This document shows, piece after piece, positions 1 through 64,000 of a stretch of 64,000 nucleotides of DNA. A program made the position numbers and the translations under genes. How positions within the stretch are numbered: position 1 is the stretch's first letter; each line of letters begins with the position of its first letter. Origin of the DNA: Acidobacteriaceae bacterium (GTDB taxonomy: Bacteria > Acidobacteriota > Terriglobia > Terriglobales > Acidobacteriaceae); assembly GCA_003134995.1 (NCBI GenBank), contig PLDC01000024.1, positions 186,001 through 250,000 of the forward strand, read 5' to 3'. The notes beneath the pieces are model-generated. The model saw nothing but the letters and a program-made list of their open reading frames with translations, was not told the origin of the DNA and did not search any database.

Positions 1-190
1 GCAGTGAGACCACGTAGGAGCAGACGGAGAATTTGAAGCCGGGGAAAACTTCTTCGGTGCAGGCCGCGCCGCCTAGAATGTGCCGGCGTTCGAGCACGAG
101 AACTTTCTTTCCGGCGCGTGCGAGGTAGGCAGCGTTGACGAGGCCATTGTGGCCTCCGCCGATTACGATTACATCGTATTGATTAGCCAT
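1..190 (-). CDS. NAD(P)/FAD-dependent oxidoreductase, N-terminal fragment
   Basis: Only the first 63 codons lie in the window; the gene runs off the left edge. The start codon is the ATG whose complement is at 188-190. Residues 6-30 form a classic FAD-binding Rossmann start: a hydrophobic strand (YDVIVIGGG), the glycine motif GGGHNGL, a helix, then the acidic end of the second strand (VLVLERR). An [10 protein letters not shown] stretch follows. The HNG variant and the GGAA motif are typical of phytoene-desaturase-like or PYROXD2-like oxidoreductases. The substrate cannot be told from this fragment. It is divergent from the GcvT-like gene at 468. Folate-binding GcvT-like proteins often partner amine-oxidising flavoproteins, so a functional link is possible but not shown. 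Confidence 0.8.
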
Positions 191-232
191 GAGCTTTGAG
201 CCTTGAGCTGCGAGCTTGCTGGGTTGAGATTG
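191..232. repeat. degenerate heptanucleotide tandem repeat
   Basis: Directly after the oxidoreductase start codon the sequence reads as 7-base units: GAGCTTT, GAGCCTT, GAGCTGC, GAGCTTG, one poor unit, then GAGATTG in the same phase. The same 7-base periodicity, with other unit sequences, recurs in spacers at 48620, 54544 and 57058. No coding function is visible. Confidence 0.6.
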
Positions 233-467
233 GGGACGAGGAATGTTAGCGCAGTTTTGGGGCGCGCCTATTAGAGGCCACTGGGTAGGACGCTCCAGTT
301 GCGGAGGACATTCGATAGGATTGGGACGAGTGGGCGCATGAGCTGAAGGGTGATTCTATCGGGAATGCATGATTTTGTCTGCAAGATTAGCGAGCGTGGA
401 TGGCGCCTCCGATGAGGGTTACGGCGTATAATTTCGCTTCGAGTTAAATCACTTCGAGGCCACACCC

Positions 468-1673
468 TTGCCTATTGGAACCGCATTTCACGAGCGCACA
501 TTTCCACTTTGCCAGAGCTTGAATTATCGCGAGTGGTCGGGGTATTACACGGTGAGCGTGTATGAGGTGCATCATGAGCACGAGTACAACGCCATCCGCA
601 ATGCGGCGGCGCTGATCGATATTTCGCCGCTCTACAAGTATTTGGTCACGGGCAAAGACGCGACGCGGCTGGTGAACCGCGTGATCACGCGCGACATTAA
701 TAAAGTGAAAGTGGGGCAGGTGATTTATTGCTGCTGGTGCGATGAAGAGGGCAAAGTCATCGACGACGGCACGATTTCGCGGCTGGAGGAAAATGTTTAC
801 CGCTGGACGGCGGCCGATCCGAGCCTGCGCTGGTTCCGGCAGAACGGCCTGAACATGGATGTACATGTCGAGGATATTTCCGAGAAAGTTGCGGCGCTGG
901 CGTTGCAGGGGCCAACTTCAGCGAAACTGCTGAAGGCCGTGGCCGACGCTGACACTTCAAACTTGAAATATTTTCGCGTGACGCACGGAAAGATTGCGGG
1001 CGTGCCTGTCGATATTTCGCGGACTGGGTATACAGGTGATTTGGGATATGAGATCTGGGTGCCGTTAAACGAAGCCAATGATGCGGTGAAGGTGTGGGAT
1101 GCGCTGGCTGAGCAAGGCAAACAGTTTGATCTGCATGCGGCGGGAATGCTGGCGCTGGATGTCGCGCGCGTCGAGGCTGGGCTGCTGTTGATTGAAGTCG
1201 ACTACTCGAGTTCGAAGAAGGCGTTGATTCCTTCGCAGAAGTATTCGCCTTATGAGCTGGGCTTTGCCAAGATGGTGCATCTGGAGAAGGAAAATTTTAT
1301 TGGCAAGCGGGCTCTCGAGTTGGACGCGAAAAATGGCGTAGCGCGGCAGTTTGTTGGAGTGGAAGTGGATTGGACCGATGTAGAGGCGCTGTATGAACGG
1401 TATGGGCTGACTCCGGCGGCGCCTAGCCAGGCTTCGCGCGTGGCGGTTCCTTTGTATTCGGGAGAGAAACAGGTGGGTAAGGCGACGACCACGAGTTGGT
1501 CGCCGATTCTGAAGAAGCTAATTGCGCTGGCTAGTGTGGAGACCGAGCATGCGAAGTTGGGGACGGAGTTGCAGATGGAGATCACGATCGAAGCGATCCG
1601 GCTCAAAACGAATGTGAAGGTGACTGCAGTGCCGTTCTTTAATCCAGCGCGGAAGACGGCTGTTCCGGTTTAG
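468..1673 (+). CDS. GcvT-like aminomethyltransferase family protein
   Basis: A 401-residue protein of the glycine-cleavage T-protein / folate-binding family, close to the usual length of GcvT. Visible family features are the early INDISPLYKY-like block (residues 49-58, here LIDISPLYKY), LALQGPTS (about 144-151) and the SRTGYTGDLGYEIW block (about 174-187), which matches the conserved YTGE-GYE folate-site region with D in place of E. The start is TTG, with a GAGG Shine-Dalgarno-like stretch about 10 bases upstream. Such proteins move one-carbon units to or from tetrahydrofolate, either in glycine cleavage or in demethylation of methylated amines. No GcvH or GcvP gene is nearby, so a specific demethylase-type role is as likely as glycine cleavage. 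It is probably not part of the EPS system. Confidence 0.8.
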   Translation: MPIGTAFHERTFPLCQSLNYREWSGYYTVSVYEVHHEHEYNAIRNAAALIDISPLYKYLVTGKDATRLVNRVITRDINKVKVGQVIYCCWCDEEGKVIDDGTISRLEENVYRWTAADPSLRWFRQNGLNMDVHVEDISEKVAALALQGPTSAKLLKAVADADTSNLKYFRVTHGKIAGVPVDISRTGYTGDLGYEIWVPLNEANDAVKVWDALAEQGKQFDLHAAGMLALDVARVEAGLLLIEVDYSSSKKALIPSQKYSPYELGFAKMVHLEKENFIGKRALELDAKNGVARQFVGVEVDWTDVEALYERYGLTPAAPSQASRVAVPLYSGEKQVGKATTTSWSPILKKLIALASVETEHAKLGTELQMEITIEAIRLKTNVKVTAVPFFNPARKTAVPV

Positions 1674-1754
1674 ATTCGTTACGGGCAGTGTCGGGATCTT
1701 CTGCTGCCTGGTATTCTTCTTCGGGGCTTATGTTCGGCACCCACAAATAAATCG

Positions 1755-1783
1755 TGGATTCGCGCCCGGAATGGGTATATAGT
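1755..1783 (+). promoter_or_regulatory. possible sigma70-type promoter for the PEP-CTERM gene
   Basis: A TATAGT hexamer at 1778-1783 fits a -10 element. A weak -35 (TGGATT at 1755-1760) lies 17 bases upstream. No TGGCAC-N5-TTGC sigma54 motif was found before this gene, unlike the exosortase and EPS arms. The call rests only on motif resemblance. Confidence 0.3.
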
Positions 1784-1794
1784 GTGGGGAAATT

Positions 1795-1812
1795 AGGCTC
1801 CAAGAGGAGCCT
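1795..1812 (+). promoter_or_regulatory. 5' leader hairpin upstream of the PEP-CTERM gene
   Basis: AGGCTCC and GGAGCCT form a perfect 7-bp stem around an AAGA loop, 48 bases before the ATG at 1861 and just downstream of the possible promoter. With no T tract after it, it is more likely an mRNA-stabilising or regulatory leader element than a terminator. It does not match the c-di-GMP riboswitch consensus. Confidence 0.4.
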
Positions 1813-1860
1813 CCACCGGAAAGACTTCAGCAGATTTTCGGATGGTAGGGAGGGACGATT

Positions 1861-2469
1861 ATGAAGCGAATACTTTTGATGGCAGCATTGGCGTTGGCGC
1901 TGCCACTGGCGGCTTTCGCGGGCAATGTGGATTTCACCAATACGGGTGGGACGCTCACTGGAACCTCCGCAGGCTTGACGCTTACCGGGTCTGAGTTGAC
2001 CGTCGTCGATGGCCTCGGTGGAGGCATTGTCACGGGTGGATTGGGCAGCCTGAGCTTTACCACAGGCGGGCTGACATCTGGAAGTCTCACGACCGGCGGG
2101 ACATTCGCCGCTGGTGGAACCTTCACGATAACGGGCAATGGCACGGGCGGCATTCCCAACGGCGTGATCTTCAGCGGCACGTTCAGTGGTCCGGTGACCT
2201 GGACCGAGATAACGACTTCGGGGCCGAACGGTTCGATCTATTACACGTTGACGGGCGCCATCTCGGGTACCTGGTACAACGGGACGATCGTAAACGGCGC
2301 TACAACGCAGATTACGTTTAACGCCGGGAAGAACGGGTTTACCGGATCGGTACCGCTAGGCAGCGGCGATACAATCATTACCACCGTTCCTGAGATGGGT
2401 ACGCTCGGATTGCTGGGAACCGGGTTGGTTGGTCTGGCCGGAGTGGTTCGCAGGAAGATGAAAGCCTAA
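1861..2469 (+). CDS. PEP-CTERM sorting-signal protein, Gly/Thr-rich
   Basis: A 202-residue secreted protein. It starts with a signal peptide (MKRILLMAALALALPLAAFA, residues 1-20). A low-complexity Gly/Thr/Ser-rich body with many TGG-type beta-strand repeats follows. Residues 176-202 are a PEP-CTERM tail: VPEM in place of VPEP, the hydrophobic stretch GTLGLLGTGLVGLAGVV, then the basic end RRKMKA. Such tails are recognised by exosortases, which cut near the motif and release or anchor the protein at the surface together with EPS. The exosortase gene lies 0.9 kb downstream on the other strand. It has its own leader and a strong terminator, so it is probably monocistronic. Its mature role is unknown; a matrix or adhesion protein is likely. 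Confidence 0.85.
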   Translation: MKRILLMAALALALPLAAFAGNVDFTNTGGTLTGTSAGLTLTGSELTVVDGLGGGIVTGGLGSLSFTTGGLTSGSLTTGGTFAAGGTFTITGNGTGGIPNGVIFSGTFSGPVTWTEITTSGPNGSIYYTLTGAISGTWYNGTIVNGATTQITFNAGKNGFTGSVPLGSGDTIITTVPEMGTLGLLGTGLVGLAGVVRRKMKA

Positions 2470-2490
2470 CCGTCGTTTATTTGCTTCTGA

Positions 2491-2520
2491 AGCCCCGCTG
2501 CGAGCGGGGCTTTTGTTTTT
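2491..2520 (+). terminator. intrinsic terminator after the PEP-CTERM gene
   Basis: AGCCCCGCT / AGCGGGGCT form a 9-bp GC-rich stem (2491-2499 with 2503-2511) with a GCG loop, followed by TTTGTTTTT. This is a textbook rho-independent terminator, 22 bases after the stop codon. Confidence 0.9.
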
Positions 2521-2688
2521 GTGCCTTCTTCTATTGGGTGATGTTCGCTGAATTTTGGTAGTGGCGCGGTTTGGCTTACGCGTTGGGCCGGTTCAGCGGG
2601 AGATTCATCGCTCGCTGGAAAAACGGCTTCGCTCTCACTGACGCTGACATAAAAATTACAGCGCGATCGAATTTTTTGGTGGATGCGA

Positions 2689-3342
2689 TCAGCGCGGGAT
2701 GTAGCTGTCGAGAAGCGGAGCTACGGCGTGTGTGAAGGGAAGTATGCGCTGCTGGGCGGCATCCGGTGTTTCCCCGGGAAGAATCGGGGTCACGAAGCGT
2801 ATCAGGGAGCCATCGCTGCGATTCAGGCGAATGGCGTCTTTGACGAGATAGAACTTGTTCCAATATTCGCTGGCCACGCCGCGATCATGGGCCCAGAACC
2901 AGTACAGCACGAGGCGGCGCTGGTCGGCTTTGGAGATCACATAGCGATTGGCGGGGAAAGGTTCGTGACCGGGCAGGGAAAGCGTGACGCGGACGCTTTC
3001 ATCGGGGTTCCAGCCCGCGCCGGGCAGGCAGTGCTGTGGAGAATGGATCGTATCGCCAGTGCGCTGGCTGGGAAAATACGCCAGGAAAAGATCGATGTAG
3101 GGCAGCTTGGCTTCGGGATCGCGATAAACGCGCTCCATGAAATCGCCCTGCCCGAGCACTTCGAGAGTCTTAGGATCCAAGGTGATCTGGGTGCTGTCCC
3201 ATTGGTCGAGTTGAGAAGGAAAAGAAGAAAGCGGCAGGCGTGGAGGTGTGATTTCAGTGCGTCCCCGTGCCTGCAGGAGAATGGCGGTGAGTGCAATCAA
3301 CCCGGCAGCGAGAGCGAAACGTAGCCAGCCGCGCGGCTTCAT
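2689..3342 (-). CDS. epsI: exosortase-associated protein EpsI
   Basis: A 217-residue EpsI-family protein. It has one N-terminal membrane anchor (about residues 8-23) and then a periplasmic domain with the family's typical features: a strand-rich start, YIDLFLAYFPSQ, the HSPQHCLPGAGW motif, a PANRYVI segment and VLYWFWAH. In proteobacterial XrtA systems EpsI is either fused to exosortase or encoded beside it, and it is needed for EPS production. The start was chosen at MKPRGW because its ATG overlaps the exosortase TGA (ATGA at 3339-3342). That implies translational coupling and excludes a longer in-frame version. Confidence 0.88.
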   Translation of the reverse strand: MKPRGWLRFALAAGLIALTAILLQARGRTEITPPRLPLSSFPSQLDQWDSTQITLDPKTLEVLGQGDFMERVYRDPEAKLPYIDLFLAYFPSQRTGDTIHSPQHCLPGAGWNPDESVRVTLSLPGHEPFPANRYVISKADQRRLVLYWFWAHDRGVASEYWNKFYLVKDAIRLNRSDGSLIRFVTPILPGETPDAAQQRILPFTHAVAPLLDSYIPR

Positions 3343-4277
3343 GAATTCGTGCCTTCCTCGTGCCAGAAAATACGAATGACGCGATGCAGAAGATAGAGCA
3401 TGGCGAGGGAAACCACAAAAATGAGCCATCCGGAAAACTCATGAAAGAAGCCCTGCGCGCGTTCCGGATCCCAATATTGTACCAGCAGGCCAGTGCCTAC
3501 GATGCGCAAACTGTTGGCGGCCACGGCGATGGGTATTGACGCTAACGTCAATAAGACTCGAACTGAAACCCTGCGCTCCATCAGATAACCGTAGATGACG
3601 GCGAGGGTTGCGAGCGACATGAGGGAGCGGATGCCGCTGCAGGCTTCGGCCACTTCGAGAGCCATCGCCGGAAGGATAATTACATTGCCTTCGCGGAGGA
3701 CGGGAACGCCCATCCACGGCAAAGTTGTACTGGCTACGACCGACGCCAGATTTTGCAGCGGGAAGGTGAGTTGGTTGAAGAGGATGGCTGGGATCGGAAT
3801 CATCAGAAGCAGAAATGCCCAGGGAAAAAGGAGGGCGCGAAAGAGATTCCAGCCCAGAAAGAGCACGATCAAGCCGGCGATTGCGATCAATAACGACAGG
3901 CGGGACAGGAAGATGTCTGCTCCCATCTGACCGACCATCAGCACGGACAGCCCGAACCCCAGGAAGAACAGTCCCCACCAGGAAGGTTGCGGCCTGAGGA
4001 GGCCGAGGCGAGAGCGCTCCTGCCAAACTACGAAAGCGGAAAAAAGAGGCACAAAGAAACCGTGTGAGAAGTTGGGGTCGCTCCACCATTGTGCAACCAA
4101 GTGGGACAGGGTTGGAAAGTACAACCAGAGCAAGAGGCCAGTGATCACCGCTGTTTGCCATAGCGGGAGCGGGGGCGAGACCGGGACGCGAGTTGGTGCG
4201 GTCGCGGGCTCGGATTGCAGCACTTGGCTCACTGGAACCGACCTTGTTTCTGTCTCTAGGGGGATAAAGTTCAGCAT
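3339..4277 (-). CDS. xrtA: exosortase (XrtA-like transmembrane transpeptidase)
   Basis: A polytopic inner-membrane protein of 312 residues with about eight hydrophobic segments. The exosortase catalytic triad is visible: Cys213 in EACSGIRS, Arg258 in ANSLRIV and His279 in FFHEFSGW. The N-terminal DPNFSHGFFVP block and the LLMIPIP segment are also family features. Exosortases process PEP-CTERM tails such as that of the gene at 1861. Type A is inferred from the company it keeps: EpsI, XrtA-type ATPase, tyrosine kinase and amidotransferase. The ATG at 4277 has no Shine-Dalgarno and would sit only about 10 bases after the transcript start predicted from the sigma54 site at 4298-4313. A GTG at 4232, preceded by ACAAGG, is a credible alternative start (297 residues). 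Confidence 0.92.
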   Translation of the reverse strand: MLNFIPLETETRSVPVSQVLQSEPATAPTRVPVSPPLPLWQTAVITGLLLWLYFPTLSHLVAQWWSDPNFSHGFFVPLFSAFVVWQERSRLGLLRPQPSWWGLFFLGFGLSVLMVGQMGADIFLSRLSLLIAIAGLIVLFLGWNLFRALLFPWAFLLLMIPIPAILFNQLTFPLQNLASVVASTTLPWMGVPVLREGNVIILPAMALEVAEACSGIRSLMSLATLAVIYGYLMERRVSVRVLLTLASIPIAVAANSLRIVGTGLLVQYWDPERAQGFFHEFSGWLIFVVSLAMLYLLHRVIRIFWHEEGTNS

Positions 4278-4297
4278 ATGCGAAGCGGGGACGCGGC

Positions 4298-4313
4298 TGC
4301 AATGCTAAAGCCA
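4298..4313 (-). promoter_or_regulatory. sigma54 (-24/-12) promoter for the exosortase-epsI operon
   Basis: Read on the minus strand, TGGCTT-TAGCA-TTGCA has the exact GG-N10-GC spacing of RpoN promoters and a perfect -12 TTGCA. Transcription would start near 4287, just upstream of the exosortase gene. It mirrors the better-matching site at 4655-4670, which faces the other way. Confidence 0.65.
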
Positions 4314-4654
4314 GGAAGCAGGGTAACTGGAGTGTTGCCGGGGTAGGTTCGGGATGGAGAAGAGATTGAGGCGAAACCAGGATCTTCGCACTGAAATTTG
4401 CGATCGTGCTTTCGGGCCGCTGGCCGTGTAGCCTCAGGGCTATTCCGTGAGAGTTGGGATTATTTCCTCAAGACGAAGCGTGAGGTGGAACTTCCGGTTA
4501 CCTTCGTTTGGGCAAATACTTTCCCTTTTTTGCGGAAAGGTGGTAGGTTAGGCCCAGTAAGTTTACTCCTTCCTGAGGCTGGATTCTGGCCCGTATACTT
4601 TTGAAAACATGGCGTTAAACTTGGAATTTGAGGATTTTCCGCGAGGCAAAAGGA
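4314..4654. other. spacer between divergent sigma54 promoters
   Basis: No convincing gene. It separates the exosortase operon (minus) from the EPS operon (plus). It holds a CTTTCC/GGAAAG dyad (4519-4524 with 4534-4539, loop containing six T). Being flanked by two sigma54 promoters, it is the natural place for enhancer sites of an NtrC-type activator, but I could not define a repeated binding motif by eye. Confidence 0.5.
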
Positions 4655-4670
4655 TGGCACTCGCCTTGCA
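4655..4670 (+). promoter_or_regulatory. sigma54 (-24/-12) promoter for the EPS operon
   Basis: TGGCAC-TCGCC-TTGCA matches the RpoN consensus TGGCAC-N5-TTGC(A/T) at every conserved base, with GG-N10-GC spacing. The predicted transcript starts near 4681, about 49 bases before the ATG at 4730. In studied PEP-CTERM systems, EPS and PEP-CTERM genes are controlled by RpoN with the PrsK/PrsR two-component pair. No prsK or prsR gene is in this window. Confidence 0.82.
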
Positions 4671-4729
4671 GTTGAGGACGTCCTACCGTTTAGAACTACT
4701 TTTTCTTTTCGAGAGAAAAGGCTGATTGA

Positions 4730-5716
4730 ATGAATTCAGACGTCCGCCAAAATCCGGGAAAAATGCCGACTGAAGTGATTCTAGAGCCCTTGAGAATGGA
4801 CTTCATCGAAGGTGTAAGTGCGAGCACGCGAAGCGTGGAAGCAGTAATGCGGGAGGTCGCGCAGAGCGAAGTTCCGGTGTTGCTGCTGGCTGAGCGTGGA
4901 GCGGGCAAGAAGGCAACGGCCCGGCGGATTCATGATCTTTCGCAGCGTGGGGGGCAGTCGTTCCGCGTGATTTCGTGCGCCACCCTGGAGGTCGACAAGC
5001 TTGGCGAGACAGATGGCGAGGCTGGCTTGCCAGGGGCAGGCACGGTGTTTTTGGAGGAGGTCGCCGACCTGAAGGCTGCAGGCCAGGCATGGTTGCTGCA
5101 AGCACTGACGCATGGCAATGGGAATGGGAAGGGCAGCCAATCCCGGGAGGCGGGGATGATTTCAGGCGTGGCGCGGCTGATTTGTGGAAGCGCCCGCGAC
5201 TTGGAAGGGGAAGTGAAGGCCGGGAATCTGCGCGAAGATTTGTATTACCGGATCAGCGGAGTGTGCCTGCGGCTTCCGCCGCTGCGCCAGCGCCGGGAGG
5301 ATATTCCGGTGCTGATGGAACATTTTCTCCGGAAATATGGGCAGGACTTTCAGCGGTCGGTGCCGACGCTCAGCCCAGAGACACAGCGCTTGTTTGAGGA
5401 GTATTCGTGGCCAGGAAACGTGCGAGAGCTGGAAAATGCGGCTAAGGCCATTGTGGCCTTGGGAGATGAGACGGTCGCGATGGGCGGGTTACGGGCCATG
5501 CTGCTGCGGCCGGACCTGGGAAGCAACGGCAGCCGGGTTTCGTTGAAGCAGGCCTCGCGCGCGGCCTCTCGCGAAGCAGAGAAGGAAATTATTCTGCGTG
5601 TGCTGACTCGTACCCGTTGGAACCGACGCCGGGCCGCAGTGGAGTTGCAGATCAGTTACAAGGCTTTGCTCTATAAGCTAAAACAGATGGGATGCTCGGA
5701 ATACGGAGTGACCTAG
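4730..5716 (+). CDS. sigma54-type AAA+ regulator with Fis HTH, lacking the GAFTGA loop
   Basis: A 328-residue NtrC-family protein without a receiver domain. Seen in order: a degenerate Walker A (LLAERGAGKKATA, about 52-64; the usual form is GESGTGKE), Walker B region GTVFLEEVADL (104-114), arginine-finger block REDLYYRISG (148-157), sensor II WPGNVRELEN (227-236) and a C-terminal Fis-type helix-turn-helix (about 300-323). Between the CATLE motif (83-87) and Walker B, about 20-25 residues are missing, including GAFTGA, the loop that touches sigma54. It therefore may not activate sigma54 transcription in the normal way and could bind DNA as a modulator. It is the first gene after a near-perfect sigma54 promoter. 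Start: ATG preceded by GAGAGAAAAGG. Confidence 0.85.
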   Translation: MNSDVRQNPGKMPTEVILEPLRMDFIEGVSASTRSVEAVMREVAQSEVPVLLLAERGAGKKATARRIHDLSQRGGQSFRVISCATLEVDKLGETDGEAGLPGAGTVFLEEVADLKAAGQAWLLQALTHGNGNGKGSQSREAGMISGVARLICGSARDLEGEVKAGNLREDLYYRISGVCLRLPPLRQRREDIPVLMEHFLRKYGQDFQRSVPTLSPETQRLFEEYSWPGNVRELENAAKAIVALGDETVAMGGLRAMLLRPDLGSNGSRVSLKQASRAASREAEKEIILRVLTRTRWNRRRAAVELQISYKALLYKLKQMGCSEYGVT

Positions 5717-5732
5717 TTCCAGAGGAGTGGGT

Positions 5733-6362
5733 ATGGAGAAAGTGATGAAGGTGGCGTGCCTTGCGCTGTTGGGGTTCGCGACGATTGGCGTGTGGGCCCA
5801 GGATGATCCAGACAACAGTGCGGCCAAGCCGGAAAAAGCGGCGGCGCCGGAAGCTCACCCACCCTCAGCGACCTCGGCGCCTGCAGATTACGTTATCGGC
5901 GCCGACGATACGCTGCGCATCGCGGTATGGAATGAACCGAATTTGAATGCCACGCTGCCGGTGCGCCCTGACGGCAAGATTTCTCTGCCGTTATTGGACG
6001 ATGTGCAGGCCGCAGGCCTTACGCCGCTGCAACTACGGGATGTGATCAAGGAGAAGCTGAAGAAGTTTGTGACGGACCCGCGGGTGACGGTCGTGGTGAC
6101 GGCGATGAACAGCCAGCGTATTTTCGTGACCGGAGAAGTGACACACTCGGGCGCGGTGGCACTGCTGCCCAACATGACCATGTTGCAGGCGCTCGCTGGT
6201 GCGGGATTTACCCAGTTCGCCAATCTGAAGGCGATTTATCTGCTGCGCATACGAGACGGCCAGCAGACAAAAATACCGTTTAACTATAAGGATGTAGTGA
6301 AGGGAAATCATCCCGAGCAAAATATTCTGCTGAAACCGGGCGACACCATAGTGGTGCCCTGA
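5733..6362 (+). CDS. periplasmic/outer-membrane polysaccharide export protein (Wza-like)
   Basis: A protein of about 209 residues with a signal peptide ending GVWAQ. A Poly_export domain follows (YVIGADDTLRIAVWNEPNL, then PVRPDGKISLPLLDDVQAAGLT) and one SLBB-type domain (QRIFVTGEVTHSGAVALLPNMTMLQALAGAGG-like). The end, LLKPGDTIVVP, is typical of the family. No lipobox cysteine is seen, so it is probably a short soluble or outer-membrane-associated export protein rather than a classic Wza lipoprotein. The ATG at 5733 was chosen over an upstream GTG because AGAGGA then has a suitable spacing. It would form the EPS exit with the barrel encoded next. Confidence 0.88.
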   Translation: MEKVMKVACLALLGFATIGVWAQDDPDNSAAKPEKAAAPEAHPPSATSAPADYVIGADDTLRIAVWNEPNLNATLPVRPDGKISLPLLDDVQAAGLTPLQLRDVIKEKLKKFVTDPRVTVVVTAMNSQRIFVTGEVTHSGAVALLPNMTMLQALAGAGFTQFANLKAIYLLRIRDGQQTKIPFNYKDVVKGNHPEQNILLKPGDTIVVP

Positions 6363-6374
6363 GGAGTCCCCTGA

Positions 6375-7895
6375 ATGAGGTTACGGCATAGCATTTGGAG
6401 CATGATGGTGCTGTTGGTCGCGCTGAGCGCGGCCCGGGCACAGGATAGTTCCGCCCAATCGACAGACGTTACTCCCGCTCCCAGTGCGCAGCAGCCGGCG
6501 CCGGCCTTTGGCCAGGAGAATGCTCCCGCGCCCGTCAGCGAGAATCCACCGATCTCAGGACTGGATCTGCCGAATCTGGAACCGCACGCCGCGCCTTTGA
6601 GCTACCTGCAGGCGGGCGCGCACGTGAGCGAATCGGTGGCTTCGAACATACAAAACGCCCTTGGCGGAGCGGGCGTGCACACCATCTCGCGGGCAATGGG
6701 CAGCTTGGAGTTGCAGCGGCTGTGGAGCCACTACGATCTTTCGCTCGACTACCTCGGCGGTATTGGCTACTTCAACGTGGCGGGTATCGGGCTGAAGCAA
6801 GTCGAGGAACTGGGCTTAACTCAGAAAATTACCTGGAAGCGGGGAGAACTCTCGGTGCGCGATGCTTTCAGCTATCAGCCTGAAGGCACCTTTGGTAGCG
6901 GATACGGCTCAGTTGGCACGACCGGCGCGGGTCTAGCCGGGCAGAGCGCGTTCTTTGGCGGAACGGGCCTCGGAGCGCTCGGCCAGGTTCCGCGCATTAT
7001 GAACCTGAGTGTGGTGGACGTGGTGGAAAGCCTGACGCCAAAGTCTTCGATCACTGCTGCCGCGGGGTATGGTTTCGTCCATTTCCTGGGCAACGACCCC
7101 GGCACGGGGACCGCTTTCATTGGAAGCAACCAGGTTTCGGCGCAGGTGGGATATAACCGTTTGCTCGGTCCTCACGATCAAGGGGCGCTGGTGTACGGCT
7201 ACCAGGGTTTCGATTTTTCCACGGGACTGAACTTTCACAGCCATGTGATTCAGGTGATGTGGGGACATCGAATTTCGGGGCGCATGGATTTCATGATCGC
7301 CGTGGGGCCGCAGTTCACGCAGATTAATAACTTGCTGCTTCCGGCTTCCATCTCAGATCTCGGCAATCCAGGCTGCGTGTTTGGGATTGTGAATGGGCTC
7401 CCGGAGGTTGAATGTCCAACGAATGATTTTCGAATCGGAGCCGCTGGACGAGCCTTGCTGCGCTACAGGTTTCCCAAAGTTGTGCTGGACATGACCTATG
7501 ACCACTACCTCACCAGCGGTTCGGGTTTCTTCGCTGGCGCGGAGAGCGACATCGCGATGCTGCGGGCGAGCCGGCCGATAAACCGGATCTGGTCTGCCAG
7601 CACCGACATTGGGTATTCGAGGAACAGCCGGGCGTTGCCGTTGAATTGTCCGGCGACGACGACCAATTGCCCCGGAGTGAGCGCGAATGTTTACCAGTAC
7701 GGCTTCGCGGGCGCGAGTCTGCACCGCAATTTCGGGCGCACGTTACACGCTTATGCAAGCTATCAGTTCGACTACCTGGTTTTCGACGACTCGTATTGTT
7801 TGGCGACGGTTCCCGGCCCTTGCAGCCGGATTTCGCGAGTAAATATTGGAACGATTGGACTGGACTGGATTCCCCGGCCGGTCCGGCTCGACTAA
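6375..7895 (+). CDS. outer-membrane beta-barrel protein of the EPS operon
   Basis: A 506-residue protein with a signal peptide (cleavage near AARAQ). A Pro/Ala/Gln-rich linker follows (about 22-70). After that come alternating amphipathic strands rich in Tyr, Gly and aromatic residues, such as YDLSLDYLGGIGYF, ASYQFDYLVFDD and a final IGLDWIPRPVRLD. Two Cys-rich loops are present around residues 325-350 and 415-430. It resembles the outer-membrane proteins found beside XrtA-type export genes. It could be the export pore or a scaffold. It lies 12 bases after the export protein and is clearly in the same operon. Confidence 0.72.
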   Translation: MRLRHSIWSMMVLLVALSAARAQDSSAQSTDVTPAPSAQQPAPAFGQENAPAPVSENPPISGLDLPNLEPHAAPLSYLQAGAHVSESVASNIQNALGGAGVHTISRAMGSLELQRLWSHYDLSLDYLGGIGYFNVAGIGLKQVEELGLTQKITWKRGELSVRDAFSYQPEGTFGSGYGSVGTTGAGLAGQSAFFGGTGLGALGQVPRIMNLSVVDVVESLTPKSSITAAAGYGFVHFLGNDPGTGTAFIGSNQVSAQVGYNRLLGPHDQGALVYGYQGFDFSTGLNFHSHVIQVMWGHRISGRMDFMIAVGPQFTQINNLLLPASISDLGNPGCVFGIVNGLPEVECPTNDFRIGAAGRALLRYRFPKVVLDMTYDHYLTSGSGFFAGAESDIAMLRASRPINRIWSASTDIGYSRNSRALPLNCPATTTNCPGVSANVYQYGFAGASLHRNFGRTLHAYASYQFDYLVFDDSYCLATVPGPCSRISRVNIGTIGLDWIPRPVRLD

Positions 7896-7939
7896 TTTGA
7901 AGCTGGCCCGCATGGACCAGCGGAACAGGTATTGAGATT

Positions 7940-9514
7940 ATGGAAAACCGCGAACTAACGATGGACGATTATCTGGCGATGTTGCGCCGCCGGGTGAAGG
8001 TGATTCTGATTCCGGCGCTGTTGGCGCCGCTGGCCGGATTTGCGGTGTCTTACGTTTTTCCCGCCAAGTACACCTCGCAGTCGCTGGTGCTGGTGGAGGC
8101 GCCCAAGATTCCGGATGCGGTAGTGCAGCAGGTCTTTACCGAGGATCTGACGCAGCACATCAATACGATTAGCGCGCACGTAATGAGCCCGGCCCGCCTT
8201 AGGCCGATGGTCGACAGGCTGGGTTTAGCCAAAGGCGCACAGAGCGTTGATGATGTGGTGGCGAACATCCAGAGCCAAGGCCCCACGCTGATTCAGCCCG
8301 TGGTGACGGACCTGACTCAGATCGGCCCTGGGAGCAAGAAAAGGCCCGGGCAGGGCAGCGCAGCTCCAGCATTCTATGTGAACTACACGGCATCGACCGC
8401 GAGCGAGGCCCAGCAAATCTGCACAGATCTGACCTCGATGCTGCTGGAAGAAGATCTCAAGTCGAGGGCGGCCGAAACCCAGGGCACGACGGCTTTCCTG
8501 ACCCAGCAGGTGGCGGATGCAAAACAGAATCTCGACGATCTGGATAAGAAGCTGGCAGCGTTCAAGAACCAGCACATGGGGCAGCTCCCGGGCGATGAAG
8601 ATGCCAACATGAAGATCCTGATGGGATATCAAACCCAACTCGATGCCAACACGCAAACCCTGAACCGGGCGACGCAGGATAAAGCCTATACCGAATCGCT
8701 TCTGGCGCAGCAGTTGGCGGCATGGAAAGCGGCGCAGTCGACGAACAATCCTCAGACGTTGCAGACGCAGCTCTCGCAACTGCAGACCCAGCTCATCGAC
8801 TTGCAGGCACGATACACACCAGACCATCCGGACGTGATCAAGACACAGGCCGACATTGCGCAGGTAAAGAAGAGGCTGGCGGAAACCAACGACCCGTCGG
8901 CGGCCGCAAATGCGACGGATACAACGCCGGAAAAGGGAACTGGGTCAGAGCCGCCGGAGATTCGCCAACTGCGCCTGCAGATTCATGCCTATGAAGATTT
9001 AATCAAGCAGGGCACTGGCGATCAGAAGAAGCTTCAGCAGGCGATTGGGGTTTACCAGAGCCGCGTGGCAGCGAGTCCGGCAGTGGAAGAAGAATACAAA
9101 GAGCTGGCGCGTGACTACGACAACGCGCAGAAAGTTTATCAGGACGACCTGGCCAAGCAGAGCACATCGAAGATGGCGACGCAGGCCGAGCAACAGCAGC
9201 AAGGGGAACAGATGGCGTTGCTGAATCCAGCCACTTTGCCGGATTCGCCGAGCTTCCCGAACCGGTTATTGTTCGCCGGCGGCGGATTGGGCGCAGGACT
9301 GGCGCTGGGACTGGGTCTGGCGGTATGGCTGGAGTTCCGCGACAAATCGATTCGCACCCAGGCCGACGCCGAGGCCGTACTCGAACTTCCCATGCTGGTT
9401 TCGGTTCCCTGGGTGGGGGACCAAGTGGCCAAGGGGAACGGGAACGGCCATTTCTGGAATCGAAAAAAACTACCTGGCGAGAGAGACGAACACAAAGAAA
9501 CGACACGGGTTTAG
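7940..9514 (+). CDS. XrtA-type polysaccharide chain-length determinant (Wzz/GNVR family)
   Basis: A 524-residue inner-membrane protein with an N-terminal Wzz domain. TM1 is VILIPALLAPLAGFAVSYVF, about residues 16-35. A long periplasmic coiled-coil region follows, very rich in Gln, Leu and Lys (about 170-430), with the GNVR-like end NPATLPDSPSFPNR. TM2 (FAGGGLGAGLALGLGLAVWL) is near residues 445-465, followed by a short cytoplasmic tail. It sets EPS chain length together with the tyrosine kinase at 10507. The kinase is a separate gene here, as is usual in exosortase clusters. Confidence 0.9.
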   Translation: MENRELTMDDYLAMLRRRVKVILIPALLAPLAGFAVSYVFPAKYTSQSLVLVEAPKIPDAVVQQVFTEDLTQHINTISAHVMSPARLRPMVDRLGLAKGAQSVDDVVANIQSQGPTLIQPVVTDLTQIGPGSKKRPGQGSAAPAFYVNYTASTASEAQQICTDLTSMLLEEDLKSRAAETQGTTAFLTQQVADAKQNLDDLDKKLAAFKNQHMGQLPGDEDANMKILMGYQTQLDANTQTLNRATQDKAYTESLLAQQLAAWKAAQSTNNPQTLQTQLSQLQTQLIDLQARYTPDHPDVIKTQADIAQVKKRLAETNDPSAAANATDTTPEKGTGSEPPEIRQLRLQIHAYEDLIKQGTGDQKKLQQAIGVYQSRVAASPAVEEEYKELARDYDNAQKVYQDDLAKQSTSKMATQAEQQQQGEQMALLNPATLPDSPSFPNRLLFAGGGLGAGLALGLGLAVWLEFRDKSIRTQADAEAVLELPMLVSVPWVGDQVAKGNGNGHFWNRKKLPGERDEHKETTRV

Positions 9515-9547
9515 GCAAGTTTCAGGCAGCAACGTTAGGCGACGATT

Positions 9548-10510
9548 ATGTACAAAGAGTTTTACGGCCTGCGGGCCAATCCGTTCAACGTCAATCCCGA
9601 CCCGCGTTATCTATTTCTGACGCGGCACACGGAGGAGGCTTTGGCCTGTCTCACTTACGGCATTCAGAGCCGTAAGGGGTTTGTGTTGCTGACCGGGGAA
9701 GTGGGAACGGGCAAGACCACGCTGATCAACAAACTGCTCGAGTGGTTGCGCCTGCAGCAGGTTGCGACCGCTTTCATTTTCAACTCGCGCCTGAACACGA
9801 CGCAGTTTCTGGATTACATGATGGCGGACTTCGGCATCCCGTGTGATTCGAAGGCCAAGAGCCAAATCCTGCTGCGGCTATACAACTGGTTGCTGGATCG
9901 CTACCGGGCGGGCGAAACCGCGGTACTCATCGTCGATGAAGCGCAGAACCTGAGCGAAGAAGTGCTGGAAGAAATCCGCATGCTGACCAACCTGGAGACG
10001 TTTACCGAGAAACTTCTGCAGATTGTGCTGGTGGGCCAGCCCGAGTTGGAGCAGAAGCTAAAACAGCCGCAACTCCGGCAGCTACGGCAACGGCTGACGC
10101 TGCGCGCCAAGACGCACGCGCTGACGCTTGAGGAAACGAAAGCCTACATCCAGCAGCGGTTGCGCATCGCTGGTTCGAACGGCCAGCAGATTTTTGAGCC
10201 GGAGGCGGTGACGGCGATTCACCGCTATGCCAACGGCATACCGCGGGTCATTAACTTGTTGTGCGAGCACTGTCTAGTGAGCGCATTTGTGGACCAGCAG
10301 AAAATGATCGCTTCCACGGTAGTCGATGGCGTGGCGCGGGACTTTGATCTAGGCGATAGCACGGCGGCAGGGGCGATGACACCGCCGCAGCCGGAGGCAG
10401 GGCAGGAGAAATTTGATTTGGTGGATGCTTTGCGGTCGCTGGCCAGTCTGGCGGACCGGTTGCGGGAAAAAGACGACGATAAAGGCCTCCCACAGGAGAG
10501 GAAACTATGA
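9548..10510 (+). CDS. XrtA-associated ATPase (ExeA/GspA-like AAA)
   Basis: A 320-residue cytoplasmic ATPase. It starts with MYKEFYGLRANPFNV, the hallmark of ExeA-like and PEP-CTERM-associated ATPases. Walker A is GEVGTGKTT (50-58), Walker B is VLIVDEAQN (126-134), and LVGQPEL and LRQRL motifs of the family follow. These ATPases are constant members of exosortase/EPS loci; their precise job is unknown, perhaps energising assembly of the export machine. Its TGA overlaps the next ATG (ATGA at 10507-10510), so the two proteins are translationally coupled. Confidence 0.92.
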   Translation: MYKEFYGLRANPFNVNPDPRYLFLTRHTEEALACLTYGIQSRKGFVLLTGEVGTGKTTLINKLLEWLRLQQVATAFIFNSRLNTTQFLDYMMADFGIPCDSKAKSQILLRLYNWLLDRYRAGETAVLIVDEAQNLSEEVLEEIRMLTNLETFTEKLLQIVLVGQPELEQKLKQPQLRQLRQRLTLRAKTHALTLEETKAYIQQRLRIAGSNGQQIFEPEAVTAIHRYANGIPRVINLLCEHCLVSAFVDQQKMIASTVVDGVARDFDLGDSTAAGAMTPPQPEAGQEKFDLVDALRSLASLADRLREKDDDKGLPQERKL

Positions 10511-11457
10511 GCAGAATTCACGAAGCGTTGAAAAAGGCCGAACAAGAGCGAGCGGCAACCCAGGGAAGTGCGGCGCCGGGACAGCCCGTTTACGCGCAGC
10601 CGGCTGATCTAGGCATGACGGCGATGGAAGAGTCGCCGATTGCGGTAGCGGCGGGAGTGCCGTCTGGTGGCGTTCCCCTGACCTCGGCGATGCCGTCATT
10701 TGCCAGCCCCTTCAGCCTTGACGCATTGCTGGCGCGCTGCCCGCAATTGCAGTGGAAGCCCGATGAGAAGACGATGCTGTTTTTCAACGGCGACGACACG
10801 GCGCGCGGCACCGAAGAATTCCGCACGCTGCGCTCGCGGCTGTATCACGCGCGCGAGAAGGCGCCTCTCAAGAAGATATTAGTGACCAGCGCGTTGCCTA
10901 AAGAAGGCAAGTCTTTCACCGCGTCAAACCTGGCGCAGGTCATCGTGAAGCAGCATGGACGCCGCGTGCTGCTGATCGATGCCGACCTGCGCGGTCCGCG
11001 ACTGCACATCATGCTGGGCACGACTTCGTCTCCGGGGCTCTCCGACTATCTGCAGGGGTCGAGCGACGAATTGTCGATTATGCAGCGTGGGCCGATGGAA
11101 AACCTGTTTCTTATTCCCAGTGGCCAGCAGATATCAGATCCCTCGGAACTGGTGGCGAATGGGCGCCTCAAACTGCTTATGCAGCGGGTGGAGTCGCTGT
11201 TTGATTGGATCATCGTCGATTCACCGCCCGCCGTGCCGGTCTCCGACGCCAGCGTGCTGGCGAAGGCCTGCGATGGGGTGCTGATGGTGGTGCGCTCCAA
11301 TTCGACTCCAGTCGATATGGCGCGCCGGGCGCGCGAGGAATTTTCCGAACAGATGCTGGTGGGGTTCGTCCTGAACGGAACGGATTTCGAATCCTCCACT
11401 TATTCGCGGTATTACTACGATGCATATGTAAAGAATGCGACCGAGTCGAAGTCCTAG
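10507..11457 (+). CDS. XrtA-associated tyrosine autokinase (CpsD/CapB family)
   Basis: A 316-residue BY-kinase. It begins MSRIHEALKKAEQER, typical of this subfamily. Walker A is SALPKEGKSF (128-137), Walker A' is LLIDADLRGP (155-164), and Walker B is IIVDSPP (225-231). The C terminus has a tyrosine cluster (Tyr299, 302, 303, 304, 307), the expected autophosphorylation site. It should partner the chain-length protein at 7940, with its phosphorylation cycle controlling polymerisation. Confidence 0.92.
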   Translation: MSRIHEALKKAEQERAATQGSAAPGQPVYAQPADLGMTAMEESPIAVAAGVPSGGVPLTSAMPSFASPFSLDALLARCPQLQWKPDEKTMLFFNGDDTARGTEEFRTLRSRLYHAREKAPLKKILVTSALPKEGKSFTASNLAQVIVKQHGRRVLLIDADLRGPRLHIMLGTTSSPGLSDYLQGSSDELSIMQRGPMENLFLIPSGQQISDPSELVANGRLKLLMQRVESLFDWIIVDSPPAVPVSDASVLAKACDGVLMVVRSNSTPVDMARRAREEFSEQMLVGFVLNGTDFESSTYSRYYYDAYVKNATESKS

Positions 11458-11472
11458 GGAAATCGGGAAAAC

Positions 11473-12864
11473 GTGATCCGGCTGTTCAAAATCATTTCGC
11501 TCCGCACCCTGGTGCTGCTGGGGGGCGAGGTCTTCATCGTTTGGACTTCGTTTGTGCTGGCAACGATATGGCGGAACCCCGACAGCTTACTGCTGCTCAA
11601 CGTCGACGGCGGATACTTTCAAGTGCTGGCGGCGCTGGCACCGAAGATTCTGGTGGTCACTGGGGTGGTGCTGCTGCTTTCGCACTTTGCCGATCTATAT
11701 GATTCTTCCAGGCTGCGCTCGACGGGGGAACACGCCGTTCGCCTGTTTTTGGTAGTCGGTTCGGTGGCGCTTGGGCTTTACGTACTGACGTTTCGCTATC
11801 CCAGCTTACTGCCGGGCAACTATTCTGCCGTTTGGGGACTGATCATCCTCACCTTCACTTTGTTTGGCTGGCGCGCGGCCTATTCCTGGATGGTGAGACA
11901 GCCCTTTTTGCGCGAACGGGTTTATGTTCTGGGCACGGGAGAGCGCGCGGAGCGGCTGTTGAGAGGGTTGCGCAAGCGCTCCGCCATGGGAATTGAAGTG
12001 GTGGGATGGACCGGCGATGTGCAAGGCGAATTGACGCGCGACAACGTGGCCTCGCACCTGCGGGGCTTGGCGCGGGGCGCGGGCGTGCATCGCGTGATTG
12101 TTGCCATGCCCGATCGGCGCGGCACGTTGCCGGTCGAGGAATTGCTGGACCTGCGCATGGAAGGGGTGAAGGTGGAAGAGGCCACATCGTGGCTGGAAAG
12201 AATTTCGGGCAGAATCGAAGTTGAGCAACTCTACCCCAGTTGGCTGATTTTTGCGGAGGGTTTCCGCTTCAGCAGTTTCTTCCGGCTGGTACGCCGGACG
12301 CTGAATTTTTCGTTCGCGTTTGCCGGAACCGTGATTTCGCTGCCTCTTCTTCCCTTCATTGTGCTGGCCGTCAAACTGGATTCCTCAGGCCCAGTGCTGT
12401 ACCGGCAACAACGGGTAGGACGCCGCGGTCGAATTTTTTACTGCTACAAGTTCCGCACTATGCGCCAGGATGCGGAAGCCGACACCGGAGCTACCTGGGC
12501 GCTGGATGACGACCCGCGCATTACCCGGGTGGGCAAATTTCTGCGGGCGTCGCGGCTGGACGAAATTCCGCAATTGTGGTGTGTGCTGAAAGGCGATATG
12601 CATTTCGTAGGACCGCGCCCGGAGCGGCCGGAATTTGTCGAATGGCTGAGCAAGGAAATTCCCTACTATGGCGTTCGCCACATGGTGCGGCCGGGAATCA
12701 CAGGCTGGGCGCAGGTGCAATACAAGTACGGTAATACGCTCGAGGATGCGCGGGAAAAACTGCAATACGATCTTTTCTATATCAAGAACGCTTCTCTCGC
12801 TCTGGACCTGCTCATCATGTTCCAGACCATCAAGATTGTGCTGTTGGGACGAGGCGCGCAATGA
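11473..12864 (+). CDS. undecaprenyl-phosphate sugar-1-phosphate transferase (EpsB-type)
   Basis: A 463-residue polyisoprenyl-phosphate hexose-1-phosphate transferase. The first half holds about four membrane helices and a Rossmann-like CoA-binding-type region (VYVLGTGERAERLL). The C-terminal bacterial sugar transferase domain (about 275-463) shows SGPVLYRQQRVGRRGRIF, YKFRTM, the DDPRITRVGKFLR motif, LDEIPQLW, GPRPERPEF and RPGITGWAQV. It starts EPS repeat-unit synthesis by putting the first sugar phosphate on the lipid carrier. The start is GTG, 15 bases after the kinase stop. Its TGA overlaps the next ATG. Confidence 0.93.
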   Translation: MIRLFKIISLRTLVLLGGEVFIVWTSFVLATIWRNPDSLLLLNVDGGYFQVLAALAPKILVVTGVVLLLSHFADLYDSSRLRSTGEHAVRLFLVVGSVALGLYVLTFRYPSLLPGNYSAVWGLIILTFTLFGWRAAYSWMVRQPFLRERVYVLGTGERAERLLRGLRKRSAMGIEVVGWTGDVQGELTRDNVASHLRGLARGAGVHRVIVAMPDRRGTLPVEELLDLRMEGVKVEEATSWLERISGRIEVEQLYPSWLIFAEGFRFSSFFRLVRRTLNFSFAFAGTVISLPLLPFIVLAVKLDSSGPVLYRQQRVGRRGRIFYCYKFRTMRQDAEADTGATWALDDDPRITRVGKFLRASRLDEIPQLWCVLKGDMHFVGPRPERPEFVEWLSKEIPYYGVRHMVRPGITGWAQVQYKYGNTLEDAREKLQYDLFYIKNASLALDLLIMFQTIKIVLLGRGAQ

Positions 12865-13994
12865 AGGCAGTATTCTGGATTGCCGGCGCAGTTGTTTTCT
12901 ATGCCTACCTCGGGTATGCGGTGTGGCTGTGGATCTGGAGCCTGCTGAGTCCGAGGCCGGTGCTGCGCGGATGGAACGAACCCCTGGTCTCGATTTTGAT
13001 GGTAGTGCGCAACGAAGAGCAAACGCTGAACAGCAAATTGAGCAACCTGGCGGCGCTTGATTATCCACCGGACCGATTGGAATTCATCATCGCCTCGGAC
13101 GGATCGAGTGACCGGACGGCGCAAATTTTGTCGGACGCCGCGAAGGACAACCGTTTTCATATTCTCGTTTCTTCCGAGTCCAAGGGCAAAGCGTGCCGTC
13201 TGAATGAAGCGCTGGCAGTAGCCCAGGGGGAGATTGCTGTCTTCGTGGATGCGCGCCAGTGGATCGAACGTGACGCCCTTCGGCTGCTCCTCGAGAATTT
13301 TGTGGATCCCACGGTGGGATGTGTGAGCGGCGAACTGATGCTGGGCGATGCAGCATTGGGTGAAGCGGAAAAGCGTATGGGCATTTACTGGCGCATCGAA
13401 AAAAAAGTCCGGGTTCTGGAGAGTGCGTCAGGCTCGGTGGTAGGCGCGACTGGCGCGTTGTACGCGGCCCGGCGTTCGCTATTGCAGCCCATTCCGCCGG
13501 AGACAATTCTGGATGATGTGCTTTTGCCTCTGCAAATTTCGCGGCAGGGCGCGCGCGTTATTTTCGATGGCCGGGCGCGGGCGTGGGATGATCCGGATTT
13601 GGGCGCGGAGAAGGAGTTCAAGCGGAAGGTCCGGACGCTGACGGGAAATTACCAGTTGCTGCAGATTGCGCCGTGGGTGCTGAGTGGCGCGAACCCACTG
13701 CTCTTCCGCTTCATCAGCCACAAGCTTCTCCGGCTGGCGGTGCCGTTTGCTCTGGCCGCGCTGCTAGTGGCGTCCGCCTTCGTGCCCGGGGCTTTGTACC
13801 GCGCCGCTTTGATTTTGCAATTGGCCTTTTACGCGCTGAGTTTGTTTGCGTTGTGGAACCAGGCGTTGTCGAATCGGCTTGGGCCTCTGATGCGCGTTGC
13901 CAATGCAGCTCTTGCACTTATCGTCCTGAACACCGCGGCCGTGGTCGCTTTCGGCAACTTTGTCACCGGCCGGAAAGAGGTGTGGGCCCGGTGA
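12861..13994 (+). CDS. membrane glycosyltransferase family 2
   Basis: A 377-residue GT-A enzyme. One N-terminal membrane helix (about 5-30) comes first. The catalytic domain shows VSILMVVRNEE, IIASDGSSDRT, FVDARQ (in place of DXD) and ILDDVLLPLQI. Three or so C-terminal helices follow (about 280-370). This layout is that of processive or membrane-bound GT2 enzymes that extend the repeat unit on the cytoplasmic face. Its ATG overlaps the preceding stop, and its TGA overlaps the GTG of the next gene. Confidence 0.88.
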   Translation: MKAVFWIAGAVVFYAYLGYAVWLWIWSLLSPRPVLRGWNEPLVSILMVVRNEEQTLNSKLSNLAALDYPPDRLEFIIASDGSSDRTAQILSDAAKDNRFHILVSSESKGKACRLNEALAVAQGEIAVFVDARQWIERDALRLLLENFVDPTVGCVSGELMLGDAALGEAEKRMGIYWRIEKKVRVLESASGSVVGATGALYAARRSLLQPIPPETILDDVLLPLQISRQGARVIFDGRARAWDDPDLGAEKEFKRKVRTLTGNYQLLQIAPWVLSGANPLLFRFISHKLLRLAVPFALAALLVASAFVPGALYRAALILQLAFYALSLFALWNQALSNRLGPLMRVANAALALIVLNTAAVVAFGNFVTGRKEVWAR

Positions 13995-15259
13995 AAGTTC
14001 TTTGGGTCAAGGCGAATAAGCTGTTGCCGCTGCATAGTGGCGGCGATATCCGTTCGTATCACATTGCGCGCTACCTCGCGTCGCGCCATGACCTACGTTT
14101 CTTCTCTTATTACGACGGGAGTTCCGACCCGAACTACGAGCGGCGGCTGGCTGAAGACTTCCCGGGTGCATGCTGCGTCTGCACCGGCAGGCCAGAATCC
14201 GGTCCAGCGCGAGTTTTGGACTATATTTCCCGGCTGGGAGATCGGGCTCCGTACGCCGTGAGCCGGTTCAAGTCCGCACCGGTGCAAAAGAGGTTGAAGG
14301 AGTGGCTCGCGCCATCCGGATTTGATGTAGCTATCTGCGACTTTCTCGATGCCGCGGTAAATTTTCCTGTGTCTCATGAAGTGCCCGTTGTGCTGTTTCA
14401 GCACAATGTGGAAAGCGAGATCTGGCGGCGTCATGCGGAGACAGAAAAAAATTCCGCCAAGCGACAAATCTACGCGATGGAATGCCGGAAGATGCTGGCC
14501 TACGAAAAGGCAGCGGTACAAAGGTCCCCACAGGTGATCTCGGTATCGGAGCATGACCGAAAATTGATGAGCGCGTGGGTTGACCCTTTGCGGATAACCG
14601 TCGTCCCAACGGGAGTGGATTTACGCCAGTATCAACCCGATTTTTCAGAGCGAGATTTGCAGCCGCTCGTCGTGTTCGTTGGCGCGATGGATTGGGAACC
14701 AAACATTGATGCGGTGGAATTTTTCTGCAGGGAAGTTTGGCCGGCTGTGCTGGCCCGAATTCCGCAGGCAAAATTCCGCATCGTAGGCCGGAATCCGGAC
14801 CGTCGAGTGCAGCGTTTCGCCGGCGATTCGATTGAAGTGACTGGGCGCGTGCCGGAGGTTATTGATCAATTGCACGAGGCTGCCGTGGTCATTGTTCCGC
14901 TGCGCATTGGAGGCGGGACGCGGCTGAAGATTTATGAGGCGATGGCCGCAGGGAAAGCCATTGTTTCGACTTCGGTCGGAGCCGAGGGATTGGACGTTCA
15001 TCACGGCCGCGACATCACGCTGGCAGACGACCCGCGGGCATTCGGCGAAGCGATCCTGATGCTGCTGGAAAATGCTGACGTCCGAAAACGCTATGAGCAC
15101 GCGGCCGCGGAACTGGCGGCGCGCTACGATTGGCCGGCGGTTGCCGCAAGGTTCGAGGAAGTGCTGGAGAAAGTTGCAGGGCATGCGGCAATGCGGCCGG
15201 CGGATTATGTTCCCGCTCGAGGCATAGACAGCGCACCCACAGAACGGCCCGCACTCTGA
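13991..15259 (+). CDS. glycosyltransferase family 4
   Basis: A 422-residue GT-B enzyme. The start is the GTG at 13991, which overlaps the previous TGA (GTGA) and begins the conserved VKVLWVKANKLLPLHSGGD. The acceptor domain follows, then the nucleotide-sugar domain with VVFVGAMDWEPNID, the GRVPEVIDQLHEA segment and the donor-binding LRIGGGTRLKIYEAMAAGKAIV. A longer in-frame version starting inside the GT2 gene would add 106 residues with no family similarity and is rejected. It adds one sugar to the EPS repeat unit; the donor is unknown. Confidence 0.9.
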   Translation: MKVLWVKANKLLPLHSGGDIRSYHIARYLASRHDLRFFSYYDGSSDPNYERRLAEDFPGACCVCTGRPESGPARVLDYISRLGDRAPYAVSRFKSAPVQKRLKEWLAPSGFDVAICDFLDAAVNFPVSHEVPVVLFQHNVESEIWRRHAETEKNSAKRQIYAMECRKMLAYEKAAVQRSPQVISVSEHDRKLMSAWVDPLRITVVPTGVDLRQYQPDFSERDLQPLVVFVGAMDWEPNIDAVEFFCREVWPAVLARIPQAKFRIVGRNPDRRVQRFAGDSIEVTGRVPEVIDQLHEAAVVIVPLRIGGGTRLKIYEAMAAGKAIVSTSVGAEGLDVHHGRDITLADDPRAFGEAILMLLENADVRKRYEHAAAELAARYDWPAVAARFEEVLEKVAGHAAMRPADYVPARGIDSAPTERPAL

Positions 15260-15331
15260 GCGAGTCTGCGTTGGTTCGTGATTTTACTGGGCAATAGCCG
15301 GGCGAAATTCTGAGGATCGACTGAGGCATCT

Positions 15332-16672
15332 TTGATAGAAGCAGATGAAAAGACGGGAGCCCGCGAAGCTAAGTTTCGGAAGCCCGCCAACCTGAATGGC
15401 GCTTTCTTCTGGCTCAGCGCATTCTACGTCGTATATTGCGCCCGGCCCGAGGATTGGATTCCTGGGTTGAAGTACATTCCTCTCGCCAAAATCACCGGCT
15501 TCCTGGCGTTGCTGGGATTGCTTAACAGCCTGGGAAGGACTCAGCGCAAGCTCAAAGATCTGCCTCGAGAGTCGAAGTATCTGCTGGCCATGATCGGTGT
15601 TTTATTTGCGTCCGCCTTTTTATCTCCCATTTGGAAGGGCGGCGCGGTGAACCACACCATTGATTTCGCCAAAGTTTACATCGTCTGGGTGCTCACCTTC
15701 CTGCTGGTTACGGACTTTAAAAGACTGCGGCGCATCATTTACATTCAGGCGGTTTCGGTCGCTGTCATCAGTGCGGTCTCAATCATCATGGGGCACTCCA
15801 GGCTCAGGCTTGAGGGAGTGATCGGCGGCATTTACTCGAACCCAAATGACCTGGCGTTCGCGATTGTGCTCACGCTGCCATTCTGTCTGGCTTTTCTTTT
15901 AACCGCCAAGGGAGCGGTCATCAAGCTGTGCTGGACCGGAACAATCCTGATCATGGGACTCACGCTCGTGATGACGGCGTCCCGAGCCGGATTCGTCAGC
16001 CTGGTGATTTCTGGGACGGTGTGCCTGTGGCACTTCGGAGTGAAGGGCCGCCGGTTCTACCTGATTGGGGCCACGGGATTGGCGACCGTGCTGTTGCTGG
16101 CGGTGGCCGGCGGTCCTCTGATGACGCGCTTGACGGCGATCACTGGAAGTGCCGATACCCAAATGGGTGCGATTGCCTACGAGTCCTATGAGGCCCGCAA
16201 GTTCCTGATGAGGAGGGCGCTCGAAGGGATTGAACATTACCCGATCCTGGGTTTGGGGGCGCAAAACTTTCAGGTCTACTCCGGCATCTGGCACGACGTG
16301 CACATGACCTATCTGCAAATTGCCGTCGAGGGCGGCATTCCCTCGCTGATTCTTTATCTGTTGTTCTTCGGTTGCGCTTTCAGCAACCTGCGGAAATTGC
16401 TCCGCCGAAAAGATCTGGATATGCATACCACGTTATTCGTCGGCGGCCTGCACAGTTCGATGATTGGATTTGTGATCGGCGCGTTATTTGCCCCTGAGGC
16501 TTATCAGTTCTTCCCATATTTTTCCGTGGCATACACTTCCGCTCTGGTAGCGACCATTGCGGAACGGGAAAAAGCGCCCAAGGCTCCCGTGACGCCCGGC
16601 TCAAGCGGGCGCCGGTATGGGGACGGTTGGGGCAGCAAAAAGAAATCGGATGACTTCACCCTTGTCCATTGA
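15332..16672 (+). CDS. O-antigen ligase / EPS polymerase (Wzy-like), exosortase-associated
   Basis: A 446-residue polytopic membrane protein with about eleven helices and the Wzy_C / O-antigen ligase layout, including a large periplasmic loop (about 270-330) containing the HYPILGLGAQNF block common to this family. The N terminus (FWLSAFYVVYCARPEDWIPGL) resembles exosortase-associated putative O-glycosylation ligases. It either polymerises EPS units or links glycan to an acceptor. The start is TTG at 15332 with GAGG upstream; no in-frame ATG fits better. Confidence 0.85.
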   Translation: MIEADEKTGAREAKFRKPANLNGAFFWLSAFYVVYCARPEDWIPGLKYIPLAKITGFLALLGLLNSLGRTQRKLKDLPRESKYLLAMIGVLFASAFLSPIWKGGAVNHTIDFAKVYIVWVLTFLLVTDFKRLRRIIYIQAVSVAVISAVSIIMGHSRLRLEGVIGGIYSNPNDLAFAIVLTLPFCLAFLLTAKGAVIKLCWTGTILIMGLTLVMTASRAGFVSLVISGTVCLWHFGVKGRRFYLIGATGLATVLLLAVAGGPLMTRLTAITGSADTQMGAIAYESYEARKFLMRRALEGIEHYPILGLGAQNFQVYSGIWHDVHMTYLQIAVEGGIPSLILYLLFFGCAFSNLRKLLRRKDLDMHTTLFVGGLHSSMIGFVIGALFAPEAYQFFPYFSVAYTSALVATIAEREKAPKAPVTPGSSGRRYGDGWGSKKKSDDFTLVH

Positions 16673-17606
16673 TGTCCTGAGCTTGTTGCGTTGCCCCAGT
16701 TGCCGCTCATCGCTCGAACCGCAGGGCGACGGCTACGTGTGTCCCGGCTGCCAACGCGCCTTTCCGCACGAGCGCGGCGTCACGCGCTTCGTGCCGGTGG
16801 AAAACTATGCCGACAGCTTTGGCTTTCAGTGGCAGCGCTATGCCCGCACCCAGCTGGACGATCCGGCCAGCGATCAATCCGAAAAAGATTTCCGCCGCAA
16901 GACTGGTTTGACTCCCGAAGATCTCAAGGGAAAGCTCGTGCTCGATGTGGGTTGCGGCATGGGTAGATTTGCCGATGTGGCAACCCGCTGGGGAGCGAAC
17001 GTGGTTGGCATCGACCTGAGTGCCGCCGCAGAAGTGGCGGCGCGAAACCTGGCCGACCGCGAGTTCGTTGCATTTCAAGCCGACGTGTTTGCGCTTCCGT
17101 TTGCGCCGGAGAGTTTTGATTTCATCTACAGCATAGGGGTTCTGCACCATACGCCAAACTGTGAGCAGGCGGTGAAGGCGCTTCCGCAGTACCTGAAACC
17201 CGGCGGAACGCTGGCCGTCTGGCTCTACAGCTCTTACAACAAGTGGTACAAGTTCAGCGACATCTATCGGAAGGTCACGCATCGCATGCCGGCCAAGACG
17301 CTGCACGGGATTCTTAGCGTCGTGGTGCCTACGGTGAACGCGGTGGATGGCACTCTGCGAGTTGTGCCGGGGATCGGGCCGCCGCTCTCAGGCTTGGTGC
17401 GTTACTTGTTTCCGGTCAATCGCGATCCTATCCGCCAATGGAGAGTGCTCGATACGTTTGACTGGTACTCTCCGCAGTATCAATCGAAACATACCTACGA
17501 AGAAGTGTTTCGCTGGTTTGAGAGTTGCGGAATGGAGGACTTGCACGTGGTCGAGGTCCCCATCTCTGTGAGCGGACGCAAGCCCCTCGCTGAGGCCAAA
17601 GGATAA
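16650..17606 (+). CDS. SAM-dependent methyltransferase with N-terminal zinc ribbon
   Basis: A 318-residue protein. Residues 9-45 hold a Trm112-like zinc ribbon (RCPSCRSSLEPQ ... YVCPGC). A class I methyltransferase domain follows: VLDVGCGMGRFADVA for motif I, VVGIDLSAAA, and FDFIYSIGVLHHT. The ATG at 16650 lies inside the end of the ligase gene. The overlap of 23 bases is in another frame, and this start gives a natural N terminus at the zinc ribbon. Enzymes of this kind in EPS loci methylate sugars or sugar precursors, but the substrate is not shown. Confidence 0.87.
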   Translation: MTSPLSIDVLSLLRCPSCRSSLEPQGDGYVCPGCQRAFPHERGVTRFVPVENYADSFGFQWQRYARTQLDDPASDQSEKDFRRKTGLTPEDLKGKLVLDVGCGMGRFADVATRWGANVVGIDLSAAAEVAARNLADREFVAFQADVFALPFAPESFDFIYSIGVLHHTPNCEQAVKALPQYLKPGGTLAVWLYSSYNKWYKFSDIYRKVTHRMPAKTLHGILSVVVPTVNAVDGTLRVVPGIGPPLSGLVRYLFPVNRDPIRQWRVLDTFDWYSPQYQSKHTYEEVFRWFESCGMEDLHVVEVPISVSGRKPLAEAKG

Positions 17607-17609
17607 GGC

Positions 17610-19550
17610 ATGTGTGGAATCGCTGGTATCGTGAGCGCGGCGGCGGGCGACCGGATTGAAGCCAGTACAATCCACCGCATGTGCGAGTCCATCGTGCACC
17701 GTGGACCGGACGACGAAGGAATTTTCGTCAAAGACGGCACTGGGCTGGGAATGCGCCGCCTCAGCATCATCGATTTGGCGGGAGGCCACCAGCCCGTTTT
17801 CAACGAGGATCGATCCGTCTGGGTAGTCTTCAACGGCGAGATTTACAACTTTCCCGAACTGCGCGCAGATCTCGAAAAACGCGGCCACCGCTTCTACACC
17901 CACACCGATACAGAAGTCATTGTCCATCTATACGAAGATCTTGGCGCTGACTGTGTAAAAAAACTTCGCGGCATGTTTGCCTTTGCGTTGTACGACGAAC
18001 GCCGGGGCAAACTCTTGATAGCGCGTGATCGCCTGGGCATCAAGCCGTTGCACTATGCGTTCTCGAACGGCCGGTTGTTATTCGGTTCCGAGATTAAGGC
18101 CATTCTTGCGGTCGCGCCGGAACTGGCTAGCCTCAATCATCGGGCGCTTCTGCAATACATGTATTTCGGCTATGTTCCCGATCCCATCACATCCTTTTTG
18201 CCGATTCAGAAACTGCCGCCCGGACACTTGCTCGAGTTCTCTGTCGGCGAGGTTCAGGTTCGGCAGTATTGGGATTTGCCGGAGTACAGCACACACCAGC
18301 CCCGCAGCGAAGAAGAATGCCTGGAGGAATTAGAGTGGCGCTTGGCTGAAGCCGTTCGCATCCGGTTAATAGCGGATGTCCCCTTAGGCGCTTTGCTGAG
18401 CGGCGGAACTGATTCCTCGACTGTAGTCGCGTTGATGGCGCGGGCAAGTTCGAAGCCGGTGAAGACTTTCTCGATTGGCTTCAGTCACGACGATTTCAAC
18501 GAAGCTCAATATGCTCGCATGGTGGCCAAGCGCTTTGGCACCGACCATCACGAACTGGTGCTGGAACCGAACGTTGTGGAAACGGTGGAGACGCTGACCA
18601 GTTCACTCGAGGAACCGTTTGGCGATTCGTCGATGCTGCCGACTTATTATGTTTCCTGCATGGCTCGCAAGCACGTGACAGTGGCGCTTTCGGGCGATGG
18701 CGGAGACGAAATATTTGCGGGTTATGACCGCTATGGAATTCACATGCGGCGGCAAATCTTTGAGCGAATTCCGCAGTGGGCGTGGCGCATGTACCGCGAA
18801 CAGATTTATCCCGTTCTACCGAAGAACATGCGCGGAAGAAAATTTTCCTACAATGTTTCCTTGCCCTGGCGGGAGCGCTATGTCGATGGTATTTCGTTTA
18901 TCCCTGCATTCGAGCGGGACTTGCCAATTCTGTCTGACGAGTTTCGAGAATCTGTGCGGACGGGTGGTAATCCGGAAGATGTGATGTACCGCTATTTTGA
19001 GCAGGCACCGGCGAAAGATCCCGTCAGCCAGATGTTGTATGTGGATACGAAGACCTACATGGTGGCCGATATTCTGACAAAAGTGGACCGCATGAGTATG
19101 GCCACTTCGCTGGAGGTCCGGGTTCCAATTCTTGATCACCTGTTTTTGGAATGGGTGACTGGATTGCCGGCGGAGTGGAAGCTCCACGGCAAAGATCAGA
19201 AATACATTCTCCGTAAACTCGCAGAACGGGTGGGTGTGCCGCGCGAGGCGCTCTACCGGCCGAAACGAGGTTTTGCGTTGCCGCTGGTTCATTGGATGCG
19301 CAACGAATTAAAAGATCTGATCATGACGGCTCTTCTCGAGCCTCGTACGATACAGCGCGGATACTTCAATCGCGCGGGTGTTGAGCAGTTGTTGGATGAG
19401 CACTTTCGCGGGCGCCGCAACCACTCTCACAGTATCTGGCGGTTGCTCATGTTTGAGTTGTGGCATCGCAACTACCTCGAGAGAATTCCGAAGCTGGATG
19501 CAGGATCGGAACCGAGCTTCGTCGGCAGCGTCACTGGGAAGCTCGGATGA
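17610..19550 (+). CDS. asnB: asparagine synthase-like amidotransferase (exosortase-associated)
   Basis: A 646-residue AsnB-type enzyme. It begins MCGIAGI, so Cys2 is the glutaminase nucleophile. RGPDDEG and NGEIYN motifs follow in the class II glutamine amidotransferase domain (1-200). The C-terminal synthetase domain has LLSGGTDSS (PP-loop; most relatives have SGGVDSS) and LSGDGGDE. Its place inside the EPS operon matches exosortase A system-associated amidotransferase 1. In such loci the likely job is amidating a sugar acid rather than making asparagine, which is inferred from known uronate-amidating homologues. It starts 3 bases after the methyltransferase stop. Confidence 0.9.
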   Translation: MCGIAGIVSAAAGDRIEASTIHRMCESIVHRGPDDEGIFVKDGTGLGMRRLSIIDLAGGHQPVFNEDRSVWVVFNGEIYNFPELRADLEKRGHRFYTHTDTEVIVHLYEDLGADCVKKLRGMFAFALYDERRGKLLIARDRLGIKPLHYAFSNGRLLFGSEIKAILAVAPELASLNHRALLQYMYFGYVPDPITSFLPIQKLPPGHLLEFSVGEVQVRQYWDLPEYSTHQPRSEEECLEELEWRLAEAVRIRLIADVPLGALLSGGTDSSTVVALMARASSKPVKTFSIGFSHDDFNEAQYARMVAKRFGTDHHELVLEPNVVETVETLTSSLEEPFGDSSMLPTYYVSCMARKHVTVALSGDGGDEIFAGYDRYGIHMRRQIFERIPQWAWRMYREQIYPVLPKNMRGRKFSYNVSLPWRERYVDGISFIPAFERDLPILSDEFRESVRTGGNPEDVMYRYFEQAPAKDPVSQMLYVDTKTYMVADILTKVDRMSMATSLEVRVPILDHLFLEWVTGLPAEWKLHGKDQKYILRKLAERVGVPREALYRPKRGFALPLVHWMRNELKDLIMTALLEPRTIQRGYFNRAGVEQLLDEHFRGRRNHSHSIWRLLMFELWHRNYLERIPKLDAGSEPSFVGSVTGKLG

Positions 19551-21874
19551 GTTCGATTGCGAACCCGCAGTCCGGGTCTGAATCCAGTCAAGCTCTCGCC
19601 GCGCAAACTTCTCTTCCTTCGATCGATCCGTTGGGCCCTCTATTTTTGATGATCAACAGTCTGGAGGTGGGTGGGAGCGAGCGTCAGTTTGCCGAACTCG
19701 CGCGTTCCCTGCGGGCAGAGCATCTTCAAGTGCATCTCGGCTGCGTGCAAAAAAAGGGGGCATTCCTCGACGGCCTCGGCGAGTTGCATGAGTTCAGGCT
19801 CGGGTGGAGCCTTTACGGTTTGCATTCGATCGGCGCTCGCTGGCGGTTGATGCGTTGCTTGCGCAATCTTGGCATTACTGTCGCTCACGCTTTCGACTTT
19901 TACAGCAATCTGACTCTGATTCCGGCCGCACGCCTGGCTCGGATTCCGGTGGTGATTGGAAGTCATCGGCAGATCGGCGACCTGCTCACTCCGGCGAAAT
20001 TCCGCGCTCAACTGATGATGTTTCGCTGGTGCGATCGCGTCGCGTGCAATTCCCAAGCGGCTGCTGACCGGTTGTTGCAGGCAGGATTTCCGGAGCACAA
20101 AGTTGCGGTGATTGGAAACGCTTTGCCGCCGGAGGCTTTCGCTGAGACGCTTCCAGCGCTGGCCCGCGTGCCGGGAATTGTTAGGGTCGGGATGATCGCC
20201 CGCATGAATGCGTCCTATAAGAACCATCGCGAGTTTCTGCGCGCTGCCGCGCGATTGAGTCATAAACATTCCAATGTGGAATTTCTGCTGATAGGCGATG
20301 GCCCTCAGCGACCCGCCCTGGAGCGGGAAGCGAGTGAATTGGGTCTCGGAGCGCGAGTTAAGTTTCTAGGAGATCGCCGCGATATCGCCGCAGTGCTGGC
20401 CAGCATCGACGTATCGGTAGTGCCGTCCGCTTCAGAGAGTCTATCGAATGTGATGCTGGAGTCTATGGCCGCCGGAATTCCAGTGGTCGCCACCGGCGTT
20501 GGGGGGAACACTGACCTCGCCCGCGACGGCCGGGGAGTGCTGGTTGCGCCGAACGACGAAGAAGCGCTTGCAACAGGTATCGAGCGTGTTCTGGTTGATC
20601 AGGAATTGCGGGCCTCAATCTCTCGTAGGGCACGGGAGTTCGCGCAAGCGAACTTCAGCGTAGAGCGAATTCGTCACCAATATTGCTCACTGTATGCCGA
20701 GGCGCTATCGGACAAGCGCCAACGAAGCAATGGAAGTCATGCGGCTCGATCTGAAACTACAGCGAATTCTCGCGTTCGTGTTGCCTTTGTCGCCCCGAGC
20801 TTGCGCTATGTTGGCGGTCAAGCCGTGCAGGCTGACCTGTTAATGCGCAATTGGAAATATGATACGAATGTGGCAGCACGCTTCATTGCCGTCGACCCGC
20901 GCATGCCTCTCGGACTTGGGTGGGTCGAGCGCGTGCCGTTTCTGCGCACGCTTATTCGCGAACCGCTGTACCTTCTAACGCTCTGGCGAAACTTGAAGGA
21001 CGCAGATGTTGCGCACATCTTTTCCGCTTCCTACTCTTCGTTCCTGCTGGCTCCGCTTCCAGCCTGGTGGGTGGCGCGCCTGCGTGGCAAGCGCACACTG
21101 ATCAACTATCGCAGCGGAGAATGCCGCGATCATCTGAAAAAGTCCACCCTCGCACGCGAAGTGTTGAAGAAGACCGACCGGATCGTGGTCCCTTCCGGAT
21201 ATCTGGTTGATGTGTTGCGGGAGTTCGAATTGGAAGCGCAGATCGTTCCGAACATTGTGGATCTGTCGCAATTTCGCTATCGCTTGCGCAGCCCGTTGCG
21301 TCCGCATCTGGTCTGCACGCGTGGCTTTCATCCCTACTACGGAATCGACGTAGTAGTGCGGGCGTTCGCTGAGGTTCAGAAATCTTATGCGGAGGCGCAG
21401 CTTGATCTGGTGGGCGGCGGCAAGTTAGAAAATCAAATCCGTGACTTGGTGCGGCAAATGAATTTGTCTGGAGTTAATTTTCTGGGATTGGCTTCACGCC
21501 AGAATATCGGACAGTTTTATGATCGGGCGGACATTTTTGTGAATGCCTCGAACCTGGACAACATGCCGGTTTCGGTGCTGGAAGCGTTTGCATCGGGCAC
21601 TCCGGTGGTGACGACGGCTCCAGAAAGCATGCGTTATATCGTGGAGAACGGGCGCACCGGACTGCTCTCGGAGCCCGGCGATGCAGGAGCTTTGGCGCGG
21701 AATATTCTCGCCGTACTGAGCGATTCCGGTCTGGCCATGCGGTTGTCTCGGAACGCATTCGCCGAATCCGCCAAGTACAGCTGGGAGTCTATTCGCGACC
21801 AGTGGTTGAAGGTGTATCTCGATCTCGCCCCACGCCGCTCCAAGTCGGAAGAGCCAGCGGCTCGCGTAGTTTGA
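19547..21874 (+). CDS. double glycosyltransferase (two tandem GT4 domains)
   Basis: A 775-residue protein about twice the usual GT4 length. Domain 1 (about 30-385) runs from LFLMINSLEVGGSERQFAEL through VRVGMIARMN to the donor site SESLSNVMLESMAAGIPVVAT. A short Ser/Arg linker follows. Domain 2 (about 415-765) runs from VRVAFVAPSLRYVGGQAVQA through CTRGFHPYYGIDVVV to LDNMPVSVLEAFASGTPVVTT. Both halves keep the EX7E-like donor motif, so both may be active and could add two successive sugars. The ATG overlaps the amidotransferase TGA. It is the last gene of the operon. Confidence 0.9.
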   Translation: MSSIANPQSGSESSQALAAQTSLPSIDPLGPLFLMINSLEVGGSERQFAELARSLRAEHLQVHLGCVQKKGAFLDGLGELHEFRLGWSLYGLHSIGARWRLMRCLRNLGITVAHAFDFYSNLTLIPAARLARIPVVIGSHRQIGDLLTPAKFRAQLMMFRWCDRVACNSQAAADRLLQAGFPEHKVAVIGNALPPEAFAETLPALARVPGIVRVGMIARMNASYKNHREFLRAAARLSHKHSNVEFLLIGDGPQRPALEREASELGLGARVKFLGDRRDIAAVLASIDVSVVPSASESLSNVMLESMAAGIPVVATGVGGNTDLARDGRGVLVAPNDEEALATGIERVLVDQELRASISRRAREFAQANFSVERIRHQYCSLYAEALSDKRQRSNGSHAARSETTANSRVRVAFVAPSLRYVGGQAVQADLLMRNWKYDTNVAARFIAVDPRMPLGLGWVERVPFLRTLIREPLYLLTLWRNLKDADVAHIFSASYSSFLLAPLPAWWVARLRGKRTLINYRSGECRDHLKKSTLAREVLKKTDRIVVPSGYLVDVLREFELEAQIVPNIVDLSQFRYRLRSPLRPHLVCTRGFHPYYGIDVVVRAFAEVQKSYAEAQLDLVGGGKLENQIRDLVRQMNLSGVNFLGLASRQNIGQFYDRADIFVNASNLDNMPVSVLEAFASGTPVVTTAPESMRYIVENGRTGLLSEPGDAGALARNILAVLSDSGLAMRLSRNAFAESAKYSWESIRDQWLKVYLDLAPRRSKSEEPAARVV

Positions 21875-21911
21875 ATCATCCGCCGAAACCAGCGCCACTA
21901 GCCAATCTCGC

Positions 21912-23867
21912 TCACGCGATGGGAACTGATTTCGCTTCGGCGGACTGGCCAGCCCATTCGTGAGATTCGCCTTCGAGGCAGACCCGGTGCCATATCTCCA
22001 GATTGAGCAGCCGCCAGATGCGATCATAGTGGTCGCGATATCGGGCCCGATGTTCTCGAAAAAGCTTTTCGACCGCGGAGCGTTTGAAGAATCCGCGATT
22101 CATGCTGCGGGGCTCGAGCAGCAGATTCTCAATCTCATCCAGTTGGGGGCCAGCCAGCCAGCCGCTCCACGGTGTAGGAAATCCTAACTTCGGCCGGTAG
22201 ATGATCGAATGGGGGAGCAGGTCTTCCATCGCTTTCTTCAGTATGCGCTTGCCAGCGGTTCCGCGAATCTGGATGCTCGCTGGAACGCGCATGGCCCACT
22301 CCACCAGAACATGATCGAGGAATGGCACGCGGCTTTCGATCGACGCCGCCATGCTCATGTTGTCCTGCTTCATCAAGAGTTCGACCAGATAAGTCTTGAT
22401 ATCGGTGTAGAGCAGGCGCGGCAGAAGTTCTCCAGAAGATTGTTCCCAGTATCGCAAAACATTTTGGTAGGCGGAGCCGGCATCGACTTGCGGGCGGAAG
22501 TCATCGGCCAGCAGTTCGCTCTGATCTTTCTGGTTGAATGCGGAAAAGAAATTGTCGAAGTAAAAAGAAGTCCATGATTCGCCGTCGAGGCCGAGGAAGG
22601 TGTGCGAAAGTTTACGGCGGGCGGTAGCGTTGATCATGGGCGACGAAGCGATCGCATCGCGGAGCTGGCGCCGGATCGCGTTGGGAACAAGGCCCCTGTA
22701 AGCGCGATCGAAAGCCATATTTTTCAGAGTGAATGCGTAACGCGAGTATCCGGCAAGGGTTTCGTCGCTGCCTTCCCCAGTGAGAACGACTTTGACGCGC
22801 TCTCGTGCCAGTTGCGCGACGAAGAACAGAGCGACGCTGGAGGGCCACACGATCGGCTCATCCTCGTGCCAGATCAGCTTTGGCAGGGCACCAAAAAACT
22901 CCTGGCGGCTGACGAACACTTCGCGATGCACCGATTTGAGATGCTGAGCGACGGTTCGGGCGTACGGTAATTCGCTGTACGCGGATTCGGTATATCCAAC
23001 AGAGAATGTCTCGATCGGCTCCCGCCTGAGTTTGGTCATCAACGCGGCCACGGCGCTCGAATCGACGCCGCCGCTCAGGAACACTCCGAGGGGAACATCG
23101 CTCATCAGGTGACTGTTGACCGCGCCTTCGAGCAAGTTGCGGTAAGCCTCGACGTAATAGCTCTCATCGTGATGTGTTTCGTCGGCACTCAGCGGCAGGT
23201 CCCAGTACTGCTCAACGCGAAACTCGCCTTGCTTATTTATTTCGAGGCGGTGGCCGGGCATGAGTTTATGGATGCCGTTGTAAAAGGTTTCTTCTGCTGA
23301 AATGTATCCAAAGGCCAGGTACTCGGGAAGCGCATCGCGATTAAAGCTGGGGTGCATCTGCGGATAAGCGAGAATTACTTTGATCTCTGAGCCAAAAATA
23401 AAATTCTGAGAGGAGAGACGATAGTACAAAGGCTTAATGCCAAGGCGATCCCGAGCGATGAAAAGTGATTGTTTGTTTGTGTCCCAGATGGCGAAGGCGA
23501 ACATGCCTCGCAGGTGTTGAACGCAATCCTTGCCATATTCCTCGTAGAGATGAACAATGGTCTCGGTGTCACTTTGGGTTCGATAACGATGGCCGCGCTC
23601 GATCAAAGTCTCGCGTAGCGCACGGTGGTTATAGATTTCACCGTTGAAAACTATCCAGATCGAACCATCTTCGTTGCTGAGCGGCTGATGTCCGTTGGCG
23701 ACATCGACAATGCTAAGGCGGCGCATGCCGAGGCCGATATTGCCTTGGGTGAAAATGCCGTCGTCGTCGGGACCGCGATGGGCCATGACATCGCACATCC
23801 GTCGCAAGATGGCGGAGTCGACGTGAGCATCCTGGCCGAACTCGAATATTCCCGCAATGCCACACAT
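21912..23867 (-). CDS. asnB: asparagine synthase-like amidotransferase, second copy
   Basis: A 651-residue paralogue of the protein at 17610. It has MCGIAGI with Cys2, RGPDDDG, NGEIYNH, the canonical LSGGVDSSAV PP-loop and VLTGEGSDE. The C terminus resembles the first copy (FLDHVLVEWAMRVP, YRPKLGFPTPW). It converges on the EPS operon, 37 bases from the double GT4 stop, and lies 43 bases downstream of the heparinase-like gene in the same direction. Having two such enzymes in one polysaccharide locus suggests amidation of two different acidic sugars or separate use; true asparagine synthesis by one of them cannot be excluded. Confidence 0.9.
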   Translation of the reverse strand: MCGIAGIFEFGQDAHVDSAILRRMCDVMAHRGPDDDGIFTQGNIGLGMRRLSIVDVANGHQPLSNEDGSIWIVFNGEIYNHRALRETLIERGHRYRTQSDTETIVHLYEEYGKDCVQHLRGMFAFAIWDTNKQSLFIARDRLGIKPLYYRLSSQNFIFGSEIKVILAYPQMHPSFNRDALPEYLAFGYISAEETFYNGIHKLMPGHRLEINKQGEFRVEQYWDLPLSADETHHDESYYVEAYRNLLEGAVNSHLMSDVPLGVFLSGGVDSSAVAALMTKLRREPIETFSVGYTESAYSELPYARTVAQHLKSVHREVFVSRQEFFGALPKLIWHEDEPIVWPSSVALFFVAQLARERVKVVLTGEGSDETLAGYSRYAFTLKNMAFDRAYRGLVPNAIRRQLRDAIASSPMINATARRKLSHTFLGLDGESWTSFYFDNFFSAFNQKDQSELLADDFRPQVDAGSAYQNVLRYWEQSSGELLPRLLYTDIKTYLVELLMKQDNMSMAASIESRVPFLDHVLVEWAMRVPASIQIRGTAGKRILKKAMEDLLPHSIIYRPKLGFPTPWSGWLAGPQLDEIENLLLEPRSMNRGFFKRSAVEKLFREHRARYRDHYDRIWRLLNLEIWHRVCLEGESHEWAGQSAEAKSVPIA

Positions 23868-23910
23868 AATTTGTTTTGCTACTCACCCGGTTTAGAGCCG
23901 GAAAATCCTA

Positions 23911-26289
23911 TTAAGGCGCGGAATCAAGAAATTCAAGATTAGTGACCAGCGAAGTTTCGAGAGGATTGCCTTCGGAAGCCGAGGAGATCTTCAATTCAGC
24001 TCCATCAGCCCATTCAAAAGTTTCAGTGACTGACGCCTGCGAAACAAATCGCTTGCCGCGGTACTCCGCGAAACTGCCAGAAATCATAATAACGTGGACG
24101 AACCTGCCGCCTTCCAGTTTGCAGTAAAGCAATCTGGCATCGCTGGCCCACGGACCGCATGTCCAAGTATCATTTTCCTCGGCAAGAAATATAAATTCGG
24201 CACCATGAAGCGTCTGATAGCGATAGCCGCGAACTCCGCGGACGGGATGTTCGTCGATTGCAGCGAATGTTCCTATATCAGAGGAGCGTGTGATTGGCAG
24301 AATCAAGACTCCGCATTCCTCCGGCAGCGTGGCATTGATGCTGGCACGCGCCACAGGAGCGATCTGTTTTGACCCGTACGCGGGGGAGATGTAGCCTTCC
24401 GTGATTTCTGTTTTCCATGCGGATTTGCCGTCGACAACTAATGCCAGCCCGGAGAATTCGAGATTACCATTAGCGACTAGAGATTCGGCGATGAGTGTGC
24501 CCCGTTCCTCTCTGACGTGAAGGTCTGGTGCAAAGTGCCAGAAGGTTTCGAGAAGATGGCTGCGCTCACCTTCAGCCCTGTCGCGGAGAAACCATAGACC
24601 GCCTCTCACGTGAAACACCGATCGGCGGTGCATTACGGGGTCGGGCAGTCTGCGGTATCCGTCATGGCTGCCGGAAAAAAAATCAAAGGTCTTCCCATTC
24701 AGCCAGGTTTCCACTTTCACATTCGGAATGGAACTCCAAGCGAACGGCCCTTCAGGAACAGCCTGATCGAGGCCGTCGACGACAAGCGTATTGTGCGCAG
24801 AGGTGTCGCGGAACGAGTCGCGATCTTTATTATCGGAGATGTAGCAACAGGTTCCGGGATCAACCAGAAAACGGCGTCCGTTCAGGGAAAGGCGGATGCT
24901 CAACGCGTCGGCATGGCCGTGACCGGAGCGCGCCGTTCCTTGCGGGCCGGCGTCGATCATCAATTGTTGAGGGCAAGGCTCGCGATCATTGATGAGATAG
25001 AGGCCTCCCGACGTGAATGCTTTTGATGGCGCGGCGAGCTTGTGCTGCGGCTCACCGAGCACTTCGATCGCCTTGTCGCCGAATAACCAGATTGCTTCTT
25101 CCGTCAGAGTGGCGGCGGAGTAATTATCTCGACCGTAAAGAATTGCGCCTAGAGCTAAAGGATCGCTCATGTGCTCTACGTGATTCCGCCGCGGGTTGAA
25201 TGCCCTGCCGCCGTCGTCGTCTCCGAAACTTTCAAGTGGCCCGACTTCCGAAAGCGCCTGAATGACATCCAACATCTTCTTCGTTACGTTATCGAACTCT
25301 TCAGGTACCGCGATCTCATTCTTGTGGGCCAGGGTCCGCGCGTGCAAGAAGAAGTCAAGTGCGTAAACGTGATAGTAGAGAGCCTGCTCGAAATAAACAC
25401 CGTCGGGCCGGACTTGACGTTTCGATTCTTCGAGAACGATTCGCCAGCCGTTTTTTTGCCAGCGTTGCGCGGAAGGAATCTCGGGGCACAGCGTGCCGAT
25501 AAAGAAAAGTGCGACGGCCTCGCCGAGCAGATGAGTGTTGGGTGAGTAGTATGTCGACAAATACTGTTCGATGTATCGTCCATGTAACTGCAGAGCGAGA
25601 AGAAGGTCGGCATGGAAGGTCGCAGGGAGTTCTTCGCATCCAGTGAGCAGACTACGAAGCCAAAGCCAGGACAGGCTTCGGAACGCCACTTCGAGAGCAC
25701 TTGCCCAGTTGATGCCGAGCGGATACGGATTCGTCTTTTGCCACGATTGCCACTGCGTGGCAAGCTCATTGATATAGACTCGATTGCCGCTCAAGAGCCA
25801 CGCCTTGGCGAGCGCGACCAGATGTTGATGGCGGTTTAACTCCCAGATGATTTTGTGATCGCCGACTTCTTTAAAATCCAGAAAGTCGATTTTGAACCAT
25901 GGTTTCAGCGGACTCCGCTTTCCGTGAACCGGGTCAGCATGCCAGTCGACGTTTTGGCAATACTCGATGCTTTCGTATCCCAGCAGACGAAACTGGTGCC
26001 GGCAAATGCTGTCTGCTTCGCGGATGATGGCATCGGCCTCGGATGGAAGATGCGTCCGCAAGAGTGCAGCGCGATGCGCGGGTTTGTCCTTACTTTTATC
26101 GGCATCGCCGAAGAAAAATTTGCCTGTTCCGGCAGGCTGGGGACGAAGAAGCGGCCCTCGTGGTGTGAGGCCGGTTCGGTACAATGCTAAGTCGATGCGC
26201 TTTGAGGCTTCCTGGCCGACTCGCACGCGCACCTCTTCCCAGTTCATTCGGGTAAGGCGCGACAATTTTTCTTGCCATCTAGAAGCCAC
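23911..26289 (-). CDS. heparinase II/III family protein
   Basis: A 792-residue protein. It has an all-helical N-terminal toroid-like domain (about 60-380, with the WELNRHQHLVALAKAWLL block) and a C-terminal beta-sheet domain typical of heparinase II/III and alginate lyase-like enzymes (GHGHADALSIRLSLNGRRFLVDPGT, about 450-475). No signal peptide is seen, so it may act inside the cell or leave by another route. These proteins are common in exosortase/EPS clusters and may trim uronic-acid-containing glycan. The GTG at 26289 is kept because the N-terminal KLSRLTRMNWEEVRVRVGQE block is family-like; an ATG at 26247 is the alternative. Confidence 0.85.
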   Translation of the reverse strand: MASRWQEKLSRLTRMNWEEVRVRVGQEASKRIDLALYRTGLTPRGPLLRPQPAGTGKFFFGDADKSKDKPAHRAALLRTHLPSEADAIIREADSICRHQFRLLGYESIEYCQNVDWHADPVHGKRSPLKPWFKIDFLDFKEVGDHKIIWELNRHQHLVALAKAWLLSGNRVYINELATQWQSWQKTNPYPLGINWASALEVAFRSLSWLWLRSLLTGCEELPATFHADLLLALQLHGRYIEQYLSTYYSPNTHLLGEAVALFFIGTLCPEIPSAQRWQKNGWRIVLEESKRQVRPDGVYFEQALYYHVYALDFFLHARTLAHKNEIAVPEEFDNVTKKMLDVIQALSEVGPLESFGDDDGGRAFNPRRNHVEHMSDPLALGAILYGRDNYSAATLTEEAIWLFGDKAIEVLGEPQHKLAAPSKAFTSGGLYLINDREPCPQQLMIDAGPQGTARSGHGHADALSIRLSLNGRRFLVDPGTCCYISDNKDRDSFRDTSAHNTLVVDGLDQAVPEGPFAWSSIPNVKVETWLNGKTFDFFSGSHDGYRRLPDPVMHRRSVFHVRGGLWFLRDRAEGERSHLLETFWHFAPDLHVREERGTLIAESLVANGNLEFSGLALVVDGKSAWKTEITEGYISPAYGSKQIAPVARASINATLPEECGVLILPITRSSDIGTFAAIDEHPVRGVRGYRYQTLHGAEFIFLAEENDTWTCGPWASDARLLYCKLEGGRFVHVIMISGSFAEYRGKRFVSQASVTETFEWADGAELKISSASEGNPLETSLVTNLEFLDSAP

Positions 26290-26477
26290 AAATCCATGTT
26301 ACCGTGCCGGAGGAATCTGAAACATGAGTCGTTCTGGTTCCGAACCCTTGTCCGCCTGGCGATCCGGTATCTTCCATTGTAAGTCATTGAAAAGTAAGCT
26401 GTTATGTCGCGAATTGGTGAGTGACTTCGGTTTGAAGTTGAATTGCGCATCGCCGGTCGGCTCGTCTGGCGCGAAGC

Positions 26478-27248
26478 TCAAACAGAAGTTTTGCGGAAGA
26501 TCATCACAATCGTCGCGCCGAAACGGTTGAGCGGGCGCACCATGGTAGCGCGCATGAGAAGCATTTCGAAGAACGCCGCTGGCGCAAAGAAGCGGCTATA
26601 CGGTTGTGGTTGAGTAAGAAAGCGCACGGCCTCGGATTCCAGGTTCACAGACTTGCCGAGATTGCGGAGTGCAGATGCACTGTTCGCCTGGTAGTAGGTG
26701 GGATAAATGTCGTCCTCAGCGCGGCCGTCGTGCACAAGCTTCAAAATCAGGGATCGCGGCAGCAATTTCTTCGCGACGATATTGGCGAAAACCAGGTAGT
26801 TCCGCGTATTCGGAGTGTGCACCATAAGAGTGCCGCCAGGGGCCAACACCCGGGACATTTCGCGAAAGATTGTCAGCGGGGACTGTAGATGCTCGACCAC
26901 CATGTTGCAGGTGACGAGATCGAAGCTCGCGTCAGGGAAGGGAAGCGAAGCGAGCGATCCGCAAATGCGCCGGGAGATATTAAGATGCTTGCGCAAGTGA
27001 TCGAAGTCAAGATCGATGCCGACGACGATTTGAGCCCGGCGAACCAGTTCGTTTTCAAGGGGCTCAAGGTCCTCGCCCAGCAGGCGCCAGCCGCAACCCG
27101 AGTCTAGCCAGCGCACAGGCTGAGTCAGACGCTCCCGGACCATCTCACCCCAGATCTCCTGGTTCCAGCGAAGATGAGGCAAGATTCGGCGCTGTAACCG
27201 CACCGTAAGCTTGCGACCGATCCAATCGTCCCACGTAAGCTTCGCCAT
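26478..27248 (-). CDS. class I SAM-dependent methyltransferase
   Basis: A 256-residue methyltransferase. Motif I is degenerate but clear (VRWLDSGCGWRLLGEDL), followed by VVGIDLDFDHL, SLPFPDASFDLVTCNMVVEHL and VLAPGGTLMVHTPN. These match the methyltransf_11/25 families. It precedes the heparinase-like gene (gap 188 bases, no other gene there) and is divergent from algD. A sugar or lipid-linked glycan substrate is likely from context only. Confidence 0.85.
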   Translation of the reverse strand: MAKLTWDDWIGRKLTVRLQRRILPHLRWNQEIWGEMVRERLTQPVRWLDSGCGWRLLGEDLEPLENELVRRAQIVVGIDLDFDHLRKHLNISRRICGSLASLPFPDASFDLVTCNMVVEHLQSPLTIFREMSRVLAPGGTLMVHTPNTRNYLVFANIVAKKLLPRSLILKLVHDGRAEDDIYPTYYQANSASALRNLGKSVNLESEAVRFLTQPQPYSRFFAPAAFFEMLLMRATMVRPLNRFGATIVMIFRKTSV

Positions 27249-27316
27249 CGAGTCACACGGGGCATGCCGAGTGTATCGTCATAGTAGCGTAAATATCATC
27301 GAAGCAACTTTTGTTG

Positions 27317-27331
27317 CCGAGTGATGCTCGG
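27317..27331. repeat. short inverted repeat between methyltransferase and algD
   Basis: CCGAG-TGATG-CTCGG is a 5-bp perfect dyad. A related half (GCCGAGTGTATCG) lies about 50 bases upstream at 27268-27280. It sits in the divergent promoter region and could be a regulator site or chance. Confidence 0.3.
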
Positions 27332-27376
27332 TGTGACTTTGGTGTACGCGCCGCCCGTGCACGGCTATGCCTGTAT

Positions 27377-27385
27377 TGCTATAGT
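27377..27385 (+). promoter_or_regulatory. possible extended -10 promoter for algD
   Basis: TGC-TATAGT fits an extended -10 element, about 78 bases before the algD GTG. No good -35 is visible. The divergent spacer has no usable sigma54 motif. Confidence 0.35.
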
Positions 27386-27463
27386 GAAAGTTAGCCGGTC
27401 GCGGGCACTACTGCGTTCAAACTGCGGCGCGGTCCACGGTATTTGCATTGAGGAGCTTGGAGA

Positions 27464-28789
27464 GTGACGCTCGCAATCAGCGTGTTCGGTTTGGGCTATG
27501 TAGGCTCCGTGTCGGCTGCGTGTTTTGCCTCCATGGGACACCGAGTCATCGGTGTGGACGTGAATCCTGCCAAGGTGGAGATGGTGGAGGGCGGCCGCAG
27601 CCCGATCATTGAGGCCGGTATGAATGAGCTTGTCGCCGAGGGCAATCGCGCCTGCAGACTGCACGCTACGACCGACTCGACCGCTGCGGTATTGGAATCT
27701 GATATTTCCTTTGTATGCGTTGGCACTCCGAGCTTGCGTAATGGGAAGCTGGATTTGAGCCACATCGAGAAGGTCGCGCGAGAGATTGCCGCCGCGCTGA
27801 AACAGAAAAAGTCCGCGCACACATTTGTTTTGCGCAGCACCGTTTTGCCAGGTACGGTCGAGTCGATCGTGCTGCCCGTGCTTGAGCAAGTAAGTGGGCG
27901 GCGTGCCGGAACCGATTTTACTGTGGTTTATAACCCGGAGTTCATGCGGGAGGGAAGTGCGGTAGCAGACTTTCTTCAGCCTCCGTACACGATTCTGGGT
28001 GCACAGGATCTTTCGCATCTGGCTCCGTTGCGCGAGCTCTACCAGCAGACGCCCGGCAAAGTGTTCGAGACCAGCATCGCTGTTGCCGAAATGGTGAAGT
28101 ATCTCTCCAATGCATTCCACGCGGTGAAGGTTGTTTTTGCCAACGAGGTCGGAACGCTGTGCAAGCATCTCAATGTAGATGCGCAGGCAGTAACCGAGAT
28201 ATTCACCTCGGATGTGAGATTGAATATCTCGCCGGCTTATTTGTCTCCTGGTTTTGCATTTGGAGGATCGTGCCTGCCGAAGGATGTGCGAGCGTTGATG
28301 TACAAAGCCAAGGAACTCGATCTGAAGCTTCCGATGCTGGAATCATTGTTGCCGAGCAACGCCGAGCATGTGGAGCGCGCCGTGGAAGCCGTGATGCGAA
28401 CCGGCAAGAGGAAAATCGCGCAGCTGGGGCTGAGCTTTAAGGCCGGCACCGACGATCTGCGCGAGAGTCCTCAAGTGCAACTGGTCAAACGGCTGCTGGG
28501 CGAAGGATACGAAGTGAGAGTGTGGGACCAGGATGTAAGCCTCGGCCGACTGGCGGGATCGAACCGGCAATATATCGAAGAAGTAATTCCTCATATCGGA
28601 TCGTTGTTGTCGTCCGATTTGAAGGATGTGTTGGGATGGGGCGAAGTCGTGATTGTGGGAAACAAGTCGGTGAAAAAAGATGAACTGGCCTCGTACCTGC
28701 GCGGCGATCAAATTGTCATCGACCTGGTGAATCTTAACAAGAACCTGCGCGCCGACTCTTCTTCTTCCTATGAAGGGATTTGCTGGTAA
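27464..28789 (+). CDS. algD: GDP-mannose 6-dehydrogenase
   Basis: A 441-residue nucleotide-sugar dehydrogenase that oxidises GDP-mannose to GDP-mannuronate with NAD in two steps. Seen: the N-terminal Rossmann FGLGYVGSVSAACFA, VCVGTPS, RSTVLPGT, YNPEFMREGSA, the catalytic Cys270 in FGGSCLPKDVRAL, and LGLSFKAGTDDLRESP. The whole length follows Pseudomonas AlgD closely, even to the final EGICW, which favours GDP-mannose over UDP-glucose as substrate. The start is GTG with GGAGAG upstream. It points to mannuronic acid or a derivative as an EPS component. Confidence 0.9.
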   Translation: MTLAISVFGLGYVGSVSAACFASMGHRVIGVDVNPAKVEMVEGGRSPIIEAGMNELVAEGNRACRLHATTDSTAAVLESDISFVCVGTPSLRNGKLDLSHIEKVAREIAAALKQKKSAHTFVLRSTVLPGTVESIVLPVLEQVSGRRAGTDFTVVYNPEFMREGSAVADFLQPPYTILGAQDLSHLAPLRELYQQTPGKVFETSIAVAEMVKYLSNAFHAVKVVFANEVGTLCKHLNVDAQAVTEIFTSDVRLNISPAYLSPGFAFGGSCLPKDVRALMYKAKELDLKLPMLESLLPSNAEHVERAVEAVMRTGKRKIAQLGLSFKAGTDDLRESPQVQLVKRLLGEGYEVRVWDQDVSLGRLAGSNRQYIEEVIPHIGSLLSSDLKDVLGWGEVVIVGNKSVKKDELASYLRGDQIVIDLVNLNKNLRADSSSSYEGICW

Positions 28790-28809
28790 TTGTTTTCTGT
28801 AATTCTGGC

Positions 28810-29790
28810 ATGAAACCTCCAGTATTTATCGTCGGGTGTCCCCGCTCTGGCACCAGCTTTCTCTATCATCTGTTGCTTTCTGCCGGCGGCTTCGCCGAGT
28901 TCCACACGCAGATGAATGTTTACGAAGTGCTGGAACCGATTTATGGCGACCTGGGTGTGCGAAAGAACAAAGAAGCAGCCATGCGGGAATGGCTGCAGAG
29001 CAAGGCGTTTCGCGCCTCCGGGCTGAAAGCTGAAGAGATCGAAGCCAAAGTTCTAGCGGAATGCCACGGCGCAGGCGACTTTCTTCGAATCATCATGGAT
29101 GAGGTCGCGCACAAACAGGGAGTCGACCGGTGGATCGACTCGACGCCGACCAACGTTCCGCACATGCTCCGCATTCAAAAAGATTTTCCGGACGCGCTTT
29201 TCGTGCACATCATCCGCGACGCGCGCGATGTTGCATTGTCGCTCGATAAACGTTCATGGAGCCGTCCCCTTCCATGGGATAAGCAAAAGAGCTTGCTCGC
29301 GGCTGGTCTTTATTGGGAGTGGATTGTCCGCAAGGGACGCCAACTCGGAACTTTGCTGAAGCCGCGATACATGGAAATTCGATACGAGGATCTAGTTCAG
29401 CAACCGGAGGAGACGTTGCCGGCGATTGGCAATTTCCTCAAGCACGACCTGGACTATGAGCAAATCCAACAGGCCAGCATCGGTTCCGTGAAAAAGCCGC
29501 TCACATCTTTCAAAGAAGAGTTGCAGGAGGGCCGGTTCACGCCCGTTGGCCGATGGAAAGATAGATTTCCTGCGGATCAACTGCTTGAATTCGAGAAACT
29601 GGTCGGAGCATATCTGAAAGAACTCGGCTATCCGTTGTCCACCGATGCGGCGAAGCTGAATCACGGCTTCTCGACGAAGAGGACAAGGGCGGTCTACGCT
29701 GCCTATTACGAGTTGAAACAGTGGGCGAAGATCAACACGCCGCTGACGCGCTGGATGGTGGATTATTCCGACATACTCATCGACAAATAA
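28810..29790 (+). CDS. PAPS-dependent sulfotransferase family protein
   Basis: A 326-residue sulfotransferase. The PAPS 5'-phosphosulfate loop is FIVGCPRSGTSFLYHLL (near the N terminus), and the 3'-phosphate site is HIIRDARDVALSL. GRWKDRF and a C-terminal helical end also fit the family. The start ATG 28810 (MKPPVFIVG) is chosen over an upstream TTG inside algD, which has no family match. It lies 20 bases after algD, so sulfate may go onto a uronate-containing glycan. PAPS could be made by the enzyme at 49445. Confidence 0.87.
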   Translation: MKPPVFIVGCPRSGTSFLYHLLLSAGGFAEFHTQMNVYEVLEPIYGDLGVRKNKEAAMREWLQSKAFRASGLKAEEIEAKVLAECHGAGDFLRIIMDEVAHKQGVDRWIDSTPTNVPHMLRIQKDFPDALFVHIIRDARDVALSLDKRSWSRPLPWDKQKSLLAAGLYWEWIVRKGRQLGTLLKPRYMEIRYEDLVQQPEETLPAIGNFLKHDLDYEQIQQASIGSVKKPLTSFKEELQEGRFTPVGRWKDRFPADQLLEFEKLVGAYLKELGYPLSTDAAKLNHGFSTKRTRAVYAAYYELKQWAKINTPLTRWMVDYSDILIDK

Positions 29791-29847
29791 GATCGCAGCG
29801 CATGTTCCTCAATCTGAGTTCGGGGAAATACTGAAAGGCGTTTGTAG

Positions 29848-30879
29848 ATGAAGTGCAAGATCATAGATTTCGAATCCGCTGACTGGAGCCGGTTGGACCA
29901 GTTTGCGGATCGAACGGTGTTCCAAACCCAAGGTTGGATTCGCTTCGTGAGCGAGTGCCAGAAGGCTGTTCCAGTCCTGGCGGAGTTGCGTGATGGCGGC
30001 GAGGTCGTGGGTTACTTTACGGGATTAACGTTCACCAAGTTCGGAGTCAAAGTCCTGGGAAGTTCGTTTCCAGGCTGGACCACGCCTTACATGGGGTTCA
30101 ATCTGCTCGATGGCGTCTCACGGGCCTCGGCATTGGCAGCGCTTGAAATTACTGCATGGGACGTCCTGAAATGCCTGCACATGGAAGTTTCCGATCCGCA
30201 CTTCGCGCCGGAAGACGGGCGGAATCTGGGCTTCACGGCCGACGACTATATCAGTTACCGAACCGATCTGACCAAGTCCGAGGACGAGATCTTTAATCAG
30301 ATGGATAGCGCTTGCCGGCGTTGTGTCCGGAAGGCAGAAAAGAGCGGTGTGGTTATCGAGGAAGCCTCTGACGCGGCCTTCGCGGACGAGTACTACGAGC
30401 AACTGCAGGACGTCTTTGCCAAGCAGGGGCTCGTGCCCACGTATACGGTCGAGCGCGTTCGGTCGCTGATCAAGCATCTGCAGCCGACGGGGAATCTTTT
30501 GCTGGTACGGGCGCGCGATGGAGAAGGCAAATGCATTGCCACTGGAATCTTTCCGGGCTTCAACAAGATCGCGGAATTCTGGGGCAACGCAAGCTTTCGA
30601 AGCAGCCAAATTCTCCGGCCCAATGAGTACATTCAATGGTACGTGATGCGTTATTGGAAGCGGCGCGGCATCTCGATCTACGATTGGGGCGGTGGCGGAA
30701 CTTACAAAGAGAAATATGGCTGCGTGCCGCATTCCGTGCCGTGGTTCACGAAATCCCGCTATTCGATGGTTTCGAAGTTCCGGGATGAAGCGAAGAAAAT
30801 GTTCGAAAGAAAACAGCGTTTCCTAGGCTGGTTGCAGAGTAAGCAAACGGAACGCGGCACGAAGACTGAAGAATCCTAA
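29848..30879 (+). CDS. FemAB/CelD-like GNAT-fold acyltransferase
   Basis: A 343-residue protein with two GNAT-like halves. It shows FQTQGWIRFV near the N terminus, a CRRCVRKAEKSG helix (typical of FemAB-like proteins: R-xx-RKA) and an ISIYDWGGGGTYKEKYG block near the end. Family members transfer aminoacyl or acyl groups to glycan precursors, and one type is associated with PEP-CTERM systems. The acceptor here is unknown. It is the third gene of the algD set and overlaps the convergent beta-helix gene by four bases at the stops. Confidence 0.75.
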   Translation: MKCKIIDFESADWSRLDQFADRTVFQTQGWIRFVSECQKAVPVLAELRDGGEVVGYFTGLTFTKFGVKVLGSSFPGWTTPYMGFNLLDGVSRASALAALEITAWDVLKCLHMEVSDPHFAPEDGRNLGFTADDYISYRTDLTKSEDEIFNQMDSACRRCVRKAEKSGVVIEEASDAAFADEYYEQLQDVFAKQGLVPTYTVERVRSLIKHLQPTGNLLLVRARDGEGKCIATGIFPGFNKIAEFWGNASFRSSQILRPNEYIQWYVMRYWKRRGISIYDWGGGGTYKEKYGCVPHSVPWFTKSRYSMVSKFRDEAKKMFERKQRFLGWLQSKQTERGTKTEES

Positions 30880-32663
30880 TTCACCGCGTCCAGTCTCTTC
30901 TCAATCGCATCCACATCGGCGCCAATATCTTTGCCGTCACTTGCCGCGCCGATTGCAAGAGAGGGTTTCTTGCACTCCTCATCTTTTTGCCGGCAAAGGC
31001 TGTAGTTGCCTTTGCCCGCATGATTCATTCGAACGCCGGCGGCTGCATAATCCTTGACCAGAATGTTACCCGGCGGCCAGTTTGCCCCGCCCACGATCAA
31101 GTTGTGGGTGAAGGTGGAATGCTCGAAGCAATCGTTGAACACTCCTTGCGGGCCTTTTCGCTCCGGTTGAACAGCGCAGTTCTGCGTTCCTCCACCGGCA
31201 GAGCCGACCTCGGCGTTCTGATCGGAGGAAAGTATGTTATTCGCAAAAGTAAAGTTCGACATCTTCTGCGGATTGGTAGCGAGAATCGAGAGGATAAAAC
31301 GGGGCACTGGAGAAGATGTCACATGTTCGATCTGAACGTCTCGAAGCGGAGGCTGAATCGACATGATTAGTGCAAACAGTCCGAAGGCCTGATACTCCTT
31401 GGAATGCACACCGTCGATGAGGACGTCGTGAATGCTGTAACGCTCTCCCGCCGCACTGGGGCCTCCGGCATCGAGACTGTTGGCAATCTGAAATGCGTTG
31501 CCGACGTTGATAATCTTGATGAACCTGATCGTGACGTCCGTCACCTGGCAAATCGGGCACCGGGCCGACTGGTTCTTTGCTGAGAGAACAATCGAGAAAC
31601 CTGCCTGGGTAAAACCGCCCCAGGTATTTTCAAGAAGGTTATCTTCAAACAGCACTCTCTGTGCGTTCTTGAGTTCGAAGTGGTTCTTAACAATGAAGGG
31701 ATGGCCGTTGAAGCCTCCCACAAAGCCAGTTTGGCCTGGCATCCAGATCATCGGCTTGAAAAGATGGTTGCGGCGAATTTCGATATCCGTGGGTGTGGTA
31801 TTTGCCCCGCGCCCGCCGAACATTACGTTCTCACCAGAAGCTTCCAGGAAGTTATTTAGAACCTTAAACGGACCCTCGGGATGATCGCCGCCACCCGCTG
31901 ACATGGTTTGAGCGTCGGTGCAAGAGCCGGTGCCTGCCACGCAGTGAAAATCGGAAAAGTAGGAATCCACTATTGCAACATTCGTCATCCACGAAAGCGC
32001 AACTCCGCGCCGGGTTTCGCTTTGCGCGGTTCCATGGACCCATACCCTATCGAAAATTACATGATGCGCTGTGCCGTCCTGGTCTACGGCGGCCAAGGCG
32101 GTTATGGACGCACTGGAATCAGTTCGAGTGATTTCCAGTCCGAAAAATCTGTAGTGATTCGCTCCCGTTAGGAACATGATCGGCCCCGATGACGACTTGC
32201 CGGCAAACTCGATCTTCGCCATTACGTTCCGCGGCGCGGCGCAGTGGTAATCAGGGCGGCTGGGCAGGGAAGCCACGCCGGCGTAACACGGGGTTATGCG
32301 AGTGCCTTCGGCAGGAAGGCTTTCATCGGGCGCAGCGCTGCGAAGCACGATCCAGTGAGAATCATCGCAGGACTTATTCGGAAGCCGGTATAGCCCCTGG
32401 AAAACTGCTCCGGCTTGCAGTTTCAGAGTGTCACCGCAGTTTGCGGAATTAATCGCTTCCTGCAAGTTGTCGCCCTGTTTAACGACGCGAACATTTCCTG
32501 GAGCAGGCGTATCAGCCAGGGCACTTTTCACAAAAACTCGGGGAAGTTCGGCCGGGCCATCGAATCGACTCGAAGGGGAATCGGCAGCGTTTATATTAAT
32601 CCCGGCTGACGAGAGAAACAGAAGGCAAGCCGCTGCGCGAAGTGCGGGATTCAATCCCTTCAT
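30876..32663 (-). CDS. secreted right-handed beta-helix protein
   Basis: A 595-residue protein with a signal peptide (ALRAAACLLFLSSAGININAA). A pectate-lyase-like beta-helix follows. The helix start has QGDNLQEAINSANCGDTLKLQAG, and later turns show IVDSYFSDFHC, NFLEASGENVMFGG and ELKNAQRVLFEDNLLENTWGG. Conserved Cys pairs suggest extracytoplasmic folding. It is clearly paralogous to the C-terminal two thirds of the lipoprotein at 37315. It may bind or cut polysaccharide, but no catalytic residues can be assigned. The ATG at 32663 is preferred over a GTG 12 bases upstream because GGAG then has normal spacing. Confidence 0.78.
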   Translation of the reverse strand: MKGLNPALRAAACLLFLSSAGININAADSPSSRFDGPAELPRVFVKSALADTPAPGNVRVVKQGDNLQEAINSANCGDTLKLQAGAVFQGLYRLPNKSCDDSHWIVLRSAAPDESLPAEGTRITPCYAGVASLPSRPDYHCAAPRNVMAKIEFAGKSSSGPIMFLTGANHYRFFGLEITRTDSSASITALAAVDQDGTAHHVIFDRVWVHGTAQSETRRGVALSWMTNVAIVDSYFSDFHCVAGTGSCTDAQTMSAGGGDHPEGPFKVLNNFLEASGENVMFGGRGANTTPTDIEIRRNHLFKPMIWMPGQTGFVGGFNGHPFIVKNHFELKNAQRVLFEDNLLENTWGGFTQAGFSIVLSAKNQSARCPICQVTDVTIRFIKIINVGNAFQIANSLDAGGPSAAGERYSIHDVLIDGVHSKEYQAFGLFALIMSIQPPLRDVQIEHVTSSPVPRFILSILATNPQKMSNFTFANNILSSDQNAEVGSAGGGTQNCAVQPERKGPQGVFNDCFEHSTFTHNLIVGGANWPPGNILVKDYAAAGVRMNHAGKGNYSLCRQKDEECKKPSLAIGAASDGKDIGADVDAIEKRLDAVN

Positions 32664-32732
32664 TTGCGTCTCCACAATTTCTCATCATAGCACCCGTTTT
32701 GAACGCTTCATTTCGCGTACAGGCGCGAATTC

Positions 32733-33521
32733 TCACTCCGGGGGACGCTCGCGAAGGAGGGCGTTTCGCAGACGATCATAGGTCGAATTGCCCAACAGGT
32801 TGCGGCCCGATTCAAGTAACTGCAGACGCATTCTCGATTGCCAAAGCCCGCGTCCGCTACAGAGTTCCTCAAACTCATGCAGCGAGGTTGCACGCATTAC
32901 GGCGATGCGGCCAAGCGCGAAGGGATCCGTGGATTTCGAGTTCGCCTGAATCCGGCTGGTGGCTACGCTGCGATACCCGGCCTCGCGAGCGACATTAGCG
33001 ACGCGTTGACTAAAGCGGCCTCCGGGGCATGAGAAGTGTTGGACGGATTTGCCAATGATTTGCTCAAGTTGCAACTTGGCATCTCTAATCTCACGTTGCA
33101 ATCCATTCTGGTCGAGATCGGTAAGGTAGGCGTGCGTCATGGAGTGGCAGCCAATCTCGAAACCGAGCGCACTCAGTTCTCGAAGTTGGCTCTGGCTAAG
33201 ATATCCGTTCTGCCCAAGCCGGCCAGCGGTGATGTAGAAGGTTGCTCCAAAGCCCAGTTGGCGCAAAACAGGTGCTGCGCACGTGAGATCGGTTTCAGAA
33301 CCGTCATCAAAGGTGACTGCCACCGTCTTGTGCTCGGGAAAGCGCAAGGCCTCACTTACGCTTGCACCCCGCCAGCCCTGATTCTGAAGGAATAACATCT
33401 GCGCCTGGAAATCCGCGACGCGAAGGACATAGCGGACGTACCCCGGTTCGGGATGGCACAGCGCGCGGCCCGGTTGCTCGAGTTCGTGATACATCAGGAA
33501 GACGATGCTCGGTTCAGCCAT
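32733..33521 (-). CDS. polysaccharide deacetylase (NodB-like)
   Basis: A 262-residue carbohydrate esterase 4 type protein. It has FLMYHELE near the N terminus, the metal/catalytic motif VTFDDGSETD, and IGCHSMTHAYL, which carries the HxxxH zinc ligands. PGGRFSQRV follows. No signal peptide is seen. These enzymes remove N- or O-acetyl groups from glycans or precursors. The ATG at 33521 has GAGGAG nine bases upstream; a longer ORF would run into the next gene. It lies 29 bases after the second deacetylase in the same direction. Confidence 0.87.
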   Translation of the reverse strand: MAEPSIVFLMYHELEQPGRALCHPEPGYVRYVLRVADFQAQMLFLQNQGWRGASVSEALRFPEHKTVAVTFDDGSETDLTCAAPVLRQLGFGATFYITAGRLGQNGYLSQSQLRELSALGFEIGCHSMTHAYLTDLDQNGLQREIRDAKLQLEQIIGKSVQHFSCPGGRFSQRVANVAREAGYRSVATSRIQANSKSTDPFALGRIAVMRATSLHEFEELCSGRGLWQSRMRLQLLESGRNLLGNSTYDRLRNALLRERPPE

Positions 33522-33550
33522 CTGCTGAAATCTCCTCAGGGCCGTACGCG

Positions 33551-34612
33551 CTAATCGTTGTGAGCAGCAGGGTAGTGCTGCGTGGCCGCGCGGCGGATCG
33601 CCAAGAACTCTGCCACCCCCGTGAGCCACGCTTCAAACTCCAAATCATTCCGCGCGTTGGTGTCGACCATCCGCGGAATCAGAAGCGGATTCGTGTGCGG
33701 GCTGGCCAAACCAACATCGCACGTGGTCGCGGAAATGACATTCTCCTCCGCGAGCCAGGGAAGGAATTCATGGCTATATACGCCGCTGGGATAACAGAAG
33801 TGCACCCTTTCCGCAGAAATTATCTTATCCAGGCATTCCCGGTTATCTTGAATCTCTTTCTGGAACAGCAACTTGTCTTTTGGCATGCAATGGCGATGCG
33901 TGTGTAATTGGAAATCGACGCCCTCGCGCGCCAGTTGCGCAATCTCCTGCGAGTTCATGAGCTGGAAAACTCGTTTCGAAAGCACTTCTGCGTAATCAAT
34001 ATCGAGAAGGCCTGCCAGTTTGCGAGCGACTTCATTTTTCTGCATGCCGTCGAGATTATCGCGGGTACAGTTATCCATCAGCGTTTGCACGATGGCCTGC
34101 CGACTCGCTTCCGATCTCAAGTCCAGCGGTGGTTTCAGCCCGAGTTCCTCGCCTTTGTCGAGCACGCCACCTCGCCGCTTCCACAGCAGATACGAACAGA
34201 CAAGATTGAAGACTGGAATCGGCCGGTCGGTGTAATAAGTCGTCTGGTAGACGGTGACGGGAAATCCAAACTTTTTCAGCAAAGGATAGCCCAGGCTGAA
34301 AAAATCGAAAGTGCCGTCATCGAATGTGATGGCTACGCTGCGCGGAGGCAAATGTTTTTCCCATAGCAGCTTCAATGCCTCACCCAGAGGTAGAACGTTG
34401 TACTGGCCCCGCCGCAGAAAATCCAGACGCTGTTCTAATCGTGACGGCTCCAGATAAAGCCCGGGACGCCACAATTGAACGTCTTCATGGGCGATTCCGT
34501 GATAGCAGAGGATCAAGAGCCGGTGCCTCCGCCACGCGCTATCGCGCACCAGCCCAAAAACGCCGGCGCTCTTGAGTAATTGCAGAGTGGCCCGTTTTAG
34601 CGTTCGCTTCAT
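33551..34612 (-). CDS. polysaccharide deacetylase family protein
   Basis: A 353-residue NodB-like protein. Motifs: LILCYHGIA, ITFDDGTFDFFSLGYPLLKK and FQLHTHRHCMP (zinc-binding histidines), then CYPSGVYSHEF. An insertion of about 90 residues between the first two motifs and the HTH motif makes it longer than its downstream neighbour. A gene pair of this kind beside the EPS genes suggests deacetylation of amino sugars during or after export. Confidence 0.85.
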   Translation of the reverse strand: MKRTLKRATLQLLKSAGVFGLVRDSAWRRHRLLILCYHGIAHEDVQLWRPGLYLEPSRLEQRLDFLRRGQYNVLPLGEALKLLWEKHLPPRSVAITFDDGTFDFFSLGYPLLKKFGFPVTVYQTTYYTDRPIPVFNLVCSYLLWKRRGGVLDKGEELGLKPPLDLRSEASRQAIVQTLMDNCTRDNLDGMQKNEVARKLAGLLDIDYAEVLSKRVFQLMNSQEIAQLAREGVDFQLHTHRHCMPKDKLLFQKEIQDNRECLDKIISAERVHFCYPSGVYSHEFLPWLAEENVISATTCDVGLASPHTNPLLIPRMVDTNARNDLEFEAWLTGVAEFLAIRRAATQHYPAAHND

Positions 34613-34876
34613 TCCAAGGATTCAGTATAAAGGTGAGTCGGCTTCAGTGCGCTGAGAGAGGATGCTTAAGATGGAACGTTTATCCGCATTCAGGCGGCAG
34701 TGGAATTGGCATTCAGGGGTGCGCTGGATTGTGCAACGAAGAAGTGAAGTTGGCGGCTGCTAGGCTACGATTTCCGGACCCGCGCAGAACACCGCTCGTC
34801 TGGTTTTTGGTTCTCCCGCGTTCCGTACAGCGTTGATTAGGTTGTACGTGCCACATCCTTTTTCGGTAAGCGTTGT

Positions 34877-35950
34877 TCAGGCCCGCCGCAGCAGACGTTT
34901 GCGTAAAGCTCTGGCCGTGATTTGGAGTGGGGTGGGAAGAACATAGACCAGCGATCGTGGGATTGCGCGAAGGCTTTCTTTCAGCTCGTAACGGTGAAGA
35001 AAGGTGCGGTCCAGCCGGTAGCAGTCGATGGGCTCAACCACGCCCCCTGACTTCCTCAGGAATGGATGCGCCGCGCCCAGCGAATATTTTGTGAAGCCCT
35101 GCCTACAGGCCCATTCTATGGTCCTCCAGATAAGCAGGTCATTAGGACGAAGGCCGTTAAACTCGTCCAGAGAACAGTTGCCGGCATATTCGATCAGGCC
35201 CGCCGGACAAAACCGCACACCAGTCGCAGCGACAGGCTGATTCTTATATCTGGCGAGAAAACGGCGGTGATTGGCGCTCAGCTCATGAGTTTTCCTGGCC
35301 TCTGCGAAGCTGCTATCTGCCTGAACGTTCTTGCGTTTGCTGTCTCGCCACCCGCAGTAAACCTTCCAATATTCGGCCAGATGTTCGTCAGTTTCCACCT
35401 CGCATACCTCAATGCCGCTCTTTATGGCGGTTCGAATGTTTCGCCTGCGATTCTCGTGAAACTGCTTGAACAGCGCATCCGCGCCCAAACTAAGGTCAAG
35501 CACCACGTCCCCTTCCAGTTGTTTCCTTCGAAAGCCATTTTGTTCGAATGTTGGAAGTGGCTTCGAATGCCAACTGAATACTTCCACCAGCTTCGTGGTT
35601 CGGGCCTCCTGGAGAAGGCCCTTCAACAAAATGTCCGTGATCTCGCCGCGGTCGTCTTTGGTGCAGAGCTGAGGACGGGAGGGAAGGCCGCTTATCAACC
35701 GATCTCGGAGGTGGAGACCGGTGAGAACCCCAACCACCTCCCCCAGTTCGAATGCCAGAATCGCAAAAGGGCGTCTACCTTCCCAGTAAGGCTCAAGGAA
35801 GAACTCGGGCGTAGTGTAAGCGCTTGGACAATCAGCTTGGCCGAGGAAGCTCCGCCACTGATCTTCTAGTTCACGGGGCGGAAAGCCGTGTAGTACCGAA
35901 AGGTGAGCTTCTTCCTCTTGCTGAGCTACGTTGCTCATCGACATCCTCAT
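34877..35950 (-). CDS. FemAB/CelD-like GNAT-fold protein, second copy
   Basis: A 357-residue protein related in plan to the one at 29848. It has a first GNAT-like half, the RRRNIRTAIKSGIEV helix, PVAATGVRF, GLRPNDLLIWRTIEWACRQG, then YSLGAAHPFLRKSGG. It fits the BcsL/CelD-type acetyltransferase or FemX group seen in EPS loci. The start ATG has AGAGGA upstream. The 264-base gap downstream (34613-34876) holds no recognisable gene. The exact reaction is unknown. Confidence 0.72.
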   Translation of the reverse strand: MRMSMSNVAQQEEEAHLSVLHGFPPRELEDQWRSFLGQADCPSAYTTPEFFLEPYWEGRRPFAILAFELGEVVGVLTGLHLRDRLISGLPSRPQLCTKDDRGEITDILLKGLLQEARTTKLVEVFSWHSKPLPTFEQNGFRRKQLEGDVVLDLSLGADALFKQFHENRRRNIRTAIKSGIEVCEVETDEHLAEYWKVYCGWRDSKRKNVQADSSFAEARKTHELSANHRRFLARYKNQPVAATGVRFCPAGLIEYAGNCSLDEFNGLRPNDLLIWRTIEWACRQGFTKYSLGAAHPFLRKSGGVVEPIDCYRLDRTFLHRYELKESLRAIPRSLVYVLPTPLQITARALRKRLLRRA

Positions 35951-36099
35951 TGGATTCCTCTACACCTTAGAGAACGAGGGCCATTCTACACCCGGTTTGC
36001 TTCCCGCCTGTTGCCTAAAATCACCCTCCCTTTGTCTCGGGCCTGCCTTGGACTCAGGCGACGGTGGAATTGGCACCGAAGGATGAGTGGGTAGACGCC

Positions 36100-36420
36100 A
36101 TTGGGTGCTTCGTTGTGATTTTCTGCGCGTGCTGCCCGTTAGACGGAGGATCACTAAGGTGTTGACACAACAGTCCCCTGGCGCGACATTTGCCCTCGAT
36201 CCAACTGCGCTTGTGTCGGACCTGTCCAAGTTGGGCTGAAATGTGGCTCCTTCCAATCCCAGCGTGCGCCGATGTAATCGGCATTTTCACGCCCGAGTCA
36301 GGGAGCCCAGTAGTACGAGGCGAGGAAAAAAGCGTCGGAAGACCGGGCCAGGAAAGCGTCGAACTTGACCCCGAAAACCGAAGAGTCAAAACGATTCGAG
36401 GGGTATAATTCCTCCGCGTC
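36100..36420 (-). pseudogene. decayed C-terminal fragment of a SAM methyltransferase
   Basis: On the minus strand, 36301-36390 encodes RFDSSVFGVKFDAFLARS-SDAFFLASYY. It matches the intact protein at 41881 (KFDFSVFGVEFDAVLARS ... PDAFFLTSYY) except that about 23 codons are deleted. Next comes an in-frame TGA where the intact gene has a Trp codon (ASWLSRG), then a frameshift. After it, about 36102-36251 reads RSHISAQLGQVRHKRSWIE and on to LSDPPSNGQHAQKIT, matching RSHTSAQPGQVYHKRRWIE and LSDPPLNGQYWLKIT. The SAM-binding half is missing. It is a truncated, non-functional paralogue. Confidence 0.82.
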
Positions 36421-36440
36421 CCAAAACGCGCTTTCAAGGC

Positions 36441-37190
36441 ATGCCTGCCCTCTACCGCACCATCGTTCCCAGACTTCGCAAGTCGTTAGTGGCTCATGGT
36501 CTGGCCGGAACGCTACGCCGCTCGTTCGTCGCCCCCATCCGATTGCTGCGCGAATATCTGGACGCGAAGGCCGTGTACAGTCCGCGCAGTAGAGACCCCT
36601 TCGATCTCGCCCACGACGTAGAAACCTCCCAACGCATTCACCAAAGCGATTTGCGAGTCGATAGTTCGAATTGGGCGCATGGCGTTGGCTATTGGCCCTG
36701 CCCTGAAACAGTTGTGCGTCAGGCTCTCGCCGCACTCCCGATTTGTCACGAACAGTTCACCTTTGTCGATCTCGGCTCCGGCAAGGGTCGCGTTCTGTTG
36801 ATGGCCTCGGACTATCCGTTCGCAAGAATCATCGGTGTGGAATACGCTCCCGAACTGAATGAAGCCTCCATGGAAAACTTGCGCCGCTATCGTAGCGAGT
36901 CCCAGAAGTGTCGCAACATTGAAGCCGTCTGCCAAGATATGACTATGTTCGAGCTGCCTGATACTCCGCTCGTTGTTTTTCTCTACAATCCTGCAACCGA
37001 AGCCGTCATGCGCATTGTTGCTGGAAATATCATGAATGCCGCGCTTGAATGCCTCAGAGAGATTTGGGTTATTTACGTCACGCCTGCCTATGACGTGTTT
37101 GAGCGCGACCTTTGCTTTGGCCCAAGCCCCGTCCATCTTCGGAAAGCAAAGGAAACGAGCCAGTACGCGATTTACACTATCGCCACGTAA
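36441..37190 (+). CDS. class I SAM methyltransferase (DOT1-like fold)
   Basis: A 249-residue protein. The methyltransferase core begins near residue 108 with FTFVDLGSGKGRVLLMAS (motif I), followed by RIIGVEYAPEL (motif II acidic end) and PLVVFLYNPA (motif IV region, with NP). This matches the small methyltransferases often annotated as class I, histone-methylation-like. A 100-residue helical N-terminal part precedes it. It is divergent from the pseudogene at 36100 and isolated in orientation among minus-strand genes. The substrate is unknown. Confidence 0.82.
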   Translation: MPALYRTIVPRLRKSLVAHGLAGTLRRSFVAPIRLLREYLDAKAVYSPRSRDPFDLAHDVETSQRIHQSDLRVDSSNWAHGVGYWPCPETVVRQALAALPICHEQFTFVDLGSGKGRVLLMASDYPFARIIGVEYAPELNEASMENLRRYRSESQKCRNIEAVCQDMTMFELPDTPLVVFLYNPATEAVMRIVAGNIMNAALECLREIWVIYVTPAYDVFERDLCFGPSPVHLRKAKETSQYAIYTIAT

Positions 37191-37314
37191 TCAGTAATCG
37201 GACACACTCTGTTAAGACACCTACCAGCCAACTAAGGAGGGTGCGGAAGAAATATAAGGATGAGCAAAGGGCCGGGAAGTCCGTTGCTCAAGAACTTTTA
37301 GCAAGACATTGGGT

Positions 37315-40020
37315 TCAGTAAACGCCCGTCGTTTCGGACACGATGGTGGTAACATCCGCGCCCAGGTCCGTGCCATCGGTGGCGGCGTTATGGTATGGGC
37401 TTGTGCTCAACAGTTGATAGTTCCCACCAATGCCGTTGTTGTAATTGACGAATTGCACGACACTCACCGTGGCGGGGAAATAATTTCCGGTAGGCCACAG
37501 GCTGGGCGGATAAGCCGAGGGCGTTGCAATCAGCGCATTGCTGGCGAATGAGTAAGGGCTGAAGCAGGCATTGAAAGTCGTTAGCGGTTTGTCGAAATTG
37601 GCGCAGTTCACCGTACCGCCGGTGGACCAGATGGGGTAGGTTCCGGCAAGGAAGATGCTGTTGGTGAAGCTGAAGTTCACCATCGGCCTAGTGGGTAGGG
37701 CGCCGACCGAAAACACGCTCCTTGGGGCGAAGACAGTCAGGTGATTGACGGAGACATTCTGCAGCAACGGGGCAGCGGCGGCTACGCTCTCTATTTCGGC
37801 GACAATTCCGCTGCCGTTGTACTTCACGGGATCAATGTCATCGATGGTGAGGTCATGAATGCTGTAACGTTCTCCATCGAGCGCTGGCAAGCCTTCTGTC
37901 AAGGGGTTGGCGAGCTGTATTCCACTCGCCACATGGCTAATCGAGTTGTAACGGATGGTAATGTCAGTAACCTTACAGAGCGGACACAGGCCGACGCCCG
38001 CGGCGCTGTTCTGGTTCACCGGCGTGATCACAATGCCGTATCCGTTCTGGCTGAACCCGCCCCAGGAATCTTCCATGATGTTGGCTTCCAGCAGGACGCG
38101 CTGGGCATTCTTTAGCTCGAAGAGATTCTTGACGATAAACGGATTCCCGGCTGGGCCTCCCACAAAGCCCGGCTGGCCCTGCATCCAGGTCATGGGCTTG
38201 AAGAAGTGGTTGCGGCTGATCTCCATATCAGTTGGGGTAATCGTGCTGGGGCCGCCGCCGAAGAGAATGTTTTCTCCTGATGCCTCGAGGAAGTTATCCG
38301 TGAACTTGAAGGGACCGACAGGATCGATGCCGCCACCGATGGCGGAGGCGTCGGTACAGGCTCCTGCGAGCGAGATGCAGTGAAAATCCGTAAAGAAAGA
38401 GTCGATGACGCTGGCGTACGAGATGCCCCCGAGTTCGATGCCCTTCTTGGTTTCGTCCTGTGCCGTGCCATGCAGCCATACCCGGTCGAGAATAAGATTG
38501 TTGGCCGTGCCACCAGTAATGTTGGTGTCAATCACTGCCAGTGAATAGACGATCCCAATGCCGGCCGAGCGCGTGACCTCGAGCCCGATCAGACGATAAT
38601 GGTTGGCTCCCGTGGCGAAGATGACGGGACCGCTGCCTCCCGCTGTCATGATCAATTTGGCCAGAACGTTTTGCGTGGAGGCGCAGTTAAAGGCGGGACG
38701 GCCCGGCAGCGAAGATACTCCTGCGTAGCACGGCGTAAGACGACTGCCTTCCGCGGGCAGCGCGGAATCGGGCGAAGCGGTGCGGACAATGATCCAATCG
38801 TTGTCGTCGCAGCTCTTGGCAGGGAAGGTGAACGGTCCTGTGAAGGTTGCGCCCGCTTGCAATTGAATCGTGTCGCCGCAGTTGGCGTTGTTCAATGCGG
38901 TCTGCAAATTTCCTCCAGCGTTGACAGTCGTAGTGACGCCGGGCGCTGGAGTGTTCGTCATTGCGGTTTGAATGTAAATGCGAGGTAATTCCGCCGGGCC
39001 GTCATATCCGCTGGCCGAACTTGAGGAAACGGTGAGAGTGTAGGCTTGCGAAACGCTTAGTCCGGAAGAGTCGGCCACCTTGGCAGTGAAAGTATAAGAG
39101 CCAGCAACCGCGGTCAGTCCGGAAAGTGCGCCGCTGGAGGCCTGCAACTGTATTCCCGAGGGCAAGCTCCCGCTGGTAAGCGTCCACAGATAAGGCGTCA
39201 CACCGCCGGTTGCGGAGAGCGTAGCCGCATACGGTGTGCTGATGTTGGCTTCAGGAAGTGTCGAGTTGACAATCGCCAGAGGCCCCACAGGGGTGACGGT
39301 TATCGTAACCGTCGCTTGCACACTGGGATTCGCTTTACTTGTTACGGTGATCGTCACTGAAGTGTTGCTAGACACTTTAGGCGCGACGAAAGCTCCAGTG
39401 CTTGAAATAGTTCCACCGCTGGCCGTCCATGTCACGCTGGTATTCGAACTTCCAGTCACTTGGGCGGTAAACTGCTCGTGCCCTTGGGAAGCAATAGTCG
39501 CACTTGTTGGCGAAATCCAAAGTTTGGCTCCGGACGTCCGGGCCGCAACGACGATATGCGTAGAAGTTGAACCAAACTCCTCAGGAACAACTCCAATTGG
39601 ACCGCGCGCGGGATTCGACACGAACTGTGGAATGGGTGTCCCAGACTGCTTGCCCGGAAGGGTTGAAGCGTAGAGCGTAAAACTGTAAGTGCCCGCAGCC
39701 GAAGGTATGCCTGTTATCGAACCCGTGCTTGGATTCAAGACCAAACCAGGGGGCAAACTGCCGTCAACGATGCTGAACGCATAAGGCGCCGCGCCGCCGC
39801 TGACTGAAGGTGAGGCGTTGTATGCGATACCAACCGTGGCCGGCGCCGCAGGAATCGTGATTCTGAGCTGCCCGTCCTGGCCACTTGAAGCACTCGCCAC
39901 ACTGGAACCTTGGGATCCAGCGCCACACGCCGTTAGCCCGGCAGCGCACAATAAGAGCAGGAGGACAACGAGTTTCGAGGCGGCGCTTTTTGCCGCTCGC
40001 AGGGGCCCGGTGTCGCGCAT
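37315..40020 (-). CDS. lipoprotein with Ig-like domains and right-handed beta-helix
   Basis: A 901-residue surface lipoprotein. Residues 16-33 form a signal with lipobox (LCAAGLTAC-G). Putative Ig-fold domains follow: a He_PIG type (about 65-110, GGAAPYAFSIVDGSLPPGL), a Big-2 type (about 165-245, repeated TVTITVT) and a second He_PIG type (about 250-330, GGVTPYLWTLTSGSLPSGI). From about residue 343 a beta-helix begins with YDGPAELPRIYIQTAM and repeats the features of the protein at 30876 (NANCGDTIQLQAG, NFLEASGENILFGG). It likely sits on the outer membrane facing the EPS. Start: ATG with GAGG ten bases upstream. Confidence 0.83.
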   Translation of the reverse strand: MRDTGPLRAAKSAASKLVVLLLLLCAAGLTACGAGSQGSSVASASSGQDGQLRITIPAAPATVGIAYNASPSVSGGAAPYAFSIVDGSLPPGLVLNPSTGSITGIPSAAGTYSFTLYASTLPGKQSGTPIPQFVSNPARGPIGVVPEEFGSTSTHIVVAARTSGAKLWISPTSATIASQGHEQFTAQVTGSSNTSVTWTASGGTISSTGAFVAPKVSSNTSVTITVTSKANPSVQATVTITVTPVGPLAIVNSTLPEANISTPYAATLSATGGVTPYLWTLTSGSLPSGIQLQASSGALSGLTAVAGSYTFTAKVADSSGLSVSQAYTLTVSSSSASGYDGPAELPRIYIQTAMTNTPAPGVTTTVNAGGNLQTALNNANCGDTIQLQAGATFTGPFTFPAKSCDDNDWIIVRTASPDSALPAEGSRLTPCYAGVSSLPGRPAFNCASTQNVLAKLIMTAGGSGPVIFATGANHYRLIGLEVTRSAGIGIVYSLAVIDTNITGGTANNLILDRVWLHGTAQDETKKGIELGGISYASVIDSFFTDFHCISLAGACTDASAIGGGIDPVGPFKFTDNFLEASGENILFGGGPSTITPTDMEISRNHFFKPMTWMQGQPGFVGGPAGNPFIVKNLFELKNAQRVLLEANIMEDSWGGFSQNGYGIVITPVNQNSAAGVGLCPLCKVTDITIRYNSISHVASGIQLANPLTEGLPALDGERYSIHDLTIDDIDPVKYNGSGIVAEIESVAAAAPLLQNVSVNHLTVFAPRSVFSVGALPTRPMVNFSFTNSIFLAGTYPIWSTGGTVNCANFDKPLTTFNACFSPYSFASNALIATPSAYPPSLWPTGNYFPATVSVVQFVNYNNGIGGNYQLLSTSPYHNAATDGTDLGADVTTIVSETTGVY

Positions 40021-40230
40021 CGGAGGATTACCTCAAGAACAGAGTCGGAGTACGGTCGGTCTAGTCCTTAAACCACTGTAGAGAAGCAGAGAGGCGAAAG
40101 GCAGATAACGAGGGACCAAGGCCCATTAGGCCACACTAGTACATCACGGATGTCCATGTACTTCCGCGAATGGAACTTCAGCGCTCGCGGGAATTGGTTC
40201 GCCGCGGTTAACGCGCCGGCGATGCGGCGG

Positions 40231-41793
40231 TTAGATTTCTTCCTGTTGATAGGTTTCGATTAGACCGACGGCGAGCTGGTTGGCTGTGTCTGGATCATGA
40301 ATGCCTTCGACCTGCCATGCTTTGCGCGTCCAAATTGCCCATAGAAGTCCAACGCCGTAAACCAGCGAGCCCGCCACAAGCTGAATCGCTAATTGAATGT
40401 AGTTGTGGGCAATGAACCAATGGCGCATGAGCAGCAGAACTGCAACCAACGGCACGCAAAGCATGAGGGGAAGCAGAAATGCTTCGCGTAGATAAATACC
40501 AATGCGCAACTTCAGCACCCGGCAAAGATGCCGCGGCAGGAAGAGCATGGTAGTGCAGGCCAGAGGTATCGCAGTGCCCGCGGCATCGCCCAGAATACCG
40601 AAGTGCCTGACCAGAAAGATACTGAGGAAAAGATTCGCACTGCCTTCCATCAAAGTCACAATGGCCAGAGATTTGTGCTTCGCCATGCCGAACAGAACCC
40701 GGCCGGAAGCGGACTGCGCCAGCATCAAAGTCGATGGGATTACCAGCACGAGCAAGACCGGATAACTGATGGGCACATAGCGAGCCCCAACCCATGCTTC
40801 GATGATCGACTTCCCCAAGATGATGAGAATGGCGGCTATGGGAAAGATGATCAAAGCGCAAGCTCGATTTCCGGCGACAAGAATCCTTCTCAGCCCGCCC
40901 AGATCCCCGGTTGCATCGGATTTGCTCGACATGGGAACAAACACCTGTGCCAGCCCGCTAACGACTTCGCCGCCGTAATCTACCAGGCGTGATCCGATGA
41001 CGAAGTAGGTGATGGCAGCGGCAGAGATGAATTTGCCGATGACCATCGCGTCGGTCTTAAAGCGCAGCCGGGCCGCCACGATGATGATGAAGGTTGAACT
41101 GCTGTAGGTGGCAATGCGCCTCAGGCTTTCGCGGCTGACATTATTCAGTTGGAGACGCAGGGGCAGAAGGCTGAGAACCGCGGTAGCGTTGACGAGTCCG
41201 GAAATCAAAGGCATCGACACGGTGATAAGGGCCACGACGAGAAGCCCATACCCGTGCCGCACCGCAATCACAATGGAAACAGCACGCAACACGGTTGCGC
41301 CGATGCTGGTGAAGTTCAACAGATAGAAACGCTGCAACCCCTCGAGCACGCCACCAAATACTCCCAAGGGAAAGCCCAGGGAGACAGCCGATCCAACAAT
41401 CAGGAAGAGCCATCGTGCGGTGTGCAGGAACTGCGGCGAAATGTGAAAAATCGAATCTACAAAAAAACTGCCGGCCACGGTGAACAGTATTGCAAGAGCG
41501 CCAATTCCGCTGTAAGTAAATAATGCCGTACTAATGAGGCGATTCAACTCTTCTTGATTCTGAGTCGCCGAGTAGGTGGCAACATAGCGCACGATCGAGG
41601 AACGAATCCCCAGATCGAACAGCCCGTAGTAGCCCGTGATCGAGAAGACCAAGAACCACAAGCCAAAAGCATCGTCTCCCAGGTGATGAATAATGTAGGG
41701 AGAGATAAAGATGCCAACCAAAATGTTAACGCCGAGGGCAAACCAGCTCGAGCCAACGTTCTTGAACAGCGCAATTTTATCCAGCTTCTTCAT
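40231..41793 (-). CDS. Wzx-type lipid-linked oligosaccharide flippase
   Basis: A 520-residue integral membrane protein with about 12-14 helices, in the MATE/MOP superfamily polysaccharide transporter layout. It begins FKNVGSSWFALGVNILVGIF, with conserved DLGIRSSIVRYVA near residue 60, typical of Wzx. It would flip completed lipid-linked EPS repeat units to the periplasm, where the Wzy-like protein (15332) polymerises them. This completes a Wzx/Wzy-type pathway, since no flippase is in the core operon. The 210-base spacer to the next gene downstream contains only a GC-rich dyad (40214-40229). Confidence 0.88.
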   Translation of the reverse strand: MKKLDKIALFKNVGSSWFALGVNILVGIFISPYIIHHLGDDAFGLWFLVFSITGYYGLFDLGIRSSIVRYVATYSATQNQEELNRLISTALFTYSGIGALAILFTVAGSFFVDSIFHISPQFLHTARWLFLIVGSAVSLGFPLGVFGGVLEGLQRFYLLNFTSIGATVLRAVSIVIAVRHGYGLLVVALITVSMPLISGLVNATAVLSLLPLRLQLNNVSRESLRRIATYSSSTFIIIVAARLRFKTDAMVIGKFISAAAITYFVIGSRLVDYGGEVVSGLAQVFVPMSSKSDATGDLGGLRRILVAGNRACALIIFPIAAILIILGKSIIEAWVGARYVPISYPVLLVLVIPSTLMLAQSASGRVLFGMAKHKSLAIVTLMEGSANLFLSIFLVRHFGILGDAAGTAIPLACTTMLFLPRHLCRVLKLRIGIYLREAFLLPLMLCVPLVAVLLLMRHWFIAHNYIQLAIQLVAGSLVYGVGLLWAIWTRKAWQVEGIHDPDTANQLAVGLIETYQQEEI

Positions 41794-41880
41794 GCGTGTG
41801 TGGGCTTCGGGAAGGCGTGGCGCTCAGCCCCTCCGCCAGATGTTACCAGTTGCAAATCCAAGTAGTGTTTCTTGGGGCCT

Positions 41881-42567
41881 TCAGGCGATCAGTTCAGTCG
41901 GTTGGTTTCTCTTGGTAATTTTTAACCAGTACTGGCCGTTCAATGGAGGGTCGCTGAGTTGCTGAACAAATAAACCACGAGAACGACATTCGTTTTCGAT
42001 CCATCGGCGCTTGTGGTAAACCTGGCCGGGCTGCGCGGAAGTATGGCTCCGACCCACCCACCGCGTCCCCGAATAATCGGCGGCGCCTCGGCTCAGCCAA
42101 GAGGCAGGATAATACGAAGTCAGAAAGAATGCGTCTGGAGTGGAGTTCTCAGCGAATCCGTCGAGCATGATCTGTATTTGAGATTTCGGAGCGTGCGTCC
42201 AAATGGACCGAGCCAGAACGGCATCGAACTCAACCCCGAAAACGGAGAAATCAAACTTATCATTGCCGTCGAACAAAGGCCTCTTTGCAGTTCGCAGTTC
42301 GGGGCCAAGCACATGATCGAGGCCAGCCTGCAACATCAATGAGTTGGGTTCGATGCCAAAGTAGCACTCTGGGTCCAGCAGGCGAACCAGCCAATATCCT
42401 GCGCGCAAACAACCGCAGCCGACATCCAGAACCCTGGAAGAAGGAAGCAACCCCTCGCGCACCAGAGTGGAAAGCTGCAGACGGCCGGCGGATTCGAACA
42501 ACTGGGGCGGTCCGCCGGTGAAAATTCCATCCCGTTCAAGCTTGTCTGCGATCTCTGCCAGCCGCAT
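41881..42567 (-). CDS. class I SAM methyltransferase
   Basis: A 228-residue methyltransferase with SRVLDVGCGCLRAGYWLVRLL (motif I), YFGIEPNSLML and FDAVLARSIWTH. The conserved C-terminal half is the one whose decayed copy lies at 36100. An in-frame TTG four codons upstream (42579) is possible, but the ATG was preferred. It lies between the flippase and a GT2 gene in the same direction, so glycan methylation is a reasonable guess. Confidence 0.82.
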   Translation of the reverse strand: MRLAEIADKLERDGIFTGGPPQLFESAGRLQLSTLVREGLLPSSRVLDVGCGCLRAGYWLVRLLDPECYFGIEPNSLMLQAGLDHVLGPELRTAKRPLFDGNDKFDFSVFGVEFDAVLARSIWTHAPKSQIQIMLDGFAENSTPDAFFLTSYYPASWLSRGAADYSGTRWVGRSHTSAQPGQVYHKRRWIENECRSRGLFVQQLSDPPLNGQYWLKITKRNQPTELIA

Positions 42568-42672
42568 CTGTCCCCACAATTTGCGCTATCGGATAGACAG
42601 AAGTCTACACCAAAGTGAGGGAACGCTGACGTTTGCGCCGCGAGTCTTAGAGATGACGGGGAACCGTGCCGA

Positions 42673-43674
42673 CTATTTCATTTGCCGGTTCTGCCAGATC
42701 CGTGCCGCCTGGATCGTAAAACCAGGAGCGATTCGGAGACCCATCATCAGAGCGCGCAGTTTCATGGATGGCATAAGAGTATGGGCTCGCTGCAGCGATT
42801 CGCGTGCCTTGTTTGGCTCTTGCGCGAGTAGAAATGCTTTGCCTTCGACGAAGGCGTGCGTGGCCTTAATTTTTTTCAGTCGATCTGCGAGCATCGCTGA
42901 GGTGTGAGAATCCAAATCGAGCGTTCGCTGAAATTTTTCGAGCGATTGAATCTCGCCCGCCAGCAAGTTTTCTGCAACCGCTCCCTGGCTGTCAGCCCGC
43001 ACATTGCGGCGGAGAAGTACCTGGCGCTGATACGCGATCTTGCTTCCCGCGTTGACAATGCGAAGCCAAAGATCGTGATCCTCGGAACAGCGAATCTTTT
43101 CGTCAAACAATCCCGCAGCCATCACGTTTTGCCGGCGCACCACGGTGCCGGACGTGATGACTTGAGTTTGTTCCACGAGAAGGCTTTCGAAAGTTACCGG
43201 CCCGCTGGAAGGGCAAATCTGCATAAAGGTTTTGCCCCCCGCGCCGTCGCCGGCAAGAATGGCATCGCAGTACACCATATCGAGAGCAGGATCTTCGCGC
43301 AGGAACTTTATCTGCTCGGCGAGATATTGCGGCAGCCACGCATCGTCGCTATCCAGAAAGGCCAGCCATTCGCCGCGCGCGCGCTGTATCCCGCTATTAC
43401 GCGCCGCGCTGGGACCACCATTTTGCCGCGTCAGATAAATGATTCGAGAAATGTAGGGCTGAATGACCTGTTCGAGTTGTTCTGTATCCGGCGATCCATC
43501 GTTGATCAGGATTACTTCAAAATCAGTGAGGCTCTGCGCGAAAACCGAATCCAGCGCGGCGCGAACGCGGCCGGCCGCGTTAAACGCGGGGATAATCACG
43601 CTCACCAGCGGGGACTGCTGCGCGAGCGCAGATTGAAGGCTTCGCGAAGAAGACGGGTCGACCGGATCGGGCAT
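42673..43674 (-). CDS. glycosyltransferase family 2
   Basis: A 333-residue soluble GT-A enzyme. It has VSVIIPAFNAAGRVRAALDSV, VILINDGSPDTEQ, GGPSAARNSGIQRARGEW and FLDSDDAW, with DSD as the metal-binding DXD. The C-terminal part is helical. It is probably a repeat-unit or side-chain transferase. It begins 38 bases after the epimerase stop in the same direction and may belong to the sulfation operon transcript. Confidence 0.88.
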   Translation of the reverse strand: MPDPVDPSSSRSLQSALAQQSPLVSVIIPAFNAAGRVRAALDSVFAQSLTDFEVILINDGSPDTEQLEQVIQPYISRIIYLTRQNGGPSAARNSGIQRARGEWLAFLDSDDAWLPQYLAEQIKFLREDPALDMVYCDAILAGDGAGGKTFMQICPSSGPVTFESLLVEQTQVITSGTVVRRQNVMAAGLFDEKIRCSEDHDLWLRIVNAGSKIAYQRQVLLRRNVRADSQGAVAENLLAGEIQSLEKFQRTLDLDSHTSAMLADRLKKIKATHAFVEGKAFLLAQEPNKARESLQRAHTLMPSMKLRALMMGLRIAPGFTIQAARIWQNRQMK

Positions 43675-43712
43675 CAGAAATAGCCTACCCTATCGGCAGC
43701 GCGACAAGTTCA

Positions 43713-44861
43713 CTAGATGTATTTGGCATGGCGCATCCATTGTTCGACCAGAGCGAGTCCTTGGGAAGATAAGATGCGCGGCTCGTATCCCAGGACTTTG
43801 CGGGCTTTGTCGATGCTGAAGAAAACCGTACCGGTTTGCGTCGCAAAATCCACCGCATCAGGGATTGGCACCGTGGCGCGCTCGGCCGCCGCTGGACGGC
43901 GCACTCCGATGCGAGACCGCACTAGCTGCCGGCGCTCTTCGCTGAGCGATTCCAGCCAGCCCCAAGCGCCGGAAAGAATTTTCTGCGTGAGAGGAACTTG
44001 CATCAGCATTTCTCGAAATTGCCGGCTACGCAAAACCTGCGCCGTCGCCTTTACGGAGCCCGTGAGTAAACCGGGTTGTTGCTTGTAGTATGCGCGCACC
44101 TGCTCGCTGGAGATTTCGGGCAAAGGGACGCTCACGCCCAGCATGGTTGCGTGAGCGCGAATAAAGTCGCCCCAGGTGACGGCTTCGCCATCCGTGATGA
44201 AGAAGGTATTGCCGCTCGAAGCGTCGTTGTCTAAGCACAGGAAAATCGCGTCGATGAGATTGTCGACATACGTAGTGTTGCACGCGCCGCGGCCGCCATC
44301 GATGAGAGCAACTGTATTTTGCCGCAGGCTCTGCACCAGGCGGGTCGACCACGCGGAATACGGACCATACACAATCGAAGGCCGCAGAATTACCGTACTC
44401 ATGCCTTTGCGGCCCATGCTCTCGGCGGCTTTTTCAGCACGCCTCTTGTTATCGCAGTAGTCGTCGCCGGTGGAGTGAACCGGAGCGTCCTCGGACTCAG
44501 AGCCAGCAGGAGGCGTGAGGCCAAAGACCGCAGCTGTGCTCATGTGAATGAATCGCTCGACGCCGGCCTCGGCTGCAACCGCGAGCAGATTCTCCGTTCC
44601 GCGCACAATGCCGCGTGCGTTTCCCAATCCGCAATGGATCACGACTTTCGCATCGCCCAGCGCTAAACGCAGCGATTCGCGATCCAGCAAACTTCCCGGC
44701 AGCAGTTCAATGGGAAGGCGCGCGATTCGGGCCGCCTTATGAGGACTGTGAACCAGAGCCCGCACCCGCCCGGCACTTTCCAGAACGAGACGTTCGCAGA
44801 CACGTCCGCCAATGAAGCCAGTGGCGCCGGTGACGAAAATTGTTCGATCACGCCACTTCAT
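43713..44861 (-). CDS. NAD-dependent epimerase/dehydratase (extended SDR)
   Basis: A 382-residue extended short-chain dehydrogenase. The cofactor loop is VTGATGFIGGRVCERL near residues 9-24, and the catalytic YCDNK (YxxxK) is near 140. RPSIVYGPYSAWS follows. A C-terminal extension of about 80 residues is longer than in most sugar epimerases. It probably makes or modifies a nucleotide sugar. The ATG overlaps the oxidoreductase TGA (ATGA at 44858-44861), which fixes the start. Confidence 0.87.
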   Translation of the reverse strand: MKWRDRTIFVTGATGFIGGRVCERLVLESAGRVRALVHSPHKAARIARLPIELLPGSLLDRESLRLALGDAKVVIHCGLGNARGIVRGTENLLAVAAEAGVERFIHMSTAAVFGLTPPAGSESEDAPVHSTGDDYCDNKRRAEKAAESMGRKGMSTVILRPSIVYGPYSAWSTRLVQSLRQNTVALIDGGRGACNTTYVDNLIDAIFLCLDNDASSGNTFFITDGEAVTWGDFIRAHATMLGVSVPLPEISSEQVRAYYKQQPGLLTGSVKATAQVLRSRQFREMLMQVPLTQKILSGAWGWLESLSEERRQLVRSRIGVRRPAAAERATVPIPDAVDFATQTGTVFFSIDKARKVLGYEPRILSSQGLALVEQWMRHAKYI

Positions 44862-45892
44862 CGAACGGCACCCTCTGGCCGCGCAATATCTGACCAAGGT
44901 TCAGGGATTCGGCGACGGTGAGCGTAACATGCTTCGATCAGTTCGATCACGCGAAGCGCCTGCCAGCCATCGGATTCCAGCTTCTGATTGCCGCGGATGC
45001 TCTGAATAAAATTGTCTAGCTGCTTGTAGAATGTGCTGGTGTCAGCAAAATTCGGCAAGCGCAGCGTTTCACTCACCTCACATCCACCGGCCTCGCGACG
45101 AATGATCAGAGTATCCGGATCCTCGGCGGGAATCTCCGCCTGCGCCTTGCTTCCGCGGATCAAGAGACGATTGCGCAGAGGATAGGTACGGCTCACGCGA
45201 GCCTGGCCCTCGATTTCGCCGAACTTCCCGCAGTGCCGCAAATCCAGAATGGCGTTAGCTTCAATGCCGCTGCCCCAATCGTCATCCTGATAGTCGAAGT
45301 TAACGACAGGGCCGAACCATTCAATCAAGCTATCGAGCAGGTGAACACCGAAGTCGAGTAAAGCTCCGCCGCCCGCGAGTGTGCGCGAGAAATAAAATCC
45401 CGAAGCGCTTGTCCAATCGAAGACGCCGCCGTATGGCCAGTCATAGCCAAGCACTTCACCGAGATAGCCCTCTTGCAGGATGATCGGAAGCAACGTATGG
45501 CTGGCCACAAAACGCCGGTTCATTCCGACGGCAAGAAGCACTGCTTTTTTTTCTGCCGCTTCGCAACAGGCACGGGCGTCCGCGGCGGTCGTTGCCAGCG
45601 GTTTCTCGCACAACAAATGCACGCCGGCGTGAATGGCTTCCAGGTTGACCGGGGCGTGTAGGCTGTTCGGCAGCGCATTGATGAGCGCGTCGACCTGCGG
45701 GAGTACGGTCTTGTAATCTGCTGAAATCTGGCAATCCAGACGAAAGTGTTCCGCTAATCTTTGCGCGCGAGTAGCGTCGGCGTCGATCAGCCAGAGAGTG
45801 CCAATGCCGGGATGGATCGCCGCGGCAGGCAAGTGGCCGATCTTGGTGATTTCGCCGCAGCCCAGAATCGCAAGGCGGATGTCGCCGCTCAT
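44858..45892 (-). CDS. Gfo/Idh/MocA-family oxidoreductase
   Basis: A 344-residue NAD(P)-dependent sugar oxidoreductase. The Rossmann part begins LAILGCGEITKIGHLPAA. The family EKPLA motif (here CEKPLATTAADA) and GGGALLDFGVHLLD, with the catalytic-region His, are present. Members oxidise or reduce nucleotide sugars or inositols. Placement between sulfotransferases and an epimerase suggests a rare-sugar pathway. It overlaps both neighbours (ATGA downstream, TGATG upstream), so it is tightly coupled. Confidence 0.88.
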   Translation of the reverse strand: MSGDIRLAILGCGEITKIGHLPAAAIHPGIGTLWLIDADATRAQRLAEHFRLDCQISADYKTVLPQVDALINALPNSLHAPVNLEAIHAGVHLLCEKPLATTAADARACCEAAEKKAVLLAVGMNRRFVASHTLLPIILQEGYLGEVLGYDWPYGGVFDWTSASGFYFSRTLAGGGALLDFGVHLLDSLIEWFGPVVNFDYQDDDWGSGIEANAILDLRHCGKFGEIEGQARVSRTYPLRNRLLIRGSKAQAEIPAEDPDTLIIRREAGGCEVSETLRLPNFADTSTFYKQLDNFIQSIRGNQKLESDGWQALRVIELIEACYAHRRRIPEPWSDIARPEGAVR

Positions 45893-46791
45893 CAGCGTCG
45901 CTCCGGAGCGAGGCTTCGGAAAATCGAGGATGGTTTGCTTCGATCGGAGGTCGAGATGCTAACTTCCGCTTCCTCTGGCCGCGTCACCAGTTCGTATCCC
46001 AAGGCGGTCATCAGCGAACCCCATGCAGCTTCAATCTCGGCGATGGAACTCTCGGGTAACTTTGTTTTCCATCCACCGGAAACAGCTCCTCGCACAAACG
46101 GAATATCGGTTCGCTTGCCTTTCGTCGAGACCCAATTATCGCCCTGAGTCTTTTCGAGTTTGCGCATGTTATCTGCGGCACTTCTGCCGATAGCCTGTTC
46201 AAGCAGAGCTGGAGTGGGTTGAACGCCAAGAAATTCGGCCAGGCGCGCCGTTTGGTTCATCGTATCCGCGAGCAAATCTTCGTAGCGAAGCAACAGGAAT
46301 TCCGGATTTCCGCCGCGCGCATAAATCCAGCTCCCTACATTTTCCCGCCACGTCCCCCAGCTTGCGGAAATCATTCGTCCGGCAACGAAGTCGCTGACGA
46401 AGCTGGCCAGCGGATATGCGTCCTCAATGTGCCGGTATTTTCGCTGAAAGTCGTAATAGGAGAGCGCCACATCGCGCGGGTCGCGCACGATGTAGACCAC
46501 CTTGCGATAGCGGGGATGAAAGTACTGGTGACTCTTGATGAAGCGCGGCCGCGGAATACGTTTCAGTTGCAGGCTCGATTGCGCCTCGCTGTCAGGAACC
46601 TGATTTTCAATGGTGGCGAAGGTGACGTCTTCCTGAGGATGCAGCAGGTTTGCCACCAGAAAACGCGTCCATGTGTTGCCCGAGCGCGGATAAGAAACAA
46701 TAAAAGTGTCGTCCGGATGGATCGCGAAGTCGCGTCCGGCAATGTCTCCGCGAAGAAGACGTTTGAGCCCTTGCTGAAAGCGGTACATCAC
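45892..46791 (-). CDS. sulfotransferase (PAPS-dependent)
   Basis: A 299-residue protein. The 5'-phosphosulfate loop is VSYPRSGNTWTRFLVANLL (about 30-48), and the 3'-phosphate motif is VYIVRDPRDVALSYYDF. LLLRYEDLL and the C-terminal KGKRTDIPFVRGAVSGGW (K-x-x-R plus binding loop) also fit sulfotransferase family 1. It is a paralogue of the next gene upstream. It should transfer sulfate from PAPS to a sugar hydroxyl, releasing PAP. It overlaps its neighbours on both sides. Confidence 0.9.
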   Translation of the reverse strand: MMYRFQQGLKRLLRGDIAGRDFAIHPDDTFIVSYPRSGNTWTRFLVANLLHPQEDVTFATIENQVPDSEAQSSLQLKRIPRPRFIKSHQYFHPRYRKVVYIVRDPRDVALSYYDFQRKYRHIEDAYPLASFVSDFVAGRMISASWGTWRENVGSWIYARGGNPEFLLLRYEDLLADTMNQTARLAEFLGVQPTPALLEQAIGRSAADNMRKLEKTQGDNWVSTKGKRTDIPFVRGAVSGGWKTKLPESSIAEIEAAWGSLMTALGYELVTRPEEAEVSISTSDRSKPSSIFRSLAPERR

Positions 46792-47657
46792 GAAAACCGC
46801 TCCCCGAGCAGCGATTCATGCAACTGCGCAGGCACGGCCTCATCCGCCGGAGTCGTCGCCAGTTCGTATCCCAGCCACTTCATCAATGAGCACCACGCTT
46901 GCTCCAATTCTTTCACGGAAGCTTCCGGCAAGCCCGCGCACCAGCCGCCAGGTTTTGCCGATCGCACGAAAGGGACATCCGCACGCGTGCCTTTTGTCGA
47001 CGACCACATGCCAGTCTGAGCGTTCTCAAGCTCGCGCATTTTGTTAGCCGTGCTTTGCGCAACCGCGTGAGCGATGCGCGACGAGTCAATTGGAATGCCC
47101 ACGAAGGCAGACACTTTGGTCAGTTCCGCTGCGGTGTCGGCGATCATATCCTCGTAGCGCAGCAGCAGAAATCCTTGACTGCCGTAGCGCGTCGAAAGCC
47201 AACCGGCCACGTTCTCGGCCCACGATCCGTACTCACTCGTCTCGCCAGCGATGAATCGCGTGACAAATTGCGCGATGGGATAGTGGTCGTCGATCAATCT
47301 GCGCTTGCGGTGAAAGTGATATTGCGAGAGAGCCACGTCTCGCGGATCGCGCACCACGTAGATGATTTTCTTATAGCGCGGGTCGAAGTATTGGTGGCTC
47401 TTCAGGAAACGCGGTCTTGGCAAAGTTGAAAGATGCCTCTTGGAAAGAGCTTCGGGGTCCGGGATCAACTCATTGATATTGGAAAAGTCCGGCCGCTTGT
47501 CCGGATAAATCAGATTCGCAATCAGAAACCGGGTCCACGTATTGCCTGACTTGGGATAGGAAACGAGAAAGGTGTCATCCGGAAAAACGATAAGGTTGCG
47601 TCCAGGGCGCTGAGCCCCGAAGGCGCGCTTGGTCCCGGCAATCAGGCGCCTGATCAT
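46788..47657 (-). CDS. sulfotransferase (PAPS-dependent), paralogue
   Basis: A 289-residue sulfotransferase with VSYPKSGNTWTRFLIANLI, VYVVRDPRDVALSQYHF, LLLRYEDMI and KGTRADVPFVRSAKPGGW. The ATG at 47657 was chosen because its N terminus then aligns with the downstream paralogue. A TTG-initiated longer form (47714) has no support. Two adjacent copies may sulfate two different positions or sugars. Confidence 0.9.
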   Translation of the reverse strand: MIRRLIAGTKRAFGAQRPGRNLIVFPDDTFLVSYPKSGNTWTRFLIANLIYPDKRPDFSNINELIPDPEALSKRHLSTLPRPRFLKSHQYFDPRYKKIIYVVRDPRDVALSQYHFHRKRRLIDDHYPIAQFVTRFIAGETSEYGSWAENVAGWLSTRYGSQGFLLLRYEDMIADTAAELTKVSAFVGIPIDSSRIAHAVAQSTANKMRELENAQTGMWSSTKGTRADVPFVRSAKPGGWCAGLPEASVKELEQAWCSLMKWLGYELATTPADEAVPAQLHESLLGERFS

Positions 47658-47763
47658 GGTGAAATTTCTTGAGCCCCACCGCTTTGCTTTTTCATAATCT
47701 AACACACGCAGCAAGAGCGCTTTTCGCGCCTCGTCTTACGAAAGACGGTGACTCCCAGTTCAT

Positions 47764-48573
47764 TTAGCGAGCCGGTTCAGCCACGCGAATGTGCGGTTCC
47801 ACTAAAGTCAGAAGTTCATCTTTCAGAAAAGGTCCGCTGGCCAGCAGCCCTGAGAGCAGAGGATCGCGGCGATTGGCGCTCAGCGCCGTTTTCTCCAGAG
47901 TGCTCGTAAAACCGCCAGCGCTCTCCACCAATGCCACACCCGCCACCACGTCCCACTCGTTTTTTGGTGTCAAAGTAAAGGTTACTTCGGCCAGTCCAGC
48001 TGAAACCAGTGCGAGCTTGTAGGCCACGGATCCCATGGGTCGAATCTTGAGTGCTGTATTCTCGAACGGCTTCCATTCACCGCGCTTCACTTCACTACGG
48101 CTGGCTAGAACCAGGGCTCCATCGAGAGTGCGCCGCTGGCTCGCCTGGGCTGGCTTGCCGTTATAAGAGACGCCGCAATCGATCGCTCCCAGAAAAGTTT
48201 CGTCAGTGGCAGGATTGTAAATTCCGCCGGCCACGGGACGACCGTTCTGGACGTACCCGATGGAAGTGCAAAATTCCGGAATGCCTTTAACGAATTCGCG
48301 AGTTCCGTCGAGCGGATCAACTACCCAAACGCGCGAACGCTGCAAGCGAATGGGATCGTCCACGCTCTCTTCCGAGAGCCAGCCTTCTCCATCGCGCAGC
48401 AGTTCCTTGCGCAGAACGGCGTCGAGCGCGCGATCTGCCTCGGTCACGGGATCGTGCCCAGCTTTGTATTCGGTTTCAATCGCTCCCGGCGTGAAGCGCG
48501 AGAAAACCGCTCGTGAAGCTTCCAGCGCGGCTTGAACGCGTTTCAATATGTCTGCGTAAGATTTTGATTCCAT
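47764..48573 (-). CDS. cysQ: 3'(2'),5'-bisphosphate nucleotidase CysQ
   Basis: A 269-residue member of the inositol-monophosphatase superfamily. Metal-binding motifs are DPVTEADRALD, EES (WLSEESVDD) and WVVDPLDGTREFVKG, with the late WDVVAGVALVESAGG. CysQ splits the sulfotransferase by-product PAP (and PAPS) into AMP, relieving product inhibition. Its place directly upstream of two sulfotransferase genes supports that role. Confidence 0.9.
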   Translation of the reverse strand: MESKSYADILKRVQAALEASRAVFSRFTPGAIETEYKAGHDPVTEADRALDAVLRKELLRDGEGWLSEESVDDPIRLQRSRVWVVDPLDGTREFVKGIPEFCTSIGYVQNGRPVAGGIYNPATDETFLGAIDCGVSYNGKPAQASQRRTLDGALVLASRSEVKRGEWKPFENTALKIRPMGSVAYKLALVSAGLAEVTFTLTPKNEWDVVAGVALVESAGGFTSTLEKTALSANRRDPLLSGLLASGPFLKDELLTLVEPHIRVAEPAR

Positions 48574-48619
48574 AATGTCTTGTAAATCTCCGTGACAAAT
48601 TCCCTTCTTGGAATAATGC

Positions 48620-48646
48620 TTAACTGAAAACTGAGACCGAGAACTG
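48620..48646. repeat. degenerate heptanucleotide repeat
   Basis: TTAACTG, AAAACTG, a 6-base unit AGACCG, then AGAACTG lie in the 76-base spacer between the permease and cysQ genes. It shares the 7-base rhythm of the arrays at 191, 54544 and 57058. Confidence 0.5.
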
Positions 48647-48649
48647 TCT

Positions 48650-49426
48650 TCAAGATATAAGCATGCGCGCTCCCGTAGCCAGCAAGACTGCGCAAAGAAT
48701 GCGTCGAAGCCACGGAACCGGAACCCGCGTACTCAAGTAAGAGCCAAGGAGTCCTCCCGGGATCGAGCCCAACACCAGGGCTCCGACGAGGCGGATGTCA
48801 ACATTGTTCATCCGGTAATGGAGCAAACTGGTCACGCCGGTAAGTAGTAAGGCGTGCACAATGTCGGTACCAACCATGACCTTCGGCGGAAAGCTGAAAA
48901 AAAGCAAAAGCATCATCATGACAATGCTGCCCGAGCCGACCGAGGTGATGCCCACCAGAAAACCCGCCACCAGTCCGATCACCGACATTCCAACGAACGA
49001 CTTCACGGTCGGTGGCTTCACAATCCCTGTTGGGATGCGGTCCTCGATCTTTTTCTGGAAGAACAAGAAAGTCGGAATGCAAATCAGCAGGACTCCGACA
49101 GCGACAGTAATGAAATGATTGACGCCATTGCCGTAGTGGTTCCGGAGGTAAACCAGGAGACTAACGCCGGCATACGAGCCCGGAGCACTGCCGATAATGA
49201 GCGCCAGGACCACTTTGCGCCGAACCGTACCCTTGCGCAAGTGGACAATACTGGCGCCGATTTTTGTAACAAAGTTGAACAGTGCATCCGACCCAACTGC
49301 ACGAATCGCAGGTACGTGCAGACCGAAAATGAGAATCGGGAGCAGCAAAACGCCGCCCCCGACTCCCGTCATTCCAATGAGGGTCCCGACAAAAAAACCC
49401 ACCAGGCTCTTGATCAGCAGATCCAT
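48650..49426 (-). CDS. TauE/SafE-family membrane permease
   Basis: A 258-residue inner-membrane protein with about eight helices. It carries the family's two repeated motifs: GMTGVGGGVLLLPILIFG (residues 19-36) and, in the second half, GITSVGSGSIVMMML. The family moves sulfite, sulfoacetate or other small sulfur anions in either direction, and some members act in sulfate uptake. Set between sat-cysC and cysQ, a sulfate importer for PAPS synthesis is plausible, though annotations often read sulfite exporter. Confidence 0.85.
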   Translation of the reverse strand: MDLLIKSLVGFFVGTLIGMTGVGGGVLLLPILIFGLHVPAIRAVGSDALFNFVTKIGASIVHLRKGTVRRKVVLALIIGSAPGSYAGVSLLVYLRNHYGNGVNHFITVAVGVLLICIPTFLFFQKKIEDRIPTGIVKPPTVKSFVGMSVIGLVAGFLVGITSVGSGSIVMMMLLLFFSFPPKVMVGTDIVHALLLTGVTSLLHYRMNNVDIRLVGALVLGSIPGGLLGSYLSTRVPVPWLRRILCAVLLATGARMLIS

Positions 49427-49444
49427 GACAGTACCGGTGGCGGA

Positions 49445-51193
49445 TTAAGCCGATTCCGCGGTCGTTCCGATGAAGCCTTCCCGCTCCAGATGAAGAATGA
49501 CCTCCTGTGCCGCTTCTTCCGCGGACAGTTCGCCGGTGTTGATGGTGACTTCGGCGTCGGACGGAACTTCGTAAGGATCCGAGATGCCGGTGAACTCTTT
49601 CAGAATTCCAGCGCGCGCCTTGGCGTACAAACCTTTGCGGTCACGCTGTTCGCAAACTTCTACGGTGGTGGCGATGTGCACCAGAATGAACCCTCCGTAG
49701 GGCTCAATCAGTTGCCTCACATACTTGCGGGTCGCGTCATAAGGCGCGATGGGCGCGCAAATTGCGATGCCGCCGTTCTTGGTGATTTCCGATGCAACGT
49801 AGCCGATGCGCCGGATGTTGATGTCGCGGTGCTCTTTGGAAAATCCGAGTTCGGAAGAAAGATTCTTGCGAACTAAATCACCGTCGAGCATGGTTGTGGG
49901 GCGGCCGCCCATTTCCAGAAACTTGGTCATCAGCACATTGGCGATCGTCGACTTGCCCGAACCCGAAAGTCCGGTAAAGAAAATCGTTACGCCCTGTTTG
50001 TGACGAGGCGGAAAACTGCGCCGCAATTCCGCCACAACTTCCGGATACGTGAACCATGCTGGAATTTCGCGGCCTTCATTAAGACGCTGGCGAAGTTCAG
50101 TGCCTGAGATGTTGAGTACGCGATCTCCCTTCTTGACCTCGTCGTCGGGAACGTATTTATCCTGATCCTCGAGGTAGACCATCATGTTGAAAGGGACCAT
50201 GGTGACGCCGATGTCGGCTTCGTGCTTTTTGAATACTTCCTGAGCTTCGTAGGGGCCGTAGAAAGGCTTCTTCGTCTCAGGATCGGAGCCCGGTCCGGCG
50301 TGATCGCGGCCTACGATGAAGTGCGTAACACCATGATTCTTGCGGATAAGCGCGTGCCAGATGGCTTCGCGTGGTCCGCCCATGCGCATGGCGAGGGGCA
50401 GCAACGAAAGTTTCGCGGTCGACTGCGGGAACTTCGAAAGCAGCAGTTGATAGCAACGGACGCGAGTGTAGTAATCCACGTCGCCGGGCTTGGTCATGCC
50501 CACGACGGGATGAATCAGCAGATTGGCTTCGACTTGCTTGGCGGCGCGGAATGCCAGTTCCACGTGCGCGCGATGCATAGGGTTGCGTGTCTGGAAGGCG
50601 ACCACTTTCCGCCAGCCCACGCGCGCAAATTCTGCGCGCACTTCGGCGGGCGTCAGACGCAAGTTGCGAAAATCGTAGTGCGACGGAATTTGCGTCGCCT
50701 CGATTTTGCCTCCGACGTACCACGGATTCGACTTATTGATGGCGTAATCAGCCCCGGGATGCGCGGCGCTGGTGGTGGCGAAAACCGCTTTTGCTTCGGC
50801 CTTACGGTCAGGCTGCCAGACCTCTTCGACGTTCAGCACTGCCAACATCACGCCTTCGGGATCGCGAAGCGCAATTTTGCTCGTCCCCGGCGTTAGCTTC
50901 TTGGCAAATTCTTCGGTCACGTCGAGCGTGACGGGCATGGGCCAAAGGGTTCCATTGGCCAGCCGCATGTTGTGGCAGACGCCTTCGTAGTCGGCGCGGG
51001 TCATGAAGCCCTGCAGCGGAGAGAAGCCGCCGGTTACCAGCAACTCCAGATCACAAAGCTGGCGGGGAGTAAGGTCCCAGGAAGGCCATTCTTTCGATTG
51101 GGCCTTCAATTCGGCGATTTTTTCGGGTTGAGCGATGAGTTGAACAAGTTCTCCGCCGTGCGGCGGAATGAGATGGCTGGTCGTGGCTGTCAA
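49445..51193 (-). CDS. sat/cysC: bifunctional sulfate adenylyltransferase / APS kinase
   Basis: A 582-residue fusion that makes PAPS from sulfate and ATP. The N-terminal ATP sulfurylase (about 1-390) has LVTGGFSPLQGFM, the catalytic FQTRNPMHRAHVEL and VGRDHAGPG. The C-terminal APS kinase (about 400-575) has FTGLSGSGKSTIAN, MLDGDLVRKNLSSELGFS and EVCEQRDRKGLYAKA. No cysH (PAPS reductase) or sulfite reductase gene is near, whereas three sulfotransferase genes are. That suggests PAPS is used here for sulfation rather than assimilation. It is the first gene of a likely nine-gene minus-strand operon. Confidence 0.94.
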   Translation of the reverse strand: MTATTSHLIPPHGGELVQLIAQPEKIAELKAQSKEWPSWDLTPRQLCDLELLVTGGFSPLQGFMTRADYEGVCHNMRLANGTLWPMPVTLDVTEEFAKKLTPGTSKIALRDPEGVMLAVLNVEEVWQPDRKAEAKAVFATTSAAHPGADYAINKSNPWYVGGKIEATQIPSHYDFRNLRLTPAEVRAEFARVGWRKVVAFQTRNPMHRAHVELAFRAAKQVEANLLIHPVVGMTKPGDVDYYTRVRCYQLLLSKFPQSTAKLSLLPLAMRMGGPREAIWHALIRKNHGVTHFIVGRDHAGPGSDPETKKPFYGPYEAQEVFKKHEADIGVTMVPFNMMVYLEDQDKYVPDDEVKKGDRVLNISGTELRQRLNEGREIPAWFTYPEVVAELRRSFPPRHKQGVTIFFTGLSGSGKSTIANVLMTKFLEMGGRPTTMLDGDLVRKNLSSELGFSKEHRDINIRRIGYVASEITKNGGIAICAPIAPYDATRKYVRQLIEPYGGFILVHIATTVEVCEQRDRKGLYAKARAGILKEFTGISDPYEVPSDAEVTINTGELSAEEAAQEVILHLEREGFIGTTAESA

Positions 51194-51563
51194 GTGCTAC
51201 GCCTCCTGAAAATGCGACATTAGATTGTCTATTACGTTTATTGTATTTGACTGGATTGCTTCCCAGACTGCATCAGGGTCGGGGGAAACCGAATTGCAGA
51301 TTCTTATGGGAGAAAAATCCCGAAACGTTACTCAACAGAGTAACACTATTTTGCAGCGGTACGAAAGCTAAGATTCGCGTTCGTAAGTAACTAAAGAATG
51401 CAGCAATTTGAAGTCCTTCCGTTTCTAGGACCGTTAATGTAAACCAATGAAAACACGCCCGTTTCCGGAAAATTTGACGCGCCTCTCGCTCCGGACAGCT
51501 TAAATTGTGAAAACTATTGCAGCCATGGATAGTGCAGTTCTCCCCAAGCGGACTCTGTACTCA
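51194..51563. other. 370-base spacer upstream of sat/cysC
   Basis: No gene seen. It is AT-richer than its surroundings. It holds a perfect 18-base palindrome at 51327 and a weak minus-strand GG-N10-GC site at 51403-51416 (AGGACT-TCAAA-TTGCT). It is the probable promoter region of the sulfation operon. Confidence 0.5.
51327..51344. promoter_or_regulatory. perfect 18-base dyad, candidate operator
   Basis: GTTACTC-AACA-GAGTAAC has two 7-base arms and lies 134 bases upstream of the sat/cysC start. No T tract follows on the minus strand, so an operator is more likely than a terminator. Related GTTAC/GTAAC dyads occur at 53234 and 63060. Confidence 0.4.
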
Positions 51564-52325
51564 CTACTCGTAGTTTCCGGACCAGTTTTTCAGTTTCCAG
51601 CCCTTGCCCCGAACGCAAACGGCGGCCATATAGCCGGGCTCCGCCGACACCTCCCGTAGGAGCCAGTTTCTAGCTTCGGAGCTATCCGGCCTCGTTGCTA
51701 TCAGCGCATTGGCCTCACCGAGTTCCAAAGACACGTCGAATTGTTTCAGGGGAAGGGATAGGCCGTCGCCCGTAGCTTTAATGTAGGCCTCTTTCCGCGT
51801 CCAGCAGCGGAAGAAGGCGTCGCCCCTCTTTTCTGCGGGCAAAGCGGCTAGCTGATTCTGCTCATGGACAGAGAAGAACCGGCGAGCGATCGCTTCCAGG
51901 TCCGAATCTGGGCGAATTTGTTCGACATCGACTCCGATTTCTCGACGGCGCGTGAAAGCCAGCAATGCGATAGCGCCCGAGTGGGAAACGTTGAAGGTGA
52001 TGCCGCAATCCGCATGGTCAGATGCTAGAGAAGGTTTTTCTTTTTTCGAGTAGGAGAAAGTCAAGCCGTGCGCATCGGTTCGCAGATAGCCAGCCAGAAT
52101 CATCCGCAACAAAGCTCGCCCGGCAACAAAGCGCTGGCGGTCACGCGAAAAATGAAAACGTGAAGCGCGTGTCAGCTCATCGGACGGAAGTACTTGCAGC
52201 CAGCGGGATTCATCAGCGCCGATCGCTTCCAGATCGGCTCGCCAAAGCTGCACTTCGTCTTCGGGCAGCGTTAGCGGCGACTCGATCTGAAAGTTCGAGT
52301 CAGTGATATTCATGTTCTGGCTCAT
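51564..52325 (-). CDS. 4'-phosphopantetheinyl transferase (Sfp-type)
   Basis: A 253-residue protein that attaches the phosphopantetheine arm of CoA to carrier proteins. Family motifs: RFVAGRALLR, FNVSHSGAIALLAF, IGVDVEQIRP (metal-binding Asp) and FRCWTRKEAYIKATGDGL (the WxxKEA core). Length fits Sfp-type enzymes for secondary metabolism or fatty-acid carriers. No carrier-protein, NRPS or PKS gene is nearby, so the target is elsewhere. It is 42 bases downstream of the small DUF3303-like gene. Confidence 0.9.
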   Translation of the reverse strand: MSQNMNITDSNFQIESPLTLPEDEVQLWRADLEAIGADESRWLQVLPSDELTRASRFHFSRDRQRFVAGRALLRMILAGYLRTDAHGLTFSYSKKEKPSLASDHADCGITFNVSHSGAIALLAFTRRREIGVDVEQIRPDSDLEAIARRFFSVHEQNQLAALPAEKRGDAFFRCWTRKEAYIKATGDGLSLPLKQFDVSLELGEANALIATRPDSSEARNWLLREVSAEPGYMAAVCVRGKGWKLKNWSGNYE

Positions 52326-52367
52326 GGGCTGTTCAGCTCAGACGCCACAGACATGCATCCCGCCGCT

Positions 52368-52655
52368 TCATTCGCTGGCTTTCCCAGTGATCGTCATCGG
52401 GTCCAACATCTCAGCCAGGGGCAGCACCTGGTAAGTCGAATAGTTGTATACCGGCGACATCGCGAGAAGGCGATCAAGCTCTTCGTTGGACGTGACTTTA
52501 TAAATCCAGGCTCCGCCGTGACTGCCGATGACGTGGTAGCGACATTCCAGTTTGTCGCCCAGCTTGTTGGCGTAATCCGGCATATGCATGACGGCGCGGG
52601 CCACATCGGGTCCAAGGCGGCTCAAGTCAAAGTGCCACAGCACTAGAAATTTCAT
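52368..52655 (-). CDS. small dimeric alpha/beta-barrel protein (DUF3303-like)
   Basis: A 95-residue protein with MKFLVLWHFDLS at the start, then a helix, YHVIGSHGGAWIYKVTSNEELDRLL and VYNYSTYQVLPL. The strand-helix-strand pattern and length fit ferredoxin-like dimeric barrel proteins such as DUF3303. The function is unknown. It probably shares a transcript with the phosphopantetheinyl transferase. Confidence 0.65.
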   Translation of the reverse strand: MKFLVLWHFDLSRLGPDVARAVMHMPDYANKLGDKLECRYHVIGSHGGAWIYKVTSNEELDRLLAMSPVYNYSTYQVLPLAEMLDPMTITGKASE

Positions 52656-52792
52656 AATCGCTCCTACCCGGAATTTGGCTCCCGGTCGCTGAATTGTGAC
52701 CAGCTGTGAGCCTGTTTGTTAAGCGAGGCCGACCACGCCGATGTGCTCTAGCTCACATTCTCGCTATTGTACTGAGAAGTAGACTAAATGGG

Positions 52793-53202
52793 ATGAATCG
52801 GCTCGGGGTGGTTCCCAACCTGTGCACGTTTGCAATCTTTATTCTGCTGGCATTACTTCTGGCTGCGCCCGCCTGCAATTGGTTTCGCGATTTCGATTTC
52901 GCCAGAGGAGCTCGCATGACAGGAGGCAACCCGGAACTGGGGCGCAAGAAGCTCGCGCAGTATTCCTGTATTTCCTGCCATGTCATTCCAGGGGTTCCGA
53001 AGGGCGAAGGGAAGAGCGCTCCTTCGTTGGCCATTGGTCCGGGCGCCAGATCTTTCTGAACACTTTCCCGAATACCCCGGAGAACCTGGAAAAATGGCTG
53101 GAGAATCCTTCCCATCGCAAGCCCAATGCAACAATGCCGAATCTTAACATCAGCCCGCAGGATAGCCGGGACATGGCCGCTTATCTGTTCTCGCTTAATT
53201 AA
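52793..53202 (+). pseudogene. cytochrome c lipoprotein gene with a frameshift
   Basis: From ATG 52793 the frame encodes a lipobox signal (LLLAAPAC-N), GNPELGRKKLAQYSC and the haem motif CISCH, then stops at TGA 53057-53059. The rest of a small cytochrome c continues in another frame from about 53056 to 53202: FLNTFPNTPENLEKW, the axial-Met segment ATMPNLNI and DMAAYLFSLN. One missing base near 53051-53058 (TCTTTCTGA) explains it. Repaired, the protein would be about 136 residues and resemble cytochrome c subunits of terminal-oxidase loci. It could be a real mutation or a sequencing error. Confidence 0.82.
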
Positions 53203-53233
53203 GGTGGCGTAAGACGCGCAAGCCATTACCGGA

Positions 53234-53253
53234 GGTAACTCAGCCAGGTTACC
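53234..53253. repeat. short inverted repeat GGTAAC-N8-GTTACC
   Basis: The dyad lies 78 bases before the small secreted protein gene at 53331 and just after the cytochrome remnant. Its half sites resemble the palindrome at 51327. It has no T tract. Confidence 0.3.
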
Positions 53254-53330
53254 CAGCGCGCACCTTTTGGACGAAAACCGTGTTCTAATTGGTAGTGACG
53301 CTGGTGGCAGGCGACAGCGAGAGATTCTCC

Positions 53331-53717
53331 ATGATCAAGCATAAGGCTCTATATGTGTTCGCGACCGCGATTGCTGGACTGTCCTTGGCGGCAGGGCAGA
53401 GTTCCAAGGTTCACACTACATCTGCCAACACGGGTCCGGATCCCGCGCGGGTGGCGACCAAGCCGCTAACTCCGAAGTCCGCGATGCCGGCTAAGGGCAA
53501 GTCATCGACGGCATCACCAGCGACGAGCGCTCCGAAAACGGCTTCGAAGACCGACGCAGAACTTTCTCGTCTGGAACGGCAGCCTATCAAAGCGGCAAAT
53601 CCCAATGCCAATAAAGCGGCGGTGAAGAGCCCTGCCGTAACAAAACCCGCAGCGGCAAACGCGAATGGCTCGGGAATCAATTCCACCTATCAGAAGCCTG
53701 CGATAAACAAACCGTAG
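53331..53717 (+). CDS. small secreted Ala/Lys/Pro/Thr-rich protein
   Basis: A 128-residue protein with a signal peptide (YVFATAIAGLSLAAGQ). The low-complexity basic body is rich in Ala, Lys, Pro, Ser and Thr and has no cysteines; it ends STYQKPAINKP. It looks disordered and could be a cell-wall or matrix-associated protein. I do not recognise a family. ATG 53331 was chosen because it starts the signal peptide; an upstream in-frame GTG adds 14 unlikely residues. Confidence 0.6.
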   Translation: MIKHKALYVFATAIAGLSLAAGQSSKVHTTSANTGPDPARVATKPLTPKSAMPAKGKSSTASPATSAPKTASKTDAELSRLERQPIKAANPNANKAAVKSPAVTKPAAANANGSGINSTYQKPAINKP

Positions 53718-53751
53718 GCAGCGCTTCAGCATCGCCAAGTTCGCAGATTAC

Positions 53752-54528
53752 TTAGTTCGAAGGCGGCATCTTGTCTTGTACTGTGCCCGGCGCTAGCGCG
53801 TTAGCGTCACGCTGAGTAGATTCCTGGCGTGCTACCGCTGGCTCAGTGATGCAATATTTCAGAAGGCACCACAGTGCGCGTACTCCATCCTTCCAGTTAA
53901 TTTTCTTGCCTTCTTCATAGGTGCGGCCCCAGTAGCTGATCCCGACTTCGTAGATACGCAGCTTCCGTTTGGCGATTTTCACCGTGATTTCAGGCTCGAA
54001 TCCAAAGCGCTTTTCCTCCAGAGGAATGGATTGAATGACCTCGCGCCGGAAAACTTTGTAACAGGTTTCCATGTCAGTGAGGTTCACGTTCGTCAACGCA
54101 TTCGAAAGCAAGGTCAGAATCCAGTTGCCGACCGAATGCCAGAAATACAGCACGCGATGAGGACGGGCGGAAAGAAAGCGTGAGCCATAGACTACATCGG
54201 CCTTCCCTTGGATCAGTGGCTCCAGCAGCACGGAGTATTCCGCAGGATCGTACTCGAGATCTGCGTCTTGAATGATGACGAAGTCCCCCGTAGCTTCCTG
54301 AATGCCACGGTGGAGTGCCGCGCCCTTCCCCATGTTCTTTGGCTGAGGCAGAATTCGAATCTGGGAATGCCCCGCTTGCAACTCGGCAAGGATCTCCCGT
54401 GAACCATCTGTCGACCCGTCGTCGACACAAATCAATTCGATGTCGAGCGGAACGGCGAGCACTCTTTCCACTACCTGCTTCAGAGTGGCGCGTTCGTTAT
54501 ACACCGGCATGACGACGGAAAGTCTCAT
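53752..54528 (-). CDS. polyprenyl-phosphate-type glycosyltransferase family 2
   Basis: A 258-residue GT2 similar to dolichol-/polyprenyl-phosphate sugar transferases. It has [67 protein letters not shown] and [11 protein letters not shown]. No C-terminal membrane helices follow. It may charge undecaprenyl phosphate with a sugar for later transfer. The start ATG 54528 begins the catalytic fold directly; the longer frame only adds residues from the repeat region. Confidence 0.85.
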
Positions 54529-54543
54529 TTGTATGAACCGTAG

Positions 54544-54613
54544 TGTAGAGCAAGAAGTGTAGAGCAAGAAGCTGTCAGCCGTCAGCCATCAACTCCCAGC
54601 GATCACTTCCAGT
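54544..54613. repeat. degenerate heptanucleotide array with two exact 14-base copies
   Basis: TGTAGAGCAAGAAG occurs twice in tandem (54544-54557, 54558-54571). In the same 7-base phase follow CTGTCAG, CCGTCAG, CCATCAA, CTCCCAG, CGATCAC, a 6-base unit and TCATCAG. It lies between divergent genes (GT2 and the large secreted protein). Confidence 0.65.
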
Positions 54614-54839
54614 CATCAGCATGTTTGCAGTCGAGGTTCTCTTCCGCGAGCCGCCGCGTGGAAATAGCTGTGGAAATCTGCCTTCTCAGTTATAAATATT
54701 GGGGGATGTCCTCAAAACACGCGGGTGTATGATGATTTCCATTAAGCCAGCCGAATGTCCGAAACGCAGACGGGACCGAGCTTTTAGCATAGGCTGTTTG
54801 TTTCTGGCCGTGCCCGGTGTCCATGCATCAGGGAGAAAA

Positions 54840-57032
54840 ATGAGAAAGCACCAGGAACGTTTCCTTTGGTTGGGAATCTCAATTCTCGGAGCGCTAACGT
54901 TGTCTCCAGCTTTGCTGGGGCAGTCTTACTCGGACTCCAAGACATCGTCGCCTCTACCTACTGACTGGAGTCAGCACCATCTTATCTTCTCTAAACCGGC
55001 GACGGCCGAACAGGCCCGGCGAGTCGAACGCGATCCGCGCTATTGGCAGCAACAGAACCGGCAATCGCCGATTAGTTTGCTGGAAACGGAGACTGGGAGA
55101 GCGCTTGGTCCCGAGGTTCAGCCTCTTCCGATGCTTCTGTCTCGCGAGGGTCAAGAAAACAATAAAGACTGGTCGCAGGATCTGGGCAGCGGCGCGACTG
55201 TGGGCGCCACGAACTACCCCGCAAAGTATGGGTTTCAAGGCACAACTGCCACTTGTGCCGGCGGAGCGACTCAGCCCGATTTTGTCGTTTACGGCACAGG
55301 GCTTGCCGGCTCAGCCACGCAGGCTAGCATTGTTGCTTATGACAACATCTATTCTGGCTGTAGCATTGACGGCCCCGTCCCCACGGTCTACTGGGCATAC
55401 AACACCAGCGACGGCACGGTGACGACTTCTCCCGTGTTCTCGCAGGACGGTACGCAAGTCGCTTTCGTGCAGACCGATACACACGGGAATGGCATTCTGG
55501 TTTTGCTGAGATGGGCTCCTTCGTCTACGGAGACGGTCGGCGACCCACAGCCCCTGATGCGAGTGCTTAACTCTGCTTACCCCGGTTGTACCGCGCCCTG
55601 CATGACTTCGACGTTTCTCGAAGATGCGAGCGGCAACAAGAACGCCGACACCAATTCTTCCGTCTTCTACGACTACTCGAACGACACTGCCTATGTGGGA
55701 GATGATGCCGGCTGGCTCCACCAGTTTTCGCCGGTCTTCAAGGGCATTCCCACTGAAGTGAAAAGCGGAGGCTGGCCCGTGCAGGTGAACCCCCTCAATC
55801 CCACCGCTCTTGCCAGCCCGGTGAATGACTACGCGTCGGGGATTGTGATGGTGACCGATGCGGGCGGCTTCTTGTATCGTGTCGGTCCCAATACCGCCTT
55901 CGTCGCCACCTCCGGCCAGTTGGATTTTTCGTTCGTCGAGGATGGCGGTCCCGGTATCGTGCAAGGCCCGATCGTCGATTCCACTTCTGAATTGGTTTAC
56001 GTGTTTGCAGCCAGCGACGGCAGCGGGAAGTGCATCGGCGGGACCGACTGCACCGCTGTTTATCAACTCGCTGTCGATTTCCCCGACGGTAATAAAGGGT
56101 CGGAGGCTGTGGTCGGAGCCAGCACCATTGAACCGGCGACACCAAATCCCCTGTACATCGGTGCTTTTGACAGTACCTATGAAAACTCTGTGAATGCTAC
56201 GGGACACCTCTATGTTTGCGGCAACACCGGAGGGCCTCCGATTCTCTACCAGGTCCCGATTACCGCTGGCGTCTTCGGCACTGTGCTTGCAGCGCCGGTT
56301 CTCGCGAACACCGCTACGCCGTGCTCCCCCGTGACCGATATTCTCAATCCCAATGCTTCTCTGGGCCCGACCGAGTGGATATTTGCCAGTGCGCAAATCG
56401 AAGGAATCCCCACCGGATGCTCGGGCGGATGCATCTTCAATTTCAAGGTCACATCCTGGCAGGCCTCGACCCTCTATACAGTCGGCCAGGAAGTTCTTGT
56501 GCCCAATACGAGCGGCAACCTTCAGGTCGAGGTGGTCACGGTAGCCGGCACCTCGAGCGCGTTGGAGCCCACGTGGCATCCGACAATCGGTGGCTCAACG
56601 ACAGACGGCACGGTGCACTGGCTGGATCAGGGAGTGCTATCCTCGCCAGTGTTGTCCGGCTGGAAGGCGAATAATAAATACACCGACGGTACGGAGATCG
56701 TCGATCCTAACGACAACATTGAATTGGTGAAAAGCATAACCGGTAACGGCGACTCCGGCGCTTCTCCTCCGTCATTTAGCCTGACAGCGGGCGGTACCGT
56801 GACTGTAGGGACGGCGCCTAACACAGTTACGTGGGAGAATGTTGGCGCGATTGCAAGCGCCGACGCGGCCGCGGCCGGAGGGACGAGCGGCATTATCATC
56901 GACAACTTCGTGGGCTCGGGAACGCTGGCAGGGGCGTCTCAGGTTTACTTCTCCACTCTTAGCGACCAGGCGTGCGGTACGTCGGGCACCGGCGGTTGCG
57001 CGGTGCAGGCTTCGCAAGCTAAATTGCAGTAG
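54840..57032 (+). CDS. large secreted protein, propeller-like with two C-terminal repeat modules
   Basis: A 730-residue exported protein. It has a signal peptide (LGISILGALTLSPALLGQ). About 100-520 holds repeated short strand blocks such as PVFSQDGTQVAFVQ, SNDTAYVGDDAGWLHQF, GIVMVTDAGGFLYRVG and HLYVCGNTGG, which suggest a beta-propeller. Two related modules follow (about 538-600 and 606-670), each starting W-A-x-x-x-Y-x-x-G and ending with a W near DGTVHWLDQG or NTVTWENVG, like carbohydrate-binding or phage-tail-type modules. Paired cysteines are numerous. The function is unknown. ATG 54840 has GGGAG upstream; a longer frame adds a non-signal leader. Confidence 0.7.
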   Translation: MRKHQERFLWLGISILGALTLSPALLGQSYSDSKTSSPLPTDWSQHHLIFSKPATAEQARRVERDPRYWQQQNRQSPISLLETETGRALGPEVQPLPMLLSREGQENNKDWSQDLGSGATVGATNYPAKYGFQGTTATCAGGATQPDFVVYGTGLAGSATQASIVAYDNIYSGCSIDGPVPTVYWAYNTSDGTVTTSPVFSQDGTQVAFVQTDTHGNGILVLLRWAPSSTETVGDPQPLMRVLNSAYPGCTAPCMTSTFLEDASGNKNADTNSSVFYDYSNDTAYVGDDAGWLHQFSPVFKGIPTEVKSGGWPVQVNPLNPTALASPVNDYASGIVMVTDAGGFLYRVGPNTAFVATSGQLDFSFVEDGGPGIVQGPIVDSTSELVYVFAASDGSGKCIGGTDCTAVYQLAVDFPDGNKGSEAVVGASTIEPATPNPLYIGAFDSTYENSVNATGHLYVCGNTGGPPILYQVPITAGVFGTVLAAPVLANTATPCSPVTDILNPNASLGPTEWIFASAQIEGIPTGCSGGCIFNFKVTSWQASTLYTVGQEVLVPNTSGNLQVEVVTVAGTSSALEPTWHPTIGGSTTDGTVHWLDQGVLSSPVLSGWKANNKYTDGTEIVDPNDNIELVKSITGNGDSGASPPSFSLTAGGTVTVGTAPNTVTWENVGAIASADAAAAGGTSGIIIDNFVGSGTLAGASQVYFSTLSDQACGTSGTGGCAVQASQAKLQ

Positions 57033-57057
57033 CAACAATCCTTAAGGCTGCGGGCTT

Positions 57058-57120
57058 GGGTCTTGGGTCATAGGTGCTAGGCCTTGGGCAAAATCCTAAG
57101 ACCTAACACCTGAGACCCGG
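57058..57120. repeat. heptanucleotide array forming an imperfect hairpin between convergent genes
   Basis: Units GGGTCTT, GGGTCAT, AGGTGCT, AGGCCTT, GGGCAAA, then ATCCTAA, GACCTAA, CACCTGA, GACCCGG keep a 7-base phase. The right half is roughly the reverse complement of the left (GGGTC...AGGTGCTAGG against CCTAA...CACCT...GACCC). It overlaps the wecB stop (57096) and could end transcription from both sides. Confidence 0.6.
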
Positions 57121-58259
57121 GGTGCCTCGCGCCGAAGTTGTTCGTGCAGGATCGCCACAATCCTTGATGCGGCCTTGCCATCCCACAGCGGAGGCCGCTG
57201 CGATCTGCGCGCGGCGGGATTCTGCAGAATTGATCGGGCCGCCGCGAGAATGCGATCCGGTTTTACTCCCACGATTTGATTCGATCCGTGCTCGACCGTC
57301 GCAGGTCGCTCTGTGTTTTCGCGTAGCGTGAGGCACGGCACGCCGAGCGCGGTGGTTTCCTCCTGCACTCCTCCAGAGTCGGTGAGCACGATGCGAGCGT
57401 GGTCGTTGAGCGACAAGAAATCGAGATATCCGAGTGGATCCATCGGCACAATTCCAACGCGGTCCGCTGCACTAGCGTCGTTCAAATATCGCATCAAACC
57501 GAAGCTCTCGATATTCTTCCGAGTCCGTGGGTGAATGGGGAAGAATACCGGGAACTCCGCGGCCAGTGCGTTCACGGCGGTGAGAATGCCGAGTAGCGTT
57601 TTAGGATCGTCGACGTTGGATGGCCGATGAAGTGTGAGCACTCCGTAGGGGCGGCAGGCAGAGCCATTCCGGCGCACGCCCAGCCGGTCAAGAATCGGCG
57701 ATTTCGCGGCCTGGTCGCGGTGTCGAAGCAGGCTGTCGATCATGACATTGCCGACGAGAAATATTTTCTCATCCGGCACGCCCTCGCGTTTTAAATTCTC
57801 GACTCCACTTTGCTCCGTAACAAATAGCAGGCTCGAGATCGCGTCCGTGAGCTTGCGATTAATTTCCTCCGGCATCGTCATATCGAAGCTGCGCAATCCG
57901 GCTTCGATGTGCGCCACATCGATTCCAAGTTTTACGGCGGTAAGCGCGGCCGCAATTGTGGAGTTGACGTCGCCCACAACCACCACCATTTGTGGTTTGT
58001 AGTCGAGCAGCACCGGCTCGATGCGCCTCATGATCTCGGCCGTCTGCACGGCATGGCTGCCGGACCCGGCTTCAAGATTTACGTCCGGTTTGTGCAGCCC
58101 GAGATCAGCGAAGAAGTTCCCAGAAAGAAGGTCGTCATAGTGCTGCCCGGAATGCACCAGGCAGTGCTCGATGTCGGGAAATCGATTGAGCTCCCTCATG
58201 ATCGGTGCAATTTTCATGAAGTTGGGGCGCGCCCCAACTACGCTGAGAAGCTTGATCAT
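57096..58259 (-). CDS. wecB: UDP-N-acetylglucosamine 2-epimerase (non-hydrolysing)
   Basis: A 387-residue cytoplasmic enzyme that interconverts UDP-GlcNAc and UDP-ManNAc. Motifs: VVGARPNFMKIAPI, HSGQHYDDLLSGNFF, VVVVGDVNST, AHIEAGLRSFD, MPEEINRKLTDAIS and LTDSGGVQEETTALGVPCLT. Length is normal for WecB. It could supply ManNAc or a ManNAc-derived uronate to the EPS. The last codons run into the repeat-hairpin at 57058-57120, which probably terminates it. Confidence 0.93.
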   Translation of the reverse strand: MIKLLSVVGARPNFMKIAPIMRELNRFPDIEHCLVHSGQHYDDLLSGNFFADLGLHKPDVNLEAGSGSHAVQTAEIMRRIEPVLLDYKPQMVVVVGDVNSTIAAALTAVKLGIDVAHIEAGLRSFDMTMPEEINRKLTDAISSLLFVTEQSGVENLKREGVPDEKIFLVGNVMIDSLLRHRDQAAKSPILDRLGVRRNGSACRPYGVLTLHRPSNVDDPKTLLGILTAVNALAAEFPVFFPIHPRTRKNIESFGLMRYLNDASAADRVGIVPMDPLGYLDFLSLNDHARIVLTDSGGVQEETTALGVPCLTLRENTERPATVEHGSNQIVGVKPDRILAAARSILQNPAARRSQRPPLWDGKAASRIVAILHEQLRREAPRVSGVRS

Positions 58260-58601
58260 GGGCAGGCTCCGGCCCTGGCCAGGTTGAAGAACCTGCGCTG
58301 AAACCTGACACTGCTACGCATCACAGGCCTCTGGGGCCTTAATGAGAAGGGGTTCATCGCTTAGCCATCAGTGTAGAGCACTTTGGGCGTTCAATCCCAC
58401 TCTGACTCGGTGGGTATAAACGTAATTGCGGAAATCCGAGGTTGTTGGAACCTGTGGAAATTGGCGCTGCACATGCATCACTCACCGTGAACAGCCCGTC
58501 CCATACGGTAGATCATGTAAATTGTTCTGGGACTATCACGTAGGCATGGAATTTTCTCCTAGGGTGTTTGCCTGAGTTTTCAACAGGCTGACCGTTCGGT
58601 C

Positions 58602-58619
58602 GCCCATTTTTTTTTGGGC
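58602..58619. repeat. GCCCA/TGGGC dyad with T tract loop
   Basis: A five-base stem flanks a run of T. It could be a weak structural element or chance; the loop is too T-rich and the stem too short for a confident terminator call. Confidence 0.25.
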
Positions 58620-58886
58620 TACTCCACAACGCGAATCCTATAAGTTGGAGCCGAATGAGATACAAGAATCTGGCAGGCCATCTTTCCCTTCGTTCGTTCT
58701 GAGCCGTTCAGGTTACGCCGAGTTTATGCACATTTTCGCGTGCTTGCAGCATGCTTTTGCGAACCGAAAGCGACGGCCTCAGGCCCGAGAAATAGGGGCT
58801 TCTCCGCATTCTGGAAGTCCCTTGCAATGTCTGTAACTGCCTGTGGAAATGACTGTTCGCCCGTCACGGGCATTTTCGTCTCAAAG

Positions 58887-58902
58887 TGGCATTGTGGATG
58901 CT
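58887..58902 (+). promoter_or_regulatory. sigma54-like promoter upstream of the LuxR-type genes
   Basis: TGGCAT-TGTGG-ATGCT has exact GG-N10-GC spacing with two departures from TGGCAC-N5-TTGCT. Its start would lie near 58913, about 60 bases before ATG 58974. Support comes from two strong sites of the same type in the EPS locus. Confidence 0.45.
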
Positions 58903-58973
58903 ATGTAATTTGGAAGCACGCAGCTACACATAGGTCTCAGGACCGGGGCGAATCCAAGCTTATGGGGGTAGTG

Positions 58974-59264
58974 ATGAACGAGCAGTCCGTTCGGCTAGGA
59001 CCGCGCGAGCAGCAAATAGTCGAACTGCTCTTGCAAGGCTGTGACAACGCCGAAATCGCCAGTCAATTAAAAATGGCGCGCAGAACCGTGAAGGCACATT
59101 TTAACCGGCTTTTCCTCCGCTTTGGCATCACTGGCGGAATCAAGCGAGTGAAACTCGCAACCCTGTTATATCGGAGGCAATTATGTTTGCGAAAGAACGT
59201 TATGGACCCCGCACTCCCAGCGAGCGTGAAAACCGAGTCATCGAACTTGTCGCCCAGGGCTTGA
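58974..59264 (+). CDS. LuxR-type HTH regulator without receiver domain
   Basis: A 96-residue DNA-binding protein. The HTH is LGPREQQIVELLLQGCDNAEIASQLKMARRTVKAHFNRLF, the standard LuxR/GerE pattern from about residue 7 to 50. A short C-terminal tail follows (reaching 59264), and its last 82 bases overlap the next gene in another frame. No receiver domain is encoded upstream in frame. The start ATG 58974 follows GGGGG at short spacing; ATG 58962 is an alternative that adds four residues. Confidence 0.75.
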   Translation: MNEQSVRLGPREQQIVELLLQGCDNAEIASQLKMARRTVKAHFNRLFLRFGITGGIKRVKLATLLYRRQLCLRKNVMDPALPASVKTESSNLSPRA

Positions 59265-59416
59265 AGAATCGCGACGTGGCCGATGCCATCGGCACCACCG
59301 AACACGTGGTGAAGAATTATCTTCGCGTCATCTACGACAAACTCGGGCTCTGGAACCGGGTCGAACTGGCGTTGTGGTATGAGTCGCGCAGGGAAGAACC
59401 GCAGCTTCCAGCCTGA
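59183..59416 (+). CDS. second small LuxR-type HTH regulator
   Basis: A 77-residue protein made almost wholly of a LuxR-type HTH: RTPSERENRVIELVAQGLKNRDVADAIGTTEHVVKNYLRVIYDKLG, with the helix-3 motif VVKNYL in place of VKxHL. A strong GGAGG lies 6-10 bases before the ATG, inside the preceding gene. The two genes overlap by 82 bases. Small receiver-less pairs like this may heterodimerise or be translationally coupled regulators. Confidence 0.78.
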   Translation: MFAKERYGPRTPSERENRVIELVAQGLKNRDVADAIGTTEHVVKNYLRVIYDKLGLWNRVELALWYESRREEPQLPA

Positions 59417-59472
59417 TTCGCATAACCGGGAGTGCCTTCGAGCCGGTGAGGCGAAGCGCACTTTCCGGATTT

Positions 59473-60888
59473 TCAATTACAACCAAATGCTTGCAAATTA
59501 CGGAGCCGCTCGCCTGCGGCCCTGCCGCCTTTTCGGGCGGCAGCGTCAAGCAGTAACCTCGCCTGGTCGCAACTTTTGGTCACGCCATCCCCGCGCAGAT
59601 ACAAATCCGACAGCGATATCGTAGCCGCAACGTTTCCCTTGCCCACTGCCTTCCACAACCACGGAGCAGCTTCTCTGCTATTGCGAGGCGTGCCATTCAA
59701 GTATTTCTCAGCAGACGCCAGTTCTTCCGCGCCGCTGCTGTCAGCCACCATGGGCGATGAACTTGCCGCCATGGTCGCCGGCGCCTTGCGTCGTGTAGCG
59801 GCAGGCTGAGTCCTGCGCGCAGTTCGGGCGGGTGGTTTTTCGCTCCGAGCCTTGGAAGCCGGAGGAGTGGCTTTCGGTAAGGTGGCTGTGGTGCTCGGAT
59901 GCGGAGGCGCGTCCTCCGACGAAGCCCTCGCGCTCGCGCCGGGCTGCGCGGGAGGCGCTGGTGCGATTGATGACGTCGACGTCGACGCCGGCGCCGATGC
60001 TGGCGCAGCAGGTTGCTCTGCCGGTGTTGGCGGCACTTCTGCTGGCGGCGCAGGCGGAATGGTCCTCGCAGCTGTTGATTGCGTACCCGCGGCGCCTGAC
60101 ATCGCTTGCGTGCCACGCCATCCCATGTAGAGCAGCAACATGAGAAGAATCGCCACGACCGCGCCTATGTAGATTCGGTAACGATAGGGAACAGACTCCG
60201 GCTCGGGCTCCATGGCGAAGCTTGGGAGACTTCGGTGCGGAAGAGTCCAGACGGATTCAATCGCGGCAGGTTCTGCTGCAACAGGTTCTGCCGTAACAGG
60301 CTCCGTCGCAACAGGCTCCATGGCGTAGTTCTCAACGCCGTTGACGGTGGTGCTCAGCTCAGGCTCTTTCTCCTCGCTAAAATTACCAACGGGGGCAGAT
60401 TCGGCTTCGCTCCAACGCGTGGTTGAGATCGGTGCGACTGGCAAGACTTGCGGAATCGCTGGCTCGGGCTTTCCTTCCAGACGCGAGCCGCACATCCCGC
60501 AAAATAATTGCCCGGCTGCGTTCTGGTAGGCACAGACATCGCAAATCAGAGCAGGCTCTGGTAGGGAAGCAGACGATTCCAACGGTTGCTCCGGCGCGGC
60601 TCTCTCAGAATTTTCTTCGTTCGTCGGGTTCTCGACGGCGATAAAATTCGCGTCATCGATGCTGTGAGCATTCTCGTTCAAAGCGACAGGAACTGACTCC
60701 CGAGGAGAATCTTTTCTTAACTCCCGGAGCAACTCCGAAACAGCTTCTTCGCGCTTCTCCGGCGGAGCCGTGAAATATACCTCGGCCCATCGCCCCATAT
60801 GCGCTCCCAAAACCGGATTCAAAAGTGGATTCAGCTCAGGATCCGGCAAGGAATTCGGGGTTTCGTCCGTCGGGCGCGGCACTGGCAT
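59473..60888 (-). CDS. zinc-ribbon membrane protein with SEL1-like C terminus
   Basis: A 471-residue protein. A zinc ribbon (Cys116, 119, 130, 133; CDVC ... CGMC) sits in the N-terminal half, followed by an EPVA-type repeat region (about 190-212), one membrane helix (about 239-257), a long Pro/Ala/Ser linker and a C-terminal region with WLWKAVGKGNVAATISLSDLYLRGDG, typical of SEL1-like repeats. The zinc ribbon would be cytoplasmic and the SEL1 part outside, or the reverse. It resembles its neighbour at 60962 in plan. Confidence 0.7.
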   Translation of the reverse strand: MPVPRPTDETPNSLPDPELNPLLNPVLGAHMGRWAEVYFTAPPEKREEAVSELLRELRKDSPRESVPVALNENAHSIDDANFIAVENPTNEENSERAAPEQPLESSASLPEPALICDVCAYQNAAGQLFCGMCGSRLEGKPEPAIPQVLPVAPISTTRWSEAESAPVGNFSEEKEPELSTTVNGVENYAMEPVATEPVTAEPVAAEPAAIESVWTLPHRSLPSFAMEPEPESVPYRYRIYIGAVVAILLMLLLYMGWRGTQAMSGAAGTQSTAARTIPPAPPAEVPPTPAEQPAAPASAPASTSTSSIAPAPPAQPGASARASSEDAPPHPSTTATLPKATPPASKARSEKPPARTARRTQPAATRRKAPATMAASSSPMVADSSGAEELASAEKYLNGTPRNSREAAPWLWKAVGKGNVAATISLSDLYLRGDGVTKSCDQARLLLDAAARKGGRAAGERLRNLQAFGCN

Positions 60889-60961
60889 TTTCTCCTGAGA
60901 ATTGGCGACTACCTATGATTGCACTACCGGGATGTAGGGTTGTCAAATCGGACCCGAATAA

Positions 60962-62830
60962 TCAGTCGCAGGCTTTGCGAGAGGCGGGTTCAAACTGGTC
61001 CAACTGCGCCTGGCGTTGGGTTGAAAGCTTGCCTTTGGCCGTCTTGCCATACAGTTCGGAGCCTGGGCAATAGTAAAGAGCGGTGTGCAGGTCGACCCAG
61101 ACTTGTGTATCGGGATTTCCTTTGTATTCCGGCTCCTCGGGAGCTTCGGCCAGCCCGAGACTGATGAGGATCTTGTCCATGACGGAAAGGTCAGCGTCTG
61201 GAGCCGGGCGCTTGTGGCGAGCTGCCGTCCCGGAAACAGTGGTTCCGCCGGTGGCGCCGACAGAATGGCTCGACCAGATTCCCCATCGAATCACGACCAC
61301 CATCAGAATCACCGCGACCGCAAGATAGAAATCACCACGACGCGAACGCCAGAAGCGGGCCAGTGCGTTCGGCGAGCGCGGCCCGGATAACGATTCCAGA
61401 AATTCCCGGGCTTTCGCCGCGGAACTCCAGACAATCTGTTCATCCTCCGGCTGGGGCTTTACCAGTGCAGTGGATCGCTCTTCCTCATCGTCTTCGGTCG
61501 GGTCTTGGCTCTTGTTGTGCCCCGCTTCGGGAGGCAGAGAATCCGAAGATTTAGCGTCCCACGGTTGAGACTCCGCCATAATATCTTCCGCTGTGCTCGC
61601 GAGCCTTGCGACCTGAGGCGCGTTCTCGCTCTCTTCCAATTGCGGTACAGAAGATAGCCACGGCCGAGGGATGCCAAATCTCTCTTTCTCGCCCTGCTTA
61701 TCGCCGTGGTGCGCGTGATCCGCTTCAATTGGAGCCGGAGTCTCGTTGCTCGTCGAAGCTAGGGTGGGCGAAGCGGTGGGTGAAGCTGCGCTCAGATGAG
61801 TGGATGGTATGGACTCTTGACTCGTTTGCTGCTTGTGCCAAGCCGACGCGACCTTGCTCTGCAGACTGGCGGGTTCCGTGCCGCTCACCCGCGGCGCCCC
61901 ACACTTGCCGCAAAACTGCTCCTCGGTAACCAAGGTGCCGCCGCACTTCCAGCAAGCAGATGTTGCCGCGGTGATCGCGCTCGAACCTGCATCTGTTTTG
62001 ACGGCGGCAACGGGTTGATCCTCTGCCGCCAACGCAGCCAGATTCGGTTGCAGCCTCTCGATGGCGGCTAGCATAGTAGATCGTTCCGCTGCCATCGCCG
62101 TCTTCAATTTCGACTCGACATCCCGGCCAATCGCTTCCGTGACCAGGCCGGCCATCAATTGGCAAGTGTGAATGTCCTGTTCCGCGTAGCCGTGAATCTT
62201 GTCGAAATAAATTTCCAGAGCCCCGGTAATATCGCCGTCGTGGTAAATCGGTACGGCGACCAGCGACAAAATTCCGCGCTCGCGGCACGGTTCAGGGTCA
62301 AACAGCACCTCAGTATTTACGTCGTCGCTGCGAATCACCTGCCCGGTGCGCACACTGGCTGCGCAAATCGCTGAAGCCAGCGGGACCACACTCTCCAACG
62401 GCAAAGCCGATGCGCCGGCCCCGGCGCGATAACGTACCGTCTTTCCCTCAAGAATTCCAACGCCCGCACCGGTCGCTTCCGTGATTCGAGCAACCCGCTC
62501 GGCGACCAACTCCATCGCTTTATCCAATTCGAGATGTCGAGCCTGAATCTGGCGCTGCGCTTCTACAATCTCAGCCAGCGTGAGCGTATAGTCGGCGTCT
62601 GAGCGCGAAGACTTTTCCAGTGCTGGTTTGCTTTCCGGGAGTGGATCTGGCTGAGCCGCCTCTCGTTCGCGGAGCCGTTCGCTGCGCGACTCCATTTTTT
62701 CTTCCACTTCCCGCACTTTGCGCTGATGCTCCTGGATCACGTAGGCAGATTCCAGCAGCTTATCGAACGTCTGCTCGTTGAGAACCGGTTTGTTCTTTTC
62801 GTCAGTCAAGATTTTCTTGCCCGTCTGCAC
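60962..62830 (-). CDS. GAF-domain zinc-ribbon membrane protein
   Basis: A 622-residue protein. A helical N terminus is followed by a GAF domain (about 100-240, ending in the FDKIHGYAEQDIHTCQLMAGLV block) and a zinc ribbon (Cys293, 296, 307, 310; CWKCG ... CGKCG). A long acidic disordered region, one membrane helix (about 501-519) and a C-terminal domain with VWVDLHTALYYCPGSELYGKT follow, resembling a widespread short extracytoplasmic YGKT-type motif. It may sense a small ligand or redox state. It is 73 bases upstream of the other zinc-ribbon gene and probably in one operon. Confidence 0.72.
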   Translation of the reverse strand: MQTGKKILTDEKNKPVLNEQTFDKLLESAYVIQEHQRKVREVEEKMESRSERLREREAAQPDPLPESKPALEKSSRSDADYTLTLAEIVEAQRQIQARHLELDKAMELVAERVARITEATGAGVGILEGKTVRYRAGAGASALPLESVVPLASAICAASVRTGQVIRSDDVNTEVLFDPEPCRERGILSLVAVPIYHDGDITGALEIYFDKIHGYAEQDIHTCQLMAGLVTEAIGRDVESKLKTAMAAERSTMLAAIERLQPNLAALAAEDQPVAAVKTDAGSSAITAATSACWKCGGTLVTEEQFCGKCGAPRVSGTEPASLQSKVASAWHKQQTSQESIPSTHLSAASPTASPTLASTSNETPAPIEADHAHHGDKQGEKERFGIPRPWLSSVPQLEESENAPQVARLASTAEDIMAESQPWDAKSSDSLPPEAGHNKSQDPTEDDEEERSTALVKPQPEDEQIVWSSAAKAREFLESLSGPRSPNALARFWRSRRGDFYLAVAVILMVVVIRWGIWSSHSVGATGGTTVSGTAARHKRPAPDADLSVMDKILISLGLAEAPEEPEYKGNPDTQVWVDLHTALYYCPGSELYGKTAKGKLSTQRQAQLDQFEPASRKACD

Positions 62831-63130
62831 TCAACGCACTCGAACGCGATCATGCGAATGCCGCCGATCACGCCTATTTTAGTGCAATTCCTCCGCCAAA
62901 AGGCCAATCTTGCGCAGTCGACACTTTCCGCATTCGCTGCAAAATGCGGTGTCGACTTTACATTTGGGGAGCTGGGAACCACATGAATTCAACACGTTAC
63001 GCCACGATGCCATCATAGGTCGGGAAACAGCGATCTGAGCTTCGCGATGCCGCGCGATGGTTACTCTTGTAACTGCAAATAGATGCACAGGTGGTTTCGG
63101 GAACGTCGCCGCATTTTCCCACGCCGCGCT
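62831..63130. other. 300-base intergenic region
   Basis: No gene seen. The only structure noticed is GTTAC-TCTT-GTAAC (63060-63073), a short dyad related to that at 51327. It separates two minus-strand genes. Confidence 0.4.
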
Positions 63131-63904
63131 CTACTCGGATTTGTACGACTTCGGAGGCAGCAGCAATTGAATTCCGAAGTATCCCTGGAAATAGGACTGA
63201 TTGCCGCGCGCAGGTTCGAGGCTGCGCCCGGCCATGAAGAGAAAGATTACTGGGCTATGGATTTTGTAGCGCCCGCCAAAGTCAATCGCCGGCTGATTCT
63301 CGGAAGGATGAAAACTACCCTGGTTGTAAAGCTCCATGTCGAGTTCGAATTTTGGAGTGAATTCGTGGCCGATGACGAGGCCGCTGAGCCAGGCGTTCGG
63401 TCCCTTGTGCACGAACTCGTAACCGATTTCGTAGTCGACGTCGACAGGCCCAAACTTTCTGGAGAATTCGAAAGGCAGCAGGAAGCCCTCGCTCGCCGGC
63501 GTGATCCCGCGGCGCACCGCATCGTTCGGATTGTTCAAGAAGGCTTGCGGGAAAACCGAAATGCTCAGTCCAGACTCCCCGGCATCATAGAAACGCCACT
63601 TGACCCCAGGATTCGATTGACCCAAGCCATATTCCGTAGCGGACTTGGGGATCTTCACTCGCAGCCAAGCATTTTCGTACGTCAGCTGGATGCGATCACC
63701 GACGCCGAAATTAATATCGACATCCGGCGTGTGCGAAACCGACTGATCGCTATAAAGAAACGGCATGTAGCCGAAATTGATTTCCCAATTGAGATGGCCG
63801 GGAGTGCCAGGATCATTGGTGTAATAAGGCGGGCCGCCCTGCGCAAATGCTGCGGTACTTGCAAAGAGCAAAGAGAGCGTCAAGATGAACCTTAGTAAAA
63901 TCAT
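63131..63904 (-). CDS. outer-membrane transporter-like beta-barrel protein
   Basis: A 257-residue protein with a signal peptide (ILTLSLLFASTAAFAQ). Alternating Tyr/Phe-rich strands follow: LNWEINFGYMPFLYS, RIQLTYENAWLRV, DVDYEIGYEFVHKG and YFQGYFGIQLLL. The plan fits small outer-membrane barrels of the phenol-degradation-MetA/transporter type. ATG 63904 begins the signal peptide; longer in-frame starts reaching the window edge add residues without signal features. The function is unknown and no link with the EPS system is evident. Confidence 0.65.
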   Translation of the reverse strand: MILLRFILTLSLLFASTAAFAQGGPPYYTNDPGTPGHLNWEINFGYMPFLYSDQSVSHTPDVDINFGVGDRIQLTYENAWLRVKIPKSATEYGLGQSNPGVKWRFYDAGESGLSISVFPQAFLNNPNDAVRRGITPASEGFLLPFEFSRKFGPVDVDYEIGYEFVHKGPNAWLSGLVIGHEFTPKFELDMELYNQGSFHPSENQPAIDFGGRYKIHSPVIFLFMAGRSLEPARGNQSYFQGYFGIQLLLPPKSYKSE

Positions 63905-64000
63905 TCTGCAGGCTGGGACGGAAATCATTTCTTGGGCTTGGAAGTAGCTCACCATTGCTCGTACCATTGTTGATTTCTCGGTCCATCTCCAGGGGCGCAA

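Follow-up and report, generated by a model that had tools for sequence, protein, structure and literature searches.

We propose that a minus-strand run of genes in an uncultured soil bacterium of the Acidobacteriaceae serves to sulfate a surface glycan. In the reading that we consider probable, judging by gene content, PAPS made by a Sat-CysC fusion would be used to sulfate a uronic-acid-containing glycan of an exosortase-type Wzx/Wzy exopolysaccharide (EPS) locus, and a CysQ-like phosphatase would clear the PAP. Surface-glycan sulfation is the best reading because the fusion co-occurs with sulfotransferases of family PF00685, the sat-tauE-cysQ trio is linked to EPS genes, and the genome's CysH proteins carry APS-reductase motifs.

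The literature drawn on here places sulfated bacterial polysaccharides mainly in cyanobacteria and marine bacteria, and a sulfated coat in a soil bacterium would be an extension of the marine cases, one that is well supported but unproven. If the reading is true, soil acidobacteria, most of them uncultured, would carry a conserved sulfation module in their exosortase EPS loci, and the trait would reach a phylum that is prominent in soil; these loci would gain a testable chemical product, and genome miners would gain a sign for new sulfated polymers, namely a constant trio with variable sulfotransferases.

The proposed sulfation gene run and its EPS locus

The window analyzed is a stretch of 64,000 nucleotides of contig PLDC01000024.1. 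The first-pass annotation had described in it a sat-cysC fusion, a TauE permease, cysQ, two sulfotransferases, a Gfo/Idh oxidoreductase and an epimerase, and all seven were confirmed in position and in family. In order of the minus strand these are the Sat-CysC fusion (49445..51193; NF004040/PRK05537, 928.2 bits against a cut-off of 669, residues 8-575), a TauE/SafE-family permease with sulfate, sulfite or another anion as putative substrate (48650..49426; PF01925, 163.4 bits), a CysQ-like member of the inositol monophosphatase family with a probable role in PAP recycling (47764..48573; PF00459, 158.1 bits), the sulfotransferases ST1 (46788..47714; PF00685, 130.1 bits) and ST2 (45892..46791; PF00685, 125.7 bits), a Gfo/Idh/MocA oxidoreductase that probably acts in nucleotide-sugar or sugar modification (44858..45892; PF01408, 69.7 bits), and an SDR-type NAD-dependent epimerase/dehydratase (43713..44897; PF01370, 91.4 bits). 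The run extends past the SDR gene, after a gap of 38 nt, into genes for a family 2 glycosyltransferase (GT2; 42673..43674; PF00535, 106.4 bits), a probable methyltransferase (41881..42579; a weak PF08242 match, below cut-off) and, last, a Wzx-like flippase (40231..41793; PF13440, 42.5 bits), these too on the minus strand.

The junctions among the seven genes had been called mostly overlapping, which by coordinates is true of three of the six: ST1 and ST2 overlap by 4 nt, ST2 and Gfo by 1 nt, and Gfo and SDR by 4 nt with the likely SDR start, ATG at 44861 (40 nt if the listed TTG is taken). Gaps separate the genes at the remaining junctions, of 18 nt (Sat-CysC/TauE), 76 nt (TauE/CysQ-like) and 49 nt (CysQ-like/ST1). 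Promoter-like sites numbered 4 where 5.3 were expected by chance, and the 22 terminator-like sites were little above the expected 15.9 (sd 3.9). Upstream of sat lies a gene for a 4'-phosphopantetheinyl transferase (PPTase).

The whole run stands inside an exosortase EPS locus of the XrtA, Wzx/Wzy type, as identified by matches above cut-off to TIGR03109 and TIGR03013. The exosortase (3339..4277, minus strand) scored 221.1 bits with the XrtA model TIGR03109 (cut-off 208) and 208.5 with TIGR02602 (cut-off 105.55); a protein with a PEP-CTERM-like tail adjoins it. The core EPS operon (4730..16672, plus strand), recognized by NCBIfam XrtA-associated models (TIGR03013, 446.9 against 393.35; TIGR03007, TIGR03015, TIGR03018, TIGR03027 and TIGR03108 below their cut-offs), encodes a sigma-54 regulator, Wza-like export, an outer-membrane protein, a chain-length protein and an XrtA-type ATPase, followed by a tyrosine kinase, an initiating sugar transferase, glycosyltransferases and a Wzy-like/O-ligase-like protein.

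The acidic sugar would come from an AlgD-like GDP-mannose 6-dehydrogenase, the predicted maker of a mannuronate donor (27464..28789, plus strand). The earlier name algD is borne out: the best match among solved structures is the GDP-mannose 6-dehydrogenase 1mfz (E 1.7e-138), ahead of a UDP-glucose dehydrogenase (1.6e-68), although in NCBIfam the protein is above cut-off at the subfamily level only (TIGR03026). The third sulfotransferase reported to follow it was also found: ST3 (28780..29790, plus strand; PF13469, 98.5 bits), whose gene overlaps the end of algD, carries GCPRSGTS and RDARDVALS. A heparinase II/III-like polysaccharide lyase is encoded nearby (23911..26289, minus strand; PF07940, 139.7 bits; PF16889, 116.2 bits).

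Sulfate activation and cysteine synthesis

The Sat-CysC fusion is the sole ATP sulfurylase and the sole APS kinase found in the genome (the only PF01747 match), a whole-protein search at E 0.001 returned it alone from its own genome, and no CysD was found there. Its full-length match above the curated PRK05537 cut-off is that of a bifunctional Sat/APS kinase, and the motifs QTRNPMHRAH, GRDHAG, GLSGSGKST and LDGD are intact; in alignment, the kinase P-loop GLSGSGKST stands against GYMNSGKDA in Penicillium 1i2d, the fungal kinase-like domain having a changed P-loop. The protein is therefore predicted to make both APS and PAPS.

As had been claimed, no PAPS reductase is nearby: the window proteins that were scanned include no CysH. 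Both cysH genes of the genome are on different contigs, and one has a sulfite reductase gene as a near neighbor on a contig without sat. Both proteins (L001 and L002) carry CC and GCxxC patterns and ECG(L/I)H, which we take to be the Fe-S cysteine marks of an APS-reductase-type CysH, and neither is of the PAPS-reductase type that has no Fe-S cysteines. For both, the two best solved matches are 2goy, named an APS reductase, and 7lhr, named a PAPS reductase by its depositors; 7lhr heads the list for L001 and comes second for L002. Given the APS-reductase motifs, PAPS and the APS-kinase half are probably not needed for cysteine synthesis, and that half needs another purpose. Conversely, Sat must also feed assimilation, because it is the only ATP sulfurylase found and CysD was not. 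A dedicated PAPS supply, that is, an extra sulfate-activation copy of the NodPQ kind (NodPQ being the other ATP-sulfurylase type), was thus not found in a genome with one ATP sulfurylase. What had been called a full sulfation operon does hold a complete route from sulfate through APS and PAPS to sulfotransfer within the EPS locus, but it is not dedicated to that route.

A rival account is that the trio is a mere entry point to assimilation, placed in the EPS locus by inheritance of a neighborhood, with the kinase making PAPS for general needs. The single Sat agrees with such an account, but sulfite reductase and cysH stand on a contig without sat, and with APS-type CysH motifs assimilation needs no kinase. 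Together with the evidence from relatives given below, we judge it unlikely. Dissimilatory sulfur metabolism, at which the genus name hints, was ruled out: the only NIR_SIR gene of the genome is near cysH, its two NIR_SIR matches falling in one 581 aa open frame, and dsrAB was not found.

From the protein families, intact motifs, single Sat, gene order and recurrence in relatives we infer what each protein does, which glycan accepts the sulfate, where and when sulfation takes place and what TauE contributes, as follows. Sat-CysC would convert sulfate and ATP to APS and then to PAPS, with APS shared with the APS-reductase-type CysH for cysteine synthesis and PAPS used by ST1, ST2, ST3 and probably also other sulfotransferases of the genome. 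The glycan that the exosortase-type Wzx/Wzy locus assembles, with uronic acid among its sugars, would receive the sulfate esters, probably while its repeat unit is still lipid-linked in the cytoplasm and the flippase has yet to export it. The CysQ-like phosphatase would clear the by-product PAP, which otherwise inhibits sulfotransferases, and TauE would move the pathway anion (sulfate or sulfite).

The phosphatase carries the motif DPLDGTREF, and its best NCBIfam match is CysQ (TIGR01331, 122.6 bits; HisN, 116.1), but we name it CysQ-like only, because it is below the CysQ equivalog cut-off of 228.8. Two SulP permease genes elsewhere in the genome mean that TauE need not be a sulfate importer, and its role as a necessary one was dropped. 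TauE also matched RecA chains weakly, which we took as spurious.

Sulfotransferases and their probable acceptor

ST1 and ST2 have PAPS-binding loops (SYPKSGNTW and SYPRSGNTW, respectively, each with RDPRDVALS). PF00685 enzymes act on many acceptors, and five further PF00685 genes lie in the genome outside the window, so PAPS has other uses. With ST1 as query, 7415 of the 8000 scored candidates passed E 0.001, the best 120 listed giving no function beyond sulfotransferase, and a phage search gave no match.

The best solved relatives of ST1 are cytosolic, small-molecule sulfotransferases. Accordingly ST1 and ST2, with Gfo/Idh, SDR, the methyltransferase and the nearby PPTase, might yield, in place of a polymer, a sulfated small molecule or glycolipid. 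The PPTase upstream of sat fits such a product, as does the restriction of Gfo and SDR: neither was the best match of any ORF in 40 relative loci. However, a glycosyltransferase and a Wzx-like flippase share the run, no polyketide or peptide synthase was found among the window proteins scanned, and in relatives the sulfotransferases lie near wzx, deacetylase and glycosyltransferase genes. A non-polymeric product is distinctly unlikely in our estimation.

It is also conceivable, though on balance rather unlikely, that the acceptor is a glycan on PEP-CTERM/exosortase-sorted proteins or on lipid rather than free EPS, which is a narrower form of surface-glycan sulfation and overlaps with it in likelihood. 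The Wzy-like protein is similar to the model for exosortase-associated O-glycosylation ligases (62.7, below the cut-off of 188.1), and the PEP-CTERM-like tail beside the exosortase is in keeping with a protein acceptor, but polysaccharide export and chain-length genes are present.

Co-occurrence and linkage in relatives

The neighborhood comparison proposed in the first-pass annotation came out in favor of sulfation of the EPS, the association of trio and EPS genes recurring in relatives in several arrangements. Among 101 genomes, our own included, PF00685 sulfotransferases occur in 48 of the 50 with a Sat-CysC fusion (counted at >=70% identity) and in 5 of the 51 without, counts that take no account of kinship; outside the genus the figures are 9/9 and 2/47. 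With matches of at least 80 bits only, they are 40/50 against 3/51, and 6/9 against 0/47 outside the genus; this limit, like those of 48 kb and 60 kb below, was set after the tables were known. Of the 82 PF00685 matches at 80 bits or more, only 27 have sat within 30 kb and only 22 have an exosortase within 80 kb, many contigs being short.

The trio itself is constant in relatives (sat at a median 87% identity within the genus), TauE standing beside sat in 35 and a CysQ-like gene in 38 of the 40 relative loci. The sulfotransferases near it vary (43-60% identical), and one follows cysQ directly, as it does here, in 2 of 40 loci (PF00685 type in L162, ST3 type in L194).

When 48 kb of downstream room was required of all genomes, the trio was within 60 kb of an exosortase in 9 of the 11 with enough contig for even judging. 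The looser count of 16/18 is lopsided, linked genomes being counted at any contig extent while unlinked ones needed 48 kb downstream. Control searches with flanking genes covered ten of the linked genomes; by hand count, gcvT shares a contig with the exosortase in 5 of the 9 that could be judged, and a GAF-domain gene stands within 60 kb in 7 of the 10. The linkage is therefore partly regional synteny in the genus and, with the lopsided count, is weakened as standalone proof. This shared synteny, and the lack of linkage between trio and exosortase in genomes G011 and G029, agree with the trio as an assimilation entry point, as do other phyla, in which sat and cysQ-like genes adjoin without nearby sulfotransferases. 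Against it, the place of the trio among the EPS genes differs between relatives, with EPS-type genes on both sides of it in at least 7 of 21 loci (L166, L176, L181, L182, L183, L187, L188); in G085, of another family, the core EPS genes lead on, without a change of strand, into sat-tauE-cysQ-ST3; and beyond the genus, too, the fusion and sulfotransferases go together.

That Sat-CysC marks sulfation wherever it occurs was ruled out: a sulfotransferase occurred in 2 of 80 named loci across phyla, with a third, weak match of 27 bits in L113, in flanks of at most 10 kb, often shorter, searched with a profile from 31 ORFs of this clade that may miss distant ones. Five of these named loci (L082, L083, L085, L088, L105) overlap the genome set (G005, G008, G020, G053, G004).

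Tentatively, and with more doubt than confidence, we suggest that soil Acidobacteriota of the Sulfotelmatobacter kind make a class of sulfated mannuronate exosortase EPS, in which a constant Sat-CysC/TauE/CysQ-like module would supply and recycle PAPS, interchangeable sulfotransferase cassettes would set a strain-specific pattern, and one bifunctional enzyme would split sulfate between cysteine and slime.

Comparison with known systems

As read from its genes, the set differs from known ones by its new phylum, its exosortase EPS and its single-chain Sat-CysC, while the kind itself is known from Cobetia and Vibrio. Cobetia marina KMM 1449 is reported to have a sulfated capsule of established structure and, as here, a single operon that unites sulfate activation and APS kinase with cysQ and a permease, set, along with a sulfotransferase, among polysaccharide genes (cysNC, cysD, cysQ, sulfate permease, sulfotransferase; PMC11766843); that marine Gammaproteobacterium, however, has CysD and CysNC with an ABC-transporter capsule, in contrast to Sat-CysC with Wzx/Wzy and an exosortase. 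Vibrio sp. KMM 8419, also described with a sulfated capsule of established structure, likewise has PAPS genes (cysNDC) and sulfotransferases inside a polysaccharide cluster, a combination described in that paper as a hallmark of sulfated polysaccharide synthesis, but its PAPS genes are second copies, unlike the one sulfate-activating enzyme here (PMC11641403).

The rhizobial NodPQ-NodH system resembles ours in tying PAPS supply to a sulfotransferase and sulfated surface polysaccharides, with a CysH reported to prefer APS, but NodPQ stands beside CysDN (PMC6192434). The synechan xss cluster of Synechocystis shares the Wzx/Wzy type and two sulfotransferases, and its product was shown to be sulfated; it is cyanobacterial, the paper calls sulfated bacterial polysaccharides exclusive to cyanobacteria, and its main text is without the terms 'paps', 'phosphoadenosine', 'sulfate adenylyltransferase' and 'exosortase' (PMC8205485). 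Finally, the wps-1 locus of Actinoplanes missouriensis, described as a Wzx/Wzy cluster with two sulfotransferases and an adjoining sat/APS-kinase-family gene, differs in belonging to an actinomycete, in the other transcriptional control of the sat gene and in that sulfation there is putative; deletion of the sat/APS-kinase-family gene is reported to impair sporangia severely (PMC13390465).

Gene content and integrity of the locus

The gene set proposed in the first-pass annotation is real: on the minus strand, from 51193 to 43713, lie genes for a single-chain Sat-CysC (ATP sulfurylase joined to APS kinase), TauE, a CysQ-like phosphatase, two sulfotransferases (ST1 and ST2, PF00685), a Gfo/Idh oxidoreductase and an SDR enzyme. 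The run continues with a family 2 glycosyltransferase, a probable methyltransferase and a Wzx-like flippase, at gaps of 38, 93 and 87 nt. An XrtA-type exosortase and a Wzx/Wzy EPS operon are found from 3339 onward, and past that position the window also encodes GDP-mannose dehydrogenase, a third sulfotransferase (ST3, PF13469) and a heparinase II/III-like protein. The window belongs to contig C26; the genome, 5.62 Mb in size, has a completeness rating of 100%. Because the closest named relatives of Sat-CysC belong to Candidatus Sulfotelmatobacter (90% and 87% identity in the Sat sequence comparison), the host most probably belongs among the soil or peat acidobacteria of this group.

Sat-CysC scored above the equivalog cut-off with its sulfurylase and kinase motifs both kept, ST1 and ST2 each carry two motifs that we take to be PAPS-binding, and ST1 matches cytosolic sulfotransferases of solved structure; by sequence, all three look intact. 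The genome encodes two PF00459 proteins, of which the CysQ-like one scores under the CysQ cut-off and has DPLDGTREF, presumably typical of PAP phosphatases. The top-scoring solved relative of Sat-CysC is a Penicillium ATP sulfurylase, and in the alignment the P-loop of the fungal kinase-like domain is changed; in fungal ATP sulfurylase this domain is an inactive PAPS sensor. Sat-CysC (49445-51193) matched the fungal structure 1i2d at E 9e-200 and over a greater length, versus 1.6e-175 for the solved fusion 2gks, which we take to be of Aquifex type, and the stronger fungal score of a bacterial protein may be relevant to how the fungal regulatory domain arose.

Adjoining the exosortase, at 1861-2469, is a gene for a small, secreted-looking protein whose tail, VPEMGTLGLLGTGLVGLAGVVRRKMKA, we take to be PEP-CTERM-like; this protein is a likely exosortase substrate. 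The heparinase II/III-like protein (23911-26289), encoded in the same EPS locus as the GDP-mannose dehydrogenase, may trim a uronate polymer, and its relatives share loci of at most 20 kb with the trio of Sat-CysC, TauE and CysQ-like genes in several genomes (L169, L182, L191, L193 and L199). Judged by eye, long similar stretches are common to the proteins at 30876-32675, which is without a Pfam match, and 37315-40020, which has putative Ig domains only; their relatives recur in L162 and L212, two loci of a single genome, and in L191.

Sulfate activation and assimilation

One ATP sulfurylase was found in the whole genome. CysD is absent from it, since both PF01507 matches are CysH, and no second APS kinase was detected in it at E 0.001. 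Since no other sulfate-activating step was found, the Sat unit also has to serve the rest of the cell and is for that reason not a dedicated operon. The earlier reading of a full sulfation operon rested on real genes and was mostly right.

The first-pass annotation had also asked whether a nearby cysH or sulfite reductase gene might tie the PAPS genes to assimilation. One cysH lies near the sole sulfite reductase gene of the genome, with siroheme-like genes (by eye) between them, and this neighbourhood sits on contig C24, the window on C26. Both CysH proteins show the double-cysteine patterns of APS reductases, and the two best solved matches for both are the APS reductase 2goy and 7lhr, a PAPS reductase according to its depositors. 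Given these patterns, APS alone is probably enough for assimilation, which leaves the kinase half available for making PAPS; some CysH of the APS-reductase type, however, take PAPS too. The locus is best explained by sulfation of a surface glycan, a rather probable reading, although the product itself is something that we infer.

The CysH search returned at least 30 loci from relatives, and among the 30 listed the double-cysteine pattern was at least partial in 25 and absent in 5. Fusion-bearing genomes supply 20 of these 30, with both cysteine patterns in 19 and just one in L073; the genomes of the five pattern-less loci (L052, L053, L058, L061 and L068) lack the fusion, and the matches at these loci are longer, with a CysD-like span.

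The second APS-reductase-type cysH (L002, contig C9) is away from sulfite reductase and adjoins, by eye, a CapD-type polysaccharide epimerase-like gene. The genome has two SulP permeases, and dsrAB were not found in it; dissimilatory sulfur genes are a known trait of peat Acidobacteria of this genus (PMC6018796). Five PF00685 genes lie outside the window. Two further sulfotransferase pairs, L006 with L009 (contig C13) and L007 with L011 (C1), are also outside it. Pairs of sulfotransferase matches like that on C13, about 7 kb apart, also occur in G004, G016, G018, G019 and G027, of which G019 and G027 have no Sat-CysC match.

Co-occurrence and neighbourhoods in relatives

Across 101 genomes, our own included, the fusion (called at ≥70% identity) was present in 50, whole or nearly whole in 44 and in pieces in 6; G023 and G028, whose matches stop about 60 residues short of the end, are counted among the 44. 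PF00685 was matched above its family cut-off in 48/50 genomes with the fusion versus 5/51 without it (G013, G019, G027, G076 and G098), in counts uncorrected for kinship and including some incomplete genomes, and outside the genus in 9/9 versus 2/47. At an 80-bit limit the figures were 40/50 versus 3/51, and 6/9 versus 0/47 outside the genus; for the family minus the genus they were 4/7 versus 0/9 (p 0.019, kinship uncorrected). G086, with a fused relative of 43% identity and no PF00685, was counted as lacking the fusion, and moving it changes little.

We examined 40 loci around sat in relatives, scoring a gene as present when the best match of an ORF exceeded 60 bits. All 40 had sat, 38 cysQ and 35 tauE, and no ORF in them had Gfo or SDR as its best match. 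A strong PF00685-like sulfotransferase was found in 14 and an ST3-like one in a further locus, L194; none was found in the available DNA of 25, some stretches of which are short. The nearest sulfotransferase sits upstream of sat, at a distance of 2.6 to 5.1 kb, in ten loci, directly after cysQ in L162, and 7 to 9 kb downstream in L167, L180 and L191. In the 30 same-genus loci, identities were 83-93% for sat and 70-86% for cysQ, and 43-60% for the sulfotransferases found. From these counts and identities the trio looks constant and its sulfotransferase neighbours variable, which we consider the most interesting part of the analysis.

Linkage of sat to the exosortase

In a loose count, biased towards linked genomes, sat and an exosortase were no more than 60 kb apart in 16/18 genomes, with 30 more left out because of contig ends or unavailable contig extents. 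An exosortase match of 100 bits was required; G006 has only a partial match below that, and in G056 the exosortase was not matched. When every genome had to have 48 kb of contig on the downstream side of sat, linkage was found in 9/11 genomes, our own included, sat being unlinked in G011 and G029.

As a synteny control, the flank genes gcvT and a GAF-domain gene were counted by hand in ten linked genomes, our own included. On one flank, gcvT is on the exosortase contig in 5 of the 9 determinable genomes, and the GAF-domain gene, situated beyond sat, is no more than 60 kb away in 7/10. Because these genes share the linkage in part, it is partly regional synteny. G012, G018 and G022 have gcvT in another place and the GAF-domain gene more than 90 kb off or on another contig; sat is still 37-43 kb from the exosortase, between EPS-type genes. 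In two genomes of another family (G085 and G092), sat is on the opposite side, and 16-19 kb separate it from the exosortase. There, sat and cysQ come after the core EPS genes in the same orientation, and G085 has an ST3-like gene beyond them; tauE turned up in G085, not in G092. The run is a candidate single transcript.

Comparison with known loci

By titles and abstract openings, we found no report in the open-licence literature of a locus of this kind in Acidobacteriota. Sulfated-polysaccharide gene sets as such are already known; new here are the phylum, the exosortase setting and the single-chain Sat-CysC. In its available text the synechan paper (PMC8205485) states that, to its authors' knowledge, other bacterial EPS clusters had no sulfotransferase genes, a statement contradicted by later work on Cobetia and Vibrio. 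Cobetia marina (PMC11766843) has a sulfated capsule whose structure is established, and its capsule genes are accompanied by cysNC, cysD, cysQ and a sulfate permease gene; Vibrio KMM 8419 (PMC11641403) has cysNDC with sulfotransferases, a combination its authors term a hallmark. Pontiella and Actinoplanes (PMC13390465) are further cases of sulfotransferase genes in bacterial polysaccharide clusters, and in Actinoplanes deletion of a cluster-adjacent gene of the sat/APS-kinase family severely impaired the sporangia.
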